Shown here: positions 1-64,000 of the stretch, one piece after another
Layout of the letters: every line of letters begins with the position of its first letter
Position numbering within the stretch: position 1 is the first letter of the stretch
NCBI RefSeq assembly: GCF_000613725.1
Contig: NZ_BAJN01000004.1
Span: 62,001 to 126,000 of the forward strand
DNA: 64,000 nucleotides
Source: Hoylesella pleuritidis JCM 14110
GTDB taxonomy: Bacteria; Bacteroidota; Bacteroidia; Bacteroidales; Bacteroidaceae
Reading direction: 5' to 3'
Program-made: the position numbers and the translations under genes
Notes under the pieces: generated by a model
Told to the model about the DNA's origin: nothing
Databases searched by the model: none
The model's input: only the letters and a program-made list of their open reading frames with translations

Positions 1-383
1 ATGGTAAGCGTGTGGTGAAAGAAAAGATCAGTCTCCCGGGATATGTATTCATTGAGGCTGACCTTGTAGGTGATGTTGCACATACGTTAAGGTTTATGCC
101 GAATGTTTTGGGGTTCCTTGGTGGGTTGGATAATCCGTCGCCTGTTCCGCAAGCTGATATTAATCGTATGCTGGGTAATGCCGAAGAAGCTGAATTGATG
201 GATGATTCTAATATCCCATATTCAGTCGATGAGACAGTCAAAGTTACGGACGGACCGTTCAGTGGTTTCAGTGGTGTGATTGAAGAGGTCAACACTGAGA
301 AGCATAAGTTAAAAGTAATGGTCAAGATCTTCGGACGTAAAACTCCGTTGGAGTTAGGTTTTATGCAAGTAGAAAAAGAATGA
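1..383 (+). CDS. nusG: NusG transcription elongation factor (5' end missing)
   Basis: NusG binds the RNA polymerase clamp and modulates pausing, termination and transcription-translation coupling. The reading frame is open from the window edge (in frame from base 3), so only the C-terminal part, about 127 residues, is present. The visible part has the end of the NGN domain (SLPGYVFIEADL, then a segment running to LGFLGG) and, after a short linker, the KOW domain, with VKVTDGPFSGFSGVIEEV near the 3' end. It sits 56 bp upstream of rplK, the usual bacterial order. The family identity is secure; the true start lies outside the window. Confidence 0.95.
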   Translation, partial: GKRVVKEKISLPGYVFIEADLVGDVAHTLRFMPNVLGFLGGLDNPSPVPQADINRMLGNAEEAELMDDSNIPYSVDETVKVTDGPFSGFSGVIEEVNTEKHKLKVMVKIFGRKTPLELGFMQVEKE

Positions 384-439
384 CCATTGTTACGGATGGA
401 GTTATTCTTTATATTTTCTAAATTTTAATATGAACGAAA

Positions 440-876
440 ATGGCTAAAGAAGTTGCTGGATTAATCAAATTACAGATTAAAGGTGGCGCTGCGAATCCTT
501 CACCGCCAGTAGGACCTGCACTGGGTTCTAAGGGTATCAATATTATGGGATTCTGCAAGGAGTTCAACGCCAGAACCAGGATAAAGCGGGGAAAATTATT
601 CCTGTTGTTATCACTTACTATACAGATAAGTCATTCAGCTTTGTTCTCAAAACTCCTCCCGCGGCTGTTCAGTTGAAGGAGGCGGCAAAAGTAAAGACTG
701 GTTCTGCTCAGCCCAACCGCCAGAAAGTAGCATCTGTTACTTGGGATCAGGTTAGGGCCATTGCGGAGGACAAGATGTCCGATCTCAACTGCTTTACTGT
801 CGAGAGTGCTATGAAACTTGTTGCCGGTACGGCGAGAAGTATGGGTATTACTGTAAAAGGGGACTTCCCGGGTTAA
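440..876 (+). CDS. rplK: 50S ribosomal protein L11, frame interrupted by a 1-nt deletion
   Basis: L11 forms the GTPase-associated centre with 23S rRNA and the L10/L12 stalk. The N-terminal 46 codons ([32 protein letters not shown]) read in one frame up to about base 577. The rest ([19 protein letters not shown] to [10 protein letters not shown]) reads in the frame one base earlier. Restoring one C near 577 (acc-cag instead of acc-ag) gives a continuous protein of about 145 residues, the normal family length, with nothing else missing. The gene lies between nusG and rplA in the standard order. A sequence error is the likeliest explanation. A real mutation is conceivable because L11 is dispensable in some bacteria. 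Confidence 0.93.
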
Positions 877-964
877 TAATGAATGATTAGGGATGACTGA
901 TAGTGAATGAGAGTTATCTTCAATATTCAAGAATCACTAATCCAATTAAACTTCAATTAAGAAA

Positions 965-1657
965 ATGAGTAAACTGACAAAAAATCAAAAATCAGTAGCT
1001 GAAAAGGTTGAAGCAGGGAAGACTTACACATTGAAAGAAGCGGCAGCATTGGTGAAGGAGATTACCACCACCAAGTTTGATGCGTCGCTGGATATTGATG
1101 TGCGTTTAGGTGTAGACCCGCGAAAAGCAAACCAGATGGTGCGTGGTGTCGTATCGCTTCCGAACGGAACCGGTAAGGTGATGCGTGTTCTCTGTCTTTG
1201 CACTCCTGATCAGGAAGCTGCTGCTAAGGAAGCAGGTGCTGATTATGTTGGTCTCGACGAGTATATCGAGAAGATCAAAGGTGGTTGGACGGATATTGAT
1301 GTCATCATTACGATGCCGTCTTGTATGGGTAAAATCGGTCCTTTGGGCCGTGTGCTCGGTCCTCGCGGCTTGATGCCGAATCCTAAGAGCGGAACTGTGA
1401 CGATGGATGTTGCGAAAGCTGTAAAAGAAGTGAAGCAAGGTAAGATAGACTTTAAGGTCGATAAGGCGGGTATTATCCATACTTCGATCGGTAAGGTTTC
1501 TTTCACCTCCGAACAGATTTATCAGAACGCGAAAGAATTTATCGCTACAGTAATTAAGCTGAAACCTGCTGCTGCGAAAGGTACGTATTTGAAGAGTATC
1601 TTTATTTCAAGCACGATGAGTAAGGGTGTCAAGATTGATCCTAAATCAGTTGAATAA
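965..1657 (+). CDS. rplA: 50S ribosomal protein L1
   Basis: L1 builds the mobile stalk at the E site and in many bacteria represses translation of its own operon. The 230-residue product has the family length. It contains the signature near residue 120 ([20 protein letters not shown] followed by [11 protein letters not shown]) and the C-terminal SIGKVSF / [17 protein letters not shown] block. The start ATG at 965 follows an A-rich leader. It is followed 18 bp later by rplJ, so the two are surely co-transcribed. Confidence 0.98.
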
Positions 1658-1675
1658 CTCTAAAAGTTTTGTACA

Positions 1676-2194
1676 ATGAAGAAAGAAGTAAAAGATACGA
1701 TAATCGTTGACCTTGGTGAGAAGCTGAAAGAGTATCCTCACTTTTACTTGGTAGATGTTGCTGGGTTAAATGCGGAGGCTACAAGTGCACTTCGCCGCAA
1801 GTGTTTCAAGAGCGAAGTTAAAATGATCGTTGTGAAGAATACACTTCTTCACAAAGCATTTGAGGCTTCGGATGTAGATTTCGAACCTTTATACAGCACG
1901 TTGAAGGGTAGTACGGCCGTCTTGCTTTCGCATACTGCTAATCTCCCCGCAAAGCTGTTGAAGGATTATGTCAAGGAAGGTACTCCTACTTTGAAAGCCG
2001 CTTACGCTGAGGAAAGCATCTATGTAGGAGCTGACAAGCTGAGCGAACTGGCATCTATTAAGAGCAAGAACGAAGTTATTGCAGAGATTGTTACGTTGTT
2101 ACAATCGCCTGCGAAGAACGTCGTTTCTGCACTCCAATCGGGCGCGAACACTATTCACGGTGTGCTTAAGACTTTGGGCGAGCGTCCTGAATAA
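1676..2194 (+). CDS. rplJ: 50S ribosomal protein L10
   Basis: L10 anchors the L7/L12 dimers to the ribosomal stalk. The 172-residue protein has the usual N-terminal RNA-binding region (LKEYPHFYLVDVAGLNAEAT, then LRRKCFKSEVKMIVVKNTLL) and a C-terminal helix that receives L12. It lies 18 bp after rplA and 55 bp before rplL. The 18 bp gap upstream leaves little room for the classical L10 leader seen in Proteobacteria, so L10-mediated autoregulation, if present, must act elsewhere. That last point is inference. Confidence 0.98.
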   Translation: MKKEVKDTIIVDLGEKLKEYPHFYLVDVAGLNAEATSALRRKCFKSEVKMIVVKNTLLHKAFEASDVDFEPLYSTLKGSTAVLLSHTANLPAKLLKDYVKEGTPTLKAAYAEESIYVGADKLSELASIKSKNEVIAEIVTLLQSPAKNVVSALQSGANTIHGVLKTLGERPE

Positions 2195-2249
2195 ATCCAA
2201 TCAAAAGTCATTCGTAAAATCAATTAAAACAATTAAAACTTAGAATAAA

Positions 2250-2630
2250 ATGGCAGATGTAAAAGCTATTGCTGAAGAATTGGTAAATTTGACAGTTAAG
2301 GAAGTAAATGAGTTGGCAACAGTCTTGAAAGACGAGTATGGTATTGAGCCCGCCGCTGCAGCTGTTGCTGTTGCTGCCGGTCCTGTTGCTGGTGGTGCAG
2401 AAGGTGGTGCAGAGGAAAAGTCGGATTTCGATGTTGTTCTTGTTGAGGCAGGTGCAACTAAACTCCAGGTGGTTAAAGCCGTTAAGGAAGCTTGCGGTTT
2501 GGGCTTGAAAGAGGCTAAGGACTTGGTAGACGGTGCTCCTTCTACCTTGAAAGAGGGCTTGGCTAAGGCTGAGGCAGAAAACCTGAAGAAGGTGATCGAA
2601 GAAGCTGGTGCTAAAGTTGAGTTGAAGTAA
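2250..2630 (+). CDS. rplL: 50S ribosomal protein L7/L12
   Basis: This is the multicopy stalk protein that recruits translational GTPases. The 126 residues show the N-terminal dimerisation region, an Ala/Gly-rich hinge at about residues 33-54 ([15 protein letters not shown]) and the globular C-terminal domain with [20 protein letters not shown] and the closing AGAKVELK. A 10-bp stem-loop lies about 70 bp downstream, before rpoB. Confidence 0.98.
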
Positions 2631-2697
2631 AGTGGTTAGTGGTAGTCTGCTTTTGATGTGAAAGATATCAGGCAGGCAATTTGCACTCTGATAAAAG

Positions 2698-2737
2698 AAG
2701 GTTAGGATTTGCCCAGTCGGTGAGTCCTAACCTTTTT
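2698..2737 (+). terminator. Stem-loop with T-run between rplL and rpoB (attenuator or terminator)
   Basis: The arms AAGGTTAGGA (2698-2707) and TCCTAACCTT (2725-2734) form a perfect 10-bp stem around a 17-nt loop and are followed by more T residues. It lies in the 275-bp gap between the stalk-protein genes and rpoB. No -7-type promoter was recognised between it and rpoB, so it is more likely a partial terminator that lowers rpoBC relative to rplJL, as the attenuator at this place does in E. coli. The arms are seen; the role is inferred. Confidence 0.7.
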
Positions 2738-2905
2738 ATGTCTATGGATTTATATTTACAGAATGTGAATTTGACAGAAAGCTGTCTATTATACCTTCTA
2801 TAAAAGTAAAAAATGACAGTGATTATGCTTCGTACCTTTCGGTTGCGTAGGGATGATTGCAAATCTCAAAGAAAAAAATAGTCAGTCTAATAAATTATAA
2901 ACTGA

Positions 2906-5900
2906 ATGGCTTCAAAAATTGTTGATAACAGAGTAAACTTTGCTGACGTCTATAATCCGATGCCGTATCCGGATTTTCTTGATGTGCAGCTCAAATCTTT
3001 CAAAGACTTTTTACAGTTAGATACTCCCCCGGAGGATCGCAAGAATGACGGTTTATACAAAGTATTTGCAGAGAATTTCCCGATTACAGATACACGAAAC
3101 AACTTTGTTCTTGAATTCTTGGATTACTTTATTGATCCGCCGCGCTATACGATTGATGAATGTCTGGAGCGTGGATTGACTTACAGTGTGCCTTTGAAAG
3201 CTAAGATGAAACTGTATTGTACCGATCCCGATCACGAGGATTTCGGAACGTTTATCCAAGATGTCTTTTTAGGAACGATTCCGTATATGACTGAAAACGG
3301 TACGTTTATTATTAACGGTGCTGAGCGGGTTGTTGTATCACAGTTGCACCGTTCACCCGGTGTTTTCTTTGGGCAGGGTGTGCACGCCAATGGCACTGTG
3401 CTCTATTCTGCCCGTATCATTCCGTTCAAAGGCTCGTGGATAGAGTTTGCCACGGATATTAATAACGTGATGTATGCTTATATTGATCGTAAGAAGAAAT
3501 TGCCGGTAACAACACTGCTCCGTGCTATGGGATTCGAGGCAGATAAGGATATTCTGCAAATCTTTGATTTGGCTGAGGAAGTTAAGGTCAACAAGAAGAA
3601 TATGAAAGCTGCTATCGGCAAGAAATTAGCCGCACGTGTATTGAAGAGTTGGAATGAGGATTTTGTGGACGAAGATACCGGAGAGGTTGTTTCTATCGAG
3701 CGCAACGAGGTCATTATGGAACGCGAGACAGAACTCACGACTGACAATATTGAAGAAATCTTAGAAAGTGGTGCTTCTTCCGTGCTTTTGCATAAGGATG
3801 AAGAAGCAGCCAATAAATACGGAATTATTTTCAATACGTTAGCCAAAGATCCTAGTAATTCTGAGAAAGAAGCTGTACTCTACATCTATCGCCAATTGCG
3901 TAATGCAGATCCGGCTGATGATGCAAGTGCTCGTGAGGTGTTCCAGAATTTGTTCTTCTCGGATAAACGATATGATTTGGGCGAGGTAGGGCGCTACCGT
4001 ATCAATAAGAAATTAGGCTTGAACACTGATATGGATGTGCGCGTGTTGACACGTGACGATATTATCGAGATTATCAAATACCTCATTCAACTGATCAATT
4101 CGAGTGCTACTGTTGATGATATCGACCATTTGAGCAATCGTCGTGTACGTACTGTGGGTGAGCAGTTGAGTAATCAATTCTCTATCGGATTGGCTCGAAT
4201 GAGTCGTACGATTCGTGAACGTATGAACGTTCGCGACAATGAAGTGTTCACACCGACCGATCTGATTAATGCGAAGACCATTTCGAGCGTTATTAACTCA
4301 TTTTTCGGAACGAATCCACTGTCGCAGTTTATGGATCAGACTAATCCTTTGGCAGAGGTCACGCACAAGCGTCGGCTCTCGGCATTGGGTCCCGGTGGTC
4401 TGTCGCGTGAGCGTGCGGGCTTCGAGGTCCGCGACGTTCACTATACTCACTATGGGCGTCTCTGCCCGATTGAGAGCCCGGAAGGTCCGAATATCGGATT
4501 GATTTCGTCACTCTGTGTTTATGCGACTATCAACGAATTAGGTTTTATCGAGACCCCATATCGTAAGGTTACCGATGGTATTGTTGATTTGAAGAACGAA
4601 GATGTAGTTTATCTCACCGCAGAAGAAGAGGAAGATCATATCATCGGCCAGGGTAATGCACCGCTGAATGGGGATGGTACTTTCATTCGTAGTTACGTGA
4701 AGTGTCGCGAGGATGCCGATTTCCCGGTTGTAGAGCCGGCACAAGTAGACCTGATGGATGTGTCCCCGCAGCAGATTGCTTCGGTGTCGGCTGCACTGAT
4801 TCCATTCTTGGAGCACGATGATGGTCACCGTGCATTGATGGGATGTAATATGATGCGGCAGGCTGTTCCGTTGCTTCATAACGATGCGCCGATTGTAGGT
4901 ACTGGTTTGGAGAAACAAGTTTGCGAAGATTCTCGTACAATGATTACAGCCGAAGGCCCAGGAGTTATTGACTATGTCGATGCGACAACCATTCGTATTC
5001 TCTATGATCGTACAGAAGATGAGGAGTTTGTCAGCTTCGAACCGGCAATGAAAGAGTATCGCATTCCGAAGTTCCGTCGCACTAATCAAAATATGACCAT
5101 CGACCTTAGGCCTATTTGTAGCAAGGGACAACGCGTGGAAAAGGGCGATATTCTGACTGAAGGTTATGCTACGGAGAATGGCGAACTTGCACTGGGTCGT
5201 AATCTTTTGGTGGCTTATATGCCGTGGAAAGGTTATAACTATGAAGATGCTATCGTACTTTCTGAGCGTTTGGTGCGCGACGATGTGCTCACGTCCGTTC
5301 ACGTGGACGAGTATTCTTTGGATGTACGCGAAACCAAACGAGGAGTTGAAGAATTTACCAGCGATATCCCCAATGTGAGCGAAGAGGCCACGAAAGACCT
5401 CGACGACAATGGTATTATTCGTGTCGGTGCCCGTGTAGAACCCGGAGATATTCTCATCGGTAAGATTTCGCCGAAGGGCGAAAGCGATCCTTCACCTGAG
5501 GAAAAATTACTTCGTGCCATCTTCGGTGACAAGGCCGGTGATGTCAAAGACTCGTCATTGAAGGCTAATCCGTCGCTGAGCGGTGTTGTGATTGATAAGA
5601 AATTGTTCTCCCGTGCCATCAAAACCCGCGAGTCGAAAAAGCAGGATAAGCTGACGCTTGCTAAGATTGATGAAGAGTATGAAGCAAAGAACAACGACTT
5701 GAAAGATATTCTCGTGGACAAACTTCTTACCCTGACGGAAGATAAAGTATCGAATGGTGTGAAGGATTACACTGGTACTGAGATCGTCACTAAGGGCAGC
5801 AAGTTTACTGCTACGATATTGAAGAATCTGGAATATGATGGAATTCAGAGCAACGATTGGACCAAGGATGAACACACCAACCATCTGATCCAGCAGCTCA

Positions 5901-6718
5901 TAATGAATTATATTCGTAAATATAAACTGCTTGATGCCGAGATGAAGCGCCGCAAGTTTGCCATTACGATCGGTGACGAACTTCCCTCGGGCATTCTTCG
6001 TATGGCGAAAGTCTACATTGCCAAGAAACGTAAGATCGGTGTCGGAGATAAGTTGGCCGGCCGTCACGGTAACAAAGGTATCGTTTCAAAGGTCGTGCGT
6101 ATGGAAGATATGCCGTTCCTCGAAGACGGACGCCCTGTCGATCTGGTCTTGAATCCGCTCGGTGTGCCGTCACGTATGAACCTTGGGCAGATTTTCGAGG
6201 CTATTCTCGGTGCTGCCGGCAAGAAGCTCGGCGTAAAGTTTGCCACCCCAATCTTTGATGGTGCCAAGCTCGATGACCTCTCGGAATGGACTGATAAGGC
6301 CGGTCTTCCGCATCTCTGCTCCACCTATTTATATGATGGAGAGACCGGAGAGAAGTTCGATCAGCCTGCAACTGTTGGCATTACTTATTTCTTGAAGCTT
6401 GGACATATGGTTGAAGACAAGATGCACGCGCGCTCCATCGGTCCGTACTCGCTCATCACTCAGCAGCCGCTTGGCGGTAAGGCACAATTCGGTGGGCAGC
6501 GTTTCGGAGAAATGGAGGTTTGGGCCCTCGAAGCTTTCGGAGCCAGTCACGTACTTCAAGAGATTCTGACCATCAAGAGCGACGATGTCGTAGGCCGATC
6601 TAAAGCTTACGAGGCGATCGTCAAAGGAGAGCCGATGCCTACTCCGGGAATCCCCGAGTCGCTCAATGTCTTGTTACACGAGCTCCGCGGTTTGGGTCTC
6701 AGCATCAAAATGGATTAA
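2906..6718 (+). CDS. rpoB: DNA-directed RNA polymerase subunit beta
   Basis: This is the catalytic-core beta subunit, 1270 residues, intact. The rifampicin-binding cluster at about residues 466-500 reads [21 protein letters not shown], with Asp, His and Ser at the three main resistance positions, so the sequence predicts a sensitive enzyme. Downstream are the conserved [14 protein letters not shown] and the C-terminal region with [20 protein letters not shown] and [15 protein letters not shown]. The stop lies 25 bp before rpoC. The start ATG at 2906 follows an AT-rich leader. Confidence 0.99.
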
Positions 6719-6743
6719 TGTGAATTCCTAATCAGAAAGTAAA

Positions 6744-9700
6744 ATGGCTTTTAAAAAAGATACAAAGGTAAAGAATAATTTTACGAAGATAACCATCGGA
6801 CTTGCTTCTCCCGAAGAGATCCTGGAAAATTCGTATGGCGAGGTAACGAAACCGGAAACCATTAATTATCGTACATATAAGCCGGAACGCGACGGCCTTT
6901 TCTGTGAGCGTATCTTTGGTCCGACCAAGGATTATGAGTGTGCCTGCGGTAAGTATAAGCGTATTCGCTATAAAGGAATCGTCTGCGATCGTTGCGGTGT
7001 AGAGGTGACCGAGAAGAAGGTTCGTCGTGAACGTTCGGGCCATATTGAGCTTGTCGTACCCGTGGCGCATATCTGGTATTTCCGTTCTCTGCCCAACAAG
7101 ATGGGCTATCTGTTAGGTATGCCGACCAAAAAGTTGGATTCCGTGATCTATTATGAGAAATATGTGGTGATCCAACCGGGTGTAATGGAAGGTCGAAAAG
7201 ATGCAGAAGGCGAAGAGATGAATGGTTCTCATAAATTCGATTTGCTCTCAGAAGATGAATACCTCGATATTATTGACCGCCAGATTGATCAAAACAACGC
7301 TTATCTGGATGATGCAGATCCCAATAAATTTATCGCTAAAATGGGTGCCGAGCTGTCTATGGCCTCTTGGCCGGACTTGATCTCGATGCTATTTCCTATG
7401 AGTTACGTGACCGGGCTAATAGTGATTCAAGTCAGCAGCGTAAGACGGAGGCGCTGAAGCGGCTGCAAGTTGTCGAGGCGTTCCGGTCGAGCAAAGACTT
7501 CAACCGGCCCGAATGGATGATTATGAAAATCATCCCTGTCATTCCACCCGAGTTGCGTCCGCTGGTTCCTTTGGATGGAGGTAGATTTGCAACATCCGAT
7601 TTGAACGACCTCTATCGCCGTGTTATTATCCGTAACAATCGCTTGAAGAGATTAGTTGAAATCAAGGCTCCCGAGGTGATTTTGCGTAACGAGAAACGTA
7701 TGTTGCAAGAAGCGGTCGATAGTTTATTCGACAATTCGCGCAAGAGTTCGGCCGTGAAGAGTGAGTCCAATCGTCCGTTGAAATCGTTATCTGACTCTTT
7801 GAAAGGTAAGGCCGGCCGTTTCCGTCAGAATCTCTTGGGTAAACGTGTCGACTATTCCGCACGTTCCGTCATTGTGGTCGGTCCCGAATTGAAAATGGGC
7901 GAGTGCGGTCTGCCGAAATTGATGGCTGCCGAACTCTATAAACCGTTCATCATTCGTAAACTCATCGAGCGTGGAATCGTGAAGACGGTCAAGAGTGCCA
8001 AGAAGATTGTCGACCGTCGTGAACCAGTTATTTGGGATATTCTCGAAAACGTGATGAAGGGTCATCCCGTACTCCTCAACCGTGCTCCGACACTTCACCG
8101 ACTCGGAATCCAGGCTTTCCAACCTAAATTAATCGAGGGTAAAGCTATCCAGTTGCATCCGTTGGCTTGTACGGCGTTTAATGCAGACTTTGATGGCGAC
8201 CAGATGGCTGTGCATCTTCCGTTGAGCAATGAGGCCATTCTCGAAACGCAGATATTAATGCTTCAGAGTCATAATATTCTGAATCCGGCCAACGGAGCGC
8301 CTATTACGGTGCCTTCTCAGGATATGGTGCTCGGCCTATATTATATTACCAAGATTCGTCCCGGTGCCAAGGGAGAGGGGCTTACATTCTATGGACCGGA
8401 AGAAGCGATTATCGCTCGCAATGAAGGTAAATGTGATCTGCATGCCCTTGTGAAAGTGGTTGTCAACGATTTGGTCGATGGTAAGATTCAGAAACGAATG
8501 GTCGAAACATCTGTCGGACGTGTGATTGTCAATGGAATTATTCCCGAAGAGGTAGGTTATTTCAATGATATTATCTCGAAGAAAACTTTACGTGGCATCA
8601 TCGCAGATGTAATCAAGAATGTAGGTATGGCTCGTGCGTGTGAGTTCCTCGACGGAATCAAGAACTTGGGTTATCGGATGGCTTATGTGGCAGGTCTTTC
8701 TTTCAACCTTGATGACATCATTATTCCCGAGGAGAAAAATGCAATCGTAGAGCGGGGAAATGAAGAGGTACATCAGATTACCGAGAATTATAATATGGGA
8801 TTCATCACTGATACCGAGCGTTACAATCAGGTTATCGATACGTGGACACACGTTAATAACGACCTTGGTAATGTCTTGATGAAACAGATGACCGAAGCCG
8901 ATCAAGGATTCAATGCCGTTTATATGATGCTCGACTCCGGAGCCCGCGGTTCTAAGGATCAGATCAAACAGCTTTCGGGTATGCGTGGTCTGATGGCTAA
9001 ACCTCAGAAAGCCGGTGCCGAAGGTCAGCAGATTATTGAAAACCCGATTCTCTCTAACTTTAAAGAGGGTATGTCAGTGCTCGAATACTTTATTTCTTCA
9101 CACGGAGCGCGTAAAGGTTTGGCTGACATAGCTATGAAGACGGCCGATGCCGGTTATCTGACACGTCGTTTGGTAGATGTTTCTCACGATGTGATTATTA
9201 CCGAAGAAGACTGCGGAACACTGCGCGGACTGGTTTGTATGGCCTTGAAGAATGGTGACGAAACCATCTCTACGCTTTACGAACGCATTCTGGGACGTGT
9301 CTCCGTGCACGATATTATTCATCCCACAACGGGAGAACTCATCGTGGTAGCAGGTGAGGAGATCACCGAAGATAAGGCGCAGATCATCGAAAACTCACCG
9401 ATTGAGAGTGTTGAAATTCGTTCCGTACTCACCTGTGAAAGCAAACACGGGGTTTGTATGAAATGTTACGGACGTAATCTCGCTACGAGTCGGATGGTTC
9501 AGATGGGTGAGGCTGTCGGTGTCATTGCAGCTCAGGCCATCGGAGAGCCTGGTACCCAGCTTACGCTTCGTACGTTCCACGCCGGTGGTGTGGCCGGAAA
9601 TGCCGCAGCCAATGCGTCTATCGTAGCTAAAAATGACAGCAGAATCGAGTTTGATGAGCTGCGTACCGTTCCGTTCGTAGAGAGTGATGGCGAAAAAGAT

Positions 9701-11080
9701 ATCAATTGCCAGATGGTTGTAAGCCGTCTTGCCGAGATCCGTTTCGTTGATGCCAATACTAATATTGTTCTCTCTACATTGAATGTTCCCTATGGTTCTT
9801 CTCTGTATTGCAAGCACAACGATACAGTGAAAAAGGGTGATTTGATTGCCAAATGGGACCCGTTCAATGCCGTGATCGTGTCTGAATACGCCGGGCGATT
9901 GAAATTCAATGATGTCGTAGAAGGTTCGACGTTCCGTGCCGAGACGGATGAGACCACCGGTTTGACCGAGAAAATCATCACTGATTCGAAAGATCGGTCG
10001 CGTGTTCCGACCTGCGATATCATCAATTCAAAGGGTGAAGTCGTCGGAACTTACAACTTCCCCGTAGGCGGTCACGTTGTTGTCGATGACGGAGCAACCG
10101 TCAAGACCGGTCAGACTTTGGTCAAGATACCGCGTGCTGTGGGTGGTGCCGGCGATATTACGGGTGGTCTTCCGCGTGTTACTGAGCTTTTCGAGGCTCG
10201 CAATCCGTCTAATCCTGCCGTTGTTTCCGAGATCGACGGCGAGGTAACAATGGGTAAGGTGAAACGCGGTAACCGTGAGATTGTGGTCACATCGAAGACA
10301 GGTGATCAGAAGAAATACCTTGTCAGCTTGTCCAAACAGATTTTGGTTCAGGAGCACGATGCCGTTCGTGCGGGTACGCCGCTGTCTGATGGCGTCATCA
10401 CTCCGGGTGATATCCTTGCCATTAAAGGTCCAACGGCTGTGCAGGAATACATTGTCAACGAGGTACAAGACGTCTATCGTTTGCAAGGTGTGAAAATCAA
10501 TGACAAACACTTTGAGATTATCGTTCGTCAGATGATGCGCAAAGTGCAGATCAACGATCCCGGAGACACTACGTTCTTGGAACAAGAACTCGTAGACAAA
10601 CTCGACTTCTCGGAAGAGAACGATCGCATTTGGGGCAAGAAAGTTGTTACTGATGCCGGTGACAGCGATGTGATGAAGCCCGGCCAAATCGTGACAGCGC
10701 GTAAGCTACGCGATGAAAATTCGTCGTTGAAACGCCGCGACCTTCGTCTGGTTCAGGTGCGTGATGCCGTGCCTGCGACGTCAACTCAGATTCTGCAAGG
10801 TATTACTCGTGCCGCATTACAGACCAAGAGCTTTATGAGTGCCGCATCTTTCCAGGAGACAACCAAGGTGTTGAATGAGGCGGCTATCCGTGGCAAGGTA
10901 GATCGTTTGGAGGGAATGAAAGAGAATGTGATATGCGGTCACCTCATTCCCGCAGGTACCGGACTTCGTCAGTGGGATAAACTCATTGTCGGATCGCAAG
11001 AAGAATACGATCGGATGCAGGCTAACAAGAAGAATGTTCTCGACTTTGAAGAGAAAGAAGAGACTGTTACCGCAGAGTAA
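6744..11080 (+). CDS. rpoC: DNA-directed RNA polymerase subunit beta', frame interrupted by a 1-nt deletion
   Basis: This is the beta-prime subunit. The first 203 codons read in one frame and the rest in another. Restoring one G at about 7352/7353 (gag-gct instead of gag-ct) joins them into about 1445 residues, a normal length for this phylum. The zinc ribbon cysteines are at residues 66, 68, 81 and 84. The Mg-binding loop [12 protein letters not shown] is at about residue 478. Trigger-loop and bridge-helix regions follow ([17 protein letters not shown]). RpoC is indispensable, so the interruption is almost certainly an error in the sequence. A strong terminator follows at 11105. Confidence 0.97.
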
Positions 11081-11104
11081 GTTTTTGTATTTGATGATAA
11101 CAAG

Positions 11105-11146
11105 AGTGGCTGTACCGGAATTGTTCCGGGAACAGCCACTTTTTTA
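11105..11146 (+). terminator. Rho-independent terminator of the rpoBC operon
   Basis: The arms AGTGGCTGT (11105-11113) and ACAGCCACT (11132-11140) enclose an inner stem CCGGAA/TTCCGG, giving about 15 bp with a three-base loop, directly followed by TTTTTTA. It lies 25 bp after the rpoC stop. The yeiH-type gene ends from the other side at 11169, so the hairpin sits between convergent genes; the plus strand has the clear T-run. Confidence 0.93.
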
Positions 11147-11168
11147 TTGCCCGAATTTGTACGCGCTT

Positions 11169-12203
11169 TTACATCAATGCCGGTACCAAAAACTTGGCGA
11201 TGGCATAGCCTCCGGCGATGAGCCACGCATAGAGAAAGAATGCCAAGAGGAACGGTTTGGCACCCGCCTGCTTGAATTTGTCGATACTTGTCTCTGCACC
11301 TAAGGCCGTCATTGCCATTGTAAGGAGAAAAGTATCTGTGGTATTGATACCTGATACGACTTCGGTGGGCAGCCAATCGAAAGAGTTGAAACCGATCACT
11401 ACAAGGAAAAAGATGGCAAACCACGGGATGGAAATCCGTTTTTTGTCGCTTTGTTCTTCGCCGTTTCGGACCGCTGCACGGGCCATGCGCCAACTGATGA
11501 GCAGCAAAACGGGTACGAGCATCATTACTCTGATCATCTTGACAATGATGGCACTGTCGGGGATTCCGTTACCCATAGCGTTTGCGGCACCTACAACGTG
11601 AGCCACTTCGTGCACGGTCGATCCTGTCATTATACCCATCTGTTCAGGTGAAAGATCGAAAATCCCATTGCGATAAAGGATGGGATAGAGGAACATCGAC
11701 AGTGTTCCGAAGATGACGACAGTAGAAACGGCAACAGCAGTCTTATAAGGTTTCGTCCTGATTGCCGATTCGGCACCCAATACTGCGGCTGCTCCGCAGA
11801 TGCCACTTCCCACAGATGTGAGTAATGCAATGCCCCGATCCATCTTCAACAGTCTGCCGATCAGAATACCACCGCATATCGTTACGACAACGATTATAGC
11901 GTCTACGATAATCGCCGAGAGCCCAACGGCTGTGACATCTTGGAATGTCAGGCGAAAGCCATACAAGATAATGCCGATTCGCAGAATGCGTTTGGAACAG
12001 AATTTGATGCCTGGAACCCAAGTTTCAGGTAGGTTGTTGCGCAGGCTGTTGGCGTAAAGCATACCCAGAATGATGCCGACGATCATCGGACTGAACGACA
12101 GACTCTTCACCCATTTGAAGTCGCCGATATAGAATGCGGCCAATGAAAACAGCGTAATTAACAATACTCCGTGGAGCATACTGCTCCGTTTTTCGCTTAA
12201 CAT
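11169..12203 (-). CDS. YeiH-family (UPF0324) putative membrane transporter
   Basis: A 344-residue, very hydrophobic protein with roughly ten predicted membrane segments. Hallmarks of the YeiH/UPF0324 family are visible: GIILGMLYANSLR near residue 40, the core motif SVGSGICGAAAVLGAESAIR, then the block MTGSTVHEVAHVVGAA around residue 195. Family members are described as putative sulfate/sulfonate exporters, but the substrate is not established. The gene is alone, convergent with rpoC, with its own -7 box at 12275-12282. Family membership is clear; transport direction and substrate are unknown. Confidence 0.9.
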   Translation of the reverse strand: MLSEKRSSMLHGVLLITLFSLAAFYIGDFKWVKSLSFSPMIVGIILGMLYANSLRNNLPETWVPGIKFCSKRILRIGIILYGFRLTFQDVTAVGLSAIIVDAIIVVVTICGGILIGRLLKMDRGIALLTSVGSGICGAAAVLGAESAIRTKPYKTAVAVSTVVIFGTLSMFLYPILYRNGIFDLSPEQMGIMTGSTVHEVAHVVGAANAMGNGIPDSAIIVKMIRVMMLVPVLLLISWRMARAAVRNGEEQSDKKRISIPWFAIFFLVVIGFNSFDWLPTEVVSGINTTDTFLLTMAMTALGAETSIDKFKQAGAKPFLLAFFLYAWLIAGGYAIAKFLVPALM

Positions 12204-12274
12204 ATTTTTCTTTTATAAATTAGATGTGATTAATCTGTATCGGCCTCATTGTGCCGTATACACTGAAAACGGTG

Positions 12275-12282
12275 CAAAGATA
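12275..12282 (-). promoter_or_regulatory. Probable promoter (-7 box TATCTTTG) of the YeiH-family gene
   Basis: Read on the minus strand this is TATCTTTG, a full match to the Bacteroidota -7 consensus TAnnTTTG. Transcription would begin near 12268 and give a leader of about 65 nt. No TTTG -33 box is visible at the usual 19-21 nt distance. Confidence 0.6.
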
Positions 12283-12442
12283 AGAAAAATATGGGCAAAT
12301 GAAAGGGGAAACGGTGAAAAAGTAAAAAGGTGAAAAGGGGCTGCCAGAAGAATGAAAGAACATAAATCCCACGCGGAAACTGATTGTTTTTTATACAACC
12401 TATAAGTTTCTGTAAATCAATCAAATATATACTGTATCTCAA

Positions 12443-12552
12443 TTAGCCGTTCATTGTAGGGCAATGAACGGCTGAATGAATGCCGTTTAACCGTTAGTTG
12501 AATCTTGTTTAACCGTTAATGATCGTGCGATTAACCGTTAGTTGCATCACCA
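12443..12552 (+). repeat. Array of five 22-bp degenerate units (locus A)
   Basis: Units begin at 12443, 12465, 12487, 12509 and 12531, exactly 22 bp apart. Units 3-5 each begin TTAACCGTTA and end in a variable 12 bp. Unit 1 starts TTAGCCGTTC. Unit 2 carries the core in opposite orientation (GAACGGCTGAAT). The core TTAACCGTTAA is close to palindromic. The array lies upstream of the YeiH gene in a 447-bp gap and encodes no plausible protein. Similar arrays occur at 51439 and 61646. Confidence 0.8.
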
Positions 12553-12592
12553 ACTCTATATGGCTGAATACCAATTATATACAGGACTATAT

Positions 12593-12640
12593 CTCACCTC
12601 TCTCCAAAAGGAGAGGGGACGGGGATGAGACCCTCTCTGT
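12593..12640 (+). repeat. GGAGAGGGG-type hairpin element
   Basis: The core is CTCTCC-AAAA-GGAGAG followed by GGACGGGGATGAG. It matches the right arm of the 43-bp elements at 61570 and 61801 (GGAGAGGGGCCGGGGGTGAG). It has a REP-like layout: a GC-rich hairpin in otherwise AT-rich intergenic DNA. It lies 40 bp after the 22-bp array and ends 10 bp before the stop codon of the small minus-strand gene, so it could also act as a transcript end. Confidence 0.75.
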
Positions 12641-12650
12641 TTTGTTATGT

Positions 12651-12869
12651 TCAGATGGCCGCAAACCCACTGAAGCTGCCGTCTTTGAGGATATCGCGGA
12701 TGCTCAGTTCCTTGTATCCGTTGACTTTCAGCTGCTCTTTCAGATGGTCTTCAACAGCAGTTTCCTCTTCTGTTTTCTCGTAACCGAAAGTCTTGTATTT
12801 ACATTCTGCGAGCGCCCAACCGATGAATGAGACGGCCATAAGCGCGATAAGTCCATAGATTGCCATCAT
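12651..12869 (-). CDS. Small single-pass membrane protein, unknown function
   Basis: A 72-residue protein. Residues 1-20 form one hydrophobic segment (AIYGLIALMAVSFIGWALA), followed by a charged, Glu/Lys-rich soluble tail with a possible short amphipathic helix (EDHLKEQLKV). I do not recognise the family. Support for it being a real gene: a perfect -7 box (TATATTTG) at 12901-12908 with a short leader, and a protein-like composition. It could be an inner-membrane small protein with its tail in the cytoplasm. The sequence gives no functional partner. Confidence 0.6.
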   Translation of the reverse strand: MMAIYGLIALMAVSFIGWALAECKYKTFGYEKTEEETAVEDHLKEQLKVNGYKELSIRDILKDGSFSGFAAI

Positions 12870-12900
12870 ATTCGTTTTGTTTCATTGTAAATTGATGAAG

Positions 12901-12908
12901 CAAATATA
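12901..12908 (-). promoter_or_regulatory. Probable promoter (-7 box TATATTTG) of the small membrane protein gene
   Basis: The minus-strand reading TATATTTG fits TAnnTTTG. Initiation near 12894 would leave a leader of about 25 nt before the ATG at 12869. No -33 box is seen. Confidence 0.6.
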
Positions 12909-13015
12909 CGCAATAATTTTGAAAGGGACGACGGCTTGTGCCGAATTTTTCAGGCAAGCAGGAGCATCCTTTTATAAAATGTATGGTGATTTAGTAACTG
13001 TTTTATTTTTTTTAT

Positions 13016-13023
13016 TATCTTTG
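13016..13023 (+). promoter_or_regulatory. Probable promoter (-7 box TATCTTTG) of the beta-propeller/OMP pair
   Basis: TATCTTTG followed by GCACG, preceded by a long T-rich stretch. The expected start near 13030 gives a leader of about 29 nt to the ATG at 13059. Confidence 0.65.
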
Positions 13024-13058
13024 CACGCAGAGCAATAACTAATTACCTGTTAAATCGT

Positions 13059-14630
13059 ATGAAAAGGCAGATATTTTTCATTTTTGCAGCATTTGCTTTC
13101 TGCGCCAATGCGTGGGCTCAATACGACTCGGTGGCTTTTGCAAAGACGCCCGATGGGAAGGAATGGAAAGCGCCTTGCCTTGCATTTAAGAAATCGTGTT
13201 ACGACTTCTCGGTGTCGCCCGATCGTAATTTGGCTGCGGTGAAGTTCGGAGTCATCACCCGAAACGGTTCGTTTAAAATTGACGGCGAGCTGTGTATGGT
13301 TGATTTACAGAGTGGGCAGCCGTTGTGGAGTCGTTTTATACAATTATATGACCGACCGTTAGCCTCTAAGGCGCCTGTCATTCGCCTTACCCACCACGGT
13401 CTGTTGCTGTTGCGAGGCAGCCGGATAGAGATGCTGGACAGTCGGACACAGACCTTGTTGTGGAAAGAGAAGTTGTTGCCGTTGTTTCGGAATGATTCGC
13501 TCGACATTCTGATGGGTTATCAGTCGGCCACTTCGAGCAAGTTGAAAGGTCTGCAACTGAGTACCGGTAGGCAGCTTTGGGAAGGAAAAGTACCCCATAA
13601 AAACAACTGGGGATGGAATCGAATGAGGGTGGTTAACGATACAACCGTGGCCGTCGTGGCCGACGATATTCATTTCATCAATCCCTTGACAGGCCGTATT
13701 CGCACGCACAAAGCATACACCGGGTATGAAGATGTGGGTGCTTCCGTCTTGTTGGGATTGGCCGGAGCACTCGGCGGAGTGGTGGGAGGAGCTTTCGTTG
13801 GGAGTTCTTTCTATTATGTTCCTTATGTCGGTAGTTCTATCATTTCAGGCCTATCGTCCGACATCTTGTATCGAGACGGGCGCTATTATGTGTCCGATCG
13901 AGACAGTCTTCGCTGTCTCGACGCTGATGCCCGCACTTTATGGGCGCGCGGATTGCCGCCTAAAATGGTTGGTCGTGCAGATCTTTTCGGAACCGATGGG
14001 CCGTTGTTGATGGTCAATTATGCTTTCGGATTGCGAGGCGGAGCGAATATGAAGACGGTGGGCAAGCCGTTTATCGCATCGTTTGATGCCGCTACGGGCA
14101 AGACCGTTTGTTTCAACTATCTGACTGCGAAGAAAAATCGGATCGTGAAATCGGCCTGTTCCGCTAATGCCGTTTATCTGATGTTCGACGATGCCTTAGG
14201 AAGAATGGGACTACGGGATTCGGTAGTCGATGTTCAGCCTTGGAATTCCAAGGCCGATGGGCAACTCGTAGCGATGTTGTCGGATACGATTTACACCTTT
14301 CGGGAAAGCGACCAGACGTTGACTCCATTGTGTGTTAGCGATCATCGATGCGTGGTGATGACGGATCAGGAAAAACTGTTTGTGGTAGACGATCGGTTGA
14401 AAATCGTGGAAGATTATGCCGCTGATCATATCTATCGGGTGTTATGCCGATGGGGCGATTGTGCGTTGGTGAACTTCAACGGGCGCAAAGGTGACAATTG
14501 GATTATTCGTAAATCGGGTGAGCCGTTGGCACATATCACAGTTCCGTTGGTCTCTCTTCGCCTGATGGACGACACGCTTTATCTGCTTTCAGGCACGCGA
14601 TTATTTTGTATAAACGTCAAGAATTTATAA
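13059..14630 (+). CDS. Secreted PQQ-like beta-propeller protein, unknown function
   Basis: A 523-residue protein with a clear signal peptide (hydrophobic residues 4-18, cleavage likely after AWA at about residue 20, leaving an N-terminal Gln). The mature part has recurring blade-like segments that pair a value with its context (MVDLQSGQPLWS, QLSTGRQLWEGKVP, ASFDAATGKTVCF), typical of quinoprotein-like propellers. Residues about 226-260 are a Gly/Ala/Val-rich stretch (GLAGALGGVVGGAFVGSS) that could sit in a membrane or form a loop. The next gene, an outer-membrane barrel, starts 2 bp after the stop, so the pair probably works together in the envelope. Function is not known. Confidence 0.8.
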   Translation: MKRQIFFIFAAFAFCANAWAQYDSVAFAKTPDGKEWKAPCLAFKKSCYDFSVSPDRNLAAVKFGVITRNGSFKIDGELCMVDLQSGQPLWSRFIQLYDRPLASKAPVIRLTHHGLLLLRGSRIEMLDSRTQTLLWKEKLLPLFRNDSLDILMGYQSATSSKLKGLQLSTGRQLWEGKVPHKNNWGWNRMRVVNDTTVAVVADDIHFINPLTGRIRTHKAYTGYEDVGASVLLGLAGALGGVVGGAFVGSSFYYVPYVGSSIISGLSSDILYRDGRYYVSDRDSLRCLDADARTLWARGLPPKMVGRADLFGTDGPLLMVNYAFGLRGGANMKTVGKPFIASFDAATGKTVCFNYLTAKKNRIVKSACSANAVYLMFDDALGRMGLRDSVVDVQPWNSKADGQLVAMLSDTIYTFRESDQTLTPLCVSDHRCVVMTDQEKLFVVDDRLKIVEDYAADHIYRVLCRWGDCALVNFNGRKGDNWIIRKSGEPLAHITVPLVSLRLMDDTLYLLSGTRLFCINVKNL

Positions 14631-14632
14631 GT

Positions 14633-15313
14633 ATGAAACGAATTGTTCTCTTGTATGTGATGCTTTTGGTATCGGTGGTCGGTTTGCGTGCGCAAATTAC
14701 TTTCGGACAGACGAATCTACCGGAAGAGACTCCCTCAAACGTGCCCGATGAACTGTCGCATACTGTGCGGCCGTTTGTGAAAGTGGGTGTGGTAACTTCC
14801 GATTATGTTGGTAAATATATCGGCGGTGTCAAGTCAAGGTGGGGATGGATGGCCGAGGCGGGTCTCGGTATTCCGCTTAAAAATCCCTCGGTGAGTTTCC
14901 AACCGTCTTTGCGCCTGATTTCTAAGGGTGCCAAGGTGCCGTGGAACGAAAAAGATAAGGCAAATTCCACCGTGGAGCAGGTGTGTGTGGAGGTTCCGCT
15001 CAATTTCTTTTACACCTTTCCGCTACCCCATCACAGTCAGGTCAGCTTTGGAACGGGACTGTTTGTCTCGGTGGGTGTTGCCGGCGACGTGACATATCAA
15101 GGTCAGACAGCCGACACATACGATTCGGGCGGCTTGGGACTGCGCCGTGCCGATGTGGGGATAGATATTGAAATGTCGTTCAAGTATCGCAAATTGCTCG
15201 TATCTATGGGAGCTGAAACAGGTTTCATTCCCATTCATTCGGACACCCGCGAGATGTCTCCTTTCCCGCGTAACCGCTCTTTTTATTTGTCGGCGGGCGT
15301 CGCACTGTGGTAA
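14633..15313 (+). CDS. Outer-membrane beta-barrel protein
   Basis: About 226 residues, starting at the ATG at 14633, which gives a standard signal peptide (KRIVLLYVMLLVSVVGLRA, cleavage before QITFG). An upstream in-frame extension would overlap the previous gene and hide the signal, so it was rejected. Alternating polar/hydrophobic strands, GMG- and aromatic-rich turns and a last strand ending FYLSAGVALW fit the porin-like OMP_b-brl families of Bacteroidota. It is coupled to the propeller gene upstream. Its 3' end overlaps the convergent flavoprotein gene by 31 bp. The cargo or partner is unknown. Confidence 0.8.
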   Translation: MKRIVLLYVMLLVSVVGLRAQITFGQTNLPEETPSNVPDELSHTVRPFVKVGVVTSDYVGKYIGGVKSRWGWMAEAGLGIPLKNPSVSFQPSLRLISKGAKVPWNEKDKANSTVEQVCVEVPLNFFYTFPLPHHSQVSFGTGLFVSVGVAGDVTYQGQTADTYDSGGLGLRRADVGIDIEMSFKYRKLLVSMGAETGFIPIHSDTREMSPFPRNRSFYLSAGVALW

Positions 15314-16519
15314 GTGCTACCTGCAACGAACCCCGTGGTCCAGGCTGCTTGTAGGTTAAAACCGCCCGTAACGGCATCGATGTCGAGTACTTCGCCGGCG
15401 AAAAAGAGATTGGGGCATATTTTGCTTTCGAGTGTTTGGAGATGAATGCAGTCGAGACCGACTCCCCCGCAGGTGACGAACTCGTCGCGAAAAACACCTT
15501 TCCCCGTGATGAGATAAATGTCATTGGTAAGTGTTTCGACGAGTTTATGGAGTCCTTTTCGCCCCAATTCAGCCCATGGTTTTCCGCTGTCGAGCGATGC
15601 TTTCTGCAAGAGATACTGCCAAACTCGCTGAGAGGTTGTCGGGACGGATACTGTTGAGTTGTTTCTTCGGGTGAGTTGCAGCAAGGGTCAACAATCGTTC
15701 TCGAATCGTTTCGGCATTGGTCTCGTTGAGCCAGTTGACGGCTACATTGAAGCAATAATGTTGCTCGTTGATGTAACGGGCTGCATATGAAGAGAGTTTC
15801 AATGTAGCAGGTCCGCTCATTCCCCAATGCGTGATAAGTAAAGCGCCTGTACTGCGATGTTTGGTAGTAGGTATCGACAGGGTGACCGGATCGGTAACAG
15901 TGCCCATTAAAGCTCGAAACAAGGGCTCGCGTACTTCGAATGTGAATAGTGAAGGTACTGGTGCAACGATAGTATGACCCAAATCGGCCAGATAACTAAG
16001 CTTCTCTGCACGCGGCGAACCACCTGTTGCAATGATTACTTTGTTGAAAACGGCTGTTGTTCCGCTTCTGAAAGTGGCCTTGATTCGGCTGTCGGGTAGG
16101 GGAGTAAGCCGTTCTAAGGTATAGCCGGTACGTATTTTGACACCGGATTGCAATGCTTTTCGTATAAGACAATCGGCTATGCTCGTCGCACGCTGTGATT
16201 TCGGAAATATACATTCATCGTCTTGCGTGACGAGCGGAACACCTTGTTCTTCAAACCATCGATATGTATCGTGATGGTTGAAGACTTTAAACAGGCGTTT
16301 GATGAGCTTGTCTCCGCGCGGATAAACGTGTTTCAAGTCTTTTACTTGGGCGAAAGAGTTGGTCAGATTGCAGCGTCCTCCTCCTGAAATCAATACTTTG
16401 GCGAGTACCCTATTCGACTTTTCAAAAATCGTGACAGTGGTTTGCGGATATGTAATCTTGGCATTGACGGCGGCGAAAAAGCCTGCCGCTCCTCCGCCGA
16501 TAATGGCTATGTCGGGCAT
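15283..16519 (-). CDS. HI0933/BaiN-family NAD(P)/FAD-dependent oxidoreductase, frame interrupted by a 1-nt deletion
   Basis: A flavoprotein of the HI0933-like family, about 412 residues once joined. The N-terminal dinucleotide fold IAIIGGGAAGFFAA begins at residue 4 when the ATG at 16519 is used. That start is preferred over 16588 because a promoter-like box lies between the two. The family signature KVLISGGGRCNLTNS follows at about residue 42. The frame breaks near 15630. One restored base joins NLS to QRVWQYLLQKA, and the C-terminal FAD block FFAGEVLDIDAVTGGFNLQAAW is present. The rest of the protein is well preserved, so sequence error is the simplest reading. The substrate is unknown for this branch. 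Confidence 0.85.
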
Positions 16520-16546
16520 ATTCTGTTTCGATATGGTTTGCAATTG

Positions 16547-16554
16547 CGAAGATA
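16547..16554 (-). promoter_or_regulatory. Possible promoter (TATCTTCG) of the flavoprotein gene
   Basis: The minus-strand TATCTTCG differs from TAnnTTTG at one position. It lies 28 bp upstream of the ATG at 16519, which supports that start. Confidence 0.4.
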
Positions 16555-16599
16555 AACAATTTTTTGTAATAATGAAGTAGAATTTCAAAGGATTTTAGC

Positions 16600-16607
16600 T
16601 ACCTTTG
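16600..16607 (+). promoter_or_regulatory. Probable promoter (-7 box TACCTTTG) of the DUF3467 gene
   Basis: TACCTTTG followed by CAAAC. The leader would be about 90 nt to the ATG at 16708. Confidence 0.6.
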
Positions 16608-16707
16608 CAAACAGGCAGAGGAGGACTGATAAAGACTATTCAGAGCATTTTGCTCATCGGTCTGCCTGATGCATAGTATGATGTATTTCACGTAAAATAG
16701 ATAGATT

Positions 16708-17031
16708 ATGGCCAATGACAATCTGCAAGAAGAAATGCAGTTTCAACTCGAATTGAGACCGGAAATCGCTTCGGGTGTGTACTCGAATCTTGCACTCATT
16801 TCGCATTCGCACAGCGATTTCGTCGTGGATTTTGCCCGAATTCTTCCCGGAATGCCTAAACCGGAGGTGTGCAGTAGGGTGATTCTTGCTCCCGAACACG
16901 CCAAACGCTTACTTCAAGCGTTGCAGGACAACTTATATAAATATGAAAAAGAATTTGGGAAAATAGAACTTCCTGATCAGGATTCGCGCACGATAGCACC
17001 TTTTGGAACTGGTAATGGAGAAGCAAATTAA
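16708..17031 (+). CDS. DUF3467 domain protein
   Basis: A 107-residue protein with the DUF3467 pattern: LELRPEIASGVYSNLALISH, then HSDFVVDFARILPG, then VILAPEHAKRLLQAL near residue 70. The C-terminal tail is acidic and disordered-looking. The family is short, cytoplasmic and of unknown function. In Bacteroidota it is commonly found beside rpoC and rpsL, as here, where it stands 240 bp before rpsL with its own -7 box. That context hints at a role tied to transcription or translation, but this is inference only. Confidence 0.88.
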   Translation: MANDNLQEEMQFQLELRPEIASGVYSNLALISHSHSDFVVDFARILPGMPKPEVCSRVILAPEHAKRLLQALQDNLYKYEKEFGKIELPDQDSRTIAPFGTGNGEAN

Positions 17032-17184
17032 GAGTTGGAAATATGAGATTCGGTGTGTTTTGTTCTTAGAATTACGTCGTGTAACTTATGAAAAAATAAC
17101 ATATAGATTGTTATATTATATTAAAATTTTGGGTGTCGACCCCATTGGAGGCATTATATGGTAGGTGGTTCCGATAATTGTTTG

Positions 17185-17192
17185 TACCTTTG
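17185..17192 (+). promoter_or_regulatory. Probable promoter (-7 box TACCTTTG) of the rpsL operon
   Basis: TACCTTTG followed by GCACG. Initiation near 17199 gives a leader of about 73 nt before rpsL. It is the last recognisable -7 box before the whole str/S10/spc/alpha run. Confidence 0.65.
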
Positions 17193-17271
17193 CACGCCGA
17201 AATGTTTCATCGAAGCATTTCTTAAAGGTTGATATTAAACAAAATAAATATATAAATTAAAAATTGACATT

Positions 17272-17655
17272 ATGCCTACTATTCAACAATTGGTAAGAAA
17301 AGGCAGAACGGTTGTTGCTGATAAGAGCAAGTCACCGGCGTTGGACAACTGTCCACAGCGTCGTGGTGTTTGTGTTCGTGTTTATACAACGACCCCTAAA
17401 AAGCCTAATTCGGCAATGCGTAAGGTTGCCCGTGTCCGTCTGACGAATCAAAAAGAGGTGAACTCCTACATTCCGGGAGAGGGACACAACCTGCAAGAGC
17501 ATAGCATCGTTTTGGTGCGTGGCGGTCGTGTGAAAGATCTCCCTGGTGTGCGTTATCACATCGTTCGTGGTACACTTGATACGGCTGGTGTTGCCAATCG
17601 TACACAGCGCCGCTCGAAATATGGTGCTAAACGTCCTAAGGCAGCTAAGAAATAA
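17272..17655 (+). CDS. rpsL: 30S ribosomal protein S12
   Basis: S12 sits at the decoding centre. The 127-residue product has the usual [12 protein letters not shown] and [14 protein letters not shown] loops. Lys43 and the later loop Lys (the classical streptomycin-resistance positions) are unchanged, so no resistance allele is seen. It is the first gene of the str cluster. A 297-bp repeat-rich spacer separates it from rpsG, which is unusually long for this pair. Confidence 0.99.
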
Positions 17656-17663
17656 CACTGCCA

Positions 17664-17842
17664 TTAAGTTTTTAAGTTGATGAGTTTGTAAGTTGGTAAG
17701 ATTGCAGGTGATGTAAAACTTCGGAACTTTTACGCTGGTTTGTCAAGGCGGCGAAGACTCGGAAACTTAGAAACTTAAACTTAAAAACAATGTGAATGTG
17801 AGCTTTCGGATTAAGAAACTCACAGACTCACAATCTTAAATA
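17664..17842 (+). repeat. Degenerate AAGTT-type repeats in the rpsL-rpsG spacer
   Basis: The left part (TTTTTAAGTTGATGAGTTTG then TAAGTTGG) and the right part (GGAAACTTAGAAACTTAAAC, then AAACTCACAGACTCACAATC) are complementary in character. Each repeats roughly every 7 bases. The whole could fold into an imperfect hairpin within the mRNA. Similar material occurs at 20985, 33248 and 35374. No gene is seen here; the in-frame extension of rpsG into this spacer has no similarity to S7. Confidence 0.6.
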
Positions 17843-17952
17843 ACCCGTTTTGCTGGAGATTTGTTAATGACAGGTTGAGTAAATGCCCGAGAGAGAGCGT
17901 TGAAGAACAGTATAGACAGCCCCACGCAGAATTTATTTATTTTCAAAACAAA

Positions 17953-18429
17953 ATGAGAAAAGCAAAACCCAAGAAGCGTGTGATCCTGCCGGATCCCGTG
18001 TTCGGTGACCAGAAGGTCTCCAAATTCGTCAATCATCTGATGTATGATGGTAAGAAAAATACATCTTATGAGATTTTCTACAAAGCTCTTGATACAGTAA
18101 AAGAGAAGATGGCGAAAGAAGAAAAGTCACCTCTTGAAATCTGGAAACAGGCTCTCGACAACATTACTCCGCAAGTGGAAGTGAAGAGTCGGCGTATCGG
18201 TGGTGCGACATTTCAGGTTCCTACCGAGATACGTCCGGAACGTAAGGAAAGCGTTTCGATGAAAAACTTAATCGCTTTTGCCCGCAAACGTGGCGGAAAG
18301 AGTATGGCTGAGAAGCTCGCAGCAGAGATAATGGATGCCTATAACAACCAAGGCGGTGCCTTTAAACGTAAAGAGGATATGCACCGTATGGCTGAGGCTA
18401 ACCGTGCATTTGCTCATTTCAGATTCTAA
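17953..18429 (+). CDS. rpsG: 30S ribosomal protein S7
   Basis: S7 nucleates the 30S head. Using the ATG at 17953 gives 158 residues beginning [18 protein letters not shown], exactly the family N-terminus in this phylum. The upstream 26-codon extension is repeat spacer. Conserved [33 protein letters not shown] and the end [11 protein letters not shown] are present. fusA follows after 24 bp. Confidence 0.98.
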
Positions 18430-18453
18430 TTCAATAGGAAAGGTAAAAAGAAA

Positions 18454-20568
18454 ATGGCAAATCGCGATTTACATTTGACGCGTAACATAGGTATTATGGC
18501 GCATATCGATGCCGGTAAAACAACCACATCGGAGCGCATTTTGTTCTATACAGGTAAGACGCACAAGATCGGTGAAGTGCACGACGGTGCTGCAACGATG
18601 GACTGGATGGCACAGGAGCAGGAGCGTGGTATTACGATTACGTCTGCTGCAACGACTTGCAATTGGAACTATAAGGGTGCTTCTTATAAGATAAACTTGA
18701 TTGATACTCCGGGACACGTTGACTTCACGGCAGAGGTTGAGCGCTCATTGCGCGTACTCGACGGTGCCGTTGCGACGTATTCGGCAGCTGACGGCGTTCA
18801 GCCGCAGTCTGAAACGGTGTGGCGTCAGGCTGACAAGTATAATGTTCCGCGTATCGGTTACGTAAACAAGATGGACCGTTCGGGCGCTGATTTCTTTGAG
18901 ACTGTTCAGCAGATGAAAGACATCTTGGGTGCTAATCCGTGTCCCATTCAGATTCCTATCGGTGCAGAGGAAAACTTCAAAGGTCTTGTTGATCTGATTA
19001 AAATGAAGGCAATCCTGTGGCACGATGAGACAATGGGTGCTGAATATGATGTTGAAGATATTCCTGCTGATCTCGTTGACGAGGCCAATGAATGGCGGGA
19101 GAAGATGATTGAGAGTGCTGCCAACTTCGACGATGCACTGATGGAGAAGTATCTCGAAGGTCAGGAAATCGGCGAAGAAGAACTGATTGCAGCTATCCGT
19201 AAAGGTACAATCTCAATGGATTTGACCCCGATGTTATTGGGATCTTCCTATAAGAATAAGGGTGTTCAACCTCTGTTGGATTATGTTTGTGCATTCTTGC
19301 CTTCACCGCTTGATACCGAGAATATTGTAGGTGTGAATCCTAATACAGATGAAGAGGAAGATCGTAAACCGTCGGAAACGGAACCTACGGCAGCACTTGC
19401 ATTCAAAATCGCTACCGATCCGTTTATGGGTCGCTTGGTGTTCTTCCGTGTTTACTCGGGTAAAGTGACTGCCGGCTCTTATGTTTACAATCCGCGTTCG
19501 GGAAAAAAAGAGCGTATCAGTCGTCTGTTCCAGATGAACTCGAACAAGGAAATCCCGATGGAGAGTATCGATGCAGGTGATATTGGTGCCGGAGTAGGTT
19601 TCAAGGATATCCGTACCGGTGATACGCTTTGTGATGAGGGACATCCGATCGTATTGGAGTCGATGACTTTCCCAGACACAGTGATCTCCATTGCCGTTGA
19701 GCCGAAGAGCCAAGCCGATATTACGAAATTGGACAACGGGCTTGCCAAACTTGCCGAAGAGGATCCTACTTTCACCGTACGAACGGACGAGCAGAGTGGT
19801 CAGACGATTATTTCGGGTATGGGTGAGCTGCATCTCGACATTATCATCGATCGTCTGAAACGTGAATTCAAGGTTGAATGTAATCAAGGTAAACCGCAAG
19901 TTAACTATAAAGAGGCTATCACAAAGCCTGTCACACTGCGCGAAGTTTACAAGAAGCAGAGTGGTGGTCGCGGTAAGTTTGCTGATATTATTGTTACTGT
20001 CGGCCCGAAAGACGAGGATTATACCGAGGGAGATTTGCAGTTTATCAATGAAGTTAAGGGGGGTAATGTGCCTAAGGAGTTTATCCCCTCAGTACAGAAA
20101 GGATTCCAAGACTCATTGAAGAGCGGTGTACTTGGTGGCTTCCCGATGACTGGTATGAAGGTTACTTTGACTGATGGTAGTTTCCATCCAGTTGACTCGG
20201 ATCAGCTTTCATTTGAATTGGCTGCCCATAACGCATTCAGAAATGCTTGTCCTAAGGCCGGTCCGGTCTTGATGGAGCCTATTATGAAGGTTGAAGTCGT
20301 GACCCCCGAGGAGAATATGGGTGATGTGATCGGCGACTTGAACAAGCGTCGTGGCCAAGTAGAAGGTATGGATGAGGCCCGTAGCGGTGCTCGTATCGTC
20401 AAAGCAATGGTTCCGCTGGCAGAGATGTTTGGTTATGTAACTGCTCTGCGTACCATCACTTCGGGGCGTGCAACGAGCTCGATGGAGTATGATCACCACG
20501 CTCCGCTTTCAAGTTCGATTGCCAAGACTGTACTCGAAGAAGTGAAAGGCCGTACAGATTTAGTATAA
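18454..20568 (+). CDS. fusA: Elongation factor G
   Basis: EF-G catalyses ribosomal translocation. The 704 residues carry an intact GTPase: P-loop AHIDAGKT (16-23), G3 DTPGH (84-88), G4 NKMD (138-141), with the switch segment [11 protein letters not shown] between. Domains II-V follow, including the domain IV tip region and the C-terminal [13 protein letters not shown]. All catalytic motifs are present, so this is the canonical factor and not a GTPase-defective EF-G2 paralogue. A hairpin follows the stop. Confidence 0.98.
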
Positions 20569-20581
20569 AACAGTGAGATTC

Positions 20582-20627
20582 GAGGCACCGGATAGCGAAT
20601 GACTCTTATCCGGTGTACCTCTTTCTT
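20582..20627 (+). terminator. Stem-loop between fusA and rpsJ
   Basis: GAGG plus CACCGGATA (20582-20594) pair with TATCCGGTG (20607-20615) and CCTC (20618-20621), giving a stem of 13 bp with a 2-nt bulge, followed by TTTCTT. It is either a leaky terminator that sets the ratio of str to S10 genes or a structured leader of the S10 operon. No separate promoter box is visible before rpsJ, which favours partial read-through. Confidence 0.7.
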
Positions 20628-20663
20628 CTAATTTAAAATAACAATAAAACAACTTAATTGACT

Positions 20664-20969
20664 ATGAGTCAGAAAATTAGAATTAAGCTGAAATCTTACG
20701 ATCACAAGTTGGTTGATAAGTCAGCAGAGAAGATTGTGAAAGCAGTGAAGGCAACGGGTGCCATTGTAAGTGGTCCGATTCCTCTGCCGACGCATAAGCG
20801 TATTTATACTGTAAACCGTAGTACGTTCGTTAATAAGAAAGCGCGTGAGCAGTTCCAGCTCTCAGACTTCAAGCGTCTGATAGATATTTACAGCTCGACG
20901 GCAAAGACGGTTGATGCGCTGATGAAACTCGAATTGCCCAGCGGTGTTGAGGTAGAAATCAAAGTGTAG
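20664..20969 (+). CDS. rpsJ: 30S ribosomal protein S10
   Basis: S10 is a 30S head protein and, with NusB, part of antitermination complexes. The ATG at 20664 gives 101 residues ([20 protein letters not shown]), the family start; an in-frame TTG two codons upstream was not used. It contains [17 protein letters not shown] and ends SGVEVEIKV. It opens the S10 gene run. Confidence 0.98.
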
Positions 20970-20984
20970 AGAGAAGAATCAAAT

Positions 20985-21090
20985 TATCAGTTAATGAGTT
21001 GATGAGGTCGTGAGTTTTCTTTGACATTCAAAATCTAATGATTTCGTTTTTAGAAACTGACGAACTCAGAAATTTACAAACTAACATTTA
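20985..21090 (+). repeat. Degenerate AGTT/AACT spacer repeats between rpsJ and rplC
   Basis: Left arm AGTTAATGAGTTGATGAGGT, right arm AGAAACTGACGAACTCAGAA; the arms are imperfectly complementary (TGAGTT against AACTCA). The type matches that seen at 17664. There is no coding potential. Confidence 0.5.
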
Positions 21091-21103
21091 ATATTTAATT
21101 GAA

Positions 21104-21718
21104 ATGCCAGGATTAATTGGAAGAAAAATCGGAATGACATCCGTTTTCAGTGCCGACGGTAAAAATATACCGTGCACTGTTATCGAAGCTGGTCCTTGTG
21201 TTGTTACCCAAGTAAAGACTGTTGAAAAAGACGGTTATAAAGCGGTTCAATTAGGTTTCGCAGAGGCTAAGGAAAAAAGAACGACAAAGCCGATGCTGGG
21301 AATCTTTAAGAAAGCAGGTACGACACCGAAGAAGCACTTGGCCGAGTTCAAATTTGATGAAGAGTATAGCCTTGGTGATACGATCACGGTTGAATTATTC
21401 AACGATGCAGAGTTTGTCGATATTATCGGGACTTCTAAGGGTAAAGGTTTCCAAGGGGTAGTAAAACGCCACGGTTTTGGTGGTGTAGGTCAGAGTACAC
21501 ACGGTCAGGATGACCGCGCTCGCAAACCGGGATCTATCGGTGCTTGTTCTTATCCTGCCAAAGTGTTCAAGGGAATGCGTATGGCTGGACAGATGGGTGG
21601 TGACAGGGTGACGACTCAGAACCTTAAAGTGTTAAAAGTGATTCCGGAACAAAATGTCTTGATCGTCAAGGGTTCATTTGCCGGATATAATGGTTCAACT
21701 GTATTAATTGAGAAATAA
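21104..21718 (+). CDS. rplC: 50S ribosomal protein L3
   Basis: A primary assembly protein of the 50S subunit, 204 residues. Starts [18 protein letters not shown]. The extended central loop reaches the peptidyl-transferase centre ([34 protein letters not shown]). Its stop codon overlaps the start of rplD by one base, indicating coupled translation. Confidence 0.98.
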
Positions 21719-22347
21719 TGGAAGTTAGCGTTTTAAATATCAATGGTCAGGAGACCGGAAGAACGGTTACGTTAAACGAATCGATCTTCGGAATTGAGCC
21801 TAACGATCATGTTATCTATCTTGATGTGAAGCAGTATCTTGCTAACCAGCGTCAGGGTACGGCCAAGACAAAGGAGAGAAGCGAAGTAAGCGGTTCTACT
21901 CGAAAATTGGGACGCCAGAAAGGTGGCGGTGGTGCTCGTCGCGGAGATATCAATTCGCCGGTACTTGTTGGTGGTGGTCGTGTATTCGGTCCTAAACCTC
22001 GCGATTACGGTTTCAAGTTGAACAAGAAAGTGAAGAGTTTGGCTCGTCGTTCGGCTTTATCGTATAAGGCGCAAGAGAATGCTATCGTGGTTGTCGAAGA
22101 TTTTACGATGGATGTACCAAAGACGAAAGGTTTTGTAAATATTGCTAAAAATCTAAAAGTTGATGGTAAGAAAACACTTCTCATTTTGCCGGAAGTAAAT
22201 AAAAATGTATATTTGTCAGCTCGTAACTTACAACGTTCTGAGGTTATGACTGCATCTTCACTCAATACTTACAAAGTTTTGAATGCGGATGTTCTTGTTG
22301 TGACTGAAAATTCGTTGAAGACAATTGACGGAATCTTAGCAAAATAA
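21718..22347 (+). CDS. rplD: 50S ribosomal protein L4
   Basis: L4 lines the peptide exit tunnel and in E. coli also represses its own operon. The 209 residues include the basic loop [19 protein letters not shown] and [18 protein letters not shown]. The start ATG at 21718 overlaps the rplC stop. rplW begins 19 bp downstream. Confidence 0.98.
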
Positions 22348-22366
22348 TTAAGGAGACAGTAGAAAT

Positions 22367-22807
22367 ATGGCATTTATCATTAAACCATTGGTCACTGAGA
22401 AGATGACCAAGATTACAGACAAGTCTTCTGAAAGCAAAAAGCTGAAAGCTGCAAATGAGAAAGCTGCAAAGGTCAAAAATGCAGTAGAGGAAAAGGTCAG
22501 CTACGTTGTCAAAAAGAAAGGAAAGGCTGACGTAATGAAAGAAAAGACCGTTTATACTTATGTCAAACCCGCTTTGCCTAAGTATGGTTTTATAGTTAAG
22601 CCGGAGGCTAATAAGCTTGAAATCAAAGCAGAAATTGAAAGCCTGTATAATGTTACGGTTTTGGATGTGAATACGATGCGTTATGCAGGAAAGCGGTCAA
22701 GCCGTTATACGAAAGCTGGACTTGTAAAAGGTCAGAAGAGTGCTTTCAAGAAAGCTATCGTTACGTTGAAGGCTGGTGATCAAATAGATTTTTACAGCAA
22801 TATTTAA
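22367..22807 (+). CDS. rplW: 50S ribosomal protein L23 with a 50-residue Lys-rich insertion
   Basis: L23 surrounds the tunnel exit and docks trigger factor and SRP. The product is 146 residues, against about 96 in Bacteroides relatives as I know them. The first 19 residues (AFIIKPLVTEKMTKITDK) and everything from KYGFIVKPEANKLEI at residue 72 are canonical. Between them lies a Lys/Ala/Glu/Val-rich insert of about 50 residues, probably helical then extended. The frame is clean throughout, so this is a real insertion. rplB starts 7 bp after the stop. The effect on chaperone docking is unknown. Confidence 0.96.
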   Translation: MAFIIKPLVTEKMTKITDKSSESKKLKAANEKAAKVKNAVEEKVSYVVKKKGKADVMKEKTVYTYVKPALPKYGFIVKPEANKLEIKAEIESLYNVTVLDVNTMRYAGKRSSRYTKAGLVKGQKSAFKKAIVTLKAGDQIDFYSNI

Positions 22808-22814
22808 ATAGAAA

Positions 22815-23637
22815 ATGGCAGTACGTAAATTGAAACCGGTTACACCGGGACAAAGACACAAAGTTATTGGTACGTTCGAGGATATTACTGCATCCGTACC
22901 AGAGAAGTCTCTCGTTTTCGGAAAACATTCTACCGGCGGTCGAAACAATACCGGTAAGATGACAGTTCGCTATATAGGTGGAGGTCATAAGAGAAAGTTT
23001 CGTCTGATCGACTTTAAACGAGAGAAAGATGGTGTCCCAGCAGTGGTAAAGACAATTGAATACGACCCGAATCGTTCGGCTCGTATTGCTTTGTTGTATT
23101 ATGCTGATGGTGAAAAACGCTACATTATTGCTCCTAATGGACTGCAAGTAGGCACGAAATTGATGTCGGGGGCAGAGGCTGCACCGGAAATTGGTAATGC
23201 TCTTCCCTTGGCAAACATTCCTGTGGGTACGGTGATTCATAATATTGAATTACGTCCGGGACAAGGTGCTCTACTCGTTCGTTCGGCCGGTAACTTTGCT
23301 CAGTTGACTTCCCGTGAGTAGTTATTGTGTGATTAAGCTTCCTTCCGGTGAGACTCGTAAGATTCTCTCTGCTTGTAAGGCTACAGTTGGTAGTGTGGGT
23401 AATTCTGACCATGCATTGGAACAGTCCGGTAAAGCCGGTCGGTCGCGTTGGTTGGGACGTCGTCCTCATAACCGAGGTGTTGTTATGAACCCTGTTGATC
23501 ACCCGATGGGTGGTGGTGAAGGCCGTCAGAGCGGTGGTCATCCACGTTCACGCAAGGGCTTGTATGCTAAGGGGCTCAAAACCCGCGCACCGAAAAAACT
23601 TTCAAGCAAATATATTATTGAAAGGGCAAGTAAATAA
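22815..23637 (+). CDS. rplB: 50S ribosomal protein L2, frame interrupted by a 2-nt deletion
   Basis: L2 is essential for subunit joining and peptidyl transfer. The first frame runs from [16 protein letters not shown] to NFAQLTSRE and then hits a stop near 23319. The second continues [16 protein letters not shown] to the end. Two missing bases (gag-ggt-agt read as gag-tag-t) restore 274 residues, the expected length. The functional block [19 protein letters not shown] is intact. The protein is indispensable, so a base-calling error in a run of G is the likely cause. Confidence 0.95.
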
Positions 23638-23655
23638 CATTAAGAAGAGAAAATT

Positions 23656-23922
23656 ATGAGTCGTTCATTAAAAAAAGGTCCATATATCAACGTTTCACTC
23701 GAGAAGAAGATTCTCGCGATGAATGAGAGCGGCAAGAAGAGTGTCGTTAAGACTTGGGCCAGAGCATCAATGATTTCCCCGGATTTTGTGGGACATACCG
23801 TTGCTGTTCATAACGGAAACAAATTTATCCCTGTTTACATTACGGAGAATATGGTCGGTCACAAATTGGGGGAATTCTCCCTGACGCGTAGATTCGGCGG
23901 ACACTCCGGTAATAAGAAATAA
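23656..23922 (+). CDS. rpsS: 30S ribosomal protein S19
   Basis: S19 is in the 30S head and contacts S13 and the A-site tRNA region. 88 residues, from [18 protein letters not shown] to [14 protein letters not shown], the usual length. It lies 18 bp after rplB and 32 bp before rplV. Confidence 0.98.
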
Positions 23923-23954
23923 TCGGGAGTAACCATTTAAATGTAAAGATAATA

Positions 23955-24359
23955 ATGGGAGCAAGAAAACATATATCAGCTGAAAAGAGAAAAGAGGCAT
24001 TGAAGAGTTTGTACTTTGCGAAACTCAACGGTGTTCCTTCTTCTCCACGCAAGATGCGCTACGTTGTAGATATGATTCGTGGCTTGGAAGTAAATCGTGC
24101 TTTGGGCGTTTTGCGATTCTCTAAGAAGCAAGCTGCCGCAGATGTTGAGAAACTGTTGCGTTCGGCAATTGCTAACTGGGAGCAGAAAAATGATCGAAAG
24201 GCTGAAGACGGAGAACTTTATATAAGTAAAGTTTTTGTTGACGAGGGTGTTACGATGAAACGTATGAGACCAGCACCACAGGGTCGTGGTTATAGAATTC
24301 GTAAGCGTAGTAACCACGTTACATTATTTGTAGATGCCAAAACTAATGACGAAAAATAA
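23955..24359 (+). CDS. rplV: 50S ribosomal protein L22
   Basis: L22's long hairpin lines the exit tunnel where macrolide resistance can arise. 134 residues; contains [15 protein letters not shown] and the tunnel loop [20 protein letters not shown] without any deletion or duplication. It lies 8 bp before rpsC. Confidence 0.98.
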
Positions 24360-24367
24360 TAAATAGA

Positions 24368-25096
24368 ATGGGACAGAAAGTTAATCCAATAAGCAACCGT
24401 CTTGGTATTATCCGTGGTTGGGATTCAAATTGGTTTGGTGGCAAGAGCTTCGGAGAGAATCTCGTTGAGGATCGGAAAATCCGCAAGTACTTAAACGAGC
24501 GTTTGGCAAAGGCCAGCGTTGCGCGCATTGTCATTGAACGTACTTTGAAACTCGTTACCATTACTATTTGTACAGCTCGCCCGGGAATCGTCATCGGTAA
24601 AGGTGGACAGGACGTTGACCGATTGAAAGAGGAACTGAAACGGCTTTACAAAAAAGATATTCAAATCAATATCTTTGAGATTAAGAAACCGGAACTTGAT
24701 GCAACTATCGTTGCGAATAACATCGCTCGCCAAGTCGAGGGTAAGATTGCTTATCGTCGCGCTATTAAGATGGCTATTCAGAATACGATGCGTGCAGGTG
24801 CGGAAGGCATCAAAGTACAGATTTCTGGGCGCCTGAACGGTGCGGAAATGGCGCGTAAGGAAATGCTGAAAGAGGGACGTACACCCTTGCATACATTCCG
24901 TTCCGATATTGATTATTGTCGGGCAGAAGCTCTAACAAAGGTTGGATTGTTGGGTATTAAGGTGTGGATTTGTCGTGGTGAAGTATATGGACAGCGTGAT
25001 CTCGCACCGAATTTTACTCAGGACAAGCAGAATGCCGGACGTCCCGGTTCTCGTTCTGGCCGTGGCGGTAATCGCAGGAGAAACAATAACCGTTAA
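24368..25096 (+). CDS. rpsC: 30S ribosomal protein S3
   Basis: S3 lines the mRNA entry channel. 242 residues: N-terminal [17 protein letters not shown], the KH domain with [15 protein letters not shown] around residue 77, and the C-terminal S3 domain ending in a basic, Asn/Arg-rich tail (GNRRRNNNR). It is followed 15 bp later by rplP. Confidence 0.98.
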
Positions 25097-25111
25097 AAGA
25101 AAAAGTAAGTA

Positions 25112-25540
25112 ATGTTACAGCCAAAAAGAGTTAAATATAGAAGACCTCAAGATGGGCGTGGCAATAAAGGCAATGCTCATAGAGGCACACAGCTGGCTTT
25201 CGGTACGTTTGGCATCAAAACACTTGAAGCAAAATGGATAGACAGCCGTCAGATTGAGGCTGCCCGTGTTGCTGTTAATCGTTATATGCAGCGTGAAGGA
25301 CAGGTTTGGATCCGCATATTCCCAGATAAGCCGATTACGCGTAAGCCCGCCGATGTCCGAATGGGTAAAGGTAAAGGAGATCCCGCAGGTTGGGTTGCCC
25401 CAGTAACTCCGGGTCGTATCCTCTTTGAAGTAGAAGGAGTAAGTTTCGATATAGCCAAAGAGGCGCTTCGTCTTGCGGCACAGAAACTACCGGTAAAGAC
25501 TAAGTTCGTTGTTAGACGTGATTTCGACAAAAACGCTTAA
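25112..25540 (+). CDS. rplP: 50S ribosomal protein L16
   Basis: L16 helps position tRNA in the A site of the large subunit. 142 residues with [20 protein letters not shown] at the start and the signature [20 protein letters not shown]. It lies 6 bp before rpmC. Confidence 0.98.
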
Positions 25541-25546
25541 ACTATT

Positions 25547-25741
25547 ATGAAGAGTAAAGAAGTAAAAGAACTCGAGACCAAAGATTTGGCCGAGAAGTTA
25601 GAGAGTGCAGTGGAGGCTTTGCATAAGATGAAGCTTAATCACGCAACGACTCCTCTTGAAAATCCATCACAGATTAAAGCGACCCGTCGTGATATTGCAC
25701 GTATGAAAACGGAACTTCGTCAGAGAGAACTTAACAAATAA
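25547..25741 (+). CDS. rpmC: 50S ribosomal protein L29
   Basis: A small two-helix protein near the tunnel exit beside L23. 64 residues, KSKEVKELETKDLAEKLESA to MKTELRQRELNK. It lies in the standard place between rplP and rpsQ, with 12 bp to rpsQ. In this species its neighbour L23 carries a large insertion, but L29 itself is ordinary. Confidence 0.97.
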   Translation: MKSKEVKELETKDLAEKLESAVEALHKMKLNHATTPLENPSQIKATRRDIARMKTELRQRELNK

Positions 25742-25753
25742 CAATGGTTCAAG

Positions 25754-26011
25754 ATGGAAACGAGAAATTTAAGAAAAACAAGACAGGGGGTAGTCATCAG
25801 TAACAAAATGGATAAAACCATTGTTATCGCTGCTAAGTTCAAAGAGATGCACCCTATATATGGTAAGTTTGTACAAAAGACAAAGAAATACCACGTACAC
25901 GATGAGAAGAATGAGGCGAATATTGGTGATACCGTACTCATTATGGAGACTCGTCCTTTGAGTAAAACAAAGCGATGGAGATTAGTTCAAATAATTGAAA
26001 AAGCTAAGTAA
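25754..26011 (+). CDS. rpsQ: 30S ribosomal protein S17
   Basis: A primary 16S rRNA binder. 85 residues; [20 protein letters not shown] and the C-terminal [18 protein letters not shown] are typical. Only 2 bp separate its stop from rplN, suggesting translational coupling. Confidence 0.97.
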
Positions 26012-26013
26012 TT

Positions 26014-26379
26014 ATGATACAAGCAGAATCAAGACTTACAGTATGTGATAACAGCGGTGCGCGCGAGGCACTTTGTATCCGCGTTTTGGGAGGTACCCGC
26101 CGCCGTTATGCAAGTGTTGGAGACGTGATTGTCGTTGCAGTCAAGAATGTCATTCCATCAAGTGATTTGAAGAAAGGTGCAGTATCAAAGGCTTTGATTG
26201 TTCGTACAAAGAAAGAAATCCGTCGTGCGGATGGTTCTTATATCCGCTTCGATGATAATGCTTGTGTGCTTTTGAACAATGCAGGTGAGCTTCGTGGCAG
26301 TCGTATTTTTGGTCCTGTGGCTCGTGAACTCCGTGCTGTGAATATGAAAGTTGTTTCTTTGGCGCCTGAGGTTCTTTAA
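26014..26379 (+). CDS. rplN: 50S ribosomal protein L14
   Basis: It forms bridge B8 with the 30S subunit and is a binding site for silencing factor RsfS. 121 residues beginning [20 protein letters not shown], with the [13 protein letters not shown] signature near the end. All conserved blocks are present. Confidence 0.98.
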
Positions 26380-26398
26380 TTATTAAAAAGGAAAAGTA

Positions 26399-26725
26399 AT
26401 GAGCAAGTTACATATAAAGAAAGGTGATACCGTAATGGTGCTTACCGGTGACAGTCGGGATCGCGGGAAAACCGGTAAGGTTCTTAAAGTCTTAGTTGAT
26501 GAGAATCGGGCAATCGTTGAGGGGTGTAGGATTATCTCTAAGCACACGAAGCCTTCTGCCAAGAACCCTCAGGGAGGTATTGTCAAGCAGGAAGCTCCGA
26601 TTCATATCTCTAATTTGAGTCTGATCGATCCGAAAAGCGGTAAACCTACGCGTGTGGGTATTAAGCGAACGGAAGATGGAAATAAGATTCGTATCGCTAA
26701 AAAGTCAGGGGAGGAAATCAAGTAA
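26399..26725 (+). CDS. rplX: 50S ribosomal protein L24
   Basis: An assembly initiator near the tunnel exit. 108 residues with an N-terminal KOW motif ([23 protein letters not shown]) and [20 protein letters not shown]. The last base of its stop codon is the first base of rplE (26725). Confidence 0.97.
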
Positions 26726-27279
26726 TGAATACAGCACAGTTGAAGAAAGAATATGTAGAGCGTATTGCTCCGGCATTGAGAGAACAGTTCAATTACTCTT
26801 CTGTAATGCAAATTCCTACACTGAAAAAGATCGTTATTAATCAGGGATTGGGTGATGCAACGCAAGATAAGAAGATTATTGAGGTTGCAGTTAATGAAAT
26901 TTCTGCTATAACGGGTCAGAAAGCGGTTGCAACTTATTCGAAGAAGGATATTGCAAATTTTAAGTTGCGTAAGAAGATGCCGATTGGTGTAATGGTAACT
27001 TTGCGGCGTGAGCGTATGTATGAGTTTCTTGAGAAACTCGTTCGTGTAGCACTTCCGCGTATTCGTGACTTTAAGGGGATTGAAAGTAAATTTGACGGTC
27101 GTGGTAATTACACGTTGGGTATCACGGAACAGATTATCTTCCCGGAGATTAATCTCGATTCAATCGATCGTATTCAAGGTATGAATATAACCTTTGTTAC
27201 ATCTGCACAGACAGATGAAGAGGGATATGCTTTGCTGAAAGCATTCGGTCTTCCATTTAAGAACGCTAAAAACGATTAA
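26725..27279 (+). CDS. rplE: 50S ribosomal protein L5
   Basis: It binds 5S rRNA and contacts the P-site tRNA. 184 residues with [40 protein letters not shown] and the C-terminal [20 protein letters not shown]. The start overlaps the rplX stop. rpsN begins 5 bp after its stop. Confidence 0.98.
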
Positions 27280-27284
27280 GCAAT

Positions 27285-27587
27285 ATGGCAAAAGAATCAA
27301 TGAAAGCCCGCGAGGTGAAACGTGCTAAATTGGTAGCCCGTTATGCGGAGAAACGTGCGGCTCTAAAAAAGATTATCGCAACTTCCGGCGACATTACAGA
27401 AGCATATGAGGCAGCCCGTAAATTACAAGCTATTCCTAAGAATGCGAATCCGATTCGTTTACATAATCGTTGTAAGATTACAGGTCGTCCCAAAGGATAT
27501 ATTCGTCAGTTCGGCCTTTCCAGAATTCAGTTTCGTGAGATGGCTTCAGCAGGTTTGATTCCGGGTGTGAAGAAAGCGAGCTGGTAA
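27285..27587 (+). CDS. rpsN: 30S ribosomal protein S14 (zinc-free form)
   Basis: 100 residues, beginning [19 protein letters not shown] and ending [11 protein letters not shown]. Around the usual zinc site only [15 protein letters not shown] is present. The paired CxxC motifs of the zinc form are absent, so this is the zinc-independent type, about 100 residues long as expected. The 158-bp gap to rpsH holds no gene that I can see. Confidence 0.97.
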
Positions 27588-27745
27588 CAATTTGGATGAT
27601 GTAGCTATATATAATAAGGTGATGATTAGATATCAATGGATGTTGTATATATTATTAAGCCTTTTTAAAAGAAATTACCGGCTTTCCATAGACAATTATT
27701 TTAATATTGTCGGGGTGGTCCCGATTAATTAAACATTTATATTTT

Positions 27746-28141
27746 ATGACAGATCCAATAGCAGATTATCTGACAAGACTCAGAAACGCGATTATGGCAC
27801 ATCATCGCGTTGTCGAAGTACCTGCGTCTAACTTAAAGAAGGAGATTACTAAAATCCTCTTTGAGAAAGGGTACATCTTGAACTATAAGTTCGTTGAAGA
27901 TGGTCCCCAAGGTACAATCAAAGTTGCTTTAAAGTATGATCCGACGACGAAAGTTAATGCGATCAAGAATTTAAAGCGTGTATCTACCCCCGGTCTTCGT
28001 AAGTATACCGGTTATAAAGATATGCCGAGAGTAATTAATGGATTAGGTATTGCAATCTTATCTACATCCAAAGGTGTAATGACAAACAAGGAAGCTGCTG
28101 ACTTGAAAATCGGCGGTGAGGTCCTTTGCTATGTTTATTAA
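27746..28141 (+). CDS. rpsH: 30S ribosomal protein S8
   Basis: S8 binds helix 21 of 16S rRNA and represses the spc operon in E. coli. The start at 27746 (MTDPIADYLTRLRNAIMA) gives the canonical 131 residues; the 13-codon in-frame extension upstream has no family support. The end TNKEAADLKIGGEVLCYVY is typical. rplF begins 14 bp after its stop. Confidence 0.98.
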   Translation: MTDPIADYLTRLRNAIMAHHRVVEVPASNLKKEITKILFEKGYILNYKFVEDGPQGTIKVALKYDPTTKVNAIKNLKRVSTPGLRKYTGYKDMPRVINGLGIAILSTSKGVMTNKEAADLKIGGEVLCYVY

Positions 28142-28155
28142 TTGGAGGATTGAAT

Positions 28156-28722
28156 ATGTCAAGAATAGGAAAATTGCCAATTAGTATTCCTGCAGGAGTT
28201 ACAGTCGCTCAGAAAGACGATGTTGTTACGGTGAAAGGTCCGAAGGGAGAACTTTCCCAAAACATTGATCCGTCTATCAAAATGAATATTGAGGGAAGTA
28301 AGATTACTTTCGAAATCGATGAAAACAGTCTTGTAAGTACAAAACAGAAGCAGGCTTTCCACGGCTTATACCGCTCTTTGGTCAACAATATGATTGTTGG
28401 TGTAAGTGAAGGTTACAAAAAGACGATGGAACTTGTCGGTGTCGGTTATCGTGTATCGAATCAAGGAAATTTAGTCGAGTTTTCACTCGGTTACACGCAC
28501 CCGATATTCATTCAGCTTCCCAATGAGGTGAAAGTTGAGACGAAATCTGAAAGAAACCAGAATCCGATCATAACCATTGAGTCTTGTGACAAGCAGTTAT
28601 TGGGACTCATCTGTGCTAAAATTCGTTCTTTCCGTATGCCGGAGCCTTATAAAGGAAAGGGAATCCTATTCAAAGGTGAGGTTATTCGCAGAAAGTCTGG
28701 TAAGACAGCTGCAGCTAAGTAA
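28156..28722 (+). CDS. rplF: 50S ribosomal protein L6
   Basis: It lies near the sarcin-ricin loop. 188 residues from ATG 28156 (MSRIGKLPISIPAGV); the longer reading from 28126 overlaps rpsH and adds nothing conserved. It has two repeated L6 folds and the C-terminal signature PEPYKGKGILFKGEVIRRK. Confidence 0.98.
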   Translation: MSRIGKLPISIPAGVTVAQKDDVVTVKGPKGELSQNIDPSIKMNIEGSKITFEIDENSLVSTKQKQAFHGLYRSLVNNMIVGVSEGYKKTMELVGVGYRVSNQGNLVEFSLGYTHPIFIQLPNEVKVETKSERNQNPIITIESCDKQLLGLICAKIRSFRMPEPYKGKGILFKGEVIRRKSGKTAAAK

Positions 28723-28753
28723 TGCTAAGTAACTTCAAATTTATTTAGAAATT

Positions 28754-29098
28754 ATGACAACAAAGAAAGTAGAAAGACGAATCAAAATAAAGTTCAGAAT
28801 TCGTAAAAGCGTAAATGGTACTGCCGAACGTCCTCGTTTGAGTGTTTTCCGCAGTAATAAGCAAATTTATGCACAGGTAATTAATGATGAGACAGGGACG
28901 ACACTTGCGTCTGCGTCTTCTCTCGGGTTGGAGGCTATGCCGAAGATTCAGCAGGCAGAAAAAGTCGGCGAATTGGTTGCAAAAAATGCTCAGGTAGCAG
29001 GTGTTACAGCAGTTGTCTTCGATCGTAATGGTTATCTTTATCACGGTCGTGTGAAAGGCTTGGCTGATGCTGCACGTAAGGGAGGTCTTAAATTTTAA
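28754..29098 (+). CDS. rplR: 50S ribosomal protein L18
   Basis: A 5S rRNA-binding protein of the central protuberance. 114 residues with [20 protein letters not shown] and the end [17 protein letters not shown]. It is followed by rpsE after 6 bp. Confidence 0.98.
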
Positions 29099-29104
29099 AC
29101 GATT

Positions 29105-29617
29105 ATGGCAATGAATAAAGTAAGAATAAATAGTGACTCAGAATTGAAAGATCGACTGGTTGCTATCAACCGTGTAACAAAGGTTACCAAAGGAGGTCGT
29201 ACATTTACATTCGCTGCTATTGTCGTTGTCGGTGACGGTAATGGTGTTGTTGGCTATGGTTTGGGAAAAGCAGGTGAAGTTACGGCTGCTATCGCCAAAG
29301 GTGTTGAGGCTGCTAAGAAGAATTTGGTCAAGGTCCCAGTTCTTAAAGGTACCATTCCTCACGAAATTGAAGCAACGTTTAGCGGTGCTCACGTGTTGTT
29401 GAAGCCTGCTGCTGCCGGTACTGGATTGAAAGCCGGTGGTGCTATGCGAGCTGTTTTGGAAACTGTTGGCATAAATGATGTGATTGCGAAATCTAAGGGA
29501 TCATCCAATCCTCATAACTTGGTAAAAGCTACGATTGAGGCTTTGGATCAGTTACGAGACGCCTATACGATTGCAGGTGTTCGTGGTATCAGTATGGAAA
29601 AAGTATTCAACGGTTAA
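29105..29617 (+). CDS. rpsE: 30S ribosomal protein S5
   Basis: It contributes to translational fidelity and mRNA unwinding at the entry channel. 170 residues: [19 protein letters not shown] in the N-terminal dsRBD-like domain, [19 protein letters not shown] and [18 protein letters not shown] in the C-terminal half. The ATG at 29105 is used; a second in-frame ATG lies two codons later. Confidence 0.98.
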
Positions 29618-29631
29618 TGGGAAAAGATACA

Positions 29632-29808
29632 ATGGCAACAATTAAGATTAAACAGATTAAGAGTAGAATTGGTGCTCCGATTGATCAGAAGCGTACGCTC
29701 TTGGCTTTGGGACTTCGTAAGATTTCTCAGGTTGTTGAGGTTGAAGATTCTCCCAGCATCCGCGGTATGGTACGAAAGGTTCACCATTTGGTAAATGTAA
29801 TTGAATAA
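29632..29808 (+). CDS. rpmD: 50S ribosomal protein L30
   Basis: A short ferredoxin-like-fold protein, 58 residues from the ATG at 29632 (MATIKIKQIKSRIGAP), the family start. A 5-codon in-frame extension from 29617 would overlap the rpsE stop and is less likely. The body contains KRTLLALGLRKISQVVE and ends MVRKVHHLVNVIE. Confidence 0.96.
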   Translation: MATIKIKQIKSRIGAPIDQKRTLLALGLRKISQVVEVEDSPSIRGMVRKVHHLVNVIE

Positions 29809-29830
29809 TTAATCTTTTAAATAGGCAATG

Positions 29831-30277
29831 ATGAAATTAAATAATTTGAAACCGGCTACAGGCTCAACACATTCACGCCGTCGTGTTGGTCGTGGTACAG
29901 GCTCTGGACTCGGTGGAACTTCTACCCGTGGACACAAAGGAGCCAAGGCTCGGTCCGGTTATAAGAGAAAAATAGGCTTCGAAGGTGGTCAGATGCCTCT
30001 CCAACGTCGTGTTCCGAAAGCTGGGTTTAAGAATATCAACCATAGAGAATATTTCGCCGTAAACTTGTCTACCCTTCAAAATTTGGCTGAGAAGAAGAAT
30101 CTTACGAAGATCGGAATTGCTGAATTGAAGGAGGCCGGACTTACCAATGGCAAAGAACTCGTTAAGATTTTGGGCAATGGTGAGTTGAAAGCAAAGCTTG
30201 AGGTTGAGGCAAATGCATTCTCTAAGACTGCCGAAGAAGCAATTAAGGCAGTAGGTGGTAACACAACAATAATCTAA
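29831..30277 (+). CDS. rplO: 50S ribosomal protein L15
   Basis: A late-assembly 50S protein, 148 residues. The Gly/Arg-rich N-terminal extension (RRVGRGTGSGLGGTSTRGHK) reaches into the rRNA core. Two adjacent ATG codons (29828 and 29831) could serve as start; they differ by one Met. secY starts 3 bp after its stop, so translation is probably coupled. Confidence 0.97.
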   Translation: MKLNNLKPATGSTHSRRRVGRGTGSGLGGTSTRGHKGAKARSGYKRKIGFEGGQMPLQRRVPKAGFKNINHREYFAVNLSTLQNLAEKKNLTKIGIAELKEAGLTNGKELVKILGNGELKAKLEVEANAFSKTAEEAIKAVGGNTTII

Positions 30278-30280
30278 GTA

Positions 30281-31618
30281 ATGAGAAAATTTATCGAGAC
30301 ACTGAAGAACTGTTGGAAGATAGAGGACCTGCGTCAGCGGCTCCTCATCACTCTTCTGTTCACGGCAATATACCGATTTGGTTCATTTGTCGTGCTTCCC
30401 GGAATCAACCCGAGTATGTTGGAGAAATTGCAGTCGCAAACCTCCGGCGGTCTTATGTCGCTTCTGGATATGTTCTCCGGTGGTGCATTTTCTAATGCAT
30501 CTATCTTTGCATTAGGAATTATGCCTTACATCTCGGCTTCCATCGTTATGCAACTCCTTGCAATGGCTGTTCCTTACTTTCAAAAGATGCAGCGTGAAGG
30601 AGAGAGCGGACGCAAGAAGATTAATTGGTATACACGTATTCTGACAGTATTCATTTTACTGTTTCAGGCTCCGTCTTACCTCTTGAATCTTAAAATGCAG
30701 GCTGGTCAGGCTTTGGCCTCTGGCATTTCTTGGTCGGTTTTTATTGTTCCTGCAACGATTATTCTTGCGGCAGGCAGTATGTTCATCTTGTGGTTAGGTG
30801 AACGCATAACGGATAAAGGAATCGGAAATGGAATCTCTTTAATCATTATGATTGGTATCATCGCTCGACTTCCCCAAGCATTCGTGCAAGAAATGGGATC
30901 GAGATTCACAGCCATTTCGGGTGGTGGACTCGTGATGTTTATCGTTGAGATTCTCATTCTTTATGCCGTTGTATGTGCATCGATTCTTTTGGTACAAGGA
31001 ACGCGTAAGGTGCCTGTACAGTATGCTAAACGTTTGGTTGGAAACAAGCAATATGGCGGTGCCCGTCAGTATATTCCGCTGAAGCTCTTCGCAGCCAATG
31101 TGATGCCGATCATCTTTGCTCAGGCATTGATGTTCATTCCGTTAGCAGTTGTTCGCTATCAGTCGGAGAATGCCAGTTGGGTTGTGCAGTCTTTGATGGA
31201 TAACAGAAGTTTGCTTTACAATATCGTATATGTAACTCTGGTTATTGCTTTTACATATTTCTATACGGCTATCACATTGAATCCAACACAGATGGCGGAA
31301 GATATGAAACGCAACAACGGTTTTATTCCCGGTGTCAAACCAGGAAAGGACACTGCCGAGTATATCGATACTGTGATGTCTCGTATAACTTTCCCAGGCT
31401 CTTTGTTCATCGCATTCATTGCAATAATGCCAGCTTTGGCAGGACTGTTGAACGTGCAGCAGGCTTTCTCTCAATTCTTTGGAGGTACATCTCTGTTGAT
31501 TCTTGTCGGCGTAGTGATTGATACCCTCCAGCAGATTGAGAGTCATTTGCTGATGCGTCATTACGACGGATTGCTTAATTCCGGTCATACGCGCGGAGGA
31601 GCGGTTTCTGCTTATTAA
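30281..31618 (+). CDS. secY: Protein translocase subunit SecY
   Basis: The pore-forming subunit of the Sec translocon in the inner membrane. 445 residues with about ten membrane segments. Family landmarks are GSFVVLPGINP near the first segment, the plug region SLLDMFSGGAFSNASIFALG, LIIMIGIIARLP, and the conserved cytoplasmic loop FIPGVKPGKDTAEYID. It sits between rplO and map as in most bacteria. Confidence 0.98.
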   Translation: MRKFIETLKNCWKIEDLRQRLLITLLFTAIYRFGSFVVLPGINPSMLEKLQSQTSGGLMSLLDMFSGGAFSNASIFALGIMPYISASIVMQLLAMAVPYFQKMQREGESGRKKINWYTRILTVFILLFQAPSYLLNLKMQAGQALASGISWSVFIVPATIILAAGSMFILWLGERITDKGIGNGISLIIMIGIIARLPQAFVQEMGSRFTAISGGGLVMFIVEILILYAVVCASILLVQGTRKVPVQYAKRLVGNKQYGGARQYIPLKLFAANVMPIIFAQALMFIPLAVVRYQSENASWVVQSLMDNRSLLYNIVYVTLVIAFTYFYTAITLNPTQMAEDMKRNNGFIPGVKPGKDTAEYIDTVMSRITFPGSLFIAFIAIMPALAGLLNVQQAFSQFFGGTSLLILVGVVIDTLQQIESHLLMRHYDGLLNSGHTRGGAVSAY

Positions 31619-31631
31619 GCTAATTTGTCGG

Positions 31632-32432
31632 ATGGAGATATTTCTGAAAACAGAAGATGAAATTGAACTAATGTTTAAGGCTAATCAGCTGGTGGGTAAG
31701 ACACTGGCTGAGTTAGCTAAGAACATAAAACCTGGTGTTACGACACTGCAATTGGATCGGATTGCCGAGGAATTTATCCGTGATCACGGTGCGACTCCTA
31801 CATTTAAGAACTTTCCGAATCCTTTTGGTCCTCCGTTTCCTGCCAGCATTTGTACATCAGTAAATGATGTCGTTGTCCACGGAATCCCCGATGATAAGAC
31901 CGTTTTAAGGGATGGAGATATCGTTTCAATTGATTGTGGAACGTTTCTTGACGGGTATAACGGAGACAGTTGTTACACATTTTGTGTCGGTGAAGTTGCC
32001 CCTGCTATAAAGCAGTTGTTGAAGACGACTAAGGAATCACTATATATCGGTATCCGAAATGCTATTAGCGGGCGTTCGATTAACGGTATAGGACAGGCCA
32101 TTCAACGGCATTGTGAAAAGCAAGGCTACGGTGTAGTTCGCGAGCTTACTGGTCACGGAATTGGAAAAGAGATGCACGAGGCACCACAGATTCCGAATTA
32201 TGATACGAATGACAGTAGGGTAGTGCTGAAAGCTGGGATGTGTGTTGCAATAGAACCGATGATTACACTGGGCGATCGGCACATTGTGTTGATGCCTGAC
32301 CGTTGGACGATTCGGACACGTGACGGAAAACCGGCAGCACATTTTGAGCATACCATTGCTATCCGTAAGGGTACAGCAGAGATTTTATCAACGTTTGAAG
32401 AAATAGAACAGTTAGAAGGAACACTATATTAA
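31632..32432 (+). CDS. map: Methionine aminopeptidase type I
   Basis: It removes the N-terminal Met from nascent proteins. 266 residues with the pita-bread fold metal site: first Asp in VSIDCGTFLDGYNGDSCYTF (two Asp ligands 11 apart), His in ELTGHGIGKEMHEAPQIPNY, Glu in CVAIEPM and the last Glu in HFEHTIAI. The substrate-side His in VVVHGIPDD is also present. It lies between secY and infA; 3 bp separate it from infA. Confidence 0.98.
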   Translation: MEIFLKTEDEIELMFKANQLVGKTLAELAKNIKPGVTTLQLDRIAEEFIRDHGATPTFKNFPNPFGPPFPASICTSVNDVVVHGIPDDKTVLRDGDIVSIDCGTFLDGYNGDSCYTFCVGEVAPAIKQLLKTTKESLYIGIRNAISGRSINGIGQAIQRHCEKQGYGVVRELTGHGIGKEMHEAPQIPNYDTNDSRVVLKAGMCVAIEPMITLGDRHIVLMPDRWTIRTRDGKPAAHFEHTIAIRKGTAEILSTFEEIEQLEGTLY

Positions 32433-32435
32433 ATT

Positions 32436-32654
32436 ATGGCAAAGCAATCCGCGATAGAGCAGGACGGAACCATCGTCGAATCACTTTCAAATGCGATGTT
32501 TCGCGTAGAACTTGAAAATGGAGTTCAGATCATAGCGCATATCTCAGGCAAGATGAGAATGCACTATATTAAGATCTTGCCCGGAGACAAGGTGAAAGTA
32601 GAGATGAGTCCGTATGATTTGACTAAGGGAAGAATCGTTTTCCGATATAAATAA
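32436..32654 (+). CDS. infA: Translation initiation factor IF-1
   Basis: It binds the A site of the 30S subunit during initiation. 72 residues, a single S1/OB fold: [20 protein letters not shown], then [20 protein letters not shown], ending [11 protein letters not shown]. It is at its standard place before rpmJ, 12 bp away. Confidence 0.98.
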
Positions 32655-32666
32655 TCAAGTAAAGAT

Positions 32667-32783
32667 ATGAAGACAAGAGCATCATTAAAAAAACGAACCC
32701 CCGACTGCAAGATTGTTCGTCGCAAAGGTCGGTTGTTCGTGATTAACAAGAAGAACCCTAAGTATAAATTGCGCCAGGGCTAA
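32667..32783 (+). CDS. rpmJ: 50S ribosomal protein L36 (zinc-ligand-poor form)
   Basis: A 38-residue protein, [19 protein letters not shown] to [12 protein letters not shown]. The zinc-type protein has Cys11, Cys14, Cys27 and His33. Here only Cys14 remains (Thr11, Asn27, Tyr33), so it should not bind zinc, as is usual in this phylum. The ATG at 32667 follows infA by 12 bp. Confidence 0.96.
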
Positions 32784-32793
32784 GTGATGGAAT

Positions 32794-32812
32794 GTCAGAC
32801 TTGTGGTCTGAC
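32794..32812 (+). other. Small hairpin between rpmJ and rpsM
   Basis: GTCAGAC (32794-32800) pairs with GTCTGAC (32806-32812) around a 5-nt loop. There is no T-run, so it is not a classical terminator. It may be an mRNA stability or processing site in the 83-bp gap. Confidence 0.4.
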
Positions 32813-32866
32813 GCACCCATCGGACAAAAGGAATTTAATCGATTTAATTAATTTATTTTATTAACA

Positions 32867-33247
32867 ATGGCAATAAGAATTGTTGGAGTAGATTTGCCCC
32901 AAAATAAGCGTGGCGAAATCGCATTGACTTATATCTATGGTATAGGTCGAAGTAGTTCAGCAAAGATATTGGATAAGGCCGGCGTAAGCCGCGACTTGAA
33001 GGTCAGTGAGTGGACTGACGATCAGGCAGCCAAAATCCGTGAAATTATCGGCGCTGGATTCAAAGTAGAAGGTGATCTCCGTTCAGAGGTCCAAATGAAT
33101 ATCAAGCGACTGATGGATATTGGATGCTATCGTGGAATCCGCCATCGTAACGGTCTTCCCGTTCGCGGTCAGAGTACAAAGAATAATGCTCGCACCCGTA
33201 AAGGTAAGAAGAAGACTGTTGCTAATAAGAAGAAGGCTACTAAGTAA
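32867..33247 (+). CDS. rpsM: 30S ribosomal protein S13
   Basis: It forms intersubunit bridge B1a/b at the 30S head. 126 residues: [20 protein letters not shown], a helix-hairpin motif, [20 protein letters not shown] and a Lys-rich C-terminal tail that reaches the P-site tRNA. Confidence 0.98.
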
Positions 33248-33337
33248 AATTTAGTTGAGAGTTGAAAGTTGAGAGTTACGGAGCATTGGCTCCATTACTT
33301 AAAACTTGCAGACTTAAAACTTTTAAACTAAAAAGTT
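33248..33337 (+). repeat. AGTTGA-type repeat hairpin between rpsM and rpsK
   Basis: The left arm TTAGTTGAGAGTTGAAAGTT then GAGAGTTACGGAGC and the right arm GCTCCATTACTTAAAACTTG then CTTTTAAACTAA are imperfectly complementary. They close on a clean GGAGC/GCTCC tip with a 4-nt loop. Within the left arm the unit recurs every 7 bases. It is the best-formed example of the spacer repeats in the ribosomal run. Confidence 0.6.
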
Positions 33338-33727
33338 ATGGCAAAGAAACAAGCAACATCTAAGAAAAGAGTAGTAAAAGTTGACGCTATCGGACAGCTT
33401 CACGTTCATAGTTCATTCAACAATATTATCGTATCTCTGACAAATGCAGAGGGGCAGGTTATTTCTTGGTCTTCGGCAGGTAAGATGGGATTCCGTGGCT
33501 CAAAGAAGAATACGCCTTATGCAGCTCAGACAGCAGCAGAGGATTGTGCAAAGGTAGCTTTCGACCTCGGTCTTCGCAAGGTAAAGGCTTATGTAAAAGG
33601 TCCGGGTAACGGTCGTGAGAGCGCTATTCGTGCCGTACACGGTGCAGGTATTGAGGTGACTGAAATCGTTGACGTAACTCCATTACCCCACAACGGTTGT
33701 CGTCCTCCTAAGCGTCGTCGTGTATAA
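33338..33727 (+). CDS. rpsK: 30S ribosomal protein S11
   Basis: A platform protein near the Shine-Dalgarno cleft. 129 residues; [40 protein letters not shown] and the C-terminal [16 protein letters not shown] are all typical. rpsD follows after 35 bp. Confidence 0.98.
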
Positions 33728-33762
33728 TTATCAATATCAATCAATAAGCACATTTAAATATT

Positions 33763-34368
33763 ATGGCAAGATATATAGGTCCGAAATCTAAAATTGCACG
33801 TCGTTTTGGTGAACCCATCTTCGGCGCTGACAAAGTTTTGTCCAAGAGAAACTTCCCTCCTGGACAGCATGGCAATAACCGTCGCAGAAAGCAGTCTGAG
33901 TACGGGGTTATGTTGGCAGAGAAGCAGAAAGCCAAGTACACGTATGGTGTGCTTGAGCGTCAATTCCGTAATATGTTTATCAAGGCTGCCAAGGCTGATG
34001 GCATTACAGGTGAGATCCTTCTTCAAAATCTGGAATGCCGTCTTGACAACGTTGTCTTCCGTCTCGGAATTGCACCTACGCGTGCTGCTGCACGTCAGTT
34101 AGTGGGGCATAAGCATATTATTGTCGACGGTCGGGTTGTCAATATTCCTTCTTATGCTGTTAAACCCGGTCAAATCGTTGGTGTGCGTGAGAAGGCTAAG
34201 TCACTTGAAGTTATCGAAGCTGCATTAGCCGGCTTTAACCACAGCAAATATCCTTGGATAGAATGGGATGAGAACACAAAGAGCGGCAAATTCCTGCACA
34301 AGCCCGAGCGTGCCGATATTCCCGAGAATATTAAGGAGCAGTTAATTGTTGAGTTGTACTCTAAATAA
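33763..34368 (+). CDS. rpsD: 30S ribosomal protein S4
   Basis: A primary 16S binder and translational repressor of the alpha operon in E. coli. 201 residues with [19 protein letters not shown], the S4 domain [20 protein letters not shown], and the ending [16 protein letters not shown]. The N-terminal zinc cysteines of some homologues are absent. rpoA follows after 12 bp. Confidence 0.98.
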
Positions 34369-34380
34369 ATCATTGAATTA

Positions 34381-35373
34381 ATGGCGATATTAGCATTTCA
34401 AAAACCTGATAAAGTTGTAATGTTGGAGGCCAATGACCGGTTCGGTAAGTTCGAATTCCGTCCTCTTGAGCCGGGCTTCGGCGTTACTATCGGTAACTCT
34501 TTGCGCCGCATTCTTCTTTCATCGCTCGAAGGTTATGCCATCAATACAATTCGTATTGTAGGTGTTGAGCATGAGTTCTCCTCTGTGCCGGGCGTCAAGG
34601 AAGATGTTACCAACATTATCTTGAATTTGAAACAAGTAAGATTCAAGCAAGTAGTAGAAGAATTCGAGAATGAGAAAGTTAGTATCATCGTGGAAGGACT
34701 TACAGAGTTCAAAGCTGGTGATATTGCTAAGTATCTGACTGGATTTGAAGTGTTAAACCCTGATTTGGTGATTTGCCATTTAGATGCCAAATCCTCAATG
34801 CAGATCGATCTCACTATCAATAAAGGTCGTGGATATGTTCCTGCTGACGAAAATCGTGAGTTCTGCACTGACGTCAACGTCATTCCAATTGATTCTATCT
34901 ACACTCCGATCCGTAATGTCAAGTATTCTGTGGAACCGTACCGTGTCGAGCAAAAGACCGACTACGATAAGCTGATTCTTGAAGTATCTACGGATGGTTC
35001 CATCAGCCCGAAAGATGCATTGAAAGAGGCTGCCAAGATTCTCATCTATCACTTTATGTTGTTCTCTGACGAAAAAATTGCAATGGAAAATCCTGACCAA
35101 GAGAGTAACCAAGAGTTTGATGAGGAGGTTTTGCATATGCGCCAGTTGCTTAAGACCAAACTCGTGGATATGAACCTTAGCGTTCGTGCCCTCAATTGCC
35201 TCAAAGCAGCTGATGTCGAGACACTCGGCGACTTGGTGCAATATAACAAGACCGACCTCTTGAAGTTCCGTAACTTCGGTAAGAAATCGCTCTCAGAGCT
35301 TGATGATTTGCTCGAGGGTCTGAATCTGTCTTTTGGAACCGATATTTCAAAGTATAAACTGGACAAAGAATAG
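34381..35373 (+). CDS. rpoA: DNA-directed RNA polymerase subunit alpha
   Basis: It dimerises to start core assembly; its C-terminal domain contacts UP elements and activators. 330 residues: N-terminal domain with [20 protein letters not shown] and [19 protein letters not shown], a linker near residue 240, and the CTD helix-hairpin region [20 protein letters not shown], then [14 protein letters not shown]. The frame is intact. Confidence 0.98.
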
Positions 35374-35432
35374 TTGACGAGTTTACAAGTAAATGAGTTG
35401 ACAAGTTTGTCCATAATTAAGTTAAAGACAAA
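35374..35432 (+). repeat. AGTT-type repeats between rpoA and rplQ
   Basis: TAGTTGACGAGTTTACAAGT followed by AAATGAGTTGACAAGTTTG: short GAGTT/AAGTT units at 7-8 base intervals, the same type as at 17664 and 33248 but without a clear second arm. Confidence 0.45.
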
Positions 35433-35993
35433 ATGAGACATAATAAGAAATTCAACCATTTGGGTCGTACTGCATCTCATCGTGACGCTATGTTGGCAAA
35501 TATGGCAATCTCGTTGATTATGCACAAAAGAATCACTACGACCCTTGCTAAGGCAAAGGCCTTAAAGAAGTATGTGGAGCCCCTGATTACGCGCTCTAAG
35601 GAAGATACAACCAATTCACGCCGTGTTGTTTTCCGTTATTTGCAGAATAAATATGCAGTGACGGAGTTGTTCAAGGAAGTTGCCGCCAAAGTGGCTGACC
35701 GCCCCGGAGGTTACACCCGTGTTATTAAGCTCGGTACTCGTCAGGGTGACGCAGCTCAGATTGCTTTTATTGAGCTGGTAGACTTCGATGAGAATATGGC
35801 TAAGGCTCCTAAGGCTGAGGCAAAGAAGACTCGTCGTAGCCGTCGTTCAGCTGTCAAGACTGCTGCTCCTGTTGCAGACGAAGCTCCCAAGGCAGAACAG
35901 ACTGCTGAGGAGGCTCCCAAAGCAGAAGAAACGGCTAAGACAGCAGAAACTCCTAAGGCGACTGAATCGGCAGAAGAGTCTAAGGCTGAATAA
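35433..35993 (+). CDS. rplQ: 50S ribosomal protein L17 with a long acidic/Ala-rich tail
   Basis: 186 residues. The first 120 or so are standard L17 ([20 protein letters not shown] to [13 protein letters not shown]). After that comes a basic patch ([12 protein letters not shown]) and about 50 residues rich in Ala, Glu, Pro, Lys and Thr, with a repeating [19 protein letters not shown] pattern that looks disordered. C-terminal tails on L17 are common in this phylum; the core is what binds rRNA. It is the last gene of the ribosomal run. Confidence 0.97.
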
Positions 35994-36020
35994 ACTGTTG
36001 AAATATACTATTTCTAATAT

Positions 36021-36060
36021 TGCCCCCGGAGGAGTATCATCTTCTTCGGGGGTAATTTAT
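36021..36060 (+). terminator. Stem-loop after rplQ, probable terminator of the ribosomal superoperon
   Basis: CCCCCGGAGGAG (36023-36034) pairs with CTTCTTCGGGGG (36041-36052) through a 12-bp stem with G-T wobbles and a 6-nt loop. The following tract is AT-rich (TAATTTATCTTATT), not a pure T-run. Confidence 0.7.
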
Positions 36061-36149
36061 CTTATTAGGCCTTAATGTGAGTGGTTTCTCAATACTGATT
36101 TAGTGTGAGTTTGGATGGAATTTCTCTTCTGAATAACTGTCAAAATCGC

Positions 36150-36241
36150 AACGGAGTTACGGCAACTGTAGTAACGGGGTTGCGACAAATGTAGTAACGG
36201 AGTTACGATGATTATTGTAACGGGGTTACGACATAAGACGC
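36150..36241 (+). repeat. Array of four 23-bp tandem units (locus B)
   Basis: Units start at 36150, 36173, 36196 and 36219, exactly 23 bp apart. Each has the form AACGGRGTTRCG followed by a variable 11 bp (CAACTGTAGT, ACAAATGTAGT and so on). With the preceding base the core is a near palindrome, TAACGGGGTTACG. It lies in the 345-bp gap between the ends of rplQ and the TPR pseudogene. The rest of that gap holds the terminator and no gene. Confidence 0.85.
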
Positions 36242-36339
36242 TACGACGCAGCGATAACGGCTGCTGCCCTGATACTGCGAACATTGATATTTTTGACATT
36301 TGGAGAACGATGCCTATGCCATTGATCAATTTGTCGAAC

Positions 36340-37443
36340 TTACATTGATTTAGGCGCATATCTTCGCAGGAATTTTCGGACATTGTCTATTAATTGCCTG
36401 TTCACTACGGTATCTTCTAAATAGTTGGATTTGTTGATGAATTTCCGGTAATAGAATAACACTTGATCGGCGTTTTTGAGTCCATTGTACATTTGAGCGA
36501 TGTTATAGTAAGTAAGTGCGTGATTGGGGCGGTATTGCGCACATTTCTCAAAGGCTGATAATGCTCGGTCGTATTGTTTGAGATAGAAATGAGCTTCGCC
36601 CAGCTCATTATAGATGAAGAACATTCTATCGCTGTCGGGGAGCAATACCCGGGCAGCTTTTTCCAAAGCCTCGATGGCTTCGTTTCTCAGAAAGAGCTTA
36701 TTAGCAACTCGTCCTAATTGAAACAGACTGGGGTAGTCGCTGAGTTGTTTCAATTCGGCTGCTTTTTGTAAGGTGTGATAAGCTTTGTCCAGTCGAGCTT
36801 TCTCCTGATAACTGACACCGAGAACGAAATTGGATTCGTGATTATCAAGGCCTTGTTGCCGGAGGTTGTTATAAATAGTTATCGCTTCGTCATAATTGCC
36901 GGCGAGATAGCAGGCATGGCCGTATTGTCGTTTGACGAATACATTGATGGAGTCGTGTTGCAGATAAGATCGAGTCAGGCGCATAGCCCGCTCTGCACGG
37001 TTGGTGGAGTTGAGATGCGAAGCGTAAGAGGCGATAATCTCCCCGTCCGAAGGATATTCCTCGATGATTTTATCAGCCCAGACTCTGAGAGAATCTTCTT
37101 TGTCTAAATTAAGATAGGCGTAATAGAGGATGGCATATCGGAATGATTTAATTGGTCGGGAGCAATGCCGTTAAAAACGGATACACAGGCAGCATAGTCA
37201 CCCACTTTTCTGTAACATGCTGCAAGTTTTCTACTGATGTCAATGTCTGTTTGATGGCATAGGTATTCCCGATAACAGCCTTAATGAATATAACTCCTGA
37301 ATCTGAGAGGCAACTCTCACGATGATTTTATGTTTGTTATGTGATGAAATAATATATTTATTCATCATTTGATTAAAAAACTTGTTGAAGTTATCGAGCA
37401 TACAGAATATTTCAGGACTCCCTTTGAACGAAGTGAGAAACAT
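36340..37443 (-). pseudogene. Broken TPR-repeat protein gene
   Basis: The best-preserved part (36340 to about 37130) encodes tandem tetratricopeptide repeats, for example YGHACYLAGNYDEAITIYN and YNELGEAHFYLKQYDRALSA. Upstream the same protein continues in other frames: one break near 37140 (DQLNHS then FRYAILYYAYLNLDKEDS) and another near 37270 (SQIQELYSLRLL then YREYLCHQTDIDISRK). No signal peptide or convincing start is found near 37443. At least two frameshifts plus a lost 5' end point to true decay. The neighbouring TolC gene and IS are also dead. TPR proteins of this size usually scaffold protein-protein contacts. Confidence 0.75.
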
Positions 37444-37618
37444 TGTCCTCGGTAAACATAGCAGAATTTATTGGTTTTAATTGATGGTTTTGCAACTATA
37501 AATTCACAACGTTTTCTGCTAATCTGCAAAGAGTCGGACAATTAGAATTCTTCAGACTCACGTTATATTAAGTCGTTATTTTTTTATTAATATTATGGTG
37601 TTATTTCAACTAATTGTG

Positions 37619-37626
37619 TATATTTG
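37619..37626 (+). promoter_or_regulatory. Probable promoter (-7 box TATATTTG) of the TolC-family pseudogene
   Basis: TATATTTG followed by CGGCG; a leader of about 40 nt would lead to the ATG at 37674. The promoter seems preserved although the gene behind it is broken. Confidence 0.55.
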
Positions 37627-37673
37627 CGGCGAACTAATGATACTGACATCGTTACTGGAATACTGAATACAAA

Positions 37674-38991
37674 ATGAAATATTACAGTTTGCAGTTTATA
37701 GCAGGTGTTTTGATGATATTGTTCAGCGGGAGGGTATGCACTTTCTCCCATACTAGTGAAGAGTTGATAACCTTAGGTCAGGTGTTTGATACTTTATCGT
37801 TATGCTCTAATGCTGCTAAGACAGAAGAGCTGAAGTTTCGAAATGAGTTACTGGAATATGAAAATTACCGGAAAGGTTTCTTTCCTGCTATTTCGCTGAA
37901 TGTCAGTCCAATTGATTTTAATCGGTCCTTACGGCTGTTGCAACAAGCAACAGATGGTAGCTACTCTTATGTTGAAGACTATTCTAATAGTAGCGGTTTA
38001 GGGGTTATTATACGTCAGAAAATCGGTTTTACGGGTGGTGAGCTCAATGTCGGAAGCAACTTGAATTATCTGCACGAGTATTCTCGACATAGAAAGAGTT
38101 TCGGGACAGCCCTTTTACCATAGGTTATTCGCAGCAGTTGTGGGGGGAGAAGGCTTAATCGGTTAGAGTCTAGAATTGTATATGAGAAGAGACAGTCTGC
38201 AGTTAAACAATACTGTACGAGTGTTACAGGAATACAGCATGTATATGGTGGCGTTGTCAGACAGAATGTCGAGTGAATTGGCATTGCAGACGAAACTCAG
38301 CAATGATACACTCTTGCATATTGCCCGTGTGAAATTGGATAATGGTGCTATTACGGAATATGATTATCGGCAGGTGGAGTTGCAATGTCTCAACACCCAA
38401 CTAAGTTATGAAGATGCGGCGAAGAATTATGAAGCATCACTTCGTCGCTTATCTACTTATTTAGGAATATCCCGTCGTTTTGATATCTCAGTACCATCTT
38501 TTAATCTTTAGATATCGATTTTGTGGCATACTATGTCAAGAAGAATAACCCTTTTAATAAAAAACAGGAGATTCAATCAATATGCTGAGACATTGGCTAA
38601 TGCTTATTGGCATTTGAATGTACGATAACCTATCAGTGTAGGATTACAAATCCCAGTTTTTCAATGGGGTATCAATAAGAATAAACTTCGTATTGCCCAA
38701 AACACTTATCAGGTAGCTTGTCTCGATATAGATAAGAAGGCACTTGAAGCGGAAAGAGTTTACTAGCTTTCAAAGGTACAGTATCGAATGGCCATCCAAA
38801 AGTTTATCTTAGGAAAAGTCTCTGCTTACGAACTCAATACTGCCTTGACTAATCAGAATATGGCAATGAATAAATATTATATAGCAATCAAGAATGTTTA
38901 TATCAATTATTATGTTTTAAGGCGTTTAGCCTTGTACGATTTCAAGAGAATGTTGAACTTAGAGAAAGTACTTATTTCGAAGTCATCTTGA
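37674..38991 (+). pseudogene. Broken TolC-family outer-membrane efflux protein gene
   Basis: The order of segments matches a TolC/OEP protein. There is a signal peptide and first helices (KYYSLQFIAGVLMILFSG; LEYENYRKGFFPAISLNVSP), a break near 38110, a helical segment (LHIARVKLDNGAITEYDYRQ) ending at a stop at 38511, then VGLQIPVFQWGINKNKLRIA between two more in-frame stops (about 38627 and 38764). Last comes the C-terminal helix with YELNTALTNQNMAMNKYY and RRLALYDFKRML. Part of the middle, perhaps 70 residues, is gone. Its final codons read into the terminal repeat of the IS relic, so the IS probably cut off the end. Multiple stops mean it is dead. Confidence 0.85.
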
Positions 38992-39885
38992 CTTTCCCCT
39001 TTTTCTTAGTCTTTTTCAGAAGAATTAGAATAAATGCGACATAGTTCCATCCCTCCCAACTAGCTAGTGTGGTGTCGAACCTGTTTAGTACGCTTCTGTA
39101 CGAATCCATCCACGCATTGGTCCTTTCAATGCTATATCTCTCCTTGTAAAGCAGCTCGTCAAGGAACTCTTCCTCTCCCCTTTGCGCTTCTCTGCACTTA
39201 TTGAAGGCGACGTTTGGAAAGCCCCATGTCCCTGATACACACGCCTGAACTGTTCTACGTCAAAACCAGCATCTGCGTTGAGGAAGAGTCCCGATACGGA
39301 AAGGCCTGAAGCCTTAAGCCCCTAGAACAGTCCCCGAAGTACCTCGGAGATGTTGTAGAGGTCGTTGTGCGAACTCGAAACGGGGGTGGACATGGGCAAG
39401 CGGTATTCCCTGTCGGTCCGTGACATATATGGCATTGGTAGTATTTCTTTTCTTGCGGCCTTGATAGCCACAGCACTCCCCGCCACGAAGGGCAGTGGTG
39501 TGGCTGCCGTCCAAATCCACACTGGACATGTCCAAGGAATACTTGTGGCGTTCCAGGATTATGCCCCACACCTTTTTCCACTCGCCGTTCACGCACCACT
39601 TGCGAAAGTGCCCATACACGATCTTGTAGTGCAACACCGTCTCCGTGAAGACGGATGATACGGAAAGCATATGCCAAGTTTGTAGAGGATGGACAGAATG
39701 GCCTCCAACAAGTCACTTTTCGAGACGTAACCGCATTTTGCCACCGACAAATGGGGAAGGATTTCAAATTTTATTGTATCTTTATCCAGTACTTCGTATA
39801 TGAGAGGAGTGTTTATCTTGGTTTTGCATCACAAAGATAATAAACTCCTCTCTTTATAGAAATATTAAAAGTCAAGGCGACTTCG
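38978..39885 (-). mobile_element. IS5-family insertion sequence relic
   Basis: A 908-bp element bounded by 18-bp imperfect inverted repeats: 38978-38995 against 39868-39885 (AAAGTCAAGNNGACTTCG, two mismatches). The transposase reads on the minus strand in several frames: VDLDGSHTTALRGGECCGYQ with the first catalytic Asp, TTNAIYVTDRQGIPLA with the second, HNDLYNISEV, and near the left end RYSIERTNAWMDSYRSVLNR with the catalytic Glu. Frameshifts near 39690 and 39395 and further damage leave no complete reading frame. No target duplication is clear. Family placement rests on these motifs. Confidence 0.85.
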
Positions 39886-39915
39886 TTAAAATGTATAAGG
39901 TATCCAAAATCTTGA

Positions 39916-39952
39916 AACAAAAATCCCTGCAATCCCGAAAGATTACAGGGAT
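39916..39952 (-). terminator. Terminator of the tRNA-Val transcript
   Basis: On the minus strand ATCCCTGTAATC pairs with GATTGCAGGGAT (one mismatch), 6-nt loop, followed by TTTTTGTTT. It lies 12 bp beyond the 3' end of the tRNA. Confidence 0.88.
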
Positions 39953-39964
39953 ACACCCCTAAGT

Positions 39965-40038
39965 GGGCGTTGAGGGATTCGAACCCCCGACCCTCTGCTT
40001 GTAAGGCAGATGCTCTAAACCAACTGAGCTAAACGCCC
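39965..40038 (-). tRNA. tRNA-Val (anticodon TAC)
   Basis: A 74-nt cloverleaf: acceptor GGGCGTT/AACGCCC, D arm GCTC...GAGC, anticodon stem TCTGC/GCAGA with loop CTTACAA (anticodon TAC, valine), and T arm GGGGGTTCGAATCCC. The CCA end is not encoded. It has its own promoter upstream and terminator downstream, so it is expressed alone. Confidence 0.96.
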
Positions 40039-40058
40039 TTACTTGTTGTAAGCAGTTG

Positions 40059-40090
40059 CAAAGGTATGCTATTTCAATTAATTGACCAAA
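40059..40090 (-). promoter_or_regulatory. Promoter of tRNA-Val with both -33 and -7 boxes
   Basis: On the minus strand TTTG (40087-40090), 20 nt, then TACCTTTG (40059-40066), which is the full Bacteroidota primary-sigma layout. The start would fall about 13-14 nt before the mature tRNA. Confidence 0.8.
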
Positions 40091-40157
40091 TTTTTCACGA
40101 CTTTTTTTCTACGGGTTATTAGAAAAAAATCGTTGCTTTGAGAGATTACAATATTAT

Positions 40158-40195
40158 AATTAAGGTGTTTGTCCCATAGGGCAAACACCTTAATT
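40158..40195 (-). terminator. Terminator after the OmpA-family gene
   Basis: AATTAAGGTGTTTG and CAAACACCTTAATT form a perfect 14-bp stem, extended by CCC/GGG with a single bulged T and a 3-nt loop. It begins 19 bp after the restored stop of the OmpA-family gene. It can work on either strand. Confidence 0.85.
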
Positions 40196-40213
40196 GATAT
40201 TTATCTGTGATAA

Positions 40214-41355
40214 TTATTCAGTTACCTGAACAGTTGCACGACGGTTGAAAGAGATCGGAGACAGATCATCTACACCACCCTTACCGACAGTTTTGATATT
40301 ATCACGGCTTATACCCATTTTAACCAGCTCATCAGCAAGTGTGTTAGCACGACGCTCTGACAGACCTTGGTTGTGTTTCGGTGTACCCGTAGCACTGTCT
40401 GCGTAACCTGTAACAAGAAGATTAGAGTTGTTCTCCTTGGCATACTGGCTAATGCACGAACATTCACAAGGTCTTTCTGAGAAGCGATGACAGACTTATC
40501 TAAATTGAAGAAGACTGAGATAGGCGTTGTTACAAATTCTTTTACGGTCCTGTCTTCTGCGGGCTTCTGGTTAGCCAGCATCTCTTTCAGACGTGCATTC
40601 TCTGCATTAGCATCATTAAGCTGTGCATTGAGAGCGTCAATTTGAGACTGAGATAGAGCCTTAATTGCATCTACATCAGGAGTCTTCTCCCAAGTAGCCT
40701 TACCGAGATTGAATGTCAAACCAACTTCTGCATAAAGATTATTATCGTGAGAATCCCAACCTCTATGAGCATTAGTTTTTTCAATACCATCAATGTCACT
40801 TTCAAGACGATTCCATCCTAATTCAAAATTGATAGCAACTTTTTTGCTGACACGGAATTCATTCAAAATACCTGCACTCAGATCCGTAGCGTAGAGATTG
40901 TGAGTCATCGTACGACCAATACCACCACCGATGAACGGAATGAAATTCCAAACACGGTTTGGGTTATAGCCACAAAGCATATTGCTTACATTGAACAGAA
41001 CGTGTTCATTCAAAACCCAATAAGAGTTGTGATTACCATAATTGTTAGCATCGGTTACTGTCTTGCCCCAAATACCTTGTAACTTTGTGCGAAGACCGAT
41101 TCCCGGTGTGAACCATTTACCAATTGCTACTGAAATACCAGGATTAGAACGGAATTTTTTGAATGGACTTCTGTTCAGATTAAGGCCGTGCTCCTCACTT
41201 GAATACCAAGCATTCCAATCTGCACCGACCTGAATAAACCAGTTACTCCAAAAAGAATTGGTAGCAACACTGTACTTTTGTACAGGGTCTGCATCCTGAG
41301 CCATTGTCGACATTGAGATGCCAGCGAATGCTAATACAATCAATAATTTTCTCAT
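40214..41355 (-). CDS. OmpA-family outer-membrane protein, frame interrupted by a 1-nt deletion
   Basis: About 380 residues after joining. It has a signal peptide (RKLLIVLAFAGISMSTMAQ), an N-terminal beta-barrel of about 220 residues (GIGLRTKLQGIWGKTVTD, FIPFIGGGIGRTMTHNLYA), a short coiled linker (QSQIDALNAQLNDANAENA), and a periplasmic OmpA domain for peptidoglycan binding. The frame breaks near 40445. One restored A turns VRALAS into VRALAKYAKENN and gives the OmpA core VTGYADSATGTPKHNQGLSE, RRANTLADELVKMG and the end SFNRRATVQVTE. Similar proteins are major porin-like surface proteins in Porphyromonas and Prevotella. It has its own promoter and terminator. Confidence 0.92.
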
Positions 41356-41419
41356 AAACGATGTATTTAATTAATTAAAATGAATTCTTATAACTCACAG
41401 TTACGTCTAAGACGCGTTG

Positions 41420-41427
41420 CAAAAGTA
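41420..41427 (-). promoter_or_regulatory. Probable promoter (-7 box TACTTTTG) of the OmpA-family gene
   Basis: The minus-strand TACTTTTG fits TAnnTTTG; the leader is about 58 nt to the ATG at 41355. Confidence 0.6.
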
Positions 41428-41525
41428 GTAATAAAATTTAGATCTGCTCACATTGAGAGCAAAAAATGTATTTTTTTTCGCTTAAAAGATGGTCTTTTCT
41501 GTATTTTTAACATAAGTTCAATGTT

Positions 41526-43352
41526 TTATCCCAGCAAATGCTCTATCTCTTGTTGCTTCAAAATGCATAGGATATTTTTACCGTCAGGAGTGTAATTAAC
41601 ATTTGAGCACGCGAACAGTCCATTGACTAAATTCTCCATTTCGTCATTGCTCAAAACTTGTCCTTGTGGAATTGCAGCATTACGAGCCATACTCAGGGAT
41701 AGCGAGCTGTAAATGTCATCTACGGCATTGGTATTTTTTTCAGTTGTCGATGTGATCATATCGTGTATTAACACAACAGCATCGATGCCATCAAGATCGG
41801 CCGGAATAGCATTGATGGCATAACTGTTATTGCCCAAGTTGGTCAACTCGAACCCCATCTCAGTCATTTCTGGCAATACTTTATGAAATATAACGGTCTC
41901 CGAGACAGATATTTGGATTACTTGAGGAAATAGCATTTTCTGTGCAGAACTGCGCTGTTCTTTTACCTGTTGCATATAACGCTCATAAAGAATACGTACG
42001 TGCGCGCGATGCTGATCAATGATCATTAATCCCGATTTCACCGCAGTCATTATGTATTTGCCTTTATATTGATAATGTGAGGGTGACTTTTCTGCAAGTA
42101 TATGATGGGGAGTCTCTTGCTGTTGGTTATCATCTCCGAGCACATCGAAGATATATGTTTCATTGTCTTGTTCTTTTTTCAATCCGTCATAAAGTTCTTC
42201 CCATTTTGCAGAAAACTGTTTTTTCGGGGGCTTGTCAGTGTTTTCAAAAGGATTATACTGTGGATTGTAATTCACTTTCGGCATTTGGACATCATTCGGA
42301 TGTGAGCTGAATACGGGGATATCGGGTTTACCTTGCGTGTCGAAATCAATGGTTGGAACATCATTAAACATACCAATCGTTTCGCGAACACTTGCCAAAA
42401 GAATCTGCCAAATGGCCTGTTCGTTTTCAAATTTGATTTCAGTCTTTGTAGGGTGAATATTGACATCGATATCTTCCGGATTTACTTCGAAATAAATGAA
42501 ATAAGGAACCTGTTCGCCGACAGGCACTAATCGGTCGTAAGCCATTGTTACCGCCTTGTTGAAATAGGGGTGTTTCATATACCGATTGTTTACAAAGAAG
42601 AATTGCTGTACACCTCGTTTGTGTGCAGATTCAGGTTTTCCGACAAAGCCGTTGATCTTACACATTGTCGTGTCTACCTGGATCGGCAAGAGATCTTGAT
42701 TGAGTCGCTTGCCGAAAATGTCTAAAATACGTTGTCGTAGTCCGCCTGCTTTTAGATGAAAAAGTTCGCTCCCATTACTGTGTAGTGTAAAAGTGATGTG
42801 AGGATTTACCAAAGCAATGCGGTCAAAAGCGGTCAGGATATTAGAGAGTTCGGTTGAATTAGATTTTAAGAACTTCCTACGTGCAGGGACATTAAAGAAC
42901 AGATTCTCAATCAGGAAGTTGCTCCCGATCGGGCAAGAACAGGGTTCCTGATGTTGGAATTTAGAACCGGTGATGCACAAATGTGTTCCTAATTCTTCTG
43001 TTTGCATACGTGTGTGCAAATCAACTTGTGCTACCGCAGCGATAGAAGCTAATGCCTCACCGCGGAATCCCATCGTATGGAGATTGAACAAGTCGTCAGC
43101 TTGCCGAATTTTTGAGGTGGCGTGTCGTTCGAAAGACAGTCTGGCATCGGTTTCCGACATTCCTTTTCCATCGTCGATCACCTGTATCGATGTACGACCG
43201 GCGTCTACGACTAAAATGTTAATCGTCTTTGCATCGGCATCAATGGCGTTTTCTACAAGTTCCTTGATGACACTTGCAGGACGCTGAATCACCTCTCCGG
43301 CTGCAATCTGATTTGCCACTGAGTCAGGTAAAAGCTGTATAATATCACTCAT
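41526..43352 (-). CDS. mutL: DNA mismatch repair protein MutL
   Basis: The ATPase of mismatch repair that links MutS to strand incision. 608 residues from ATG 43352 ([20 protein letters not shown]); an upstream in-frame start would overlap the preceding gene. The GHKL ATPase motifs are intact: [31 protein letters not shown]. In the C-terminal domain the usual endonuclease motif DQHAxxExxxxE reads [12 protein letters not shown], so the first Glu is Val, and the terminal CPHGRP-type motif is not seen ([12 protein letters not shown] instead). It is the last gene of the guaB-ostA-mutL cluster. Confidence 0.96.
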
Positions 43353-43354
43353 TG

Positions 43355-43648
43355 TTACAATTCCGCTAAATAAAACCAAATAAACAACAGTACGATAAGT
43401 AACAAAAACAAAGCCTTAGTACTCATTCTCATTTTTCCACCGACCTCTTTTTGTTTGCGTTTGCGCAGGTGTTGCGTTGCTGCAATAAATGTCCCGCCCA
43501 ATCGTTCTCGCCCGTCGCGCTCTCCATCTGTCATTCCCATTTCTCGTCGTGCGCGCTGTTCGATTTTCTGCAAATGCTCTTTCCGCTCATCTATATAGAT
43601 ATAGGTATGGCGGAATTTACGCGGTTTACGTATGCCGAAAAGATTCAT
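43355..43648 (-). CDS. Conserved small membrane protein, unknown function
   Basis: 97 residues. The N-terminal part is basic and hydrophilic ([20 protein letters not shown], Arg/Glu-rich, probably helical); the last 22 residues are one membrane segment ([19 protein letters not shown]). This suggests a tail-anchored inner-membrane protein with its body in the cytoplasm. It overlaps the ostA-like stop by 4 bp and ends 2 bp before mutL, so it is firmly embedded in the operon and surely expressed. I do not recognise a named family. Confidence 0.78.
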
Positions 43649-45378
43649 CGCTGTGTCCCTTTTGGCTTTTGAGGTAGTTTTGGTACTACAATCTTACCCG
43701 CGGGTATATCGACAACGGTTTTTCTTTCAATTGTTTGAAGCGGTGCTTGTTGTCGTTTTACGGTCTGCAAATTAGCTCCGAGTCCTTTCCCACGCCAAAC
43801 GAAGATGTCTTCTTTATTTTTTGGGCGTATATTATTAAACCAAGCAAAGCTGGTCAATTTGGTCTTATCTGGCGGAATCTGTGTCATCGGATAGAGTGTG
43901 GCCTCGAATTTGCACGTCCAAATCTTTTCTAATTTCCGTGTTTCATTGAGGAACATTCGCATCGTATCCGTTTCTAAGTAGTTGAGTCCGATCAAAGAAC
44001 TGTCTTTGTCATCAACAGTATAGTAGATGCTTTGCACATTTCCGATGGCGTCATTGCGTCGCAGAGCCCCTGCTTTGAAATAAGCAAACATATCACGAGA
44101 GGCTATCTGGTTGTAATGGATACTATCCGGCATTTGTTCGATTGACAAAGCCTGCCCCAAAACGTGCGCTTCGCGGATCGTAGAGTCGGCCATATAGGCT
44201 TTGATGACTTCACCGAGCAACTGTCGACCGGCATTCCATACGATCGGATCTTTATACATTGTCATACACGAATCTTGTGAGTTGAACACCATCGAGTCGC
44301 AAACGGCTTGTACATCTGTGCGATAAGCGCGCACGTGAGGATAGTAGTGTACTTTCCGGTAGACCGAATCTGTGTTGATATGAAAGGTGAAGAGCTTCAT
44401 CGTATCAGCGTGGGCGTAAAGCGTATCACCACGAGAATACTCTTTACTAACAGCTCTTTTCGTCGCGAGACCGTACCCTGTCTTCTCGTTATAATACAAC
44501 TTGCCGCACGTCAGTGACGTCTTGTTTTTCTGATCGACGAAGACCACGTTTCCGAAACCGCGACTGATACCAGTCTTGTCGTCGTAATAGAGACTGTCGC
44601 CGGTAATCGTTTTCTCTTTGTCTACAACTGTCGAGCGCCCGAAAAGCTGCGCTTTGTCACTTTGGGTATCGAAATATCCCTGTTCGGTATGGATTACACT
44701 CGTGCCCGAAGTGATCTTAGAAGGCCCTACGATATGAGCCAACGACTTGCGGGTATCATAATAGAGCGTGTCGGTTGTGATGAGACGCTTGCCGCTGCGC
44801 AGCTTTACATTATAATAAAAGGTAGCTTCACGTGTTTTCGTATTATATTCGCCCCAGTCTGAGACCAACTTATCTTTACCGTCGATCAGTGTTCCACCCT
44901 CGCGGAAATAGGCATACTCGTACAGCCGGTCATAGTCGAGACTATCGGTGTAGAGCGTCTGTCGCTGGTGTTTCAGCACCACATTGCGCCGCGCTTCCAT
45001 CAATTGCTGCTGACCGTCATAGAATCCGTAGTCACAGGTTAACGATAAAGTATCGCCCTGACGGAATCGAACGTGTCCGAAAGCTTTGAATGAATTGGAT
45101 TCTTGATAATAATAAGCACTGTCGCAAAATAGTTGTGCGCCGGCGTGATTGAAATGTACTCGCCCTTTCACGATCTGTGCTTCGGGGTTGGGTCCATATA
45201 TATCGTAACTCAACTGGTCTGAATGCACCAGATGGACTCGGTCGTCTTGTACTTTGCGCGACCGCTTTCGGGCCGTCTGGTGAGACGCTGCCACACCAAG
45301 CCCAAAAAGGCATAGCATCGCGATCATCGCGATTCTATGCCCATTTATATATTGACTTATCTTTTGTTTCAGCGTCAT
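43645..45378 (-). CDS. OstA-like periplasmic protein (LptA/LptD N-terminal type)
   Basis: 577 residues with a signal-anchor-like N-terminus (MIAMLCLFGLGVAASHQ). It is followed by repeated short beta segments typical of the OstA jelly-roll (GRVHFNHAGAQLFCDSAYYY, DTLSLTCDYGFYDGQQQLME, TEQGYFDTQSDKAQLFGRST). Such proteins bridge LPS between inner and outer membrane; this long form is characteristic of Bacteroidota. It overlaps the isomerase gene upstream and the small membrane protein gene downstream by 4 bp each. A role in LPS export is inferred from fold and context with SurA-type chaperones. Confidence 0.88.
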   Translation of the reverse strand: MTLKQKISQYINGHRIAMIAMLCLFGLGVAASHQTARKRSRKVQDDRVHLVHSDQLSYDIYGPNPEAQIVKGRVHFNHAGAQLFCDSAYYYQESNSFKAFGHVRFRQGDTLSLTCDYGFYDGQQQLMEARRNVVLKHQRQTLYTDSLDYDRLYEYAYFREGGTLIDGKDKLVSDWGEYNTKTREATFYYNVKLRSGKRLITTDTLYYDTRKSLAHIVGPSKITSGTSVIHTEQGYFDTQSDKAQLFGRSTVVDKEKTITGDSLYYDDKTGISRGFGNVVFVDQKNKTSLTCGKLYYNEKTGYGLATKRAVSKEYSRGDTLYAHADTMKLFTFHINTDSVYRKVHYYPHVRAYRTDVQAVCDSMVFNSQDSCMTMYKDPIVWNAGRQLLGEVIKAYMADSTIREAHVLGQALSIEQMPDSIHYNQIASRDMFAYFKAGALRRNDAIGNVQSIYYTVDDKDSSLIGLNYLETDTMRMFLNETRKLEKIWTCKFEATLYPMTQIPPDKTKLTSFAWFNNIRPKNKEDIFVWRGKGLGANLQTVKRQQAPLQTIERKTVVDIPAGKIVVPKLPQKPKGTQR

Positions 45379-46811
45379 TTAATCCATCCTTCATATTCAA
45401 ACTGGCAGCTTTTATAGCGATCGTTCATCCACACATACGTGTGTTTGATCTTGTTTACCACCCAATCGTGCAAGCATTTCTCACGTTCTTTGATCAGTAC
45501 GACATTCTTCATCACTTGGAAGTCTTCTGTAATCGTAGCCTTATGACCATCTATACGGCTTTTCAATTTTACGATAGCGCAAGCTGTTTTTCCTTTATCC
45601 GTAATCATCTGGAATGGGGCCGAAATCTCACCCACTTTTAACGTTTCTACGATTCGGGCTATATCAGTGGGTAAGTCTTTCATTTTGAATTTGGAAGTGC
45701 GGGTTCCCGTCTCTCTGTCTGTATTTGCCATCAGTCCGTGGTTGTTCTTCGTTTCTTTGTCATCTGAGATATAAGCCGTTGCGTCTTCAAAAGTAAACTT
45801 GCCTGAACGAATGTCATTCGCAATGGAGTCGAGTCTCAATTTGGTCTTCTCAATGGCTTCCGAACCAACACGAGGCTTGCGAAGGATGTGGCGGACATTG
45901 ACTTTGTCGCCGCGTTTATCAACTAATTGGATGATGTGATAGCCAAATTCGGTCTCGACAATCTTTGAAATCTTCTTCGGATCAGTTAAGTTGAAAGCCA
46001 CAGCAGCGAATGCCGGGTCGAGCATTCCACGTCCGGTATAGCCCAATTCACCGCCTTGCCGGGCCGAATTGGTGTCTTCCGAGTAGAGACGAGCGATTGT
46101 TGCAAAGGTTGTTTCACCCTTGTTAACACGGTTGGTATATTCACGCAGCTCATCTTTTACGCGGTTAATCTCTTCTTGTGATATGCGGGGATGGTTCATC
46201 AGGATTTCTACTTCTACCTCAGTAGGTACAAATGGTATACTGTCTGAGGGTAGATCTTTGAAATAATTGCGTACATCAGCAGGTGAAACCGTGATGTTTT
46301 CCACAATCTTTTTCTTCATTTCCTGAATCAGCATACGATTTTTGTAGTCGTCGTGCATATCTTGACGAATCTGAGTAAGCGATTTTTTATAGTATTCTTC
46401 TAATTTTTCGCGTGACCCGATACCTGAAATCAGATAGTTAATCTGGTCGTCTATACCTTGTGCAATCTGCGATTCAGACACCGTTATACTGTCGATCGCG
46501 GCTTGATGGAGATAGAGTTTCTGCACGGCCAACTGTTCGGGAATAGCGCAGTCGGGGTCACCATTCCACTTAAATCCTTCTCCTTCGCCTTGCAATCGCA
46601 TCACTTCGACATCTGATTTCAAAATGGGTTCGTCGCCGATAACCCATATAACCTCATCCACTACACTCGTTTCAGGAATCTTCGGGTCATCTTTTGACAC
46701 ACGTGTCGTGTCTTTTTCTGTCTTGGGAGTTGCCTTATGGGCATTGGCACTTGTTCCTGCCACGAGCAGAAAAGCTATAAATCCTACCAGTATTTTGTTT
46801 CTTGTCTTCAT
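45375..46811 (-). CDS. SurA-like peptidyl-prolyl isomerase
   Basis: 478 residues. It has a signal peptide (KILVGFIAFLLVAGTSANA), an N-terminal chaperone domain like SurA (VVDEVIWVIGDEPILKSDVE), then two parvulin regions, the clearest with ARLYSEDTNSARQGGELGYT and EFGYHIIQLVDKRGDKVNVR; the second starts at HILRKPRVGSEAIEK. Periplasmic: it assists outer-membrane protein folding. The gene follows another parvulin gene after 59 bp and overlaps the ostA-like gene by 4 bp. Confidence 0.93.
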   Translation of the reverse strand: MKTRNKILVGFIAFLLVAGTSANAHKATPKTEKDTTRVSKDDPKIPETSVVDEVIWVIGDEPILKSDVEVMRLQGEGEGFKWNGDPDCAIPEQLAVQKLYLHQAAIDSITVSESQIAQGIDDQINYLISGIGSREKLEEYYKKSLTQIRQDMHDDYKNRMLIQEMKKKIVENITVSPADVRNYFKDLPSDSIPFVPTEVEVEILMNHPRISQEEINRVKDELREYTNRVNKGETTFATIARLYSEDTNSARQGGELGYTGRGMLDPAFAAVAFNLTDPKKISKIVETEFGYHIIQLVDKRGDKVNVRHILRKPRVGSEAIEKTKLRLDSIANDIRSGKFTFEDATAYISDDKETKNNHGLMANTDRETGTRTSKFKMKDLPTDIARIVETLKVGEISAPFQMITDKGKTACAIVKLKSRIDGHKATITEDFQVMKNVVLIKEREKCLHDWVVNKIKHTYVWMNDRYKSCQFEYEGWIK

Positions 46812-46870
46812 CTGTTTGTTATTTTGCGTACGCGAATACGTTTCGTTTTTGTTTTAGTAAGTCTTATTCG

Positions 46871-48301
46871 TCACTGTAACAGCGGTTTGATCGTAGCGAG
46901 AACAGCCTTGTCAATTTCTACGGAATAGCGTTTTCGAAGTGCCGAAAGCCACTCGTTTTCAAGCGATTCACGATAATCGGCCACCACTTGCAGACGTACA
47001 TCGCTCCACGTTTTCGGTCTTTTCAACTTCTTTCCATAGGCTTCTGTGATGGGAAATTCTGTTACCGGTACAACGGCGGAGAGCTTTTTGAAGACCTTTC
47101 TGTCTACCAATGCGTTATCGCCGACTTTGAAATAGCCCACAGCGAATGGTCTTTGGTTTTCCGATTGTCGGTTAGATGCCGTTCGAATAAGTATTTCCCA
47201 CTCGCCGAAAGGTCGCTTTTTGAGCAGTGCCTTGATTCGCTTGGCATCAGCTTTATCTTTTGCATAGAAAACAATCCCTTGAAAACGGGGTTGTTCCCAG
47301 CGATATTTCTTCTTGTGTTTCTTGAAATAAGCTGCGATAGCCTGGTCGTTTTCGACTACAGACCGACTGCTGATACGGTTGGAAATAGCGCATACCAGTA
47401 GACCCTCTTCATATTCGCGGAGCTGATTCCGTCGGTCCGAATCTGCTCTTTCAGCCCATTTCTGTTTCTCCGCCAATGCTTGTTCGTGGGTCGGAATCTG
47501 TGCTTTGACTTTGTCGGTAAGGCTCCGCCCATCTGTCGATAATTGCTTTCGCAAATTCTGTTGGTCGACAAACCGAAGAAGGTTGGTTCTCAACGAGTCA
47601 TAAGCAAGCGTAGGTTGCTTGTCGTCAAGTCGCAGAATGTGCCAGCCGAGCGGTGAGATGAAGGGTCGACTGATGTCTCCTGGTTGCATCGAAAAGGCCT
47701 GATCTTCAAACTCTTTCAATGTTTCGCCCCGGCGAATCCAGGGCATTCGTCCGCCATTTGGTGCTGATTCGCGATCGTCCGAATATCGACGGGCCAGTGT
47801 ATAGAAGTCTTCGCCACGTTGCAGTGCGCTGTAAATGGTTTCGATACGTCGCTGAGCATCAGTCTCCTGAGCCTTGGTAGCCCGCTGACTGAGCCTGATC
47901 AAGATCTGGGCAGGTCTGATCCATCCGCCCGATTGCGCTGTCTTGCGCTGTATCTTGGCATAGATCCTGCGCGCTTCGGCTTCCATCTCGGTGTCGCCGA
48001 CGTTTGTCGGCACGCTCATCAGCCGTTGATCGGCGCTGTGTATGTGCTTCACAGTGGCCAAAGTATCTAAATGTGCTTCGCGGGCAGCTATCACCTTCAA
48101 CTTATAATCGATGAACTTACGGAGAAAATCATCGAGACTTGTCTTCTGAATGACGCCCGGAGCGTTGTTTTTATTGTACAAATACACGAACTCCGAACGG
48201 CTCACGGGATGTCCGCTGATGGTCATCAGCGTCGGATCCGACTGTGCGAAGCCGCTGATTCCACACAACATACAAACTGCCAACAGCACTTTGATGCGCA
48301 T
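46871..48301 (-). CDS. Parvulin-type peptidyl-prolyl isomerase
   Basis: 476 residues with a signal peptide (RIKVLLAVCMLCGISGFAQ) and an N-terminal helical region beginning MTISGHPVSRSEFVYLYNKN. One canonical parvulin domain lies at about residues 125-225 (IRPAQILIRLSQRATK, ARRYSDDRESAPNGGRMPWI, ISPLGWHILRLDDKQP), followed by a long Lys/Arg-rich helical C-terminal part. The periplasmic chaperone role is inferred from the family. It begins 6 bp after guaB, with which it is likely co-transcribed. Confidence 0.92.
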   Translation of the reverse strand: MRIKVLLAVCMLCGISGFAQSDPTLMTISGHPVSRSEFVYLYNKNNAPGVIQKTSLDDFLRKFIDYKLKVIAAREAHLDTLATVKHIHSADQRLMSVPTNVGDTEMEAEARRIYAKIQRKTAQSGGWIRPAQILIRLSQRATKAQETDAQRRIETIYSALQRGEDFYTLARRYSDDRESAPNGGRMPWIRRGETLKEFEDQAFSMQPGDISRPFISPLGWHILRLDDKQPTLAYDSLRTNLLRFVDQQNLRKQLSTDGRSLTDKVKAQIPTHEQALAEKQKWAERADSDRRNQLREYEEGLLVCAISNRISSRSVVENDQAIAAYFKKHKKKYRWEQPRFQGIVFYAKDKADAKRIKALLKKRPFGEWEILIRTASNRQSENQRPFAVGYFKVGDNALVDRKVFKKLSAVVPVTEFPITEAYGKKLKRPKTWSDVRLQVVADYRESLENEWLSALRKRYSVEIDKAVLATIKPLLQ

Positions 48302-48307
48302 ACTGGT

Positions 48308-49798
<1,491 letters not shown>

Positions 49799-51318
49799 TT
49801 AAAATTTATTGCGTGCAAATTTACTAATAAAATTCCGAATGTGCATTACTCGCCGCCTAAAAAACTGCGAATTAATGCTATTTAACGGCCTTCTGAGTTT
49901 CCAACCGGTCCATAGACACCAGGCAATAGCGAGTCCGATGAGGAAGATGTAGAGTATACCCGCACGACCGAAGAAAGTATATATTCGTCCTGTATGTATC
50001 TCCAAGCATACATTACGCAATGACATCGGCAATGTTTTCATTGTCGGTGGCATTGGCAGAATCGGTGTTCCTTGTCTATAATCTACGACGCACGCCCCGT
50101 CGCAAAGTTCATTGCTGAAACCCGAAACAGGATGATTGCTAATCGGTGGACCGTATTGGGATATGCTGCTGTCTTCTCCGAACCAATCGTTTACTTGTCC
50201 TGTATTTCGATTCCAACGGTAAAGTCCGCTGAAAGAACCGATCAGCCACGTGCCGTCTGCCTGTTGTTGCTGCACGTTCAGTCCCATCACGCTCACGGAG
50301 GAGTGCCGGTAAGCTTGCGGGGCGTGGCTGTGAGTGTTGCCATCCGATAGAATCCGTCTGACGAATAGAACAGCCAATCACCTGATTGGGTATCGAACCG
50401 CAGCGAGCGCAACTTGTCGTACCACGCGTTCGGGCTGTCCATCACGCTGAAAGGAACGGTAGGTACGCGTCCGGTGATAATTGCCAGCATTGCCGGTGGG
50501 CGCAATAGCCACCCTGTAAAACAAAGAAATAGGGTGAGGACAATGGTCAGGCGTCCCACTTTGTTGTGCCAAACGAATAGCCATTTCATCAAGGCAGCGT
50601 ATCTGTGGCGTGTCATTCGTGGCACGATCCAATACATTATGCCCGTCAAACTTAAAAAGATCAGCACCAAAGCGATGCCATCCACGATGAGTTTACCGGT
50701 CAATCCGAAAAGCTCTCCACTGTGAAGCCACCATACGGTGCGGAAAAGTGAAACGTGTCCGTCGTTGTCTGGCGAAGCGGGTAAGGTAAGGCGGTGAAAT
50801 GTACGATAAGGAGGCAAGGAATAAAATATATGCGAACGGCCAGTGATTAATAATGTGTCTCTTTGATTCGCAATATCGCTTAGTCGCTCATCGATATCAA
50901 TTGGCAAAGGGATTACAGTCCATCCTTGGTGCGGTCGATAACGGAATAGGTCGTAACTGCCGGCTGCAAAGAGTGTGCCTTGTGGCATAACGACTATTCT
51001 GCGGATACTACGACGGTCGACACCGATGGGCATTCCTCGGTTAAAGTCGCTGATTTTGTGCCCCGAACTGTCTGTTTTCCATACACCGTTATAACCATAC
51101 AACAGCACCTTTTGATGCCACGCCACCGTGCCTCGCAGCAATCCGCCGTTCCATTGGTGATATTCGTAATTGCGTGGTAGTGCCTTACGACTCACGTCCA
51201 AAGATGAAAAGAGTTTCGGATGATTTAGAACAATCCCCGAAACACAGAACATCAGGAGGAAGAAACACAATACCAACCCGAATATTTTATGATGTTTAAT
51301 CCACGTCTTTCGTTTCAT
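49799..51318 (-). CDS. PepSY-associated membrane protein, frame interrupted by a 1-nt deletion
   Basis: About 507 residues after restoring one base near 50297 (LTGTPP then VSVMGLNVQQQQADGTWLIG). N-terminal segment WIKHHKIFGLVLCFFLLMFC is the typical first helix of PepSY_TM proteins; further helices are at LIVDGIALVLIFLSLTGIMY and LTIVLTLFLCFTGWLL, each near a conserved His, and a last one at ILYIFLIGLAIAWCLW. The periplasmic part has propeller-like stretches (VVMPQGTLFAAGSYDLFRYR). Relatives are linked to iron or cofactor handling, but no specific function follows from sequence. The start at 51318 is chosen because a promoter box lies just upstream. Confidence 0.82.
49816..49823 (-). promoter_or_regulatory. 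Probable promoter (-7 box TAAATTTG) of guaB
   Basis: The minus-strand TAAATTTG lies 24 bp upstream of the guaB ATG, within the last codons of the PepSY gene. guaB and the genes after it can therefore be transcribed independently. Confidence 0.6.
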
Positions 51319-51335
51319 TTCACACGTTTTGATTG

Positions 51336-51343
51336 CAAAGATA
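51336..51343 (-). promoter_or_regulatory. Probable promoter (-7 box TATCTTTG) of the PepSY gene
   Basis: The minus-strand TATCTTTG is 18 bp upstream of the ATG at 51318, giving a very short leader. Confidence 0.6.
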
Positions 51344-51438
51344 ATATTTTCAAGCCATACCTGCAATACTCATTTCTTAGGAACCAAGATGTGAACCATA
51401 ATACATTGAGAATCAATTAGTTTGTAATAGTATTCCGA

Positions 51439-51548
51439 AAGGCCATTAATTGCATTGTGGAAGGCTGTTAAATGCACGGCGATTAACGGCTTTTCGCAAT
51501 GCAATTAACAGCTAATTACAATGCGTTTAATCGTTAATTAGAATATGC
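51439..51548 (+). repeat. Array of five 22-bp degenerate units (locus C)
   Basis: Units start at 51439, 51461, 51483, 51505 and 51527, 22 bp apart. The last three read TTAACGGCTTTTCGCAATGC, TTAACAGCTAATTACAATGC and TTAATCGTTAATTAGAATAT plus two bases. The first two carry the core in the opposite orientation (GGCCATTAATTGCATTG, GGCTGTTAAATGCAC). It lies in the 446-bp gap between the divergent PepSY and ogt genes. The remainder of that gap is AT-rich with promoter boxes only. Confidence 0.8.
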
Positions 51549-51727
51549 TTGTAATATGTTGATTATGAAAGTATTATGTCTTGTGCTGACAAAGGATTTC
51601 ATAGAAGTGGATGTAAAGTTGTTATAGCTTTGAATCGGACCATCTTTATTTTCTCGATTTTATTTTATTAATAATTATTCGAGGGTTTATTATCAATCGA
51701 ATAGTTGTTTATATCGTCGTAAATCAT

Positions 51728-51735
51728 TAATTTTG
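51728..51735 (+). promoter_or_regulatory. Probable promoter (-7 box TAATTTTG) of ogt
   Basis: TAATTTTG fits TAnnTTTG, with a TTG 20 nt upstream (51705-51707) as a partial -33 box. Initiation near 51742 excludes the in-frame ATG-like start at 51738 and supports ATG 51765. Confidence 0.6.
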
Positions 51736-51764
51736 TTGTGTCACTTTTATGTCTTAAACCGTTG

Positions 51765-52328
51765 ATGTCAAATAATTACGTTTGTGAATACGTATCCCCC
51801 ATAGGTCTTCTTCATCTTGTGAGCGATGGAGAGGCATTGACCGAGTTGTGGATCGAGGGACAAAGATATGCTGAGAAATCAGGTATTAAAGGGGAGAAGA
51901 GGGATAATTTATCCATTTTTAATACTACGCGACAATGGTTGGATGTGTATTTCAGCGGTCGAAATCCGGGTAATTCACCGGCTGTTAACCTAATAGGTTC
52001 TCCTTTTCAACTGTCAGTTTGGCGTATTTTACAACAAATTCCTTACGGTGAAACTATTACTTATGCAGACATTGCCCGTCAGATTGCGATACAACGAGGC
52101 GTTCTTACAATGTCAGCGCAAGCAGTCGGAGGTGCTGTCGGGAACAATCCTGTGGGTATCATTGTGCCTTGTCACCGTGTGATCGGCACAAACGGCAGTC
52201 TTACAGGTTATGCCGGAGGTATCGATAAGAAGCTTGCACTCTTGCGATTGGAGCACGCAGCAGTGGCAAATACGTTTCTTCCTTATACCGAAGAAGAACT
52301 TTTTAAGGGTGAAAAAGGGAAAAGGTGA
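51765..52328 (+). CDS. ogt: Methylated-DNA-protein cysteine methyltransferase
   Basis: Suicide repair of O6-alkylguanine by transfer to a Cys. 187 residues from ATG 51765. The C-terminal domain has the helix-turn-helix region ILQQIPYGETITYADIARQI and the active site VGIIVPCHRVIGTNG (acceptor Cys136), then LTGYAGGIDKKLALLRLEH. The Asn-containing GGAVGNNPVG hinge is also present. There is no AdaA domain, so it is a stand-alone Ogt type. The 3' end runs into a GGTGAAAAAGGG-type purine-rich stretch. Confidence 0.96.
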   Translation: MSNNYVCEYVSPIGLLHLVSDGEALTELWIEGQRYAEKSGIKGEKRDNLSIFNTTRQWLDVYFSGRNPGNSPAVNLIGSPFQLSVWRILQQIPYGETITYADIARQIAIQRGVLTMSAQAVGGAVGNNPVGIIVPCHRVIGTNGSLTGYAGGIDKKLALLRLEHAAVANTFLPYTEEELFKGEKGKR

Positions 52329-52398
52329 AAGGGTGAGAAGGACTTTTAACGTGCAGAAAAGTCGGAAAATGCGGTATAAGTGTTCTATAACAAGCACT

Positions 52399-52821
52399 TT
52401 ATCGTTCGTTAACGATGAGTTCGAGGCCCTGACTTCGATAGAACGGGAAACGCGTATCGCTAGATATTAAAGGCAAGCCCTCGGTGATAGCGTGTGCTAT
52501 AATCACGTGATCCGATGGGTCTTTATGCCCTTGTGCATCGTTAAGCGTCATTCGGGCATAAGTAATTATGTGTTCTTTTCGCACTGGAAGGATCGTGATA
52601 TAATACTCATTTTCGATGGCATTCACTATCTCTTCGGCCGTCTTCCATCTTTTGGAAAAGAGGCCTTTATTATTAAAGCCCACGACAAGTTCTTTTACCG
52701 ACTCTGTACTTATATATAATTGAGAGTCGTAGTCTTCAAGTAATGCGAGTACATCTCGACTTAGTGAATCAGGATCCAAAGATAAAAAGACGAATATATT
52801 CGTGTCAATCAAATACCGCAT
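52399..52821 (-). CDS. PIN-domain ribonuclease, VapC-like toxin
   Basis: 140 residues with the PIN fold: first catalytic Asp in RYLIDTNIFVFL (Asp6), Glu in STESVKELVVGF, Asp in GHKDPSDHVIIAHAI and the last acidic position in PLISSDTRFPFY. Such proteins cleave tRNA or rRNA when freed from the antitoxin. It starts 2 bp after the stop of a small basic partner and shares its promoter, the usual antitoxin-first order. The catalytic residues are all present, so it should be active. Confidence 0.9.
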   Translation of the reverse strand: MRYLIDTNIFVFLSLDPDSLSRDVLALLEDYDSQLYISTESVKELVVGFNNKGLFSKRWKTAEEIVNAIENEYYITILPVRKEHIITYARMTLNDAQGHKDPSDHVIIAHAITEGLPLISSDTRFPFYRSQGLELIVNER

Positions 52822-52823
52822 TA

Positions 52824-52946
52824 TTATAACAGAAATGTTGGGTCATTGACAATTAAGCTTCCTTTTAATCTCCTGGCAGCTTCCAAAGTTTTGCCTATCT
52901 TTTTCTTCTCAACCTTTTTCTCGGTCTTTTTTGTTTTTTCTTCCAT
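52824..52946 (-). CDS. Short antitoxin-like protein of the PIN pair
   Basis: 40 residues. The N-terminal half is almost entirely Lys/Glu/Thr (EEKTKKTEKKVEKKKIGKTL), followed by EAARRLKGSLIVNDPTFLL. There is no recognisable DNA-binding domain; the C-terminal helix plus strand is the likely toxin-binding part. It is paired with the PIN gene, 2-bp gap. The antitoxin role is inferred from order and size. Confidence 0.7.
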   Translation of the reverse strand: MEEKTKKTEKKVEKKKIGKTLEAARRLKGSLIVNDPTFLL

Positions 52947-52970
52947 CGTTATATGTATTTAATGATACTG

Positions 52971-53002
52971 CAAAGATAGGATAAATATCGCTGGCTTCCA
53001 AA
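52971..53002 (-). promoter_or_regulatory. Promoter of the VapBC-like pair with -33 and -7 boxes
   Basis: On the minus strand TTTG (52999-53002), 20 nt, TATCTTTG (52971-52978). Together with the tRNA-Val promoter it is the best two-box promoter in the window. The leader is about 18 nt to the antitoxin ATG. Confidence 0.75.
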
Positions 53003-53005
53003 CTT

Positions 53006-53598
53006 TTAGGAGGAGAATTTAGTGTTTGAGTGGTAGTATTTTTGTACTTTTCGGAGGATAGAAGGGGGTAAAAGCGTATCAACAGGGGTGCCGGTGCGGA
53101 TACGACGGCGTATTTCCGTGCTGCTGATATTGTAAAGAGGTGTGTTTATAAGGTGCACGCTGGGGGGAAGGGTAGCCGTATCGATGGGTGCACCTTGCCG
53201 CGGATAAATGACAATGGGGTAGTGAGCAATGATGTCGTCGGCGTGATACCAATGAGAGAAACGCATCCAATTATCAGCCCGATGAGTAAGGTGAAAGTGC
53301 GATTGGGATAGTCATAACTCATCGCTTGCAGCGTATGCCACATATAAGAGGGCTTGGGCAGGTGGAACTCGTAGTCGTTCGCAACGAGATGAGGTTTATC
53401 AGCAAGAGCCAAACGGGTCAGTTCGAGTCGAAAATGGTCGGCTAACAGGTCGGAATCGGTACTTTTAAAGGGATTCTGCGGTGACACGACAAACCATATT
53501 TCATCAAGACCTGCAAGCGAAAGAATGTGCTTCGCCAGGGCGATATGCCCGTTGTGGATGGGGTTGAAAGAACCTCCGAAGATCCCCGTCTTAATCAT
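53006..53598 (-). CDS. nadD: Nicotinate-nucleotide adenylyltransferase, frame interrupted by a 1-nt deletion
   Basis: It makes deamido-NAD from nicotinate mononucleotide, an essential step. About 197 residues from ATG 53598: [20 protein letters not shown] with the nucleotidyltransferase motif GxFxPxHxGH. The C-terminal [20 protein letters not shown] holds the second motif (ISSTxIR). The frame breaks near 53280 in a run of G; one more G restores [20 protein letters not shown]. It overlaps the gmk stop by 8 bp. As an essential gene in good shape otherwise, the break is probably a base-calling error. Confidence 0.94.
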
Positions 53599-54253
53599 TG
53601 AGAAAAGATTTGACGGCAAGATATACATCCTGTTCGGCCCGTTCGAGATTGTCGTTGATGATGGTTCGATCGAACATAGAAGCAAAAGTCAGTTCATAAG
53701 TTGCTCTCGCAATACGATCTTTGATCACTTCGGGGGCGTCGGTAGCCCGCTTGTTGAGTCGGTTTCGCAATTCGTCGATCGATGGCGGTTGGATAAACAG
53801 ACTCAGGGCACGGTCTCCATAGAATTTCTTGATATTGCATCCGCCTTTCACATCAACGTCGAATACAACGTTCTGACCAGCTTCCAACTGTCGATCTACT
53901 TGTGATTTCAGTGTCCCATAAAAGCGATCGGCATATACTTCTTCATATTCCAAGAACTCGTTTTGTGCTATTCTGCGTCGGAATTCATCAGGAGTAAGAA
54001 AGAAATATTCCACTCCGTGTTGCTCTGTTCCACGCGGAGCACGACTGGTACAGGATATAGAGAATGCGAGATTAAGTTCGGGATGCTCCGTCATCAACCA
54101 ATTGATAATCGTGCTTTTACCTGAACCAGAGGGAGCAGAGAAGATGAGTAATCTCCCCAATGACTGTCCTCCCCCGTCTCTTTTAAGAGGGGAGAGACTC
54201 TGATTAGACATATTTACCGATACATTTTCCATATAACGAGATTGCTGATCCAT
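53591..54253 (-). CDS. gmk: Guanylate kinase with an N-terminal extension read from a repeat element
   Basis: It phosphorylates GMP to GDP. The kinase core starts at about residue 34: [19 protein letters not shown] with the P-loop at 39-48, then [20 protein letters not shown] and [16 protein letters not shown]. The 220-residue reading adds about 32 residues in front; residues 19-31 ([13 protein letters not shown]) are a translated copy of the GGAGAGGGG repeat element. If a TTG at 54160 is used instead, the protein has the normal length of about 189. Which start is used cannot be settled from sequence. It overlaps nadD. Confidence 0.95.
54166..54198 (-). repeat. GGAGAGGGG-type hairpin element inside the 5' end of gmk
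   Basis: Minus-strand GTCTCTCCCCTCTTAAAAGA then GACGGGGGAGGAC: a hairpin (CTCTT-AA-AAGAG) with the same GACGGGG(G/A) tail as the element at 12593 and related to those at 61570 and 61801. Confidence 0.65.
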
Positions 54254-54265
54254 TGCTTCTTTAAT

Positions 54266-54560
54266 TTAATGAATGGTATTTCCAGGGTTTGTTGTGATTT
54301 CTTCATTGATGAAACGAATAACTCTATAACCCTTTGTTGCTAAATATCGTGTTTGTTCTTCATTTGAAATAAATTGTTTCTCGGTAAAATGGTAACTACC
54401 ATCGACTTCGACAACTCATTTCAGAGGAAGACAGATGAAATCCGGGACATAACCGAACGAAACGTGTTGATGCCTAAATCGCCTGCCCAATTGTTTGCAG
54501 CAAAGATGTTCTTACAAGATAGATTCAGCTTCAGCGGCTATTATGTTGGTATTCTTTGTA
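54266..54560 (-). pseudogene. DUF559-type endonuclease-like gene remnant
   Basis: In one minus-strand frame the sequence reads AEAESIL-stop-EHLCCKQLGRRFR, then HVSFGYVPDFICLPLK-stop-VVEVDGSYHFTEKQF, then TRYLATKGYRVIRFINEEIT. This is the DUF559 (Vsr-like fold) pattern, where W is expected at the first stop (ILWEHLRNKQLG) and L at the second (LKLVVEVDG). Two in-frame stops and no start mean it is dead. It lies between gmk and yicC; the fold is shared with very-short-patch-repair type nucleases. Confidence 0.75.
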
Positions 54561-54586
54561 TACCATCCGGAGCAGAGAGTAGGCCG

Positions 54587-55461
54587 TTACAGCGCATTCA
54601 ACACCTGTTCTTTGATCTGTTCCAGTTCATCTTTCATCTTTACCACTATGTTTTGCATCTCAGCTTGATTGCTTTTCGACCCCGTGGTATTGATTTCCCG
54701 ACCCATTTCCTGGGCTATAAAGCCGAGCTTCTTGCCCTGTCCGTAGCCCTCGTTCATCGTTTCCCGGAAGTACTTTAAATGGTTGGCAAGACGCTGTTTC
54801 TCCTCACTGATGTCGAGTTTCTCGATATAGTAAATCAGTTCTTGCTCCAAACGATTCTGGTCATAGTCGATTTCGGGAATTGTGTTGAGCCCTTCGATGA
54901 TACGCGCACGAATCTTTTCGACACGTGACTTCTCATAAGGCTCGATGCTGGTGAGTAGCGCCGAGATGTTGTCTATCTTCTCGATGAATTTCTTCTGCAA
55001 TGCGATGCCTTCCTGTTTGCGAAACTCTACGAGTGCGTTCAGCGCTTGTTCAATTGCTTGGCGAGCCGTTTCCCACTCTTCATCGGTTAATATTTCTACC
55101 TCGTTGGTAGTTGTTACGTCAGGCATTCGTAGTAAAGTCTGGAACCAATCTTGCGGTTCGGGAATGCCGACGCGGTTTTGTATCTCTCGGAGTTGATGAT
55201 AGTAGTTTTCTACCAAAGCTGCATTGATAGGCGTGGCATCTGCTATTTCGTCTTTCTCTATCCATATAGCGAAGTCTACTTTGCCCCGAATCAGTGCGGC
55301 AGCATCATCTGTCGCATCTCCATTTCCTTCTCCCGATAGAGCGGGGCGATACGAGCGGATAGATCAAGAGCCTTGCTATTGAGTGATTTAATTTCTACAT
55401 TAATTTTCTTTTCATTGTAGGTAACGATCGATTTGCCGTAACCTGTCATTGATAATATCAT
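54587..55461 (-). CDS. yicC: YicC family protein, frame interrupted by a 1-nt deletion
   Basis: About 291 residues after joining. The start MILSMTGYGKS at 55461 is the family N-terminus, followed by NVEIKSLNSKALDLSARIAP. The frame breaks near 55302; one restored base gives AALIRGKVDFAIWIEKDEIA. The C-terminal DUF1732 domain carries the family signature LGFIAQEMGREINTTGSKSN. YicC proteins are described as RNA endonucleases linked to small-RNA decay; here that is by family only. It has its own -7 box and is divergent from tsaB. Confidence 0.92.
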
Positions 55462-55485
55462 TGTTTGATGCGCGTTAAATTTCTG

Positions 55486-55523
55486 CAAAAGTACTAATTT
55501 TGATGGGAAAAAGCGTAAATTTG
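55486..55523. promoter_or_regulatory. Back-to-back promoters of yicC (minus) and tsaB (plus)
   Basis: Minus-strand TACTTTTG at 55486-55493 for yicC, which places the start below the alternative Met at 55488 and so supports ATG 55461. Plus-strand TAAATTTG at 55516-55523 for tsaB. The two boxes are only 22 bp apart, so the polymerase sites overlap and may compete. Confidence 0.6.
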
Positions 55524-55550
55524 CATCTTATTTAAGAATATATTAGAGTT

Positions 55551-56246
55551 ATGTCGTGCATCTTAAACATCGAAACGAGTACCGATGTGTGTTCCGTCGC
55601 CGTGAGTAATGCGGGCGAATGCATCTTCAATAAAGAAGATCACGATGGTCCGAATCACGCAGTGAGCTTGGGAGTCTTTGTCGATGAGGCGCTTTCTTTT
55701 ATCGATAGTCACGCCATCCCGCTTGATGCCGTGGCCGTAAGTTGCGGTCCTGGCTCTTATACCGGGTTGCGAATAGGTGTCTCTATGGCAAAAGGCGTTT
55801 GCTACGGACGCGCTGTTAAGCTCGTTGCTGTGCCCACTTTGGAGTTGCTTTGTGTGCCGGTGCTGTTGCAAGAGTTGGTGAAAGAGACTGGAGATTTACT
55901 CTGTCCGATGCTTGATGCACGCCGAATGGAGGTTTATGCAAAGGTTGTCGATCGTTCGTTGAACGAAATTCGGCCTATCCAAGCAGATGTAGTCGACGGC
56001 GAAACTTATCGGGAATATCTTGCGAAAGGTCCTGTTTATTTCTTCGGAAATGGTGCAGAGAAGTGTATGGAAACGATTAACAACACTAATGCTCGTTTGA
56101 TTTCGGGCATCGAACCGCTTGCAAAGAATATGTTCCCATTGGCTGAAAAGCGGTTGGCTAACGGCCAATCGGAAGATGTTGCCTACTTTGTCCCGTTCTA
56201 TTTGAAGGATTTTGTGGCTAAGAAAGCCAAAGAGTTATTACACTAA
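55551..56246 (+). CDS. tsaB: tRNA threonylcarbamoyladenosine biosynthesis protein TsaB
   Basis: TsaB forms the t6A-transfer complex with TsaD and TsaE, modifying A37 of ANN-decoding tRNAs. 231 residues: ILNIETSTDVCSVAVS (ASKHA-type phosphate-1 region) and VSCGPGSYTGLRIGVSMAKG, the TsaB signature. It is dead as an enzyme by family but needed as scaffold. Its -7 box is 28 bp upstream. Confidence 0.95.
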   Translation: MSCILNIETSTDVCSVAVSNAGECIFNKEDHDGPNHAVSLGVFVDEALSFIDSHAIPLDAVAVSCGPGSYTGLRIGVSMAKGVCYGRAVKLVAVPTLELLCVPVLLQELVKETGDLLCPMLDARRMEVYAKVVDRSLNEIRPIQADVVDGETYREYLAKGPVYFFGNGAEKCMETINNTNARLISGIEPLAKNMFPLAEKRLANGQSEDVAYFVPFYLKDFVAKKAKELLH

Positions 56247-56345
56247 CACCCCGCTTCCTCCATCCAAGTGAGTGAGGACGAGACTGCGATTGCAAATGGT
56301 TGACAACCTGACAGATATAGAAACGAATTAGAAAATGAATCAAAA

Positions 56346-56405
56346 GTGTTTGGATTTAACCTCTCCACAATCCGCCAAACACACCCCTCTTTTGGAGGGA
56401 AAAGG
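56346..56405 (+). repeat. Inverted repeats between tsaB and the DUF4290 gene
   Basis: GTGTTTGG (56346-56353) pairs with CCAAACAC (56375-56382); right after it CCCCTC-TTTT-GGAGGG forms a second hairpin that resembles a reduced GGAGAGGGG element. The pair fills most of the 174-bp gap. It may be a terminator for tsaB or a repeat remnant. Confidence 0.45.
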
Positions 56406-56420
56406 GAGGATACTATATAA

Positions 56421-57017
56421 ATGAACATCAATGGATTAGACTATAATACGCAACGAGAGCATTTAGTGTTGCCAGAGTATGGCCGGGAAATACAGAGTAT
56501 GGTTGATTTTGCTGTGTCTTTGCCCGACAAAGCAGAGCGACAACACTGTGCTGAAGCCATTATCGGGATTATGGATAGGATGTTTCCGCAAAACCGAAGC
56601 AGTGAAGATTATGAGCAAAAGCTATGGGATCACCTCGCATTGATGAGTGATTTCAAGCTTGATATCGATTATCCGTTTGATGTTTCGCAGGCTAAACAGA
56701 TGGCGCGTAAGCCCGAGCCGTTGGCTTATCCGATGTCGCCCATCCCCGTAAGACATTACGGCAAGATGGTATTTGAATTGTTCTCGAAATTAAAGGATAT
56801 GCCTTCGGGCCCAGAAAAGGATGAATTAATCCGTGTTACAGCCAATCAGATGAAGCGTAATTTAGTGCAGTGGAGTCACGGATCTACGGACGATGAGAAA
56901 GTGGTTTCTGATATTGCGCGTTATACCGACGGGCAAGTGCAGATCGATTTAGATGACTTTCGGTTTGCGGATATAAACGAGAAAGAGGTAATTAATCGTA
57001 GTCGCAAGAAGAAGTAG
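56421..57017 (+). CDS. DUF4290 protein
   Basis: 198 residues, GLDYNTQREHLVLPEYGREI at the start and PMSPIPVRHYGKMVFELFSK in the middle, matching the Bacteroidota-specific DUF4290 family of unknown function. Mostly helical, soluble, no signal peptide; basic C-terminus (RSRKKK). It is placed 9 bp before murA, a conserved arrangement that suggests a link to cell-wall synthesis, but this is inference. Confidence 0.88.
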   Translation: MNINGLDYNTQREHLVLPEYGREIQSMVDFAVSLPDKAERQHCAEAIIGIMDRMFPQNRSSEDYEQKLWDHLALMSDFKLDIDYPFDVSQAKQMARKPEPLAYPMSPIPVRHYGKMVFELFSKLKDMPSGPEKDELIRVTANQMKRNLVQWSHGSTDDEKVVSDIARYTDGQVQIDLDDFRFADINEKEVINRSRKKK

Positions 57018-57026
57018 ACGGCAGAA

Positions 57027-58337
57027 ATGGAGTCATTTATCATCGAGGGAGGGCACGCTCTCAGCGGAACGATTATACCGCAAGGAGCTAAGAATGAAGC
57101 ATTACAGGTGATTTGCGCTACGCTTCTCACGCGAGATGCCGTGCGAATCAAGAATGTTCCCGATATCCTTGATGTGAATAACTTGATTAAATTGCTGCAA
57201 GACATTGGTGTAAAGGTAACCCGGCACGGCCGAAACGACTACACTTTCCAGGCCGATCGGCTCAATCTCGATTATCTTCAAAGCGATGATTTCGTTCACA
57301 AATGTGCTTCATTGCGTGGCAGTATACTGATGATCGGACCGCTGTTGGGTCGTTTCGGCAAAGCAGCTGTAGCTCAACCGGGCGGTGATAAGATTGGACG
57401 GCGACGCTTAGACACGCATTTCTTAGGCTTTCAGGCCCTCGGTGCCGAATTCGTTTATGTAGAAGAGCGCAGTGTTTACGAGATTGTTGCCCGACAATTG
57501 CGTGGTTGTTATATGTTGCTTGATGAGGCTTCGGTTACCGGAACGGCCAATATCATTATGTCGGCAGTACTTGCCGAGGGTACGACAACTATCTACAATG
57601 CGGCCTGTGAACCGTATATCCAACAGCTGTGTCATCTTCTTAATCGGATGGGAGCAAGTATCAGCGGTATCGCCAGCAACTTACTCACCATCGTGGGAGT
57701 GAAGAGTTTGCACGGTGCTCATCACAGAATCCTGCCCGATATGATAGAGGTGGGCTCGTTTATAGGTATGGCTGCCGTTGTGGGTAACGGTATTCGGATT
57801 AAGAATGTATCGTTGCGTGACCTCGGCAACATTCCTTCTACATTCCGACAATTAGGCATTCAGCTTCTCATTGAGGACGATGACATCGTTATTCCGCATC
57901 AAGACCATTATCAGATAGAATCTTTCATCGACGGCTCTATAATGACTTTGGCCGACGCACCGTGGCCGGGGGTCACGCCGGATTTGATTTCCGTGCTCTT
58001 AGTTGTAGCTACGCAGGCCCGCGGAAGTGTGCTTTTCCACCAGAAAATGTTTGAAAGTCGACTCTTCTTTGTCGATAAACTCATCGATATGGGGGCTCAA
58101 ATCATCCTCTGCGACCCGCATCGCGCCGTAGTGATAGGGCACGATCGCAAGCTCACTTTGCGTTCGCGGCGAATGACCAGTCCCGATATACGGGCCGGAA
58201 TCGCGTTACTCATTGCTGCATTAAGCGCCGACGGTACCAGTCAAATCGATAATATCGCTCAGATTGACCGTGGATACGAAGACATCGAAGCCCGACTGAA
58301 TCAGCTGGGAGCACATATTCGGCGAATTAGTAATTGA
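57027..58337 (+). CDS. murA: UDP-N-acetylglucosamine 1-carboxyvinyltransferase with active-site Asp
   Basis: First committed step of peptidoglycan synthesis. 436 residues with the EPSP-synthase-like double domain: GAKNEALQVICATLLT with Lys22/Asn23 and the loop AVAQPGGDKIGRRRLDTHF. The usual catalytic Cys in PGGC is Asp121 here. A Cys-to-Asp change at this place gives natural fosfomycin resistance in other bacteria (Mycobacterium, Chlamydia), so the same is predicted here. Later conserved blocks (PDMIEVGSFIGMAAV, RGYEDIEARL) are present. Confidence 0.97.
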   Translation: MESFIIEGGHALSGTIIPQGAKNEALQVICATLLTRDAVRIKNVPDILDVNNLIKLLQDIGVKVTRHGRNDYTFQADRLNLDYLQSDDFVHKCASLRGSILMIGPLLGRFGKAAVAQPGGDKIGRRRLDTHFLGFQALGAEFVYVEERSVYEIVARQLRGCYMLLDEASVTGTANIIMSAVLAEGTTTIYNAACEPYIQQLCHLLNRMGASISGIASNLLTIVGVKSLHGAHHRILPDMIEVGSFIGMAAVVGNGIRIKNVSLRDLGNIPSTFRQLGIQLLIEDDDIVIPHQDHYQIESFIDGSIMTLADAPWPGVTPDLISVLLVVATQARGSVLFHQKMFESRLFFVDKLIDMGAQIILCDPHRAVVIGHDRKLTLRSRRMTSPDIRAGIALLIAALSADGTSQIDNIAQIDRGYEDIEARLNQLGAHIRRISN

Positions 58338-58378
58338 GAAGTGATAATTGAGATTTGAATTTTTGAGATGTAAAACGG

Positions 58379-58912
58379 ATGATTCACCAGGGCGATGTAT
58401 ATAAAATAGGTAGATTGGGAAAGCCTCACGGCATTCACGGGGAACTCTCTTTGCAATTTTCCGATGATGTTTTCGACCGCACGGATGCCGATTATCTCAT
58501 TTTGGATGTCGATGGAATTCTCGTTCCTTTTTATATAGACGAATATCGATTTCGCAGCAATGAAACCGCACTCATCACTTTCTGCGACATCAATTCGCAG
58601 GAAAAAGCACGCCGATTCACGGGCTGCGACGTCTATTTCCCGCGTCATTTGTCCGACAGTAATGAACAGAATATCTCGTGGGCAGAGCTAATTGGCTATG
58701 CACTGACAGATGAAATAACCGATCGGAAAATCGGAATCATCCGCTCGGTAGATGACTCCACGATCAACATACTCTTTGAAGCGGAAGATGAACAGGGGAA
58801 AAATCACCTCATTCCGGCCAGTACCGACCTTATCACCGGTATCGATTCGCAACGCAAAGAGATCAGAATCAACTTGCCGGAAGGCATCTTAGACTTGAAC
58901 GAAAGTAAATGA
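58379..58912 (+). CDS. rimM: Ribosome maturation factor RimM
   Basis: It binds S19 and helps mature the 30S head. 177 residues: KIGRLGKPHGIHGELSLQFS (RimM N-domain), then SWAELIGYALTDE and a PRC-barrel ending in HLIPASTDLITGIDSQRKEI. The last four bases overlap the dxr start (ATGA). Confidence 0.95.
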   Translation: MIHQGDVYKIGRLGKPHGIHGELSLQFSDDVFDRTDADYLILDVDGILVPFYIDEYRFRSNETALITFCDINSQEKARRFTGCDVYFPRHLSDSNEQNISWAELIGYALTDEITDRKIGIIRSVDDSTINILFEAEDEQGKNHLIPASTDLITGIDSQRKEIRINLPEGILDLNESK

Positions 58913-60060
58913 AGAAACAGATATGTATCCTTGGTAGCACGGGCAGTATCGGTACACAGGCACTCGATATCATTGCTCAGCACAGCGATCTTTATGAAGT
59001 TTATGCCCTCACTGCTAACAATCGTGTAGACGAACTGGCCGCACAGGCACGCCGATTTCACCCTGCAGCCGTCGTGATTGCCAATGAAATGCATTACGAA
59101 CGACTGAAAAACGCTCTTGCAGACGAGCCGGATATTAAAGTCTATGCAGGCCGGTCGGCCCTTGATGAGATTGTTGAAGCCGAGCCTATCGATATGGTTC
59201 TCACGGCGATGGTGGGCTTTGCTGGTCTCGCTCCTACGATTCACGCTATCCGATCGCATAAGAAAATCTGCCTTGCCAATAAGGAAACCTTGGTTGTGGC
59301 AGGTGAGTTGATCTGCCGATTGGCACAAGAATATCATGTACCTATTATCCCCGTAGACAGCGAACATTCTGCAATCTTTCAATGTCTAACGGGCGAAGGC
59401 GATAACGGAATCGATAAAATACTCCTCACGGCAAGTGGAGGACCGTTCCGTTTGTTCACGAAAGAGCAGATGAGTCGTGTCACTGCGGCCGATGCTTTGA
59501 AGCATCCCACGTGGGAGATGGGCGCTAAAATCACCATTGATAGTGCCTCGATGATGAACAAAGGCTTTGAAGTGATCGAGGCGAAATGGCTTTTCGGTGT
59601 GCCGGTCGAGCGTATTCAGGTGCTCGTCCATCCCCAAAGTATCGTACACAGTGCCGTACAATTTTGCGATGGAAGCGTGAAGGCGCAACTTGGTATGCCC
59701 GATATGCGCCTCCCAATTCAATACGCCTTTTCGTTCCCCGACCGTTTGCCGCTCGACGGGCGGCGGCTCGATCTGTTCCGTCAACCACTTGAATTCTTCG
59801 AGCCCGACCTCGATAAGTTCCGCTGTTTGGCCTTAGCGTTTAAAGCGATTCATCGCGGTGGCAATATGCCTTGCATCCTCAATGCTGCCAACGAGATTGT
59901 AAATGAAGCATTCCGACAAGCCAGATGCTCGTTCATAGCTATGGCAGATATCATCGAAAAGACGATGGAGCGGTCCGCATTCGATGCAAATCCCACATAC
60001 GAAACTTATATACAAACAGATCAAGAGGCACGAAGGATCGCTCGTGAAATGGTTGGATGA
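58909..60060 (+). CDS. dxr: 1-deoxy-D-xylulose-5-phosphate reductoisomerase
   Basis: Second step of the MEP isoprenoid pathway. 383 residues: NADPH site ICILGSTGSIGTQALD; the acidic metal/substrate block IIPVDSEHSAIFQCL; HPTWEMGAKITIDSASMMNK and FEVIEAKWLFGV are the substrate loop and conserved helix; VHPQSIVHSAVQF follows. Translationally coupled to rimM by the ATGA overlap. Confidence 0.98.
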   Translation: MKKQICILGSTGSIGTQALDIIAQHSDLYEVYALTANNRVDELAAQARRFHPAAVVIANEMHYERLKNALADEPDIKVYAGRSALDEIVEAEPIDMVLTAMVGFAGLAPTIHAIRSHKKICLANKETLVVAGELICRLAQEYHVPIIPVDSEHSAIFQCLTGEGDNGIDKILLTASGGPFRLFTKEQMSRVTAADALKHPTWEMGAKITIDSASMMNKGFEVIEAKWLFGVPVERIQVLVHPQSIVHSAVQFCDGSVKAQLGMPDMRLPIQYAFSFPDRLPLDGRRLDLFRQPLEFFEPDLDKFRCLALAFKAIHRGGNMPCILNAANEIVNEAFRQARCSFIAMADIIEKTMERSAFDANPTYETYIQTDQEARRIAREMVG

Positions 60061-60170
60061 GGGATGAAAGATGAAGGATGAGTGGTGTATATACCTTGTT
60101 TCATAAAATCAATGTTCAATAATCAATTCTTAATTCTCAGTTTTTAATTGCCAGTTAATAATTACCCACA

Positions 60171-61547
60171 ATGGAAGTATTTCTCATTCGGCTGCTGCAA
60201 TTTATGCTCGCCATCTCTATTTTAGTGCTGCTCCACGAGGGCGGACACTTCTTTTTCTCAAAGCTCTTCGGCGTCCGGGTCGACAAGTTTTATCTTTTCT
60301 TCGATCCATGGTTCCATCTTTTCGAGTTCAAACCTAAACGAAGCGATACCGTTTACGGCATAGGCTGGTTGCCGTTGGGCGGTTATTGCAAGATCGCAGG
60401 TATGATAGACGAGAGCTTCGACACTGAACAGATGAAACAACCGGTACAGTCTTGGGAGTTTCGTAGCAAGCCAACGTGGCAACGTTTGCTGATAATGACG
60501 GGCGGCGTATTGGTTAATTTCCTGCTCGCTCTGTTCATTTACTCGATGGTTTTGTTCTATTGGGGCGACTCGTATGTTCGTGTTCAGGATATGACAATGG
60601 GTATGAAGTTCAATAATGAGGCCAAAAGTCTGGGCTTTAAAGATGGCGACGTGCTTATCGGAACGGATCAAAAGGATTTCAAAGACTTTAATGCCGACCT
60701 CTTTCGAGCGCTTTCCGAGGCCCACACTGTGCACATTCGGCGCGGTGGAAAACCAATGACGCTGTCGCTTCCGGGGGATATCAACCTCTTAGGTATGCTC
60801 AAAGCGACACCCGTTTTTACGCGTCCGTTAGTGCCGGCAGATGTCGACAGCGTGCTGGCAGGTACACCTGCCGCAAAGATTGGCATTAAGAAAGGCGACC
60901 GAATCTTGGCTTTCAATGGCCAGCCGGTTGACTCTTGGGCTGCATTTGAAGATGTCAAAGGCCGTATTGCAGATGCAATGACAGTCGTAAAGACGCCTGC
61001 CGACAGCCTGAAACTACGTACTGCTACCCTCGTTTACCGTGAGGCGGCTACGGGTGTAACCGATACAGCCCATCTTGTGCTCACACCGGCATTGGAAATA
61101 GGTGTCGGCCAGTCTACCATTTACAGCTATTACAAACCCGTTCACATTGATTACGGCTTCTTTGAGAGCTTTCCTGCTGGTATCAAATATGGTTGGAATG
61201 TTCTCGGCGGTTATGTCGGTGACCTGAAATATGTATTCTCTGCCGATGGTGCTAAGTCGCTCGGAGGTTTCGGAGCCATAGGAAGTATGTTCCCGCCGGT
61301 ATGGGATTGGCATACGTTTTGGCTGATGACGGCTTTCTTGAGCATTATTCTGGCCTTTATGAACATTCTTCCAATCCCCGCACTCGATGGTGGTCACGTG
61401 CTGTTTTTACTCTACGAGATGATTACGCGGCGCAAACCCAGCGAGACATTTATGGTCCGTGCCGAGTATGTAGGTATTTCCATCCTCCTTCTTTTGATGG
61501 TGGTGGCCAACCTGAACGATATTCTTCGTTGGCTGGGGTATATGTAA
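60171..61547 (+). CDS. rseP: RseP-type site-2 membrane metalloprotease
   Basis: 458 residues with the site-2 protease plan: zinc motif LLHEGGHFFFSKLFGVRV (His22, Glu23, His26) in the first membrane segment, LPLGGYCKIAGMIDES, a membrane segment (LIMTGGVLVNFLLALFIYSM), one or two PDZ-like domains (KIGIKKGDRILAFNGQPVDS), and the second active-site part MNILPIPALDGGHVLF. It cuts membrane-bound anti-sigma or signal remnants in relatives. It follows dxr after 110 bp of AT-rich spacer. Confidence 0.96.
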   Translation: MEVFLIRLLQFMLAISILVLLHEGGHFFFSKLFGVRVDKFYLFFDPWFHLFEFKPKRSDTVYGIGWLPLGGYCKIAGMIDESFDTEQMKQPVQSWEFRSKPTWQRLLIMTGGVLVNFLLALFIYSMVLFYWGDSYVRVQDMTMGMKFNNEAKSLGFKDGDVLIGTDQKDFKDFNADLFRALSEAHTVHIRRGGKPMTLSLPGDINLLGMLKATPVFTRPLVPADVDSVLAGTPAAKIGIKKGDRILAFNGQPVDSWAAFEDVKGRIADAMTVVKTPADSLKLRTATLVYREAATGVTDTAHLVLTPALEIGVGQSTIYSYYKPVHIDYGFFESFPAGIKYGWNVLGGYVGDLKYVFSADGAKSLGGFGAIGSMFPPVWDWHTFWLMTAFLSIILAFMNILPIPALDGGHVLFLLYEMITRRKPSETFMVRAEYVGISILLLLMVVANLNDILRWLGYM

Positions 61548-61569
61548 AAAGGAAAGGGCTTACTACAAC

Positions 61570-61612
61570 GTAGCCCCGGCCTCACCCCCGGCCCCTCTCC
61601 GAAAGGAGAGGG
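61570..61612 (+). repeat. GGAGAGGGG-type element, left copy of an inverted pair
   Basis: 43 bp starting GTAGCCCCGGCCTCACCCCC and ending in CTCTCCGAAAGGAGAGGG. Its own end forms a hairpin (CCTCTCC-GAAA-GGAGAGG). The reverse complement of 61801-61843 matches it with one mismatch. It lies 23 bp after the rseP stop. Confidence 0.85.
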
Positions 61613-61645
61613 AGGGATTTGCATTTGTATTGAGGTGAATATCAA

Positions 61646-61755
61646 GTGCTTAATAATGGCATCCTGTTTAATGGTAAAGTGCCGTGCAATTAACGATTAA
61701 ACACCCTCTGTTTAACCGTTAATTACAACGCGTTTAACCATCAATCGCAATATAT
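61646..61755 (+). repeat. Array of 22-bp degenerate units (locus D)
   Basis: Units start at 61668, 61690, 61712 and 61734, 22 bp apart: TTAATGGTAAAGTGCCGTGC, TTAACGATTAAACACCCTCT, TTAACCGTTAATTACAACGC, TTAACCATCAATCGCAATAT (each plus two bases). A poorer unit at 61646 contains TTAATAATGGCAT. The array sits in the middle of the inverted pair of GGAGAGGGG elements. No gene is seen in this 321-bp gap. Confidence 0.8.
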
Positions 61756-61800
61756 GTTGTATTTGCTTGATAACCAAACAGATACAGCTACAAATTCCTT

Positions 61801-61843
61801 CCCTCTCCTTTCGGAGAGGGGCCGGGGGTGAGGCTGGGGCTAC
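61801..61843 (-). repeat. GGAGAGGGG-type element, right copy of an inverted pair
   Basis: CCCTCTCCTTTCGGAGAGGG followed by GCCGGGGGTGAGGCTGGGG and CTAC, the inverse of 61570-61612 with one difference in 43 bp. It lies 26 bp from the stop of the convergent gene that follows. Confidence 0.85.
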
Positions 61844-61868
61844 AGTGTGGCAAGGCTGAATCTCATTC

Positions 61869-64000
61869 CTATTCAATCGTAATCAAAACATCCTCCGTCG
61901 TCACGTTGCCGGTGGCGGAAATACGGTCGATCAGCACGCGATACGTGCCCGGTTGAGCCGGAACGCGATGGGGAAAGCGTGAAGAGGCATCCCGATCGGG
62001 CGCGATTCCCACGACAGTTACCAGTTGGCCGTTGCTCGCTCGGTCTTGTTTCACATAGCCTTTGGTCGTCATCACCAGGGCGCCATTCATCGCTCCGTGC
62101 AGGTTGAGTTCGCTGATCGTTTGCGCGGGAGTCAGCAATCGGACACTGCCCAGCATCTTCACATCTATGTCCATTGCCTCGTCGGGAGAGATTTCTATAC
62201 CATCGAAGATGATTTTAACCGTCGGATCATTCATTAATGAGGAGTTTCTGCGACTCACCAAGTAATATTTCTTGTTGTCATCTTCCACGAGTGTGATGTA
62301 TTGGAAGAATCGATTGACGAGATCTTCAAACCTTGTATAGTTGTGTTTTTCAATGTCTTGGCTGTCGATATAGCGCAAACGATAAAACCGTTCGGCCGTG
62401 AGCAGCGAGCGGTTTTTGGCGTTTATCCGCACTTCTCCGAGTCGGTTGACTCTCCGAAGACCGAAAGACGCCGTGTCTGCGATGATGGTTTCCACCCGTT
62501 CCGACGCATATTGTGCCTTCGGCCGATGCCATTCGGGATAGTGGGGCGTGTGCATCTGGAATTCGTATGGTGCCGTATCGCCGTCTTTGCGGTATCCTTG
62601 CAGGAAGAATTCGGCCTCCGGACCGAAGTCGTCTACGGCTATTTGGAAATGCCCTTGGTCGTCGGTCGGTCCTGAATAGGCCTTGTTTTCCCCTTTCTGA
62701 AACGCCACGACGGTGCCGTTTTTGATGGGTCGCCGACCGTCGGAAACCGTTCCCGCGAGGGCGAGTTCTGTCTCTTCGGTATACGGGAAGACTGTTTCGC
62801 GACGCCGGATAGTGGCAGGATCGAACCGCACGAAGCGTGCTGAGCAGAGCCAGGCACGTGCATCCGTGGTGTTTTCTTGGGCTTTTCGTCCATAGAATAA
62901 CGGAAAGGGAGCCGGCGAAACGACGTCGCTTTCGAACAGAAGAGCCGCTGCTGCACGAGGTACATACGCCGAAGTGTCTGCCAAAATACGGACAAATGTT
63001 TGGCTATCTTGTGTCTTTGGGGCGAGCGCAAGCGGTTCTGCCGGGCTGTATCGCGTCTTTCGGAGCAGTGGATGATCGTTGTTGGACTTCCGGATCCATT
63101 GAAACGACTGTGAAATCAGACTGTCTTTGCTGTCCGTCAAGAGGAAAGACAGCAGTCCGTCGGGTACATCCGCCAATGCGATTTGCCCCTCGTGGCGCTT
63201 CAATTCGATCTTTTGCAGTCCTAATCGATGGTGAAAGGCGTAGAGAGAAAGCTGTTCGAGCAGTGTTGATGCAGGCAGAATGCGATAAGAAAGACGCCCG
63301 TTGAGCACCGAAGTCTGAATGATCGGCTGCTCATTGCAGGTCGGAAGCAGGAAGCGAAACGGTTTCCCACCGCTCGATGCCACTATATGATAAGGTGAAA
63401 GACCCTTTGGCGTGACGGGAACAACCTGCCATCCCGATGCCGTTGTGGTGCCTTGGAGACGAAACGAACTACGACCATCGGTCAGTGTAAAGCTGCAACG
63501 CACGGGATTTCCGGCTCCGTCGCAGAATCGGATGCCTATGTGTTGCGGTTCATCGGCCACAAGATGGCCTCCCTCGGGATATATTTCGCAACGCAGTGTG
63601 GCTCCGTCGCTCTCTGTTTGCACGCGTTTCGCTCCCAGGAAGATGGAAAACACGGGGAGTGTTACCGTCGGATCGTTCTGCATCAGGCGTGTGAAAGCCT
63701 GCACATAATACTTGCCCGCTCTCCAATCCATTCCCGGAACGACAGCCGTTTGAAACTCCCCGCCGTCCGTGCAGCGCAATTTCTGCCGCAGGCAGAGCGT
63801 ATCGCGGTCATCGAAAAACTCGATGTTGACATACCGACTGCGTATTTTCGCCGTGCCATCTGCTCCGACCACGCAGCCCCTGAGCGCTATCGTGTCGTCG
63901 AGTTGATAATCGATTCGGTCCGCACAAACGAATATTTTCTCTGTGGGCGACGGTTGTGCCATTGCCGCGAGATGGTAAAACAGTAAGAATGTCAGCAGAT
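61869..64000 (-). CDS. Large secreted MG2/TonB-plug-like protein (5' end beyond the window)
   Basis: At least 710 residues; the frame is open to the window edge. The last visible upstream codons read LLTFLLFYHLAAMAQPS, the end of a signal peptide, so little is missing. After it comes an alpha-2-macroglobulin MG2-like domain (IFVCADRIDYQLDDTIALRG, AGKYYVQAFTRLMQND). A carboxypeptidase-regulatory-like domain follows (LALAGTVSDGRRPIKNGTVV, TDDQGHFQIAVDDFGPEAEF), then a plug-like segment of TonB-receptor type (EVRINAKNRSLLT; IIFDGIEISPDEAMDIDVKM). There is no C-terminal barrel. Such proteins are frequent in Bacteroidota and of unknown function; a role at the surface or periplasm is inferred. Confidence 0.75.
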   Translation of the reverse strand, partial: LLTFLLFYHLAAMAQPSPTEKIFVCADRIDYQLDDTIALRGCVVGADGTAKIRSRYVNIEFFDDRDTLCLRQKLRCTDGGEFQTAVVPGMDWRAGKYYVQAFTRLMQNDPTVTLPVFSIFLGAKRVQTESDGATLRCEIYPEGGHLVADEPQHIGIRFCDGAGNPVRCSFTLTDGRSSFRLQGTTTASGWQVVPVTPKGLSPYHIVASSGGKPFRFLLPTCNEQPIIQTSVLNGRLSYRILPASTLLEQLSLYAFHHRLGLQKIELKRHEGQIALADVPDGLLSFLLTDSKDSLISQSFQWIRKSNNDHPLLRKTRYSPAEPLALAPKTQDSQTFVRILADTSAYVPRAAAALLFESDVVSPAPFPLFYGRKAQENTTDARAWLCSARFVRFDPATIRRRETVFPYTEETELALAGTVSDGRRPIKNGTVVAFQKGENKAYSGPTDDQGHFQIAVDDFGPEAEFFLQGYRKDGDTAPYEFQMHTPHYPEWHRPKAQYASERVETIIADTASFGLRRVNRLGEVRINAKNRSLLTAERFYRLRYIDSQDIEKHNYTRFEDLVNRFFQYITLVEDDNKKYYLVSRRNSSLMNDPTVKIIFDGIEISPDEAMDIDVKMLGSVRLLTPAQTISELNLHGAMNGALVMTTKGYVKQDRASNGQLVTVVGIAPDRDASSRFPHRVPAQPGTYRVLIDRISATGNVTTEDVLITIE

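Follow-up and report, generated by a model that had tools for sequence, protein, structure and literature searches.

Three places in the window, i.e. the whole stretch of 64,000 nucleotides analysed here from Hoylesella pleuritidis JCM 14110, carry members of a dispersed family of elements in which palindromic cores recur at a rigid 22-bp phase, and the palindromes that close these elements stand on the same 11-bp dyad grid as the units themselves. What could hold so strict a spacing in copy after copy while the letters between the cores drift? The reading that we favour, with about as much belief as doubt, is that of a PINSR-like, lineage-specific, noncoding dispersed element of ~187 bp, which would have been spread in trans and would owe its rigid phase to the cooperative binding of a protein.

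The repeat unit and the elements of the window

The repeat unit reads TTAACSGTTAA and then WYRCANTGYRW, with its two dyads 11 bp apart. In element A (Table 1), the five units stand at the strict 22-bp spacing that the sequence-only reading had ascribed to them, and the second core is indeed inverted without loss of phase. The same reading had every core facing one side of the helix, which does not hold: at 10.5 bp per turn, 22 bp amounts by arithmetic to ~2.1 turns, so that successive cores do not lie exactly on the same side and drift by ~34 degrees per core. It had likewise taken the 12 bp between the cores to be variable, and linkers do vary while cores recur in every array found (the arrays themselves having been found by the core), but the linker carries the second, weaker dyad of the unit. 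Because terminal palindromes, absent from that earlier description, flank the array, element A extends beyond it on both sides. The two further arrays with the same core that had been announced for the window are both real, B at its expected position of 51439, whereas C begins at 61668 and not at 61646.

Table 1. Coordinates of the phased elements and their parts, counted from the first letter of the window
Feature	Positions	Strand	Remarks
Element A, whole (five-core array between two terminal palindromes)	12399..12585		length 187 bp; 154 bp between palindrome centres
Element A, left terminal palindrome	12399..12431		centre 12415; departs from the consensus at 8 of its 25 fixed letters
Array A, core 1	12443..12453	+	TTAGCCGTTCA
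Array A, core 2	12465..12475	-	TGAACGGCTGA; inverted
Array A, core 3	12487..12497	+	TTAACCGTTAG
Array A, core 4	12509..12519	+	TTAACCGTTAA
Array A, core 5	12531..12541	+	TTAACCGTTAG
Element A, right terminal palindrome	12553..12585		centre 12569; 7 mismatches
Element B	51395..51580		five core positions, 51439, 51461, 51483, 51505 and 51527; first two weak
Element C	61624..61788		four cores, 61668, 61690, 61712 and 61734
Surround of element C	61559..61854		limits approximate; two inverted ~70-bp copies of the GGAGAGGGGCCGGGGGTGAGGC repeat

The terminal palindrome has the degenerate consensus TTTGTATnTnnTTGAnnnTCAAnnAnATACAAA, which was derived from array flanks, and its centre lies 33 bp from that of the outermost core in elements A, B and C, with 32 bp at the right of B. 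The palindromes of B, centred at 51411 and 51564 (153 bp apart), have 10 mismatches each and are therefore doubtful, and those of C, centred at 61640 and 61772 (132 bp apart), have 6 and 4. At up to one mismatch, TTAACCGTTAA occurs 10 times in the window against a shuffle mean of 1.39, a count that 0 of 100 shuffles reach. No ORF of at least 80 aa lies within the three elements; a mechanically called ORF at 12519-12830 (+) begins in core 4 of array A and runs beyond the element. An Rfam scan of the window gave no match at the elements, a tRNA being the sole known RNA family found. Elsewhere in the window, positions 36150-36233 hold another phased array, with the palindromic core GTAACGGRGTTAC, a period of 23 bp and ~3.7 copies, and the long series of short ORFs at 17272-36000, mostly on the same strand, looks like a prophage or a similar element.

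The terminal palindromes were followed beyond the window. A first survey of array flanks placed one at exactly 33 bp in 48 of 118 flanks of this genome and in 18 of 150 in H. enoeca. When 782 kb of this genome was searched at up to six mismatches, 50 of 53 palindromes had an array no more than 130 bp away, with exact phase in 47 of these 50; shuffled DNA yielded none. With up to nine mismatches allowed, phased palindromes close both sides of 25 of the 73 arrays and one side of 21, and neither end is recognisable in 27; in H. enoeca, 107 of 155 arrays have no recognisable terminal palindrome. The distance between the two centres is 154 bp in 15 of the 25 both-ended arrays and in 2 of 143 control windows. 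A hairpin is ruled out as a general constraint, since arrays of this genome show no general excess of hairpin potential, two loci (L001 and L004) being striking single cases, and predicted curvature is no greater than in shuffles. Few arrays are centred in locus-specific inverted repeats (score of at least 20 in 3/73 here and 4/155 in H. enoeca; mismatched controls, 2/219 and 0/465, respectively), and this arrangement was set aside; the surround of element C is local and outside the element, because its score of 49.7 is the only one among the 73 arrays to exceed 25.

Abundance and distribution

The excess of 22-bp spacing that the sequence-only reading had suggested looking for is strong genome-wide: with up to three mismatches, core pairs at 22 bp number 197 forward and 207 reverse in the 2.56-Mb genome, i.e. 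404, against 0 and 0 in the control, many places being counted on both strands because the core is nearly its own complement. With the spacing left free in 430 kb of this genome, multiples of 22 account for 97 of 99 pairs within 130 bp at up to one mismatch, and for 211 of 237 core pairs at up to two; the corresponding figures for 399 kb of H. enoeca are 35/35 and 112/118. An array finder, i.e. a weight matrix whose training set was the arrays that the core alone had first picked out, recovered 73 arrays in 782 kb of own DNA and 1 in 782 kb of the same DNA shuffled, and 156 in 1,069 kb of H. enoeca, which bears out the earlier notion of a dispersed family. By extrapolation (73 arrays in 782 of 2,560 kb), the genome would hold ~240 copies and that of H. 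enoeca ~400. Among arrays found by the core alone, five cores are present in 26 of 59 here, and four cores in 50 of 75 in H. enoeca.

Intergenic gaps of at least 150 bp hold 51 of these 59 arrays and called ORFs contain 7. Three of the eight arrays outside such gaps, 7/8 of which lie within called frames, are C46:19146, C49:221909 and C41:52294; the one at C49:221909 keeps its register in both species, and the region of C46:19146 aligns to H. enoeca without an inner gap despite differing arrays. The genes flanking the 51 intergenic arrays are in tandem at 25, convergent at 16 and divergent at 10, and the lack of a consistent orientation relative to genes rules out a terminator or promoter role.

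Across 398 genomes of the genus, the own one included, a search at up to one mismatch gave 140 matches per strand in the own genome, 61 in H. enoeca (G227), 11 in the rumen Prevotella RUG136 (G325), one in a further genome (G100) and none in the rest; G227 and G325 are assigned to these two because their contig places coincide with those of the genomes behind the H. enoeca and RUG136 records. H. enoeca and the rumen Prevotella are thus the only two of the 397 other sampled congeners with more than one match, and 394 have none. The uncultured RUG136 shares the core, but its linkers are GGTCRSYGACC-like palindromes, and Hallella seregens has one array of this RUG136 type. In a first survey of 40 relatives, at up to three mismatches, two congeners had one match each; a genome from another family of the order (G033) had 10 core-pair matches at 22 bp (control 1) on its contigs C11, C36, C43, C225 and C235, nearly all with one common linker. 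A scan of one genome per species, covering 84,980 species, listed 31 stretches (own records possibly left out). By eye, those outside Hoylesella, Hallella and Prevotella look like chance or other repeats; the exceptions are three Bacteroides and bacterium 1xD42-87, which have short 22-bp arrays. In two Bacteroides genomes (L048:381 and L052:6254), closely similar sequence precedes 22-bp arrays of CTAACSGTTAG that have other linkers.

The arrays might also have been decayed copies of a known transposon end, an outcome that the sequence-only reading had set against itself. No such end emerged when plasmids were searched with two copies and phages with one: the plasmid search (one window element and one other copy) returned two hits only, at E = 1, the phage search (with the copy from outside the window) nothing convincing, and a phage or plasmid origin was rejected on these grounds. 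Viral contigs gave a single, unrelated stretch. The near confinement of terminal palindromes to array neighbourhoods likewise speaks against a known transposon end.

Divergence between copies

Ordinary tandem duplication, which had been doubted from the start, can be rejected as a local process, since in this genome two units from one array resemble each other no more than two from separate arrays. In H. enoeca, shared deviations are slightly more frequent among neighbouring cores in inverted orientation than between arrays (0.186 vs 0.149). The copies derive from one another, since their flanks align across loci: alignments extend past the array over up to 335 bp and, among those listed, the best pairs are 69-80% identical and the best whole-element alignments, flanks included, lie within contig C41. 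One orthologous array pair differs by exactly one 22-bp unit. Over 11 orthologous pairs, differing positions number 60/594 in cores, 60/470 in linkers and 226/1,538 in flanks, and the cores do not change significantly more slowly than the linkers (p 0.17), a result that counts against present selection on binding. Five of the pairs contribute little, being in very similar blocks, and some pairs probably fall within reading frames. The array pairs looked at showed neither a clean empty site nor a target duplication, and no parent element could be made out in 782 kb of this genome.

Arrays at changes of gene order

Blocks that align with H. enoeca are ~72 to 99% identical and differ in order. 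Arrays stand at 13 of 17 gene-order junctions here (successive chains, gap of at most 3 kb) and, as control, in 12 of 57 intergenic regions that are colinear and no shorter than 100 bp (Fisher p 5e-5); taking every own intergenic region from 300 bp upwards, the share is 52/147. Three of the four junctions free of arrays border a weak chain (66-72% identity). A post hoc restriction to gaps of 300-700 bp left 7 of 8 junctions with an array, vs 52/147 (p 0.005). Of the 14 H. enoeca block ends at those seven junctions, 11 have an array no more than 400 bp away, to be compared with 85/205 of its intergenic regions from 300 bp upwards (p 0.007); adding the eighth junction gives 11/16. Arrays may be a cause of the breaks at which they are located. 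On the 12 junction sides inspected by eye, the array-bearing DNA is unrelated and homology gives out at gene ends or close to them, so that no crossover within an array could be followed there.

In colinear stretches, some of the jumps in identity lie at arrays, e.g. those from 96.7 to 84.2% (C44:63864-64086) and from 82.1 to 94.7% (C49:214675-215022). Own contigs C41, C44, C46 and C49 are block mosaics of ~72-99% identity, as if large segments had recently been exchanged between species. A 3.4-kb segment of H. enoeca (C109:49009-52460) that has degenerate arrays at both ends, of which the left was judged by eye, corresponds to a single array at own C46:27283-27749.

The same period with other letters

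Is the 22-bp period tied to these letters? Slices of 11-80 kb from 21 other genomes (20 congeners and H. seregens) were taken from contig 1 or from contigs of known number; the 1-kb slice of one further genome was dropped. Noncoding 7-mers repeated at an offset of 22 number at least six in 12 of the 21 genomes and rank top in 6. The same threshold is reached in 12/21 at offset 44, in 9/21 at offset 66 and in 13/21 at offset 21, offsets 14 and 42 also being frequent. Among 336 noncoding regions, 34 tandem arrays were found, 20 of them with a period of 22 or 44; the next period, 21, has 3, and 200 kb of E. coli K-12 (72 regions) contained no such arrays. By eye, the 22-bp arrays of the other Prevotella look unrelated in sequence, and some have nearly identical units. 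Of two that were checked further, TTCACCATGGTGAA-N8 occupies 7 loci in G003 and none in three other genomes searched, and ATCCARACGTGGAKAACARATT 14 loci in G095 and none in four others searched; a third, GAGTTGSSCAACTC-N8, forms a single array that adjoins the RAYT gene of H. enoeca. This last (L190; C112:71956-72057) has five 22-bp units, one with its core inverted. Arrays of period 41 (~four helix turns) and of several sequences occur in H. enoeca, at C112:83066 and elsewhere, and in H. seregens (L222:15186), and near the RAYT gene of RUG136 (L188) arrays of period 22 (CGTGACACAGACGTGGCAGGAT) and 33 bp lie close together.

The other Prevotella arrays thus have the geometry in common and not the letters, which hints at a shared mechanism. 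It is tentatively conceivable that Prevotella lineages each possess their own dispersed intergenic array family, with unrelated letters and the same 22-bp period, and that a fast-evolving recogniser of fixed 22-bp footprint, be it a transposase, a recombinase or a packing protein, repeatedly renews its sites, which in turn shape gene order. PINSR and BrickBuilt were described separately, each for a single species or group. If both of them and the present element result from one process that fixes the spacing and not the sequence, that process could be searched for by its period throughout the group's genomes, and there would be a concrete reason for the scrambled gene order between close Prevotella species.

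How might the phase have arisen?

In the favoured reading, the element consists of a palindrome, 22-bp units (mostly with five cores in this genome) and a second palindrome on one 11-bp dyad grid. Its copies most likely spread in the common ancestor of H. pleuritidis and H. enoeca, where a transposase or recombinase would have acted in trans, and a putative protein most likely bound neighbouring units cooperatively, either during mobilisation or in DNA packing; the working would resemble that of PINSR of P. intermedia and, in part, that of BrickBuilt of P. gingivalis. The phased protein-binding array proposed by the sequence-only reading survives in this form: a protein of fixed footprint best explains rigid spacing together with drifting linkers, a proposition on which our judgement is evenly divided, but the protein is putative, and cores no slower than linkers and arrays without extra curvature weigh against it.

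Might the phase instead be a relic of slippage? A minisatellite inside a dead MITE-like element, in which slippage favoured 22-bp units that were then multiplied and decayed without function, is the main rival, and a rather unlikely one. The 22-bp arrays of unrelated sequence in other Prevotella, some with near-identical units, speak for it, as do orthologous cores that change no more slowly than linkers and the one array altered by exactly one unit. Slippage alone is insufficient, however, because units within arrays are no more alike than units between arrays, and inverted units that hold phase, terminal palindromes on the same grid and cores that recur in all arrays found by them, with varying linkers, also tell against this reading. 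Chance, or local tandem duplication at a single place, has nothing in its favour beyond the repeat itself and can practically be dismissed given 404 core pairs vs 0 in the control and 73 arrays vs 1 in shuffled DNA.

It seems improbable that a site-specific recombinase swaps or inverts gene blocks between arrays, somewhat as at integron attC sites. Changes of gene order and some identity jumps do fall at arrays, and the 3.4-kb segment of H. enoeca, flanked by degenerate arrays where this genome has one, is what such exchange might leave behind; yet on the 12 sides inspected homology stops at gene ends or close to them and not inside arrays, any dispersed repeat can serve homologous recombination, and an expansion of tyrosine recombinases can be discarded (8 here vs 2 to 33 in 11 other genomes of the group). 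Little credence goes to a chromosome-organising or regulatory site that a DNA-binding protein of the host needs and keeps. Rigid phase, two dyads per unit, the preference for intergenic gaps, with 7 arrays inside called ORFs, and the register conserved at C49:221909 would suit a host site, but not its absence from nearly all other sampled congeners, the inconsistent place and orientation relative to genes, or cores that are not slower than linkers.

Comparison with known systems

REP/BIME sequences, which go with RAYT transposases, are palindromic, intergenic and present in many copies with species-specific letters, and the element described here shares all these traits; REP sequences are not known to be defined by a phased array of several cores. 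This genome has one RAYT gene, the nearest array lies ~440 bp from its Y1 domain, and the repeats around it differ by eye from the array family; RAYT was rejected as the agent because its single gene is surrounded by other repeats. Iteron or parC-type arrays are cooperatively bound and occur in few copies at an origin or centromere; here, too, the modules stand in phase, about ten of them at 11 bp each or five when counted as 22-bp units, but the arrays are dispersed and not confined to such places. Integron attC sites delimit single-gene cassettes and go with an integron integrase, whereas 59 arrays against 621 called genes are far fewer. MITEs have terminal inverted repeats that match an insertion sequence, and a target-site duplication; the element here ends in palindromes, and neither a parent element nor an empty site or a duplication was recognised.

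BrickBuilt of P. gingivalis is described, in the parts of the paper available, as a minisatellite within a MITE, with 23-nt direct repeats, a non-repetitive leader and tail, IS5-like terminal repeats and 19 copies in one strain, and P. gingivalis is cited there as holding 22-, 23- and 41-nt repeats (PMC4596501). As far as this description goes, both systems place tandem units of about two helix turns inside a dispersed noncoding element, and the 22- and 41-nt classes of P. gingivalis have counterparts in the 22- and 41-bp classes of H. enoeca. The BrickBuilt consensus AGAYCATARTATCCTCTCRTRTG is a 23-nt direct repeat; the unit here is 22 bp long with another sequence, it occurs in either orientation, and each end is a palindrome set on the unit grid.

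The closest likeness is with PINSR of P. intermedia, a dispersed intergenic repeat of 188 bp that, in the available parts of its description, has 177-184 copies within one Prevotella group, is probably noncoding and shows some inversions or translocations between copies (PMC4755523). Judged by description and not by sequence comparison, the element here is similar: element A is 187 bp long, the copies are intergenic and estimated at more than 100 (~240 by extrapolation), and they are confined to few species, i.e. the own one and H. enoeca, plus the rumen genome with other linkers and one array in H. seregens. Gene-order junctions here fall at copies, and some inversions or translocations lie between PINSR copies. 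As far as the PINSR description extends, that repeat is without terminal inverted repeats, whereas phased terminal palindromes occur here (on both sides in 25/73), and a 22-bp phase is described only for the present element; searches of the literature, as far as its accessible parts reach, found no report of 22-bp phased arrays in Prevotella. What is new relative to PINSR is the inner 22-bp grid, the placement of terminal palindromes on that grid and a period that is kept with other letters elsewhere.
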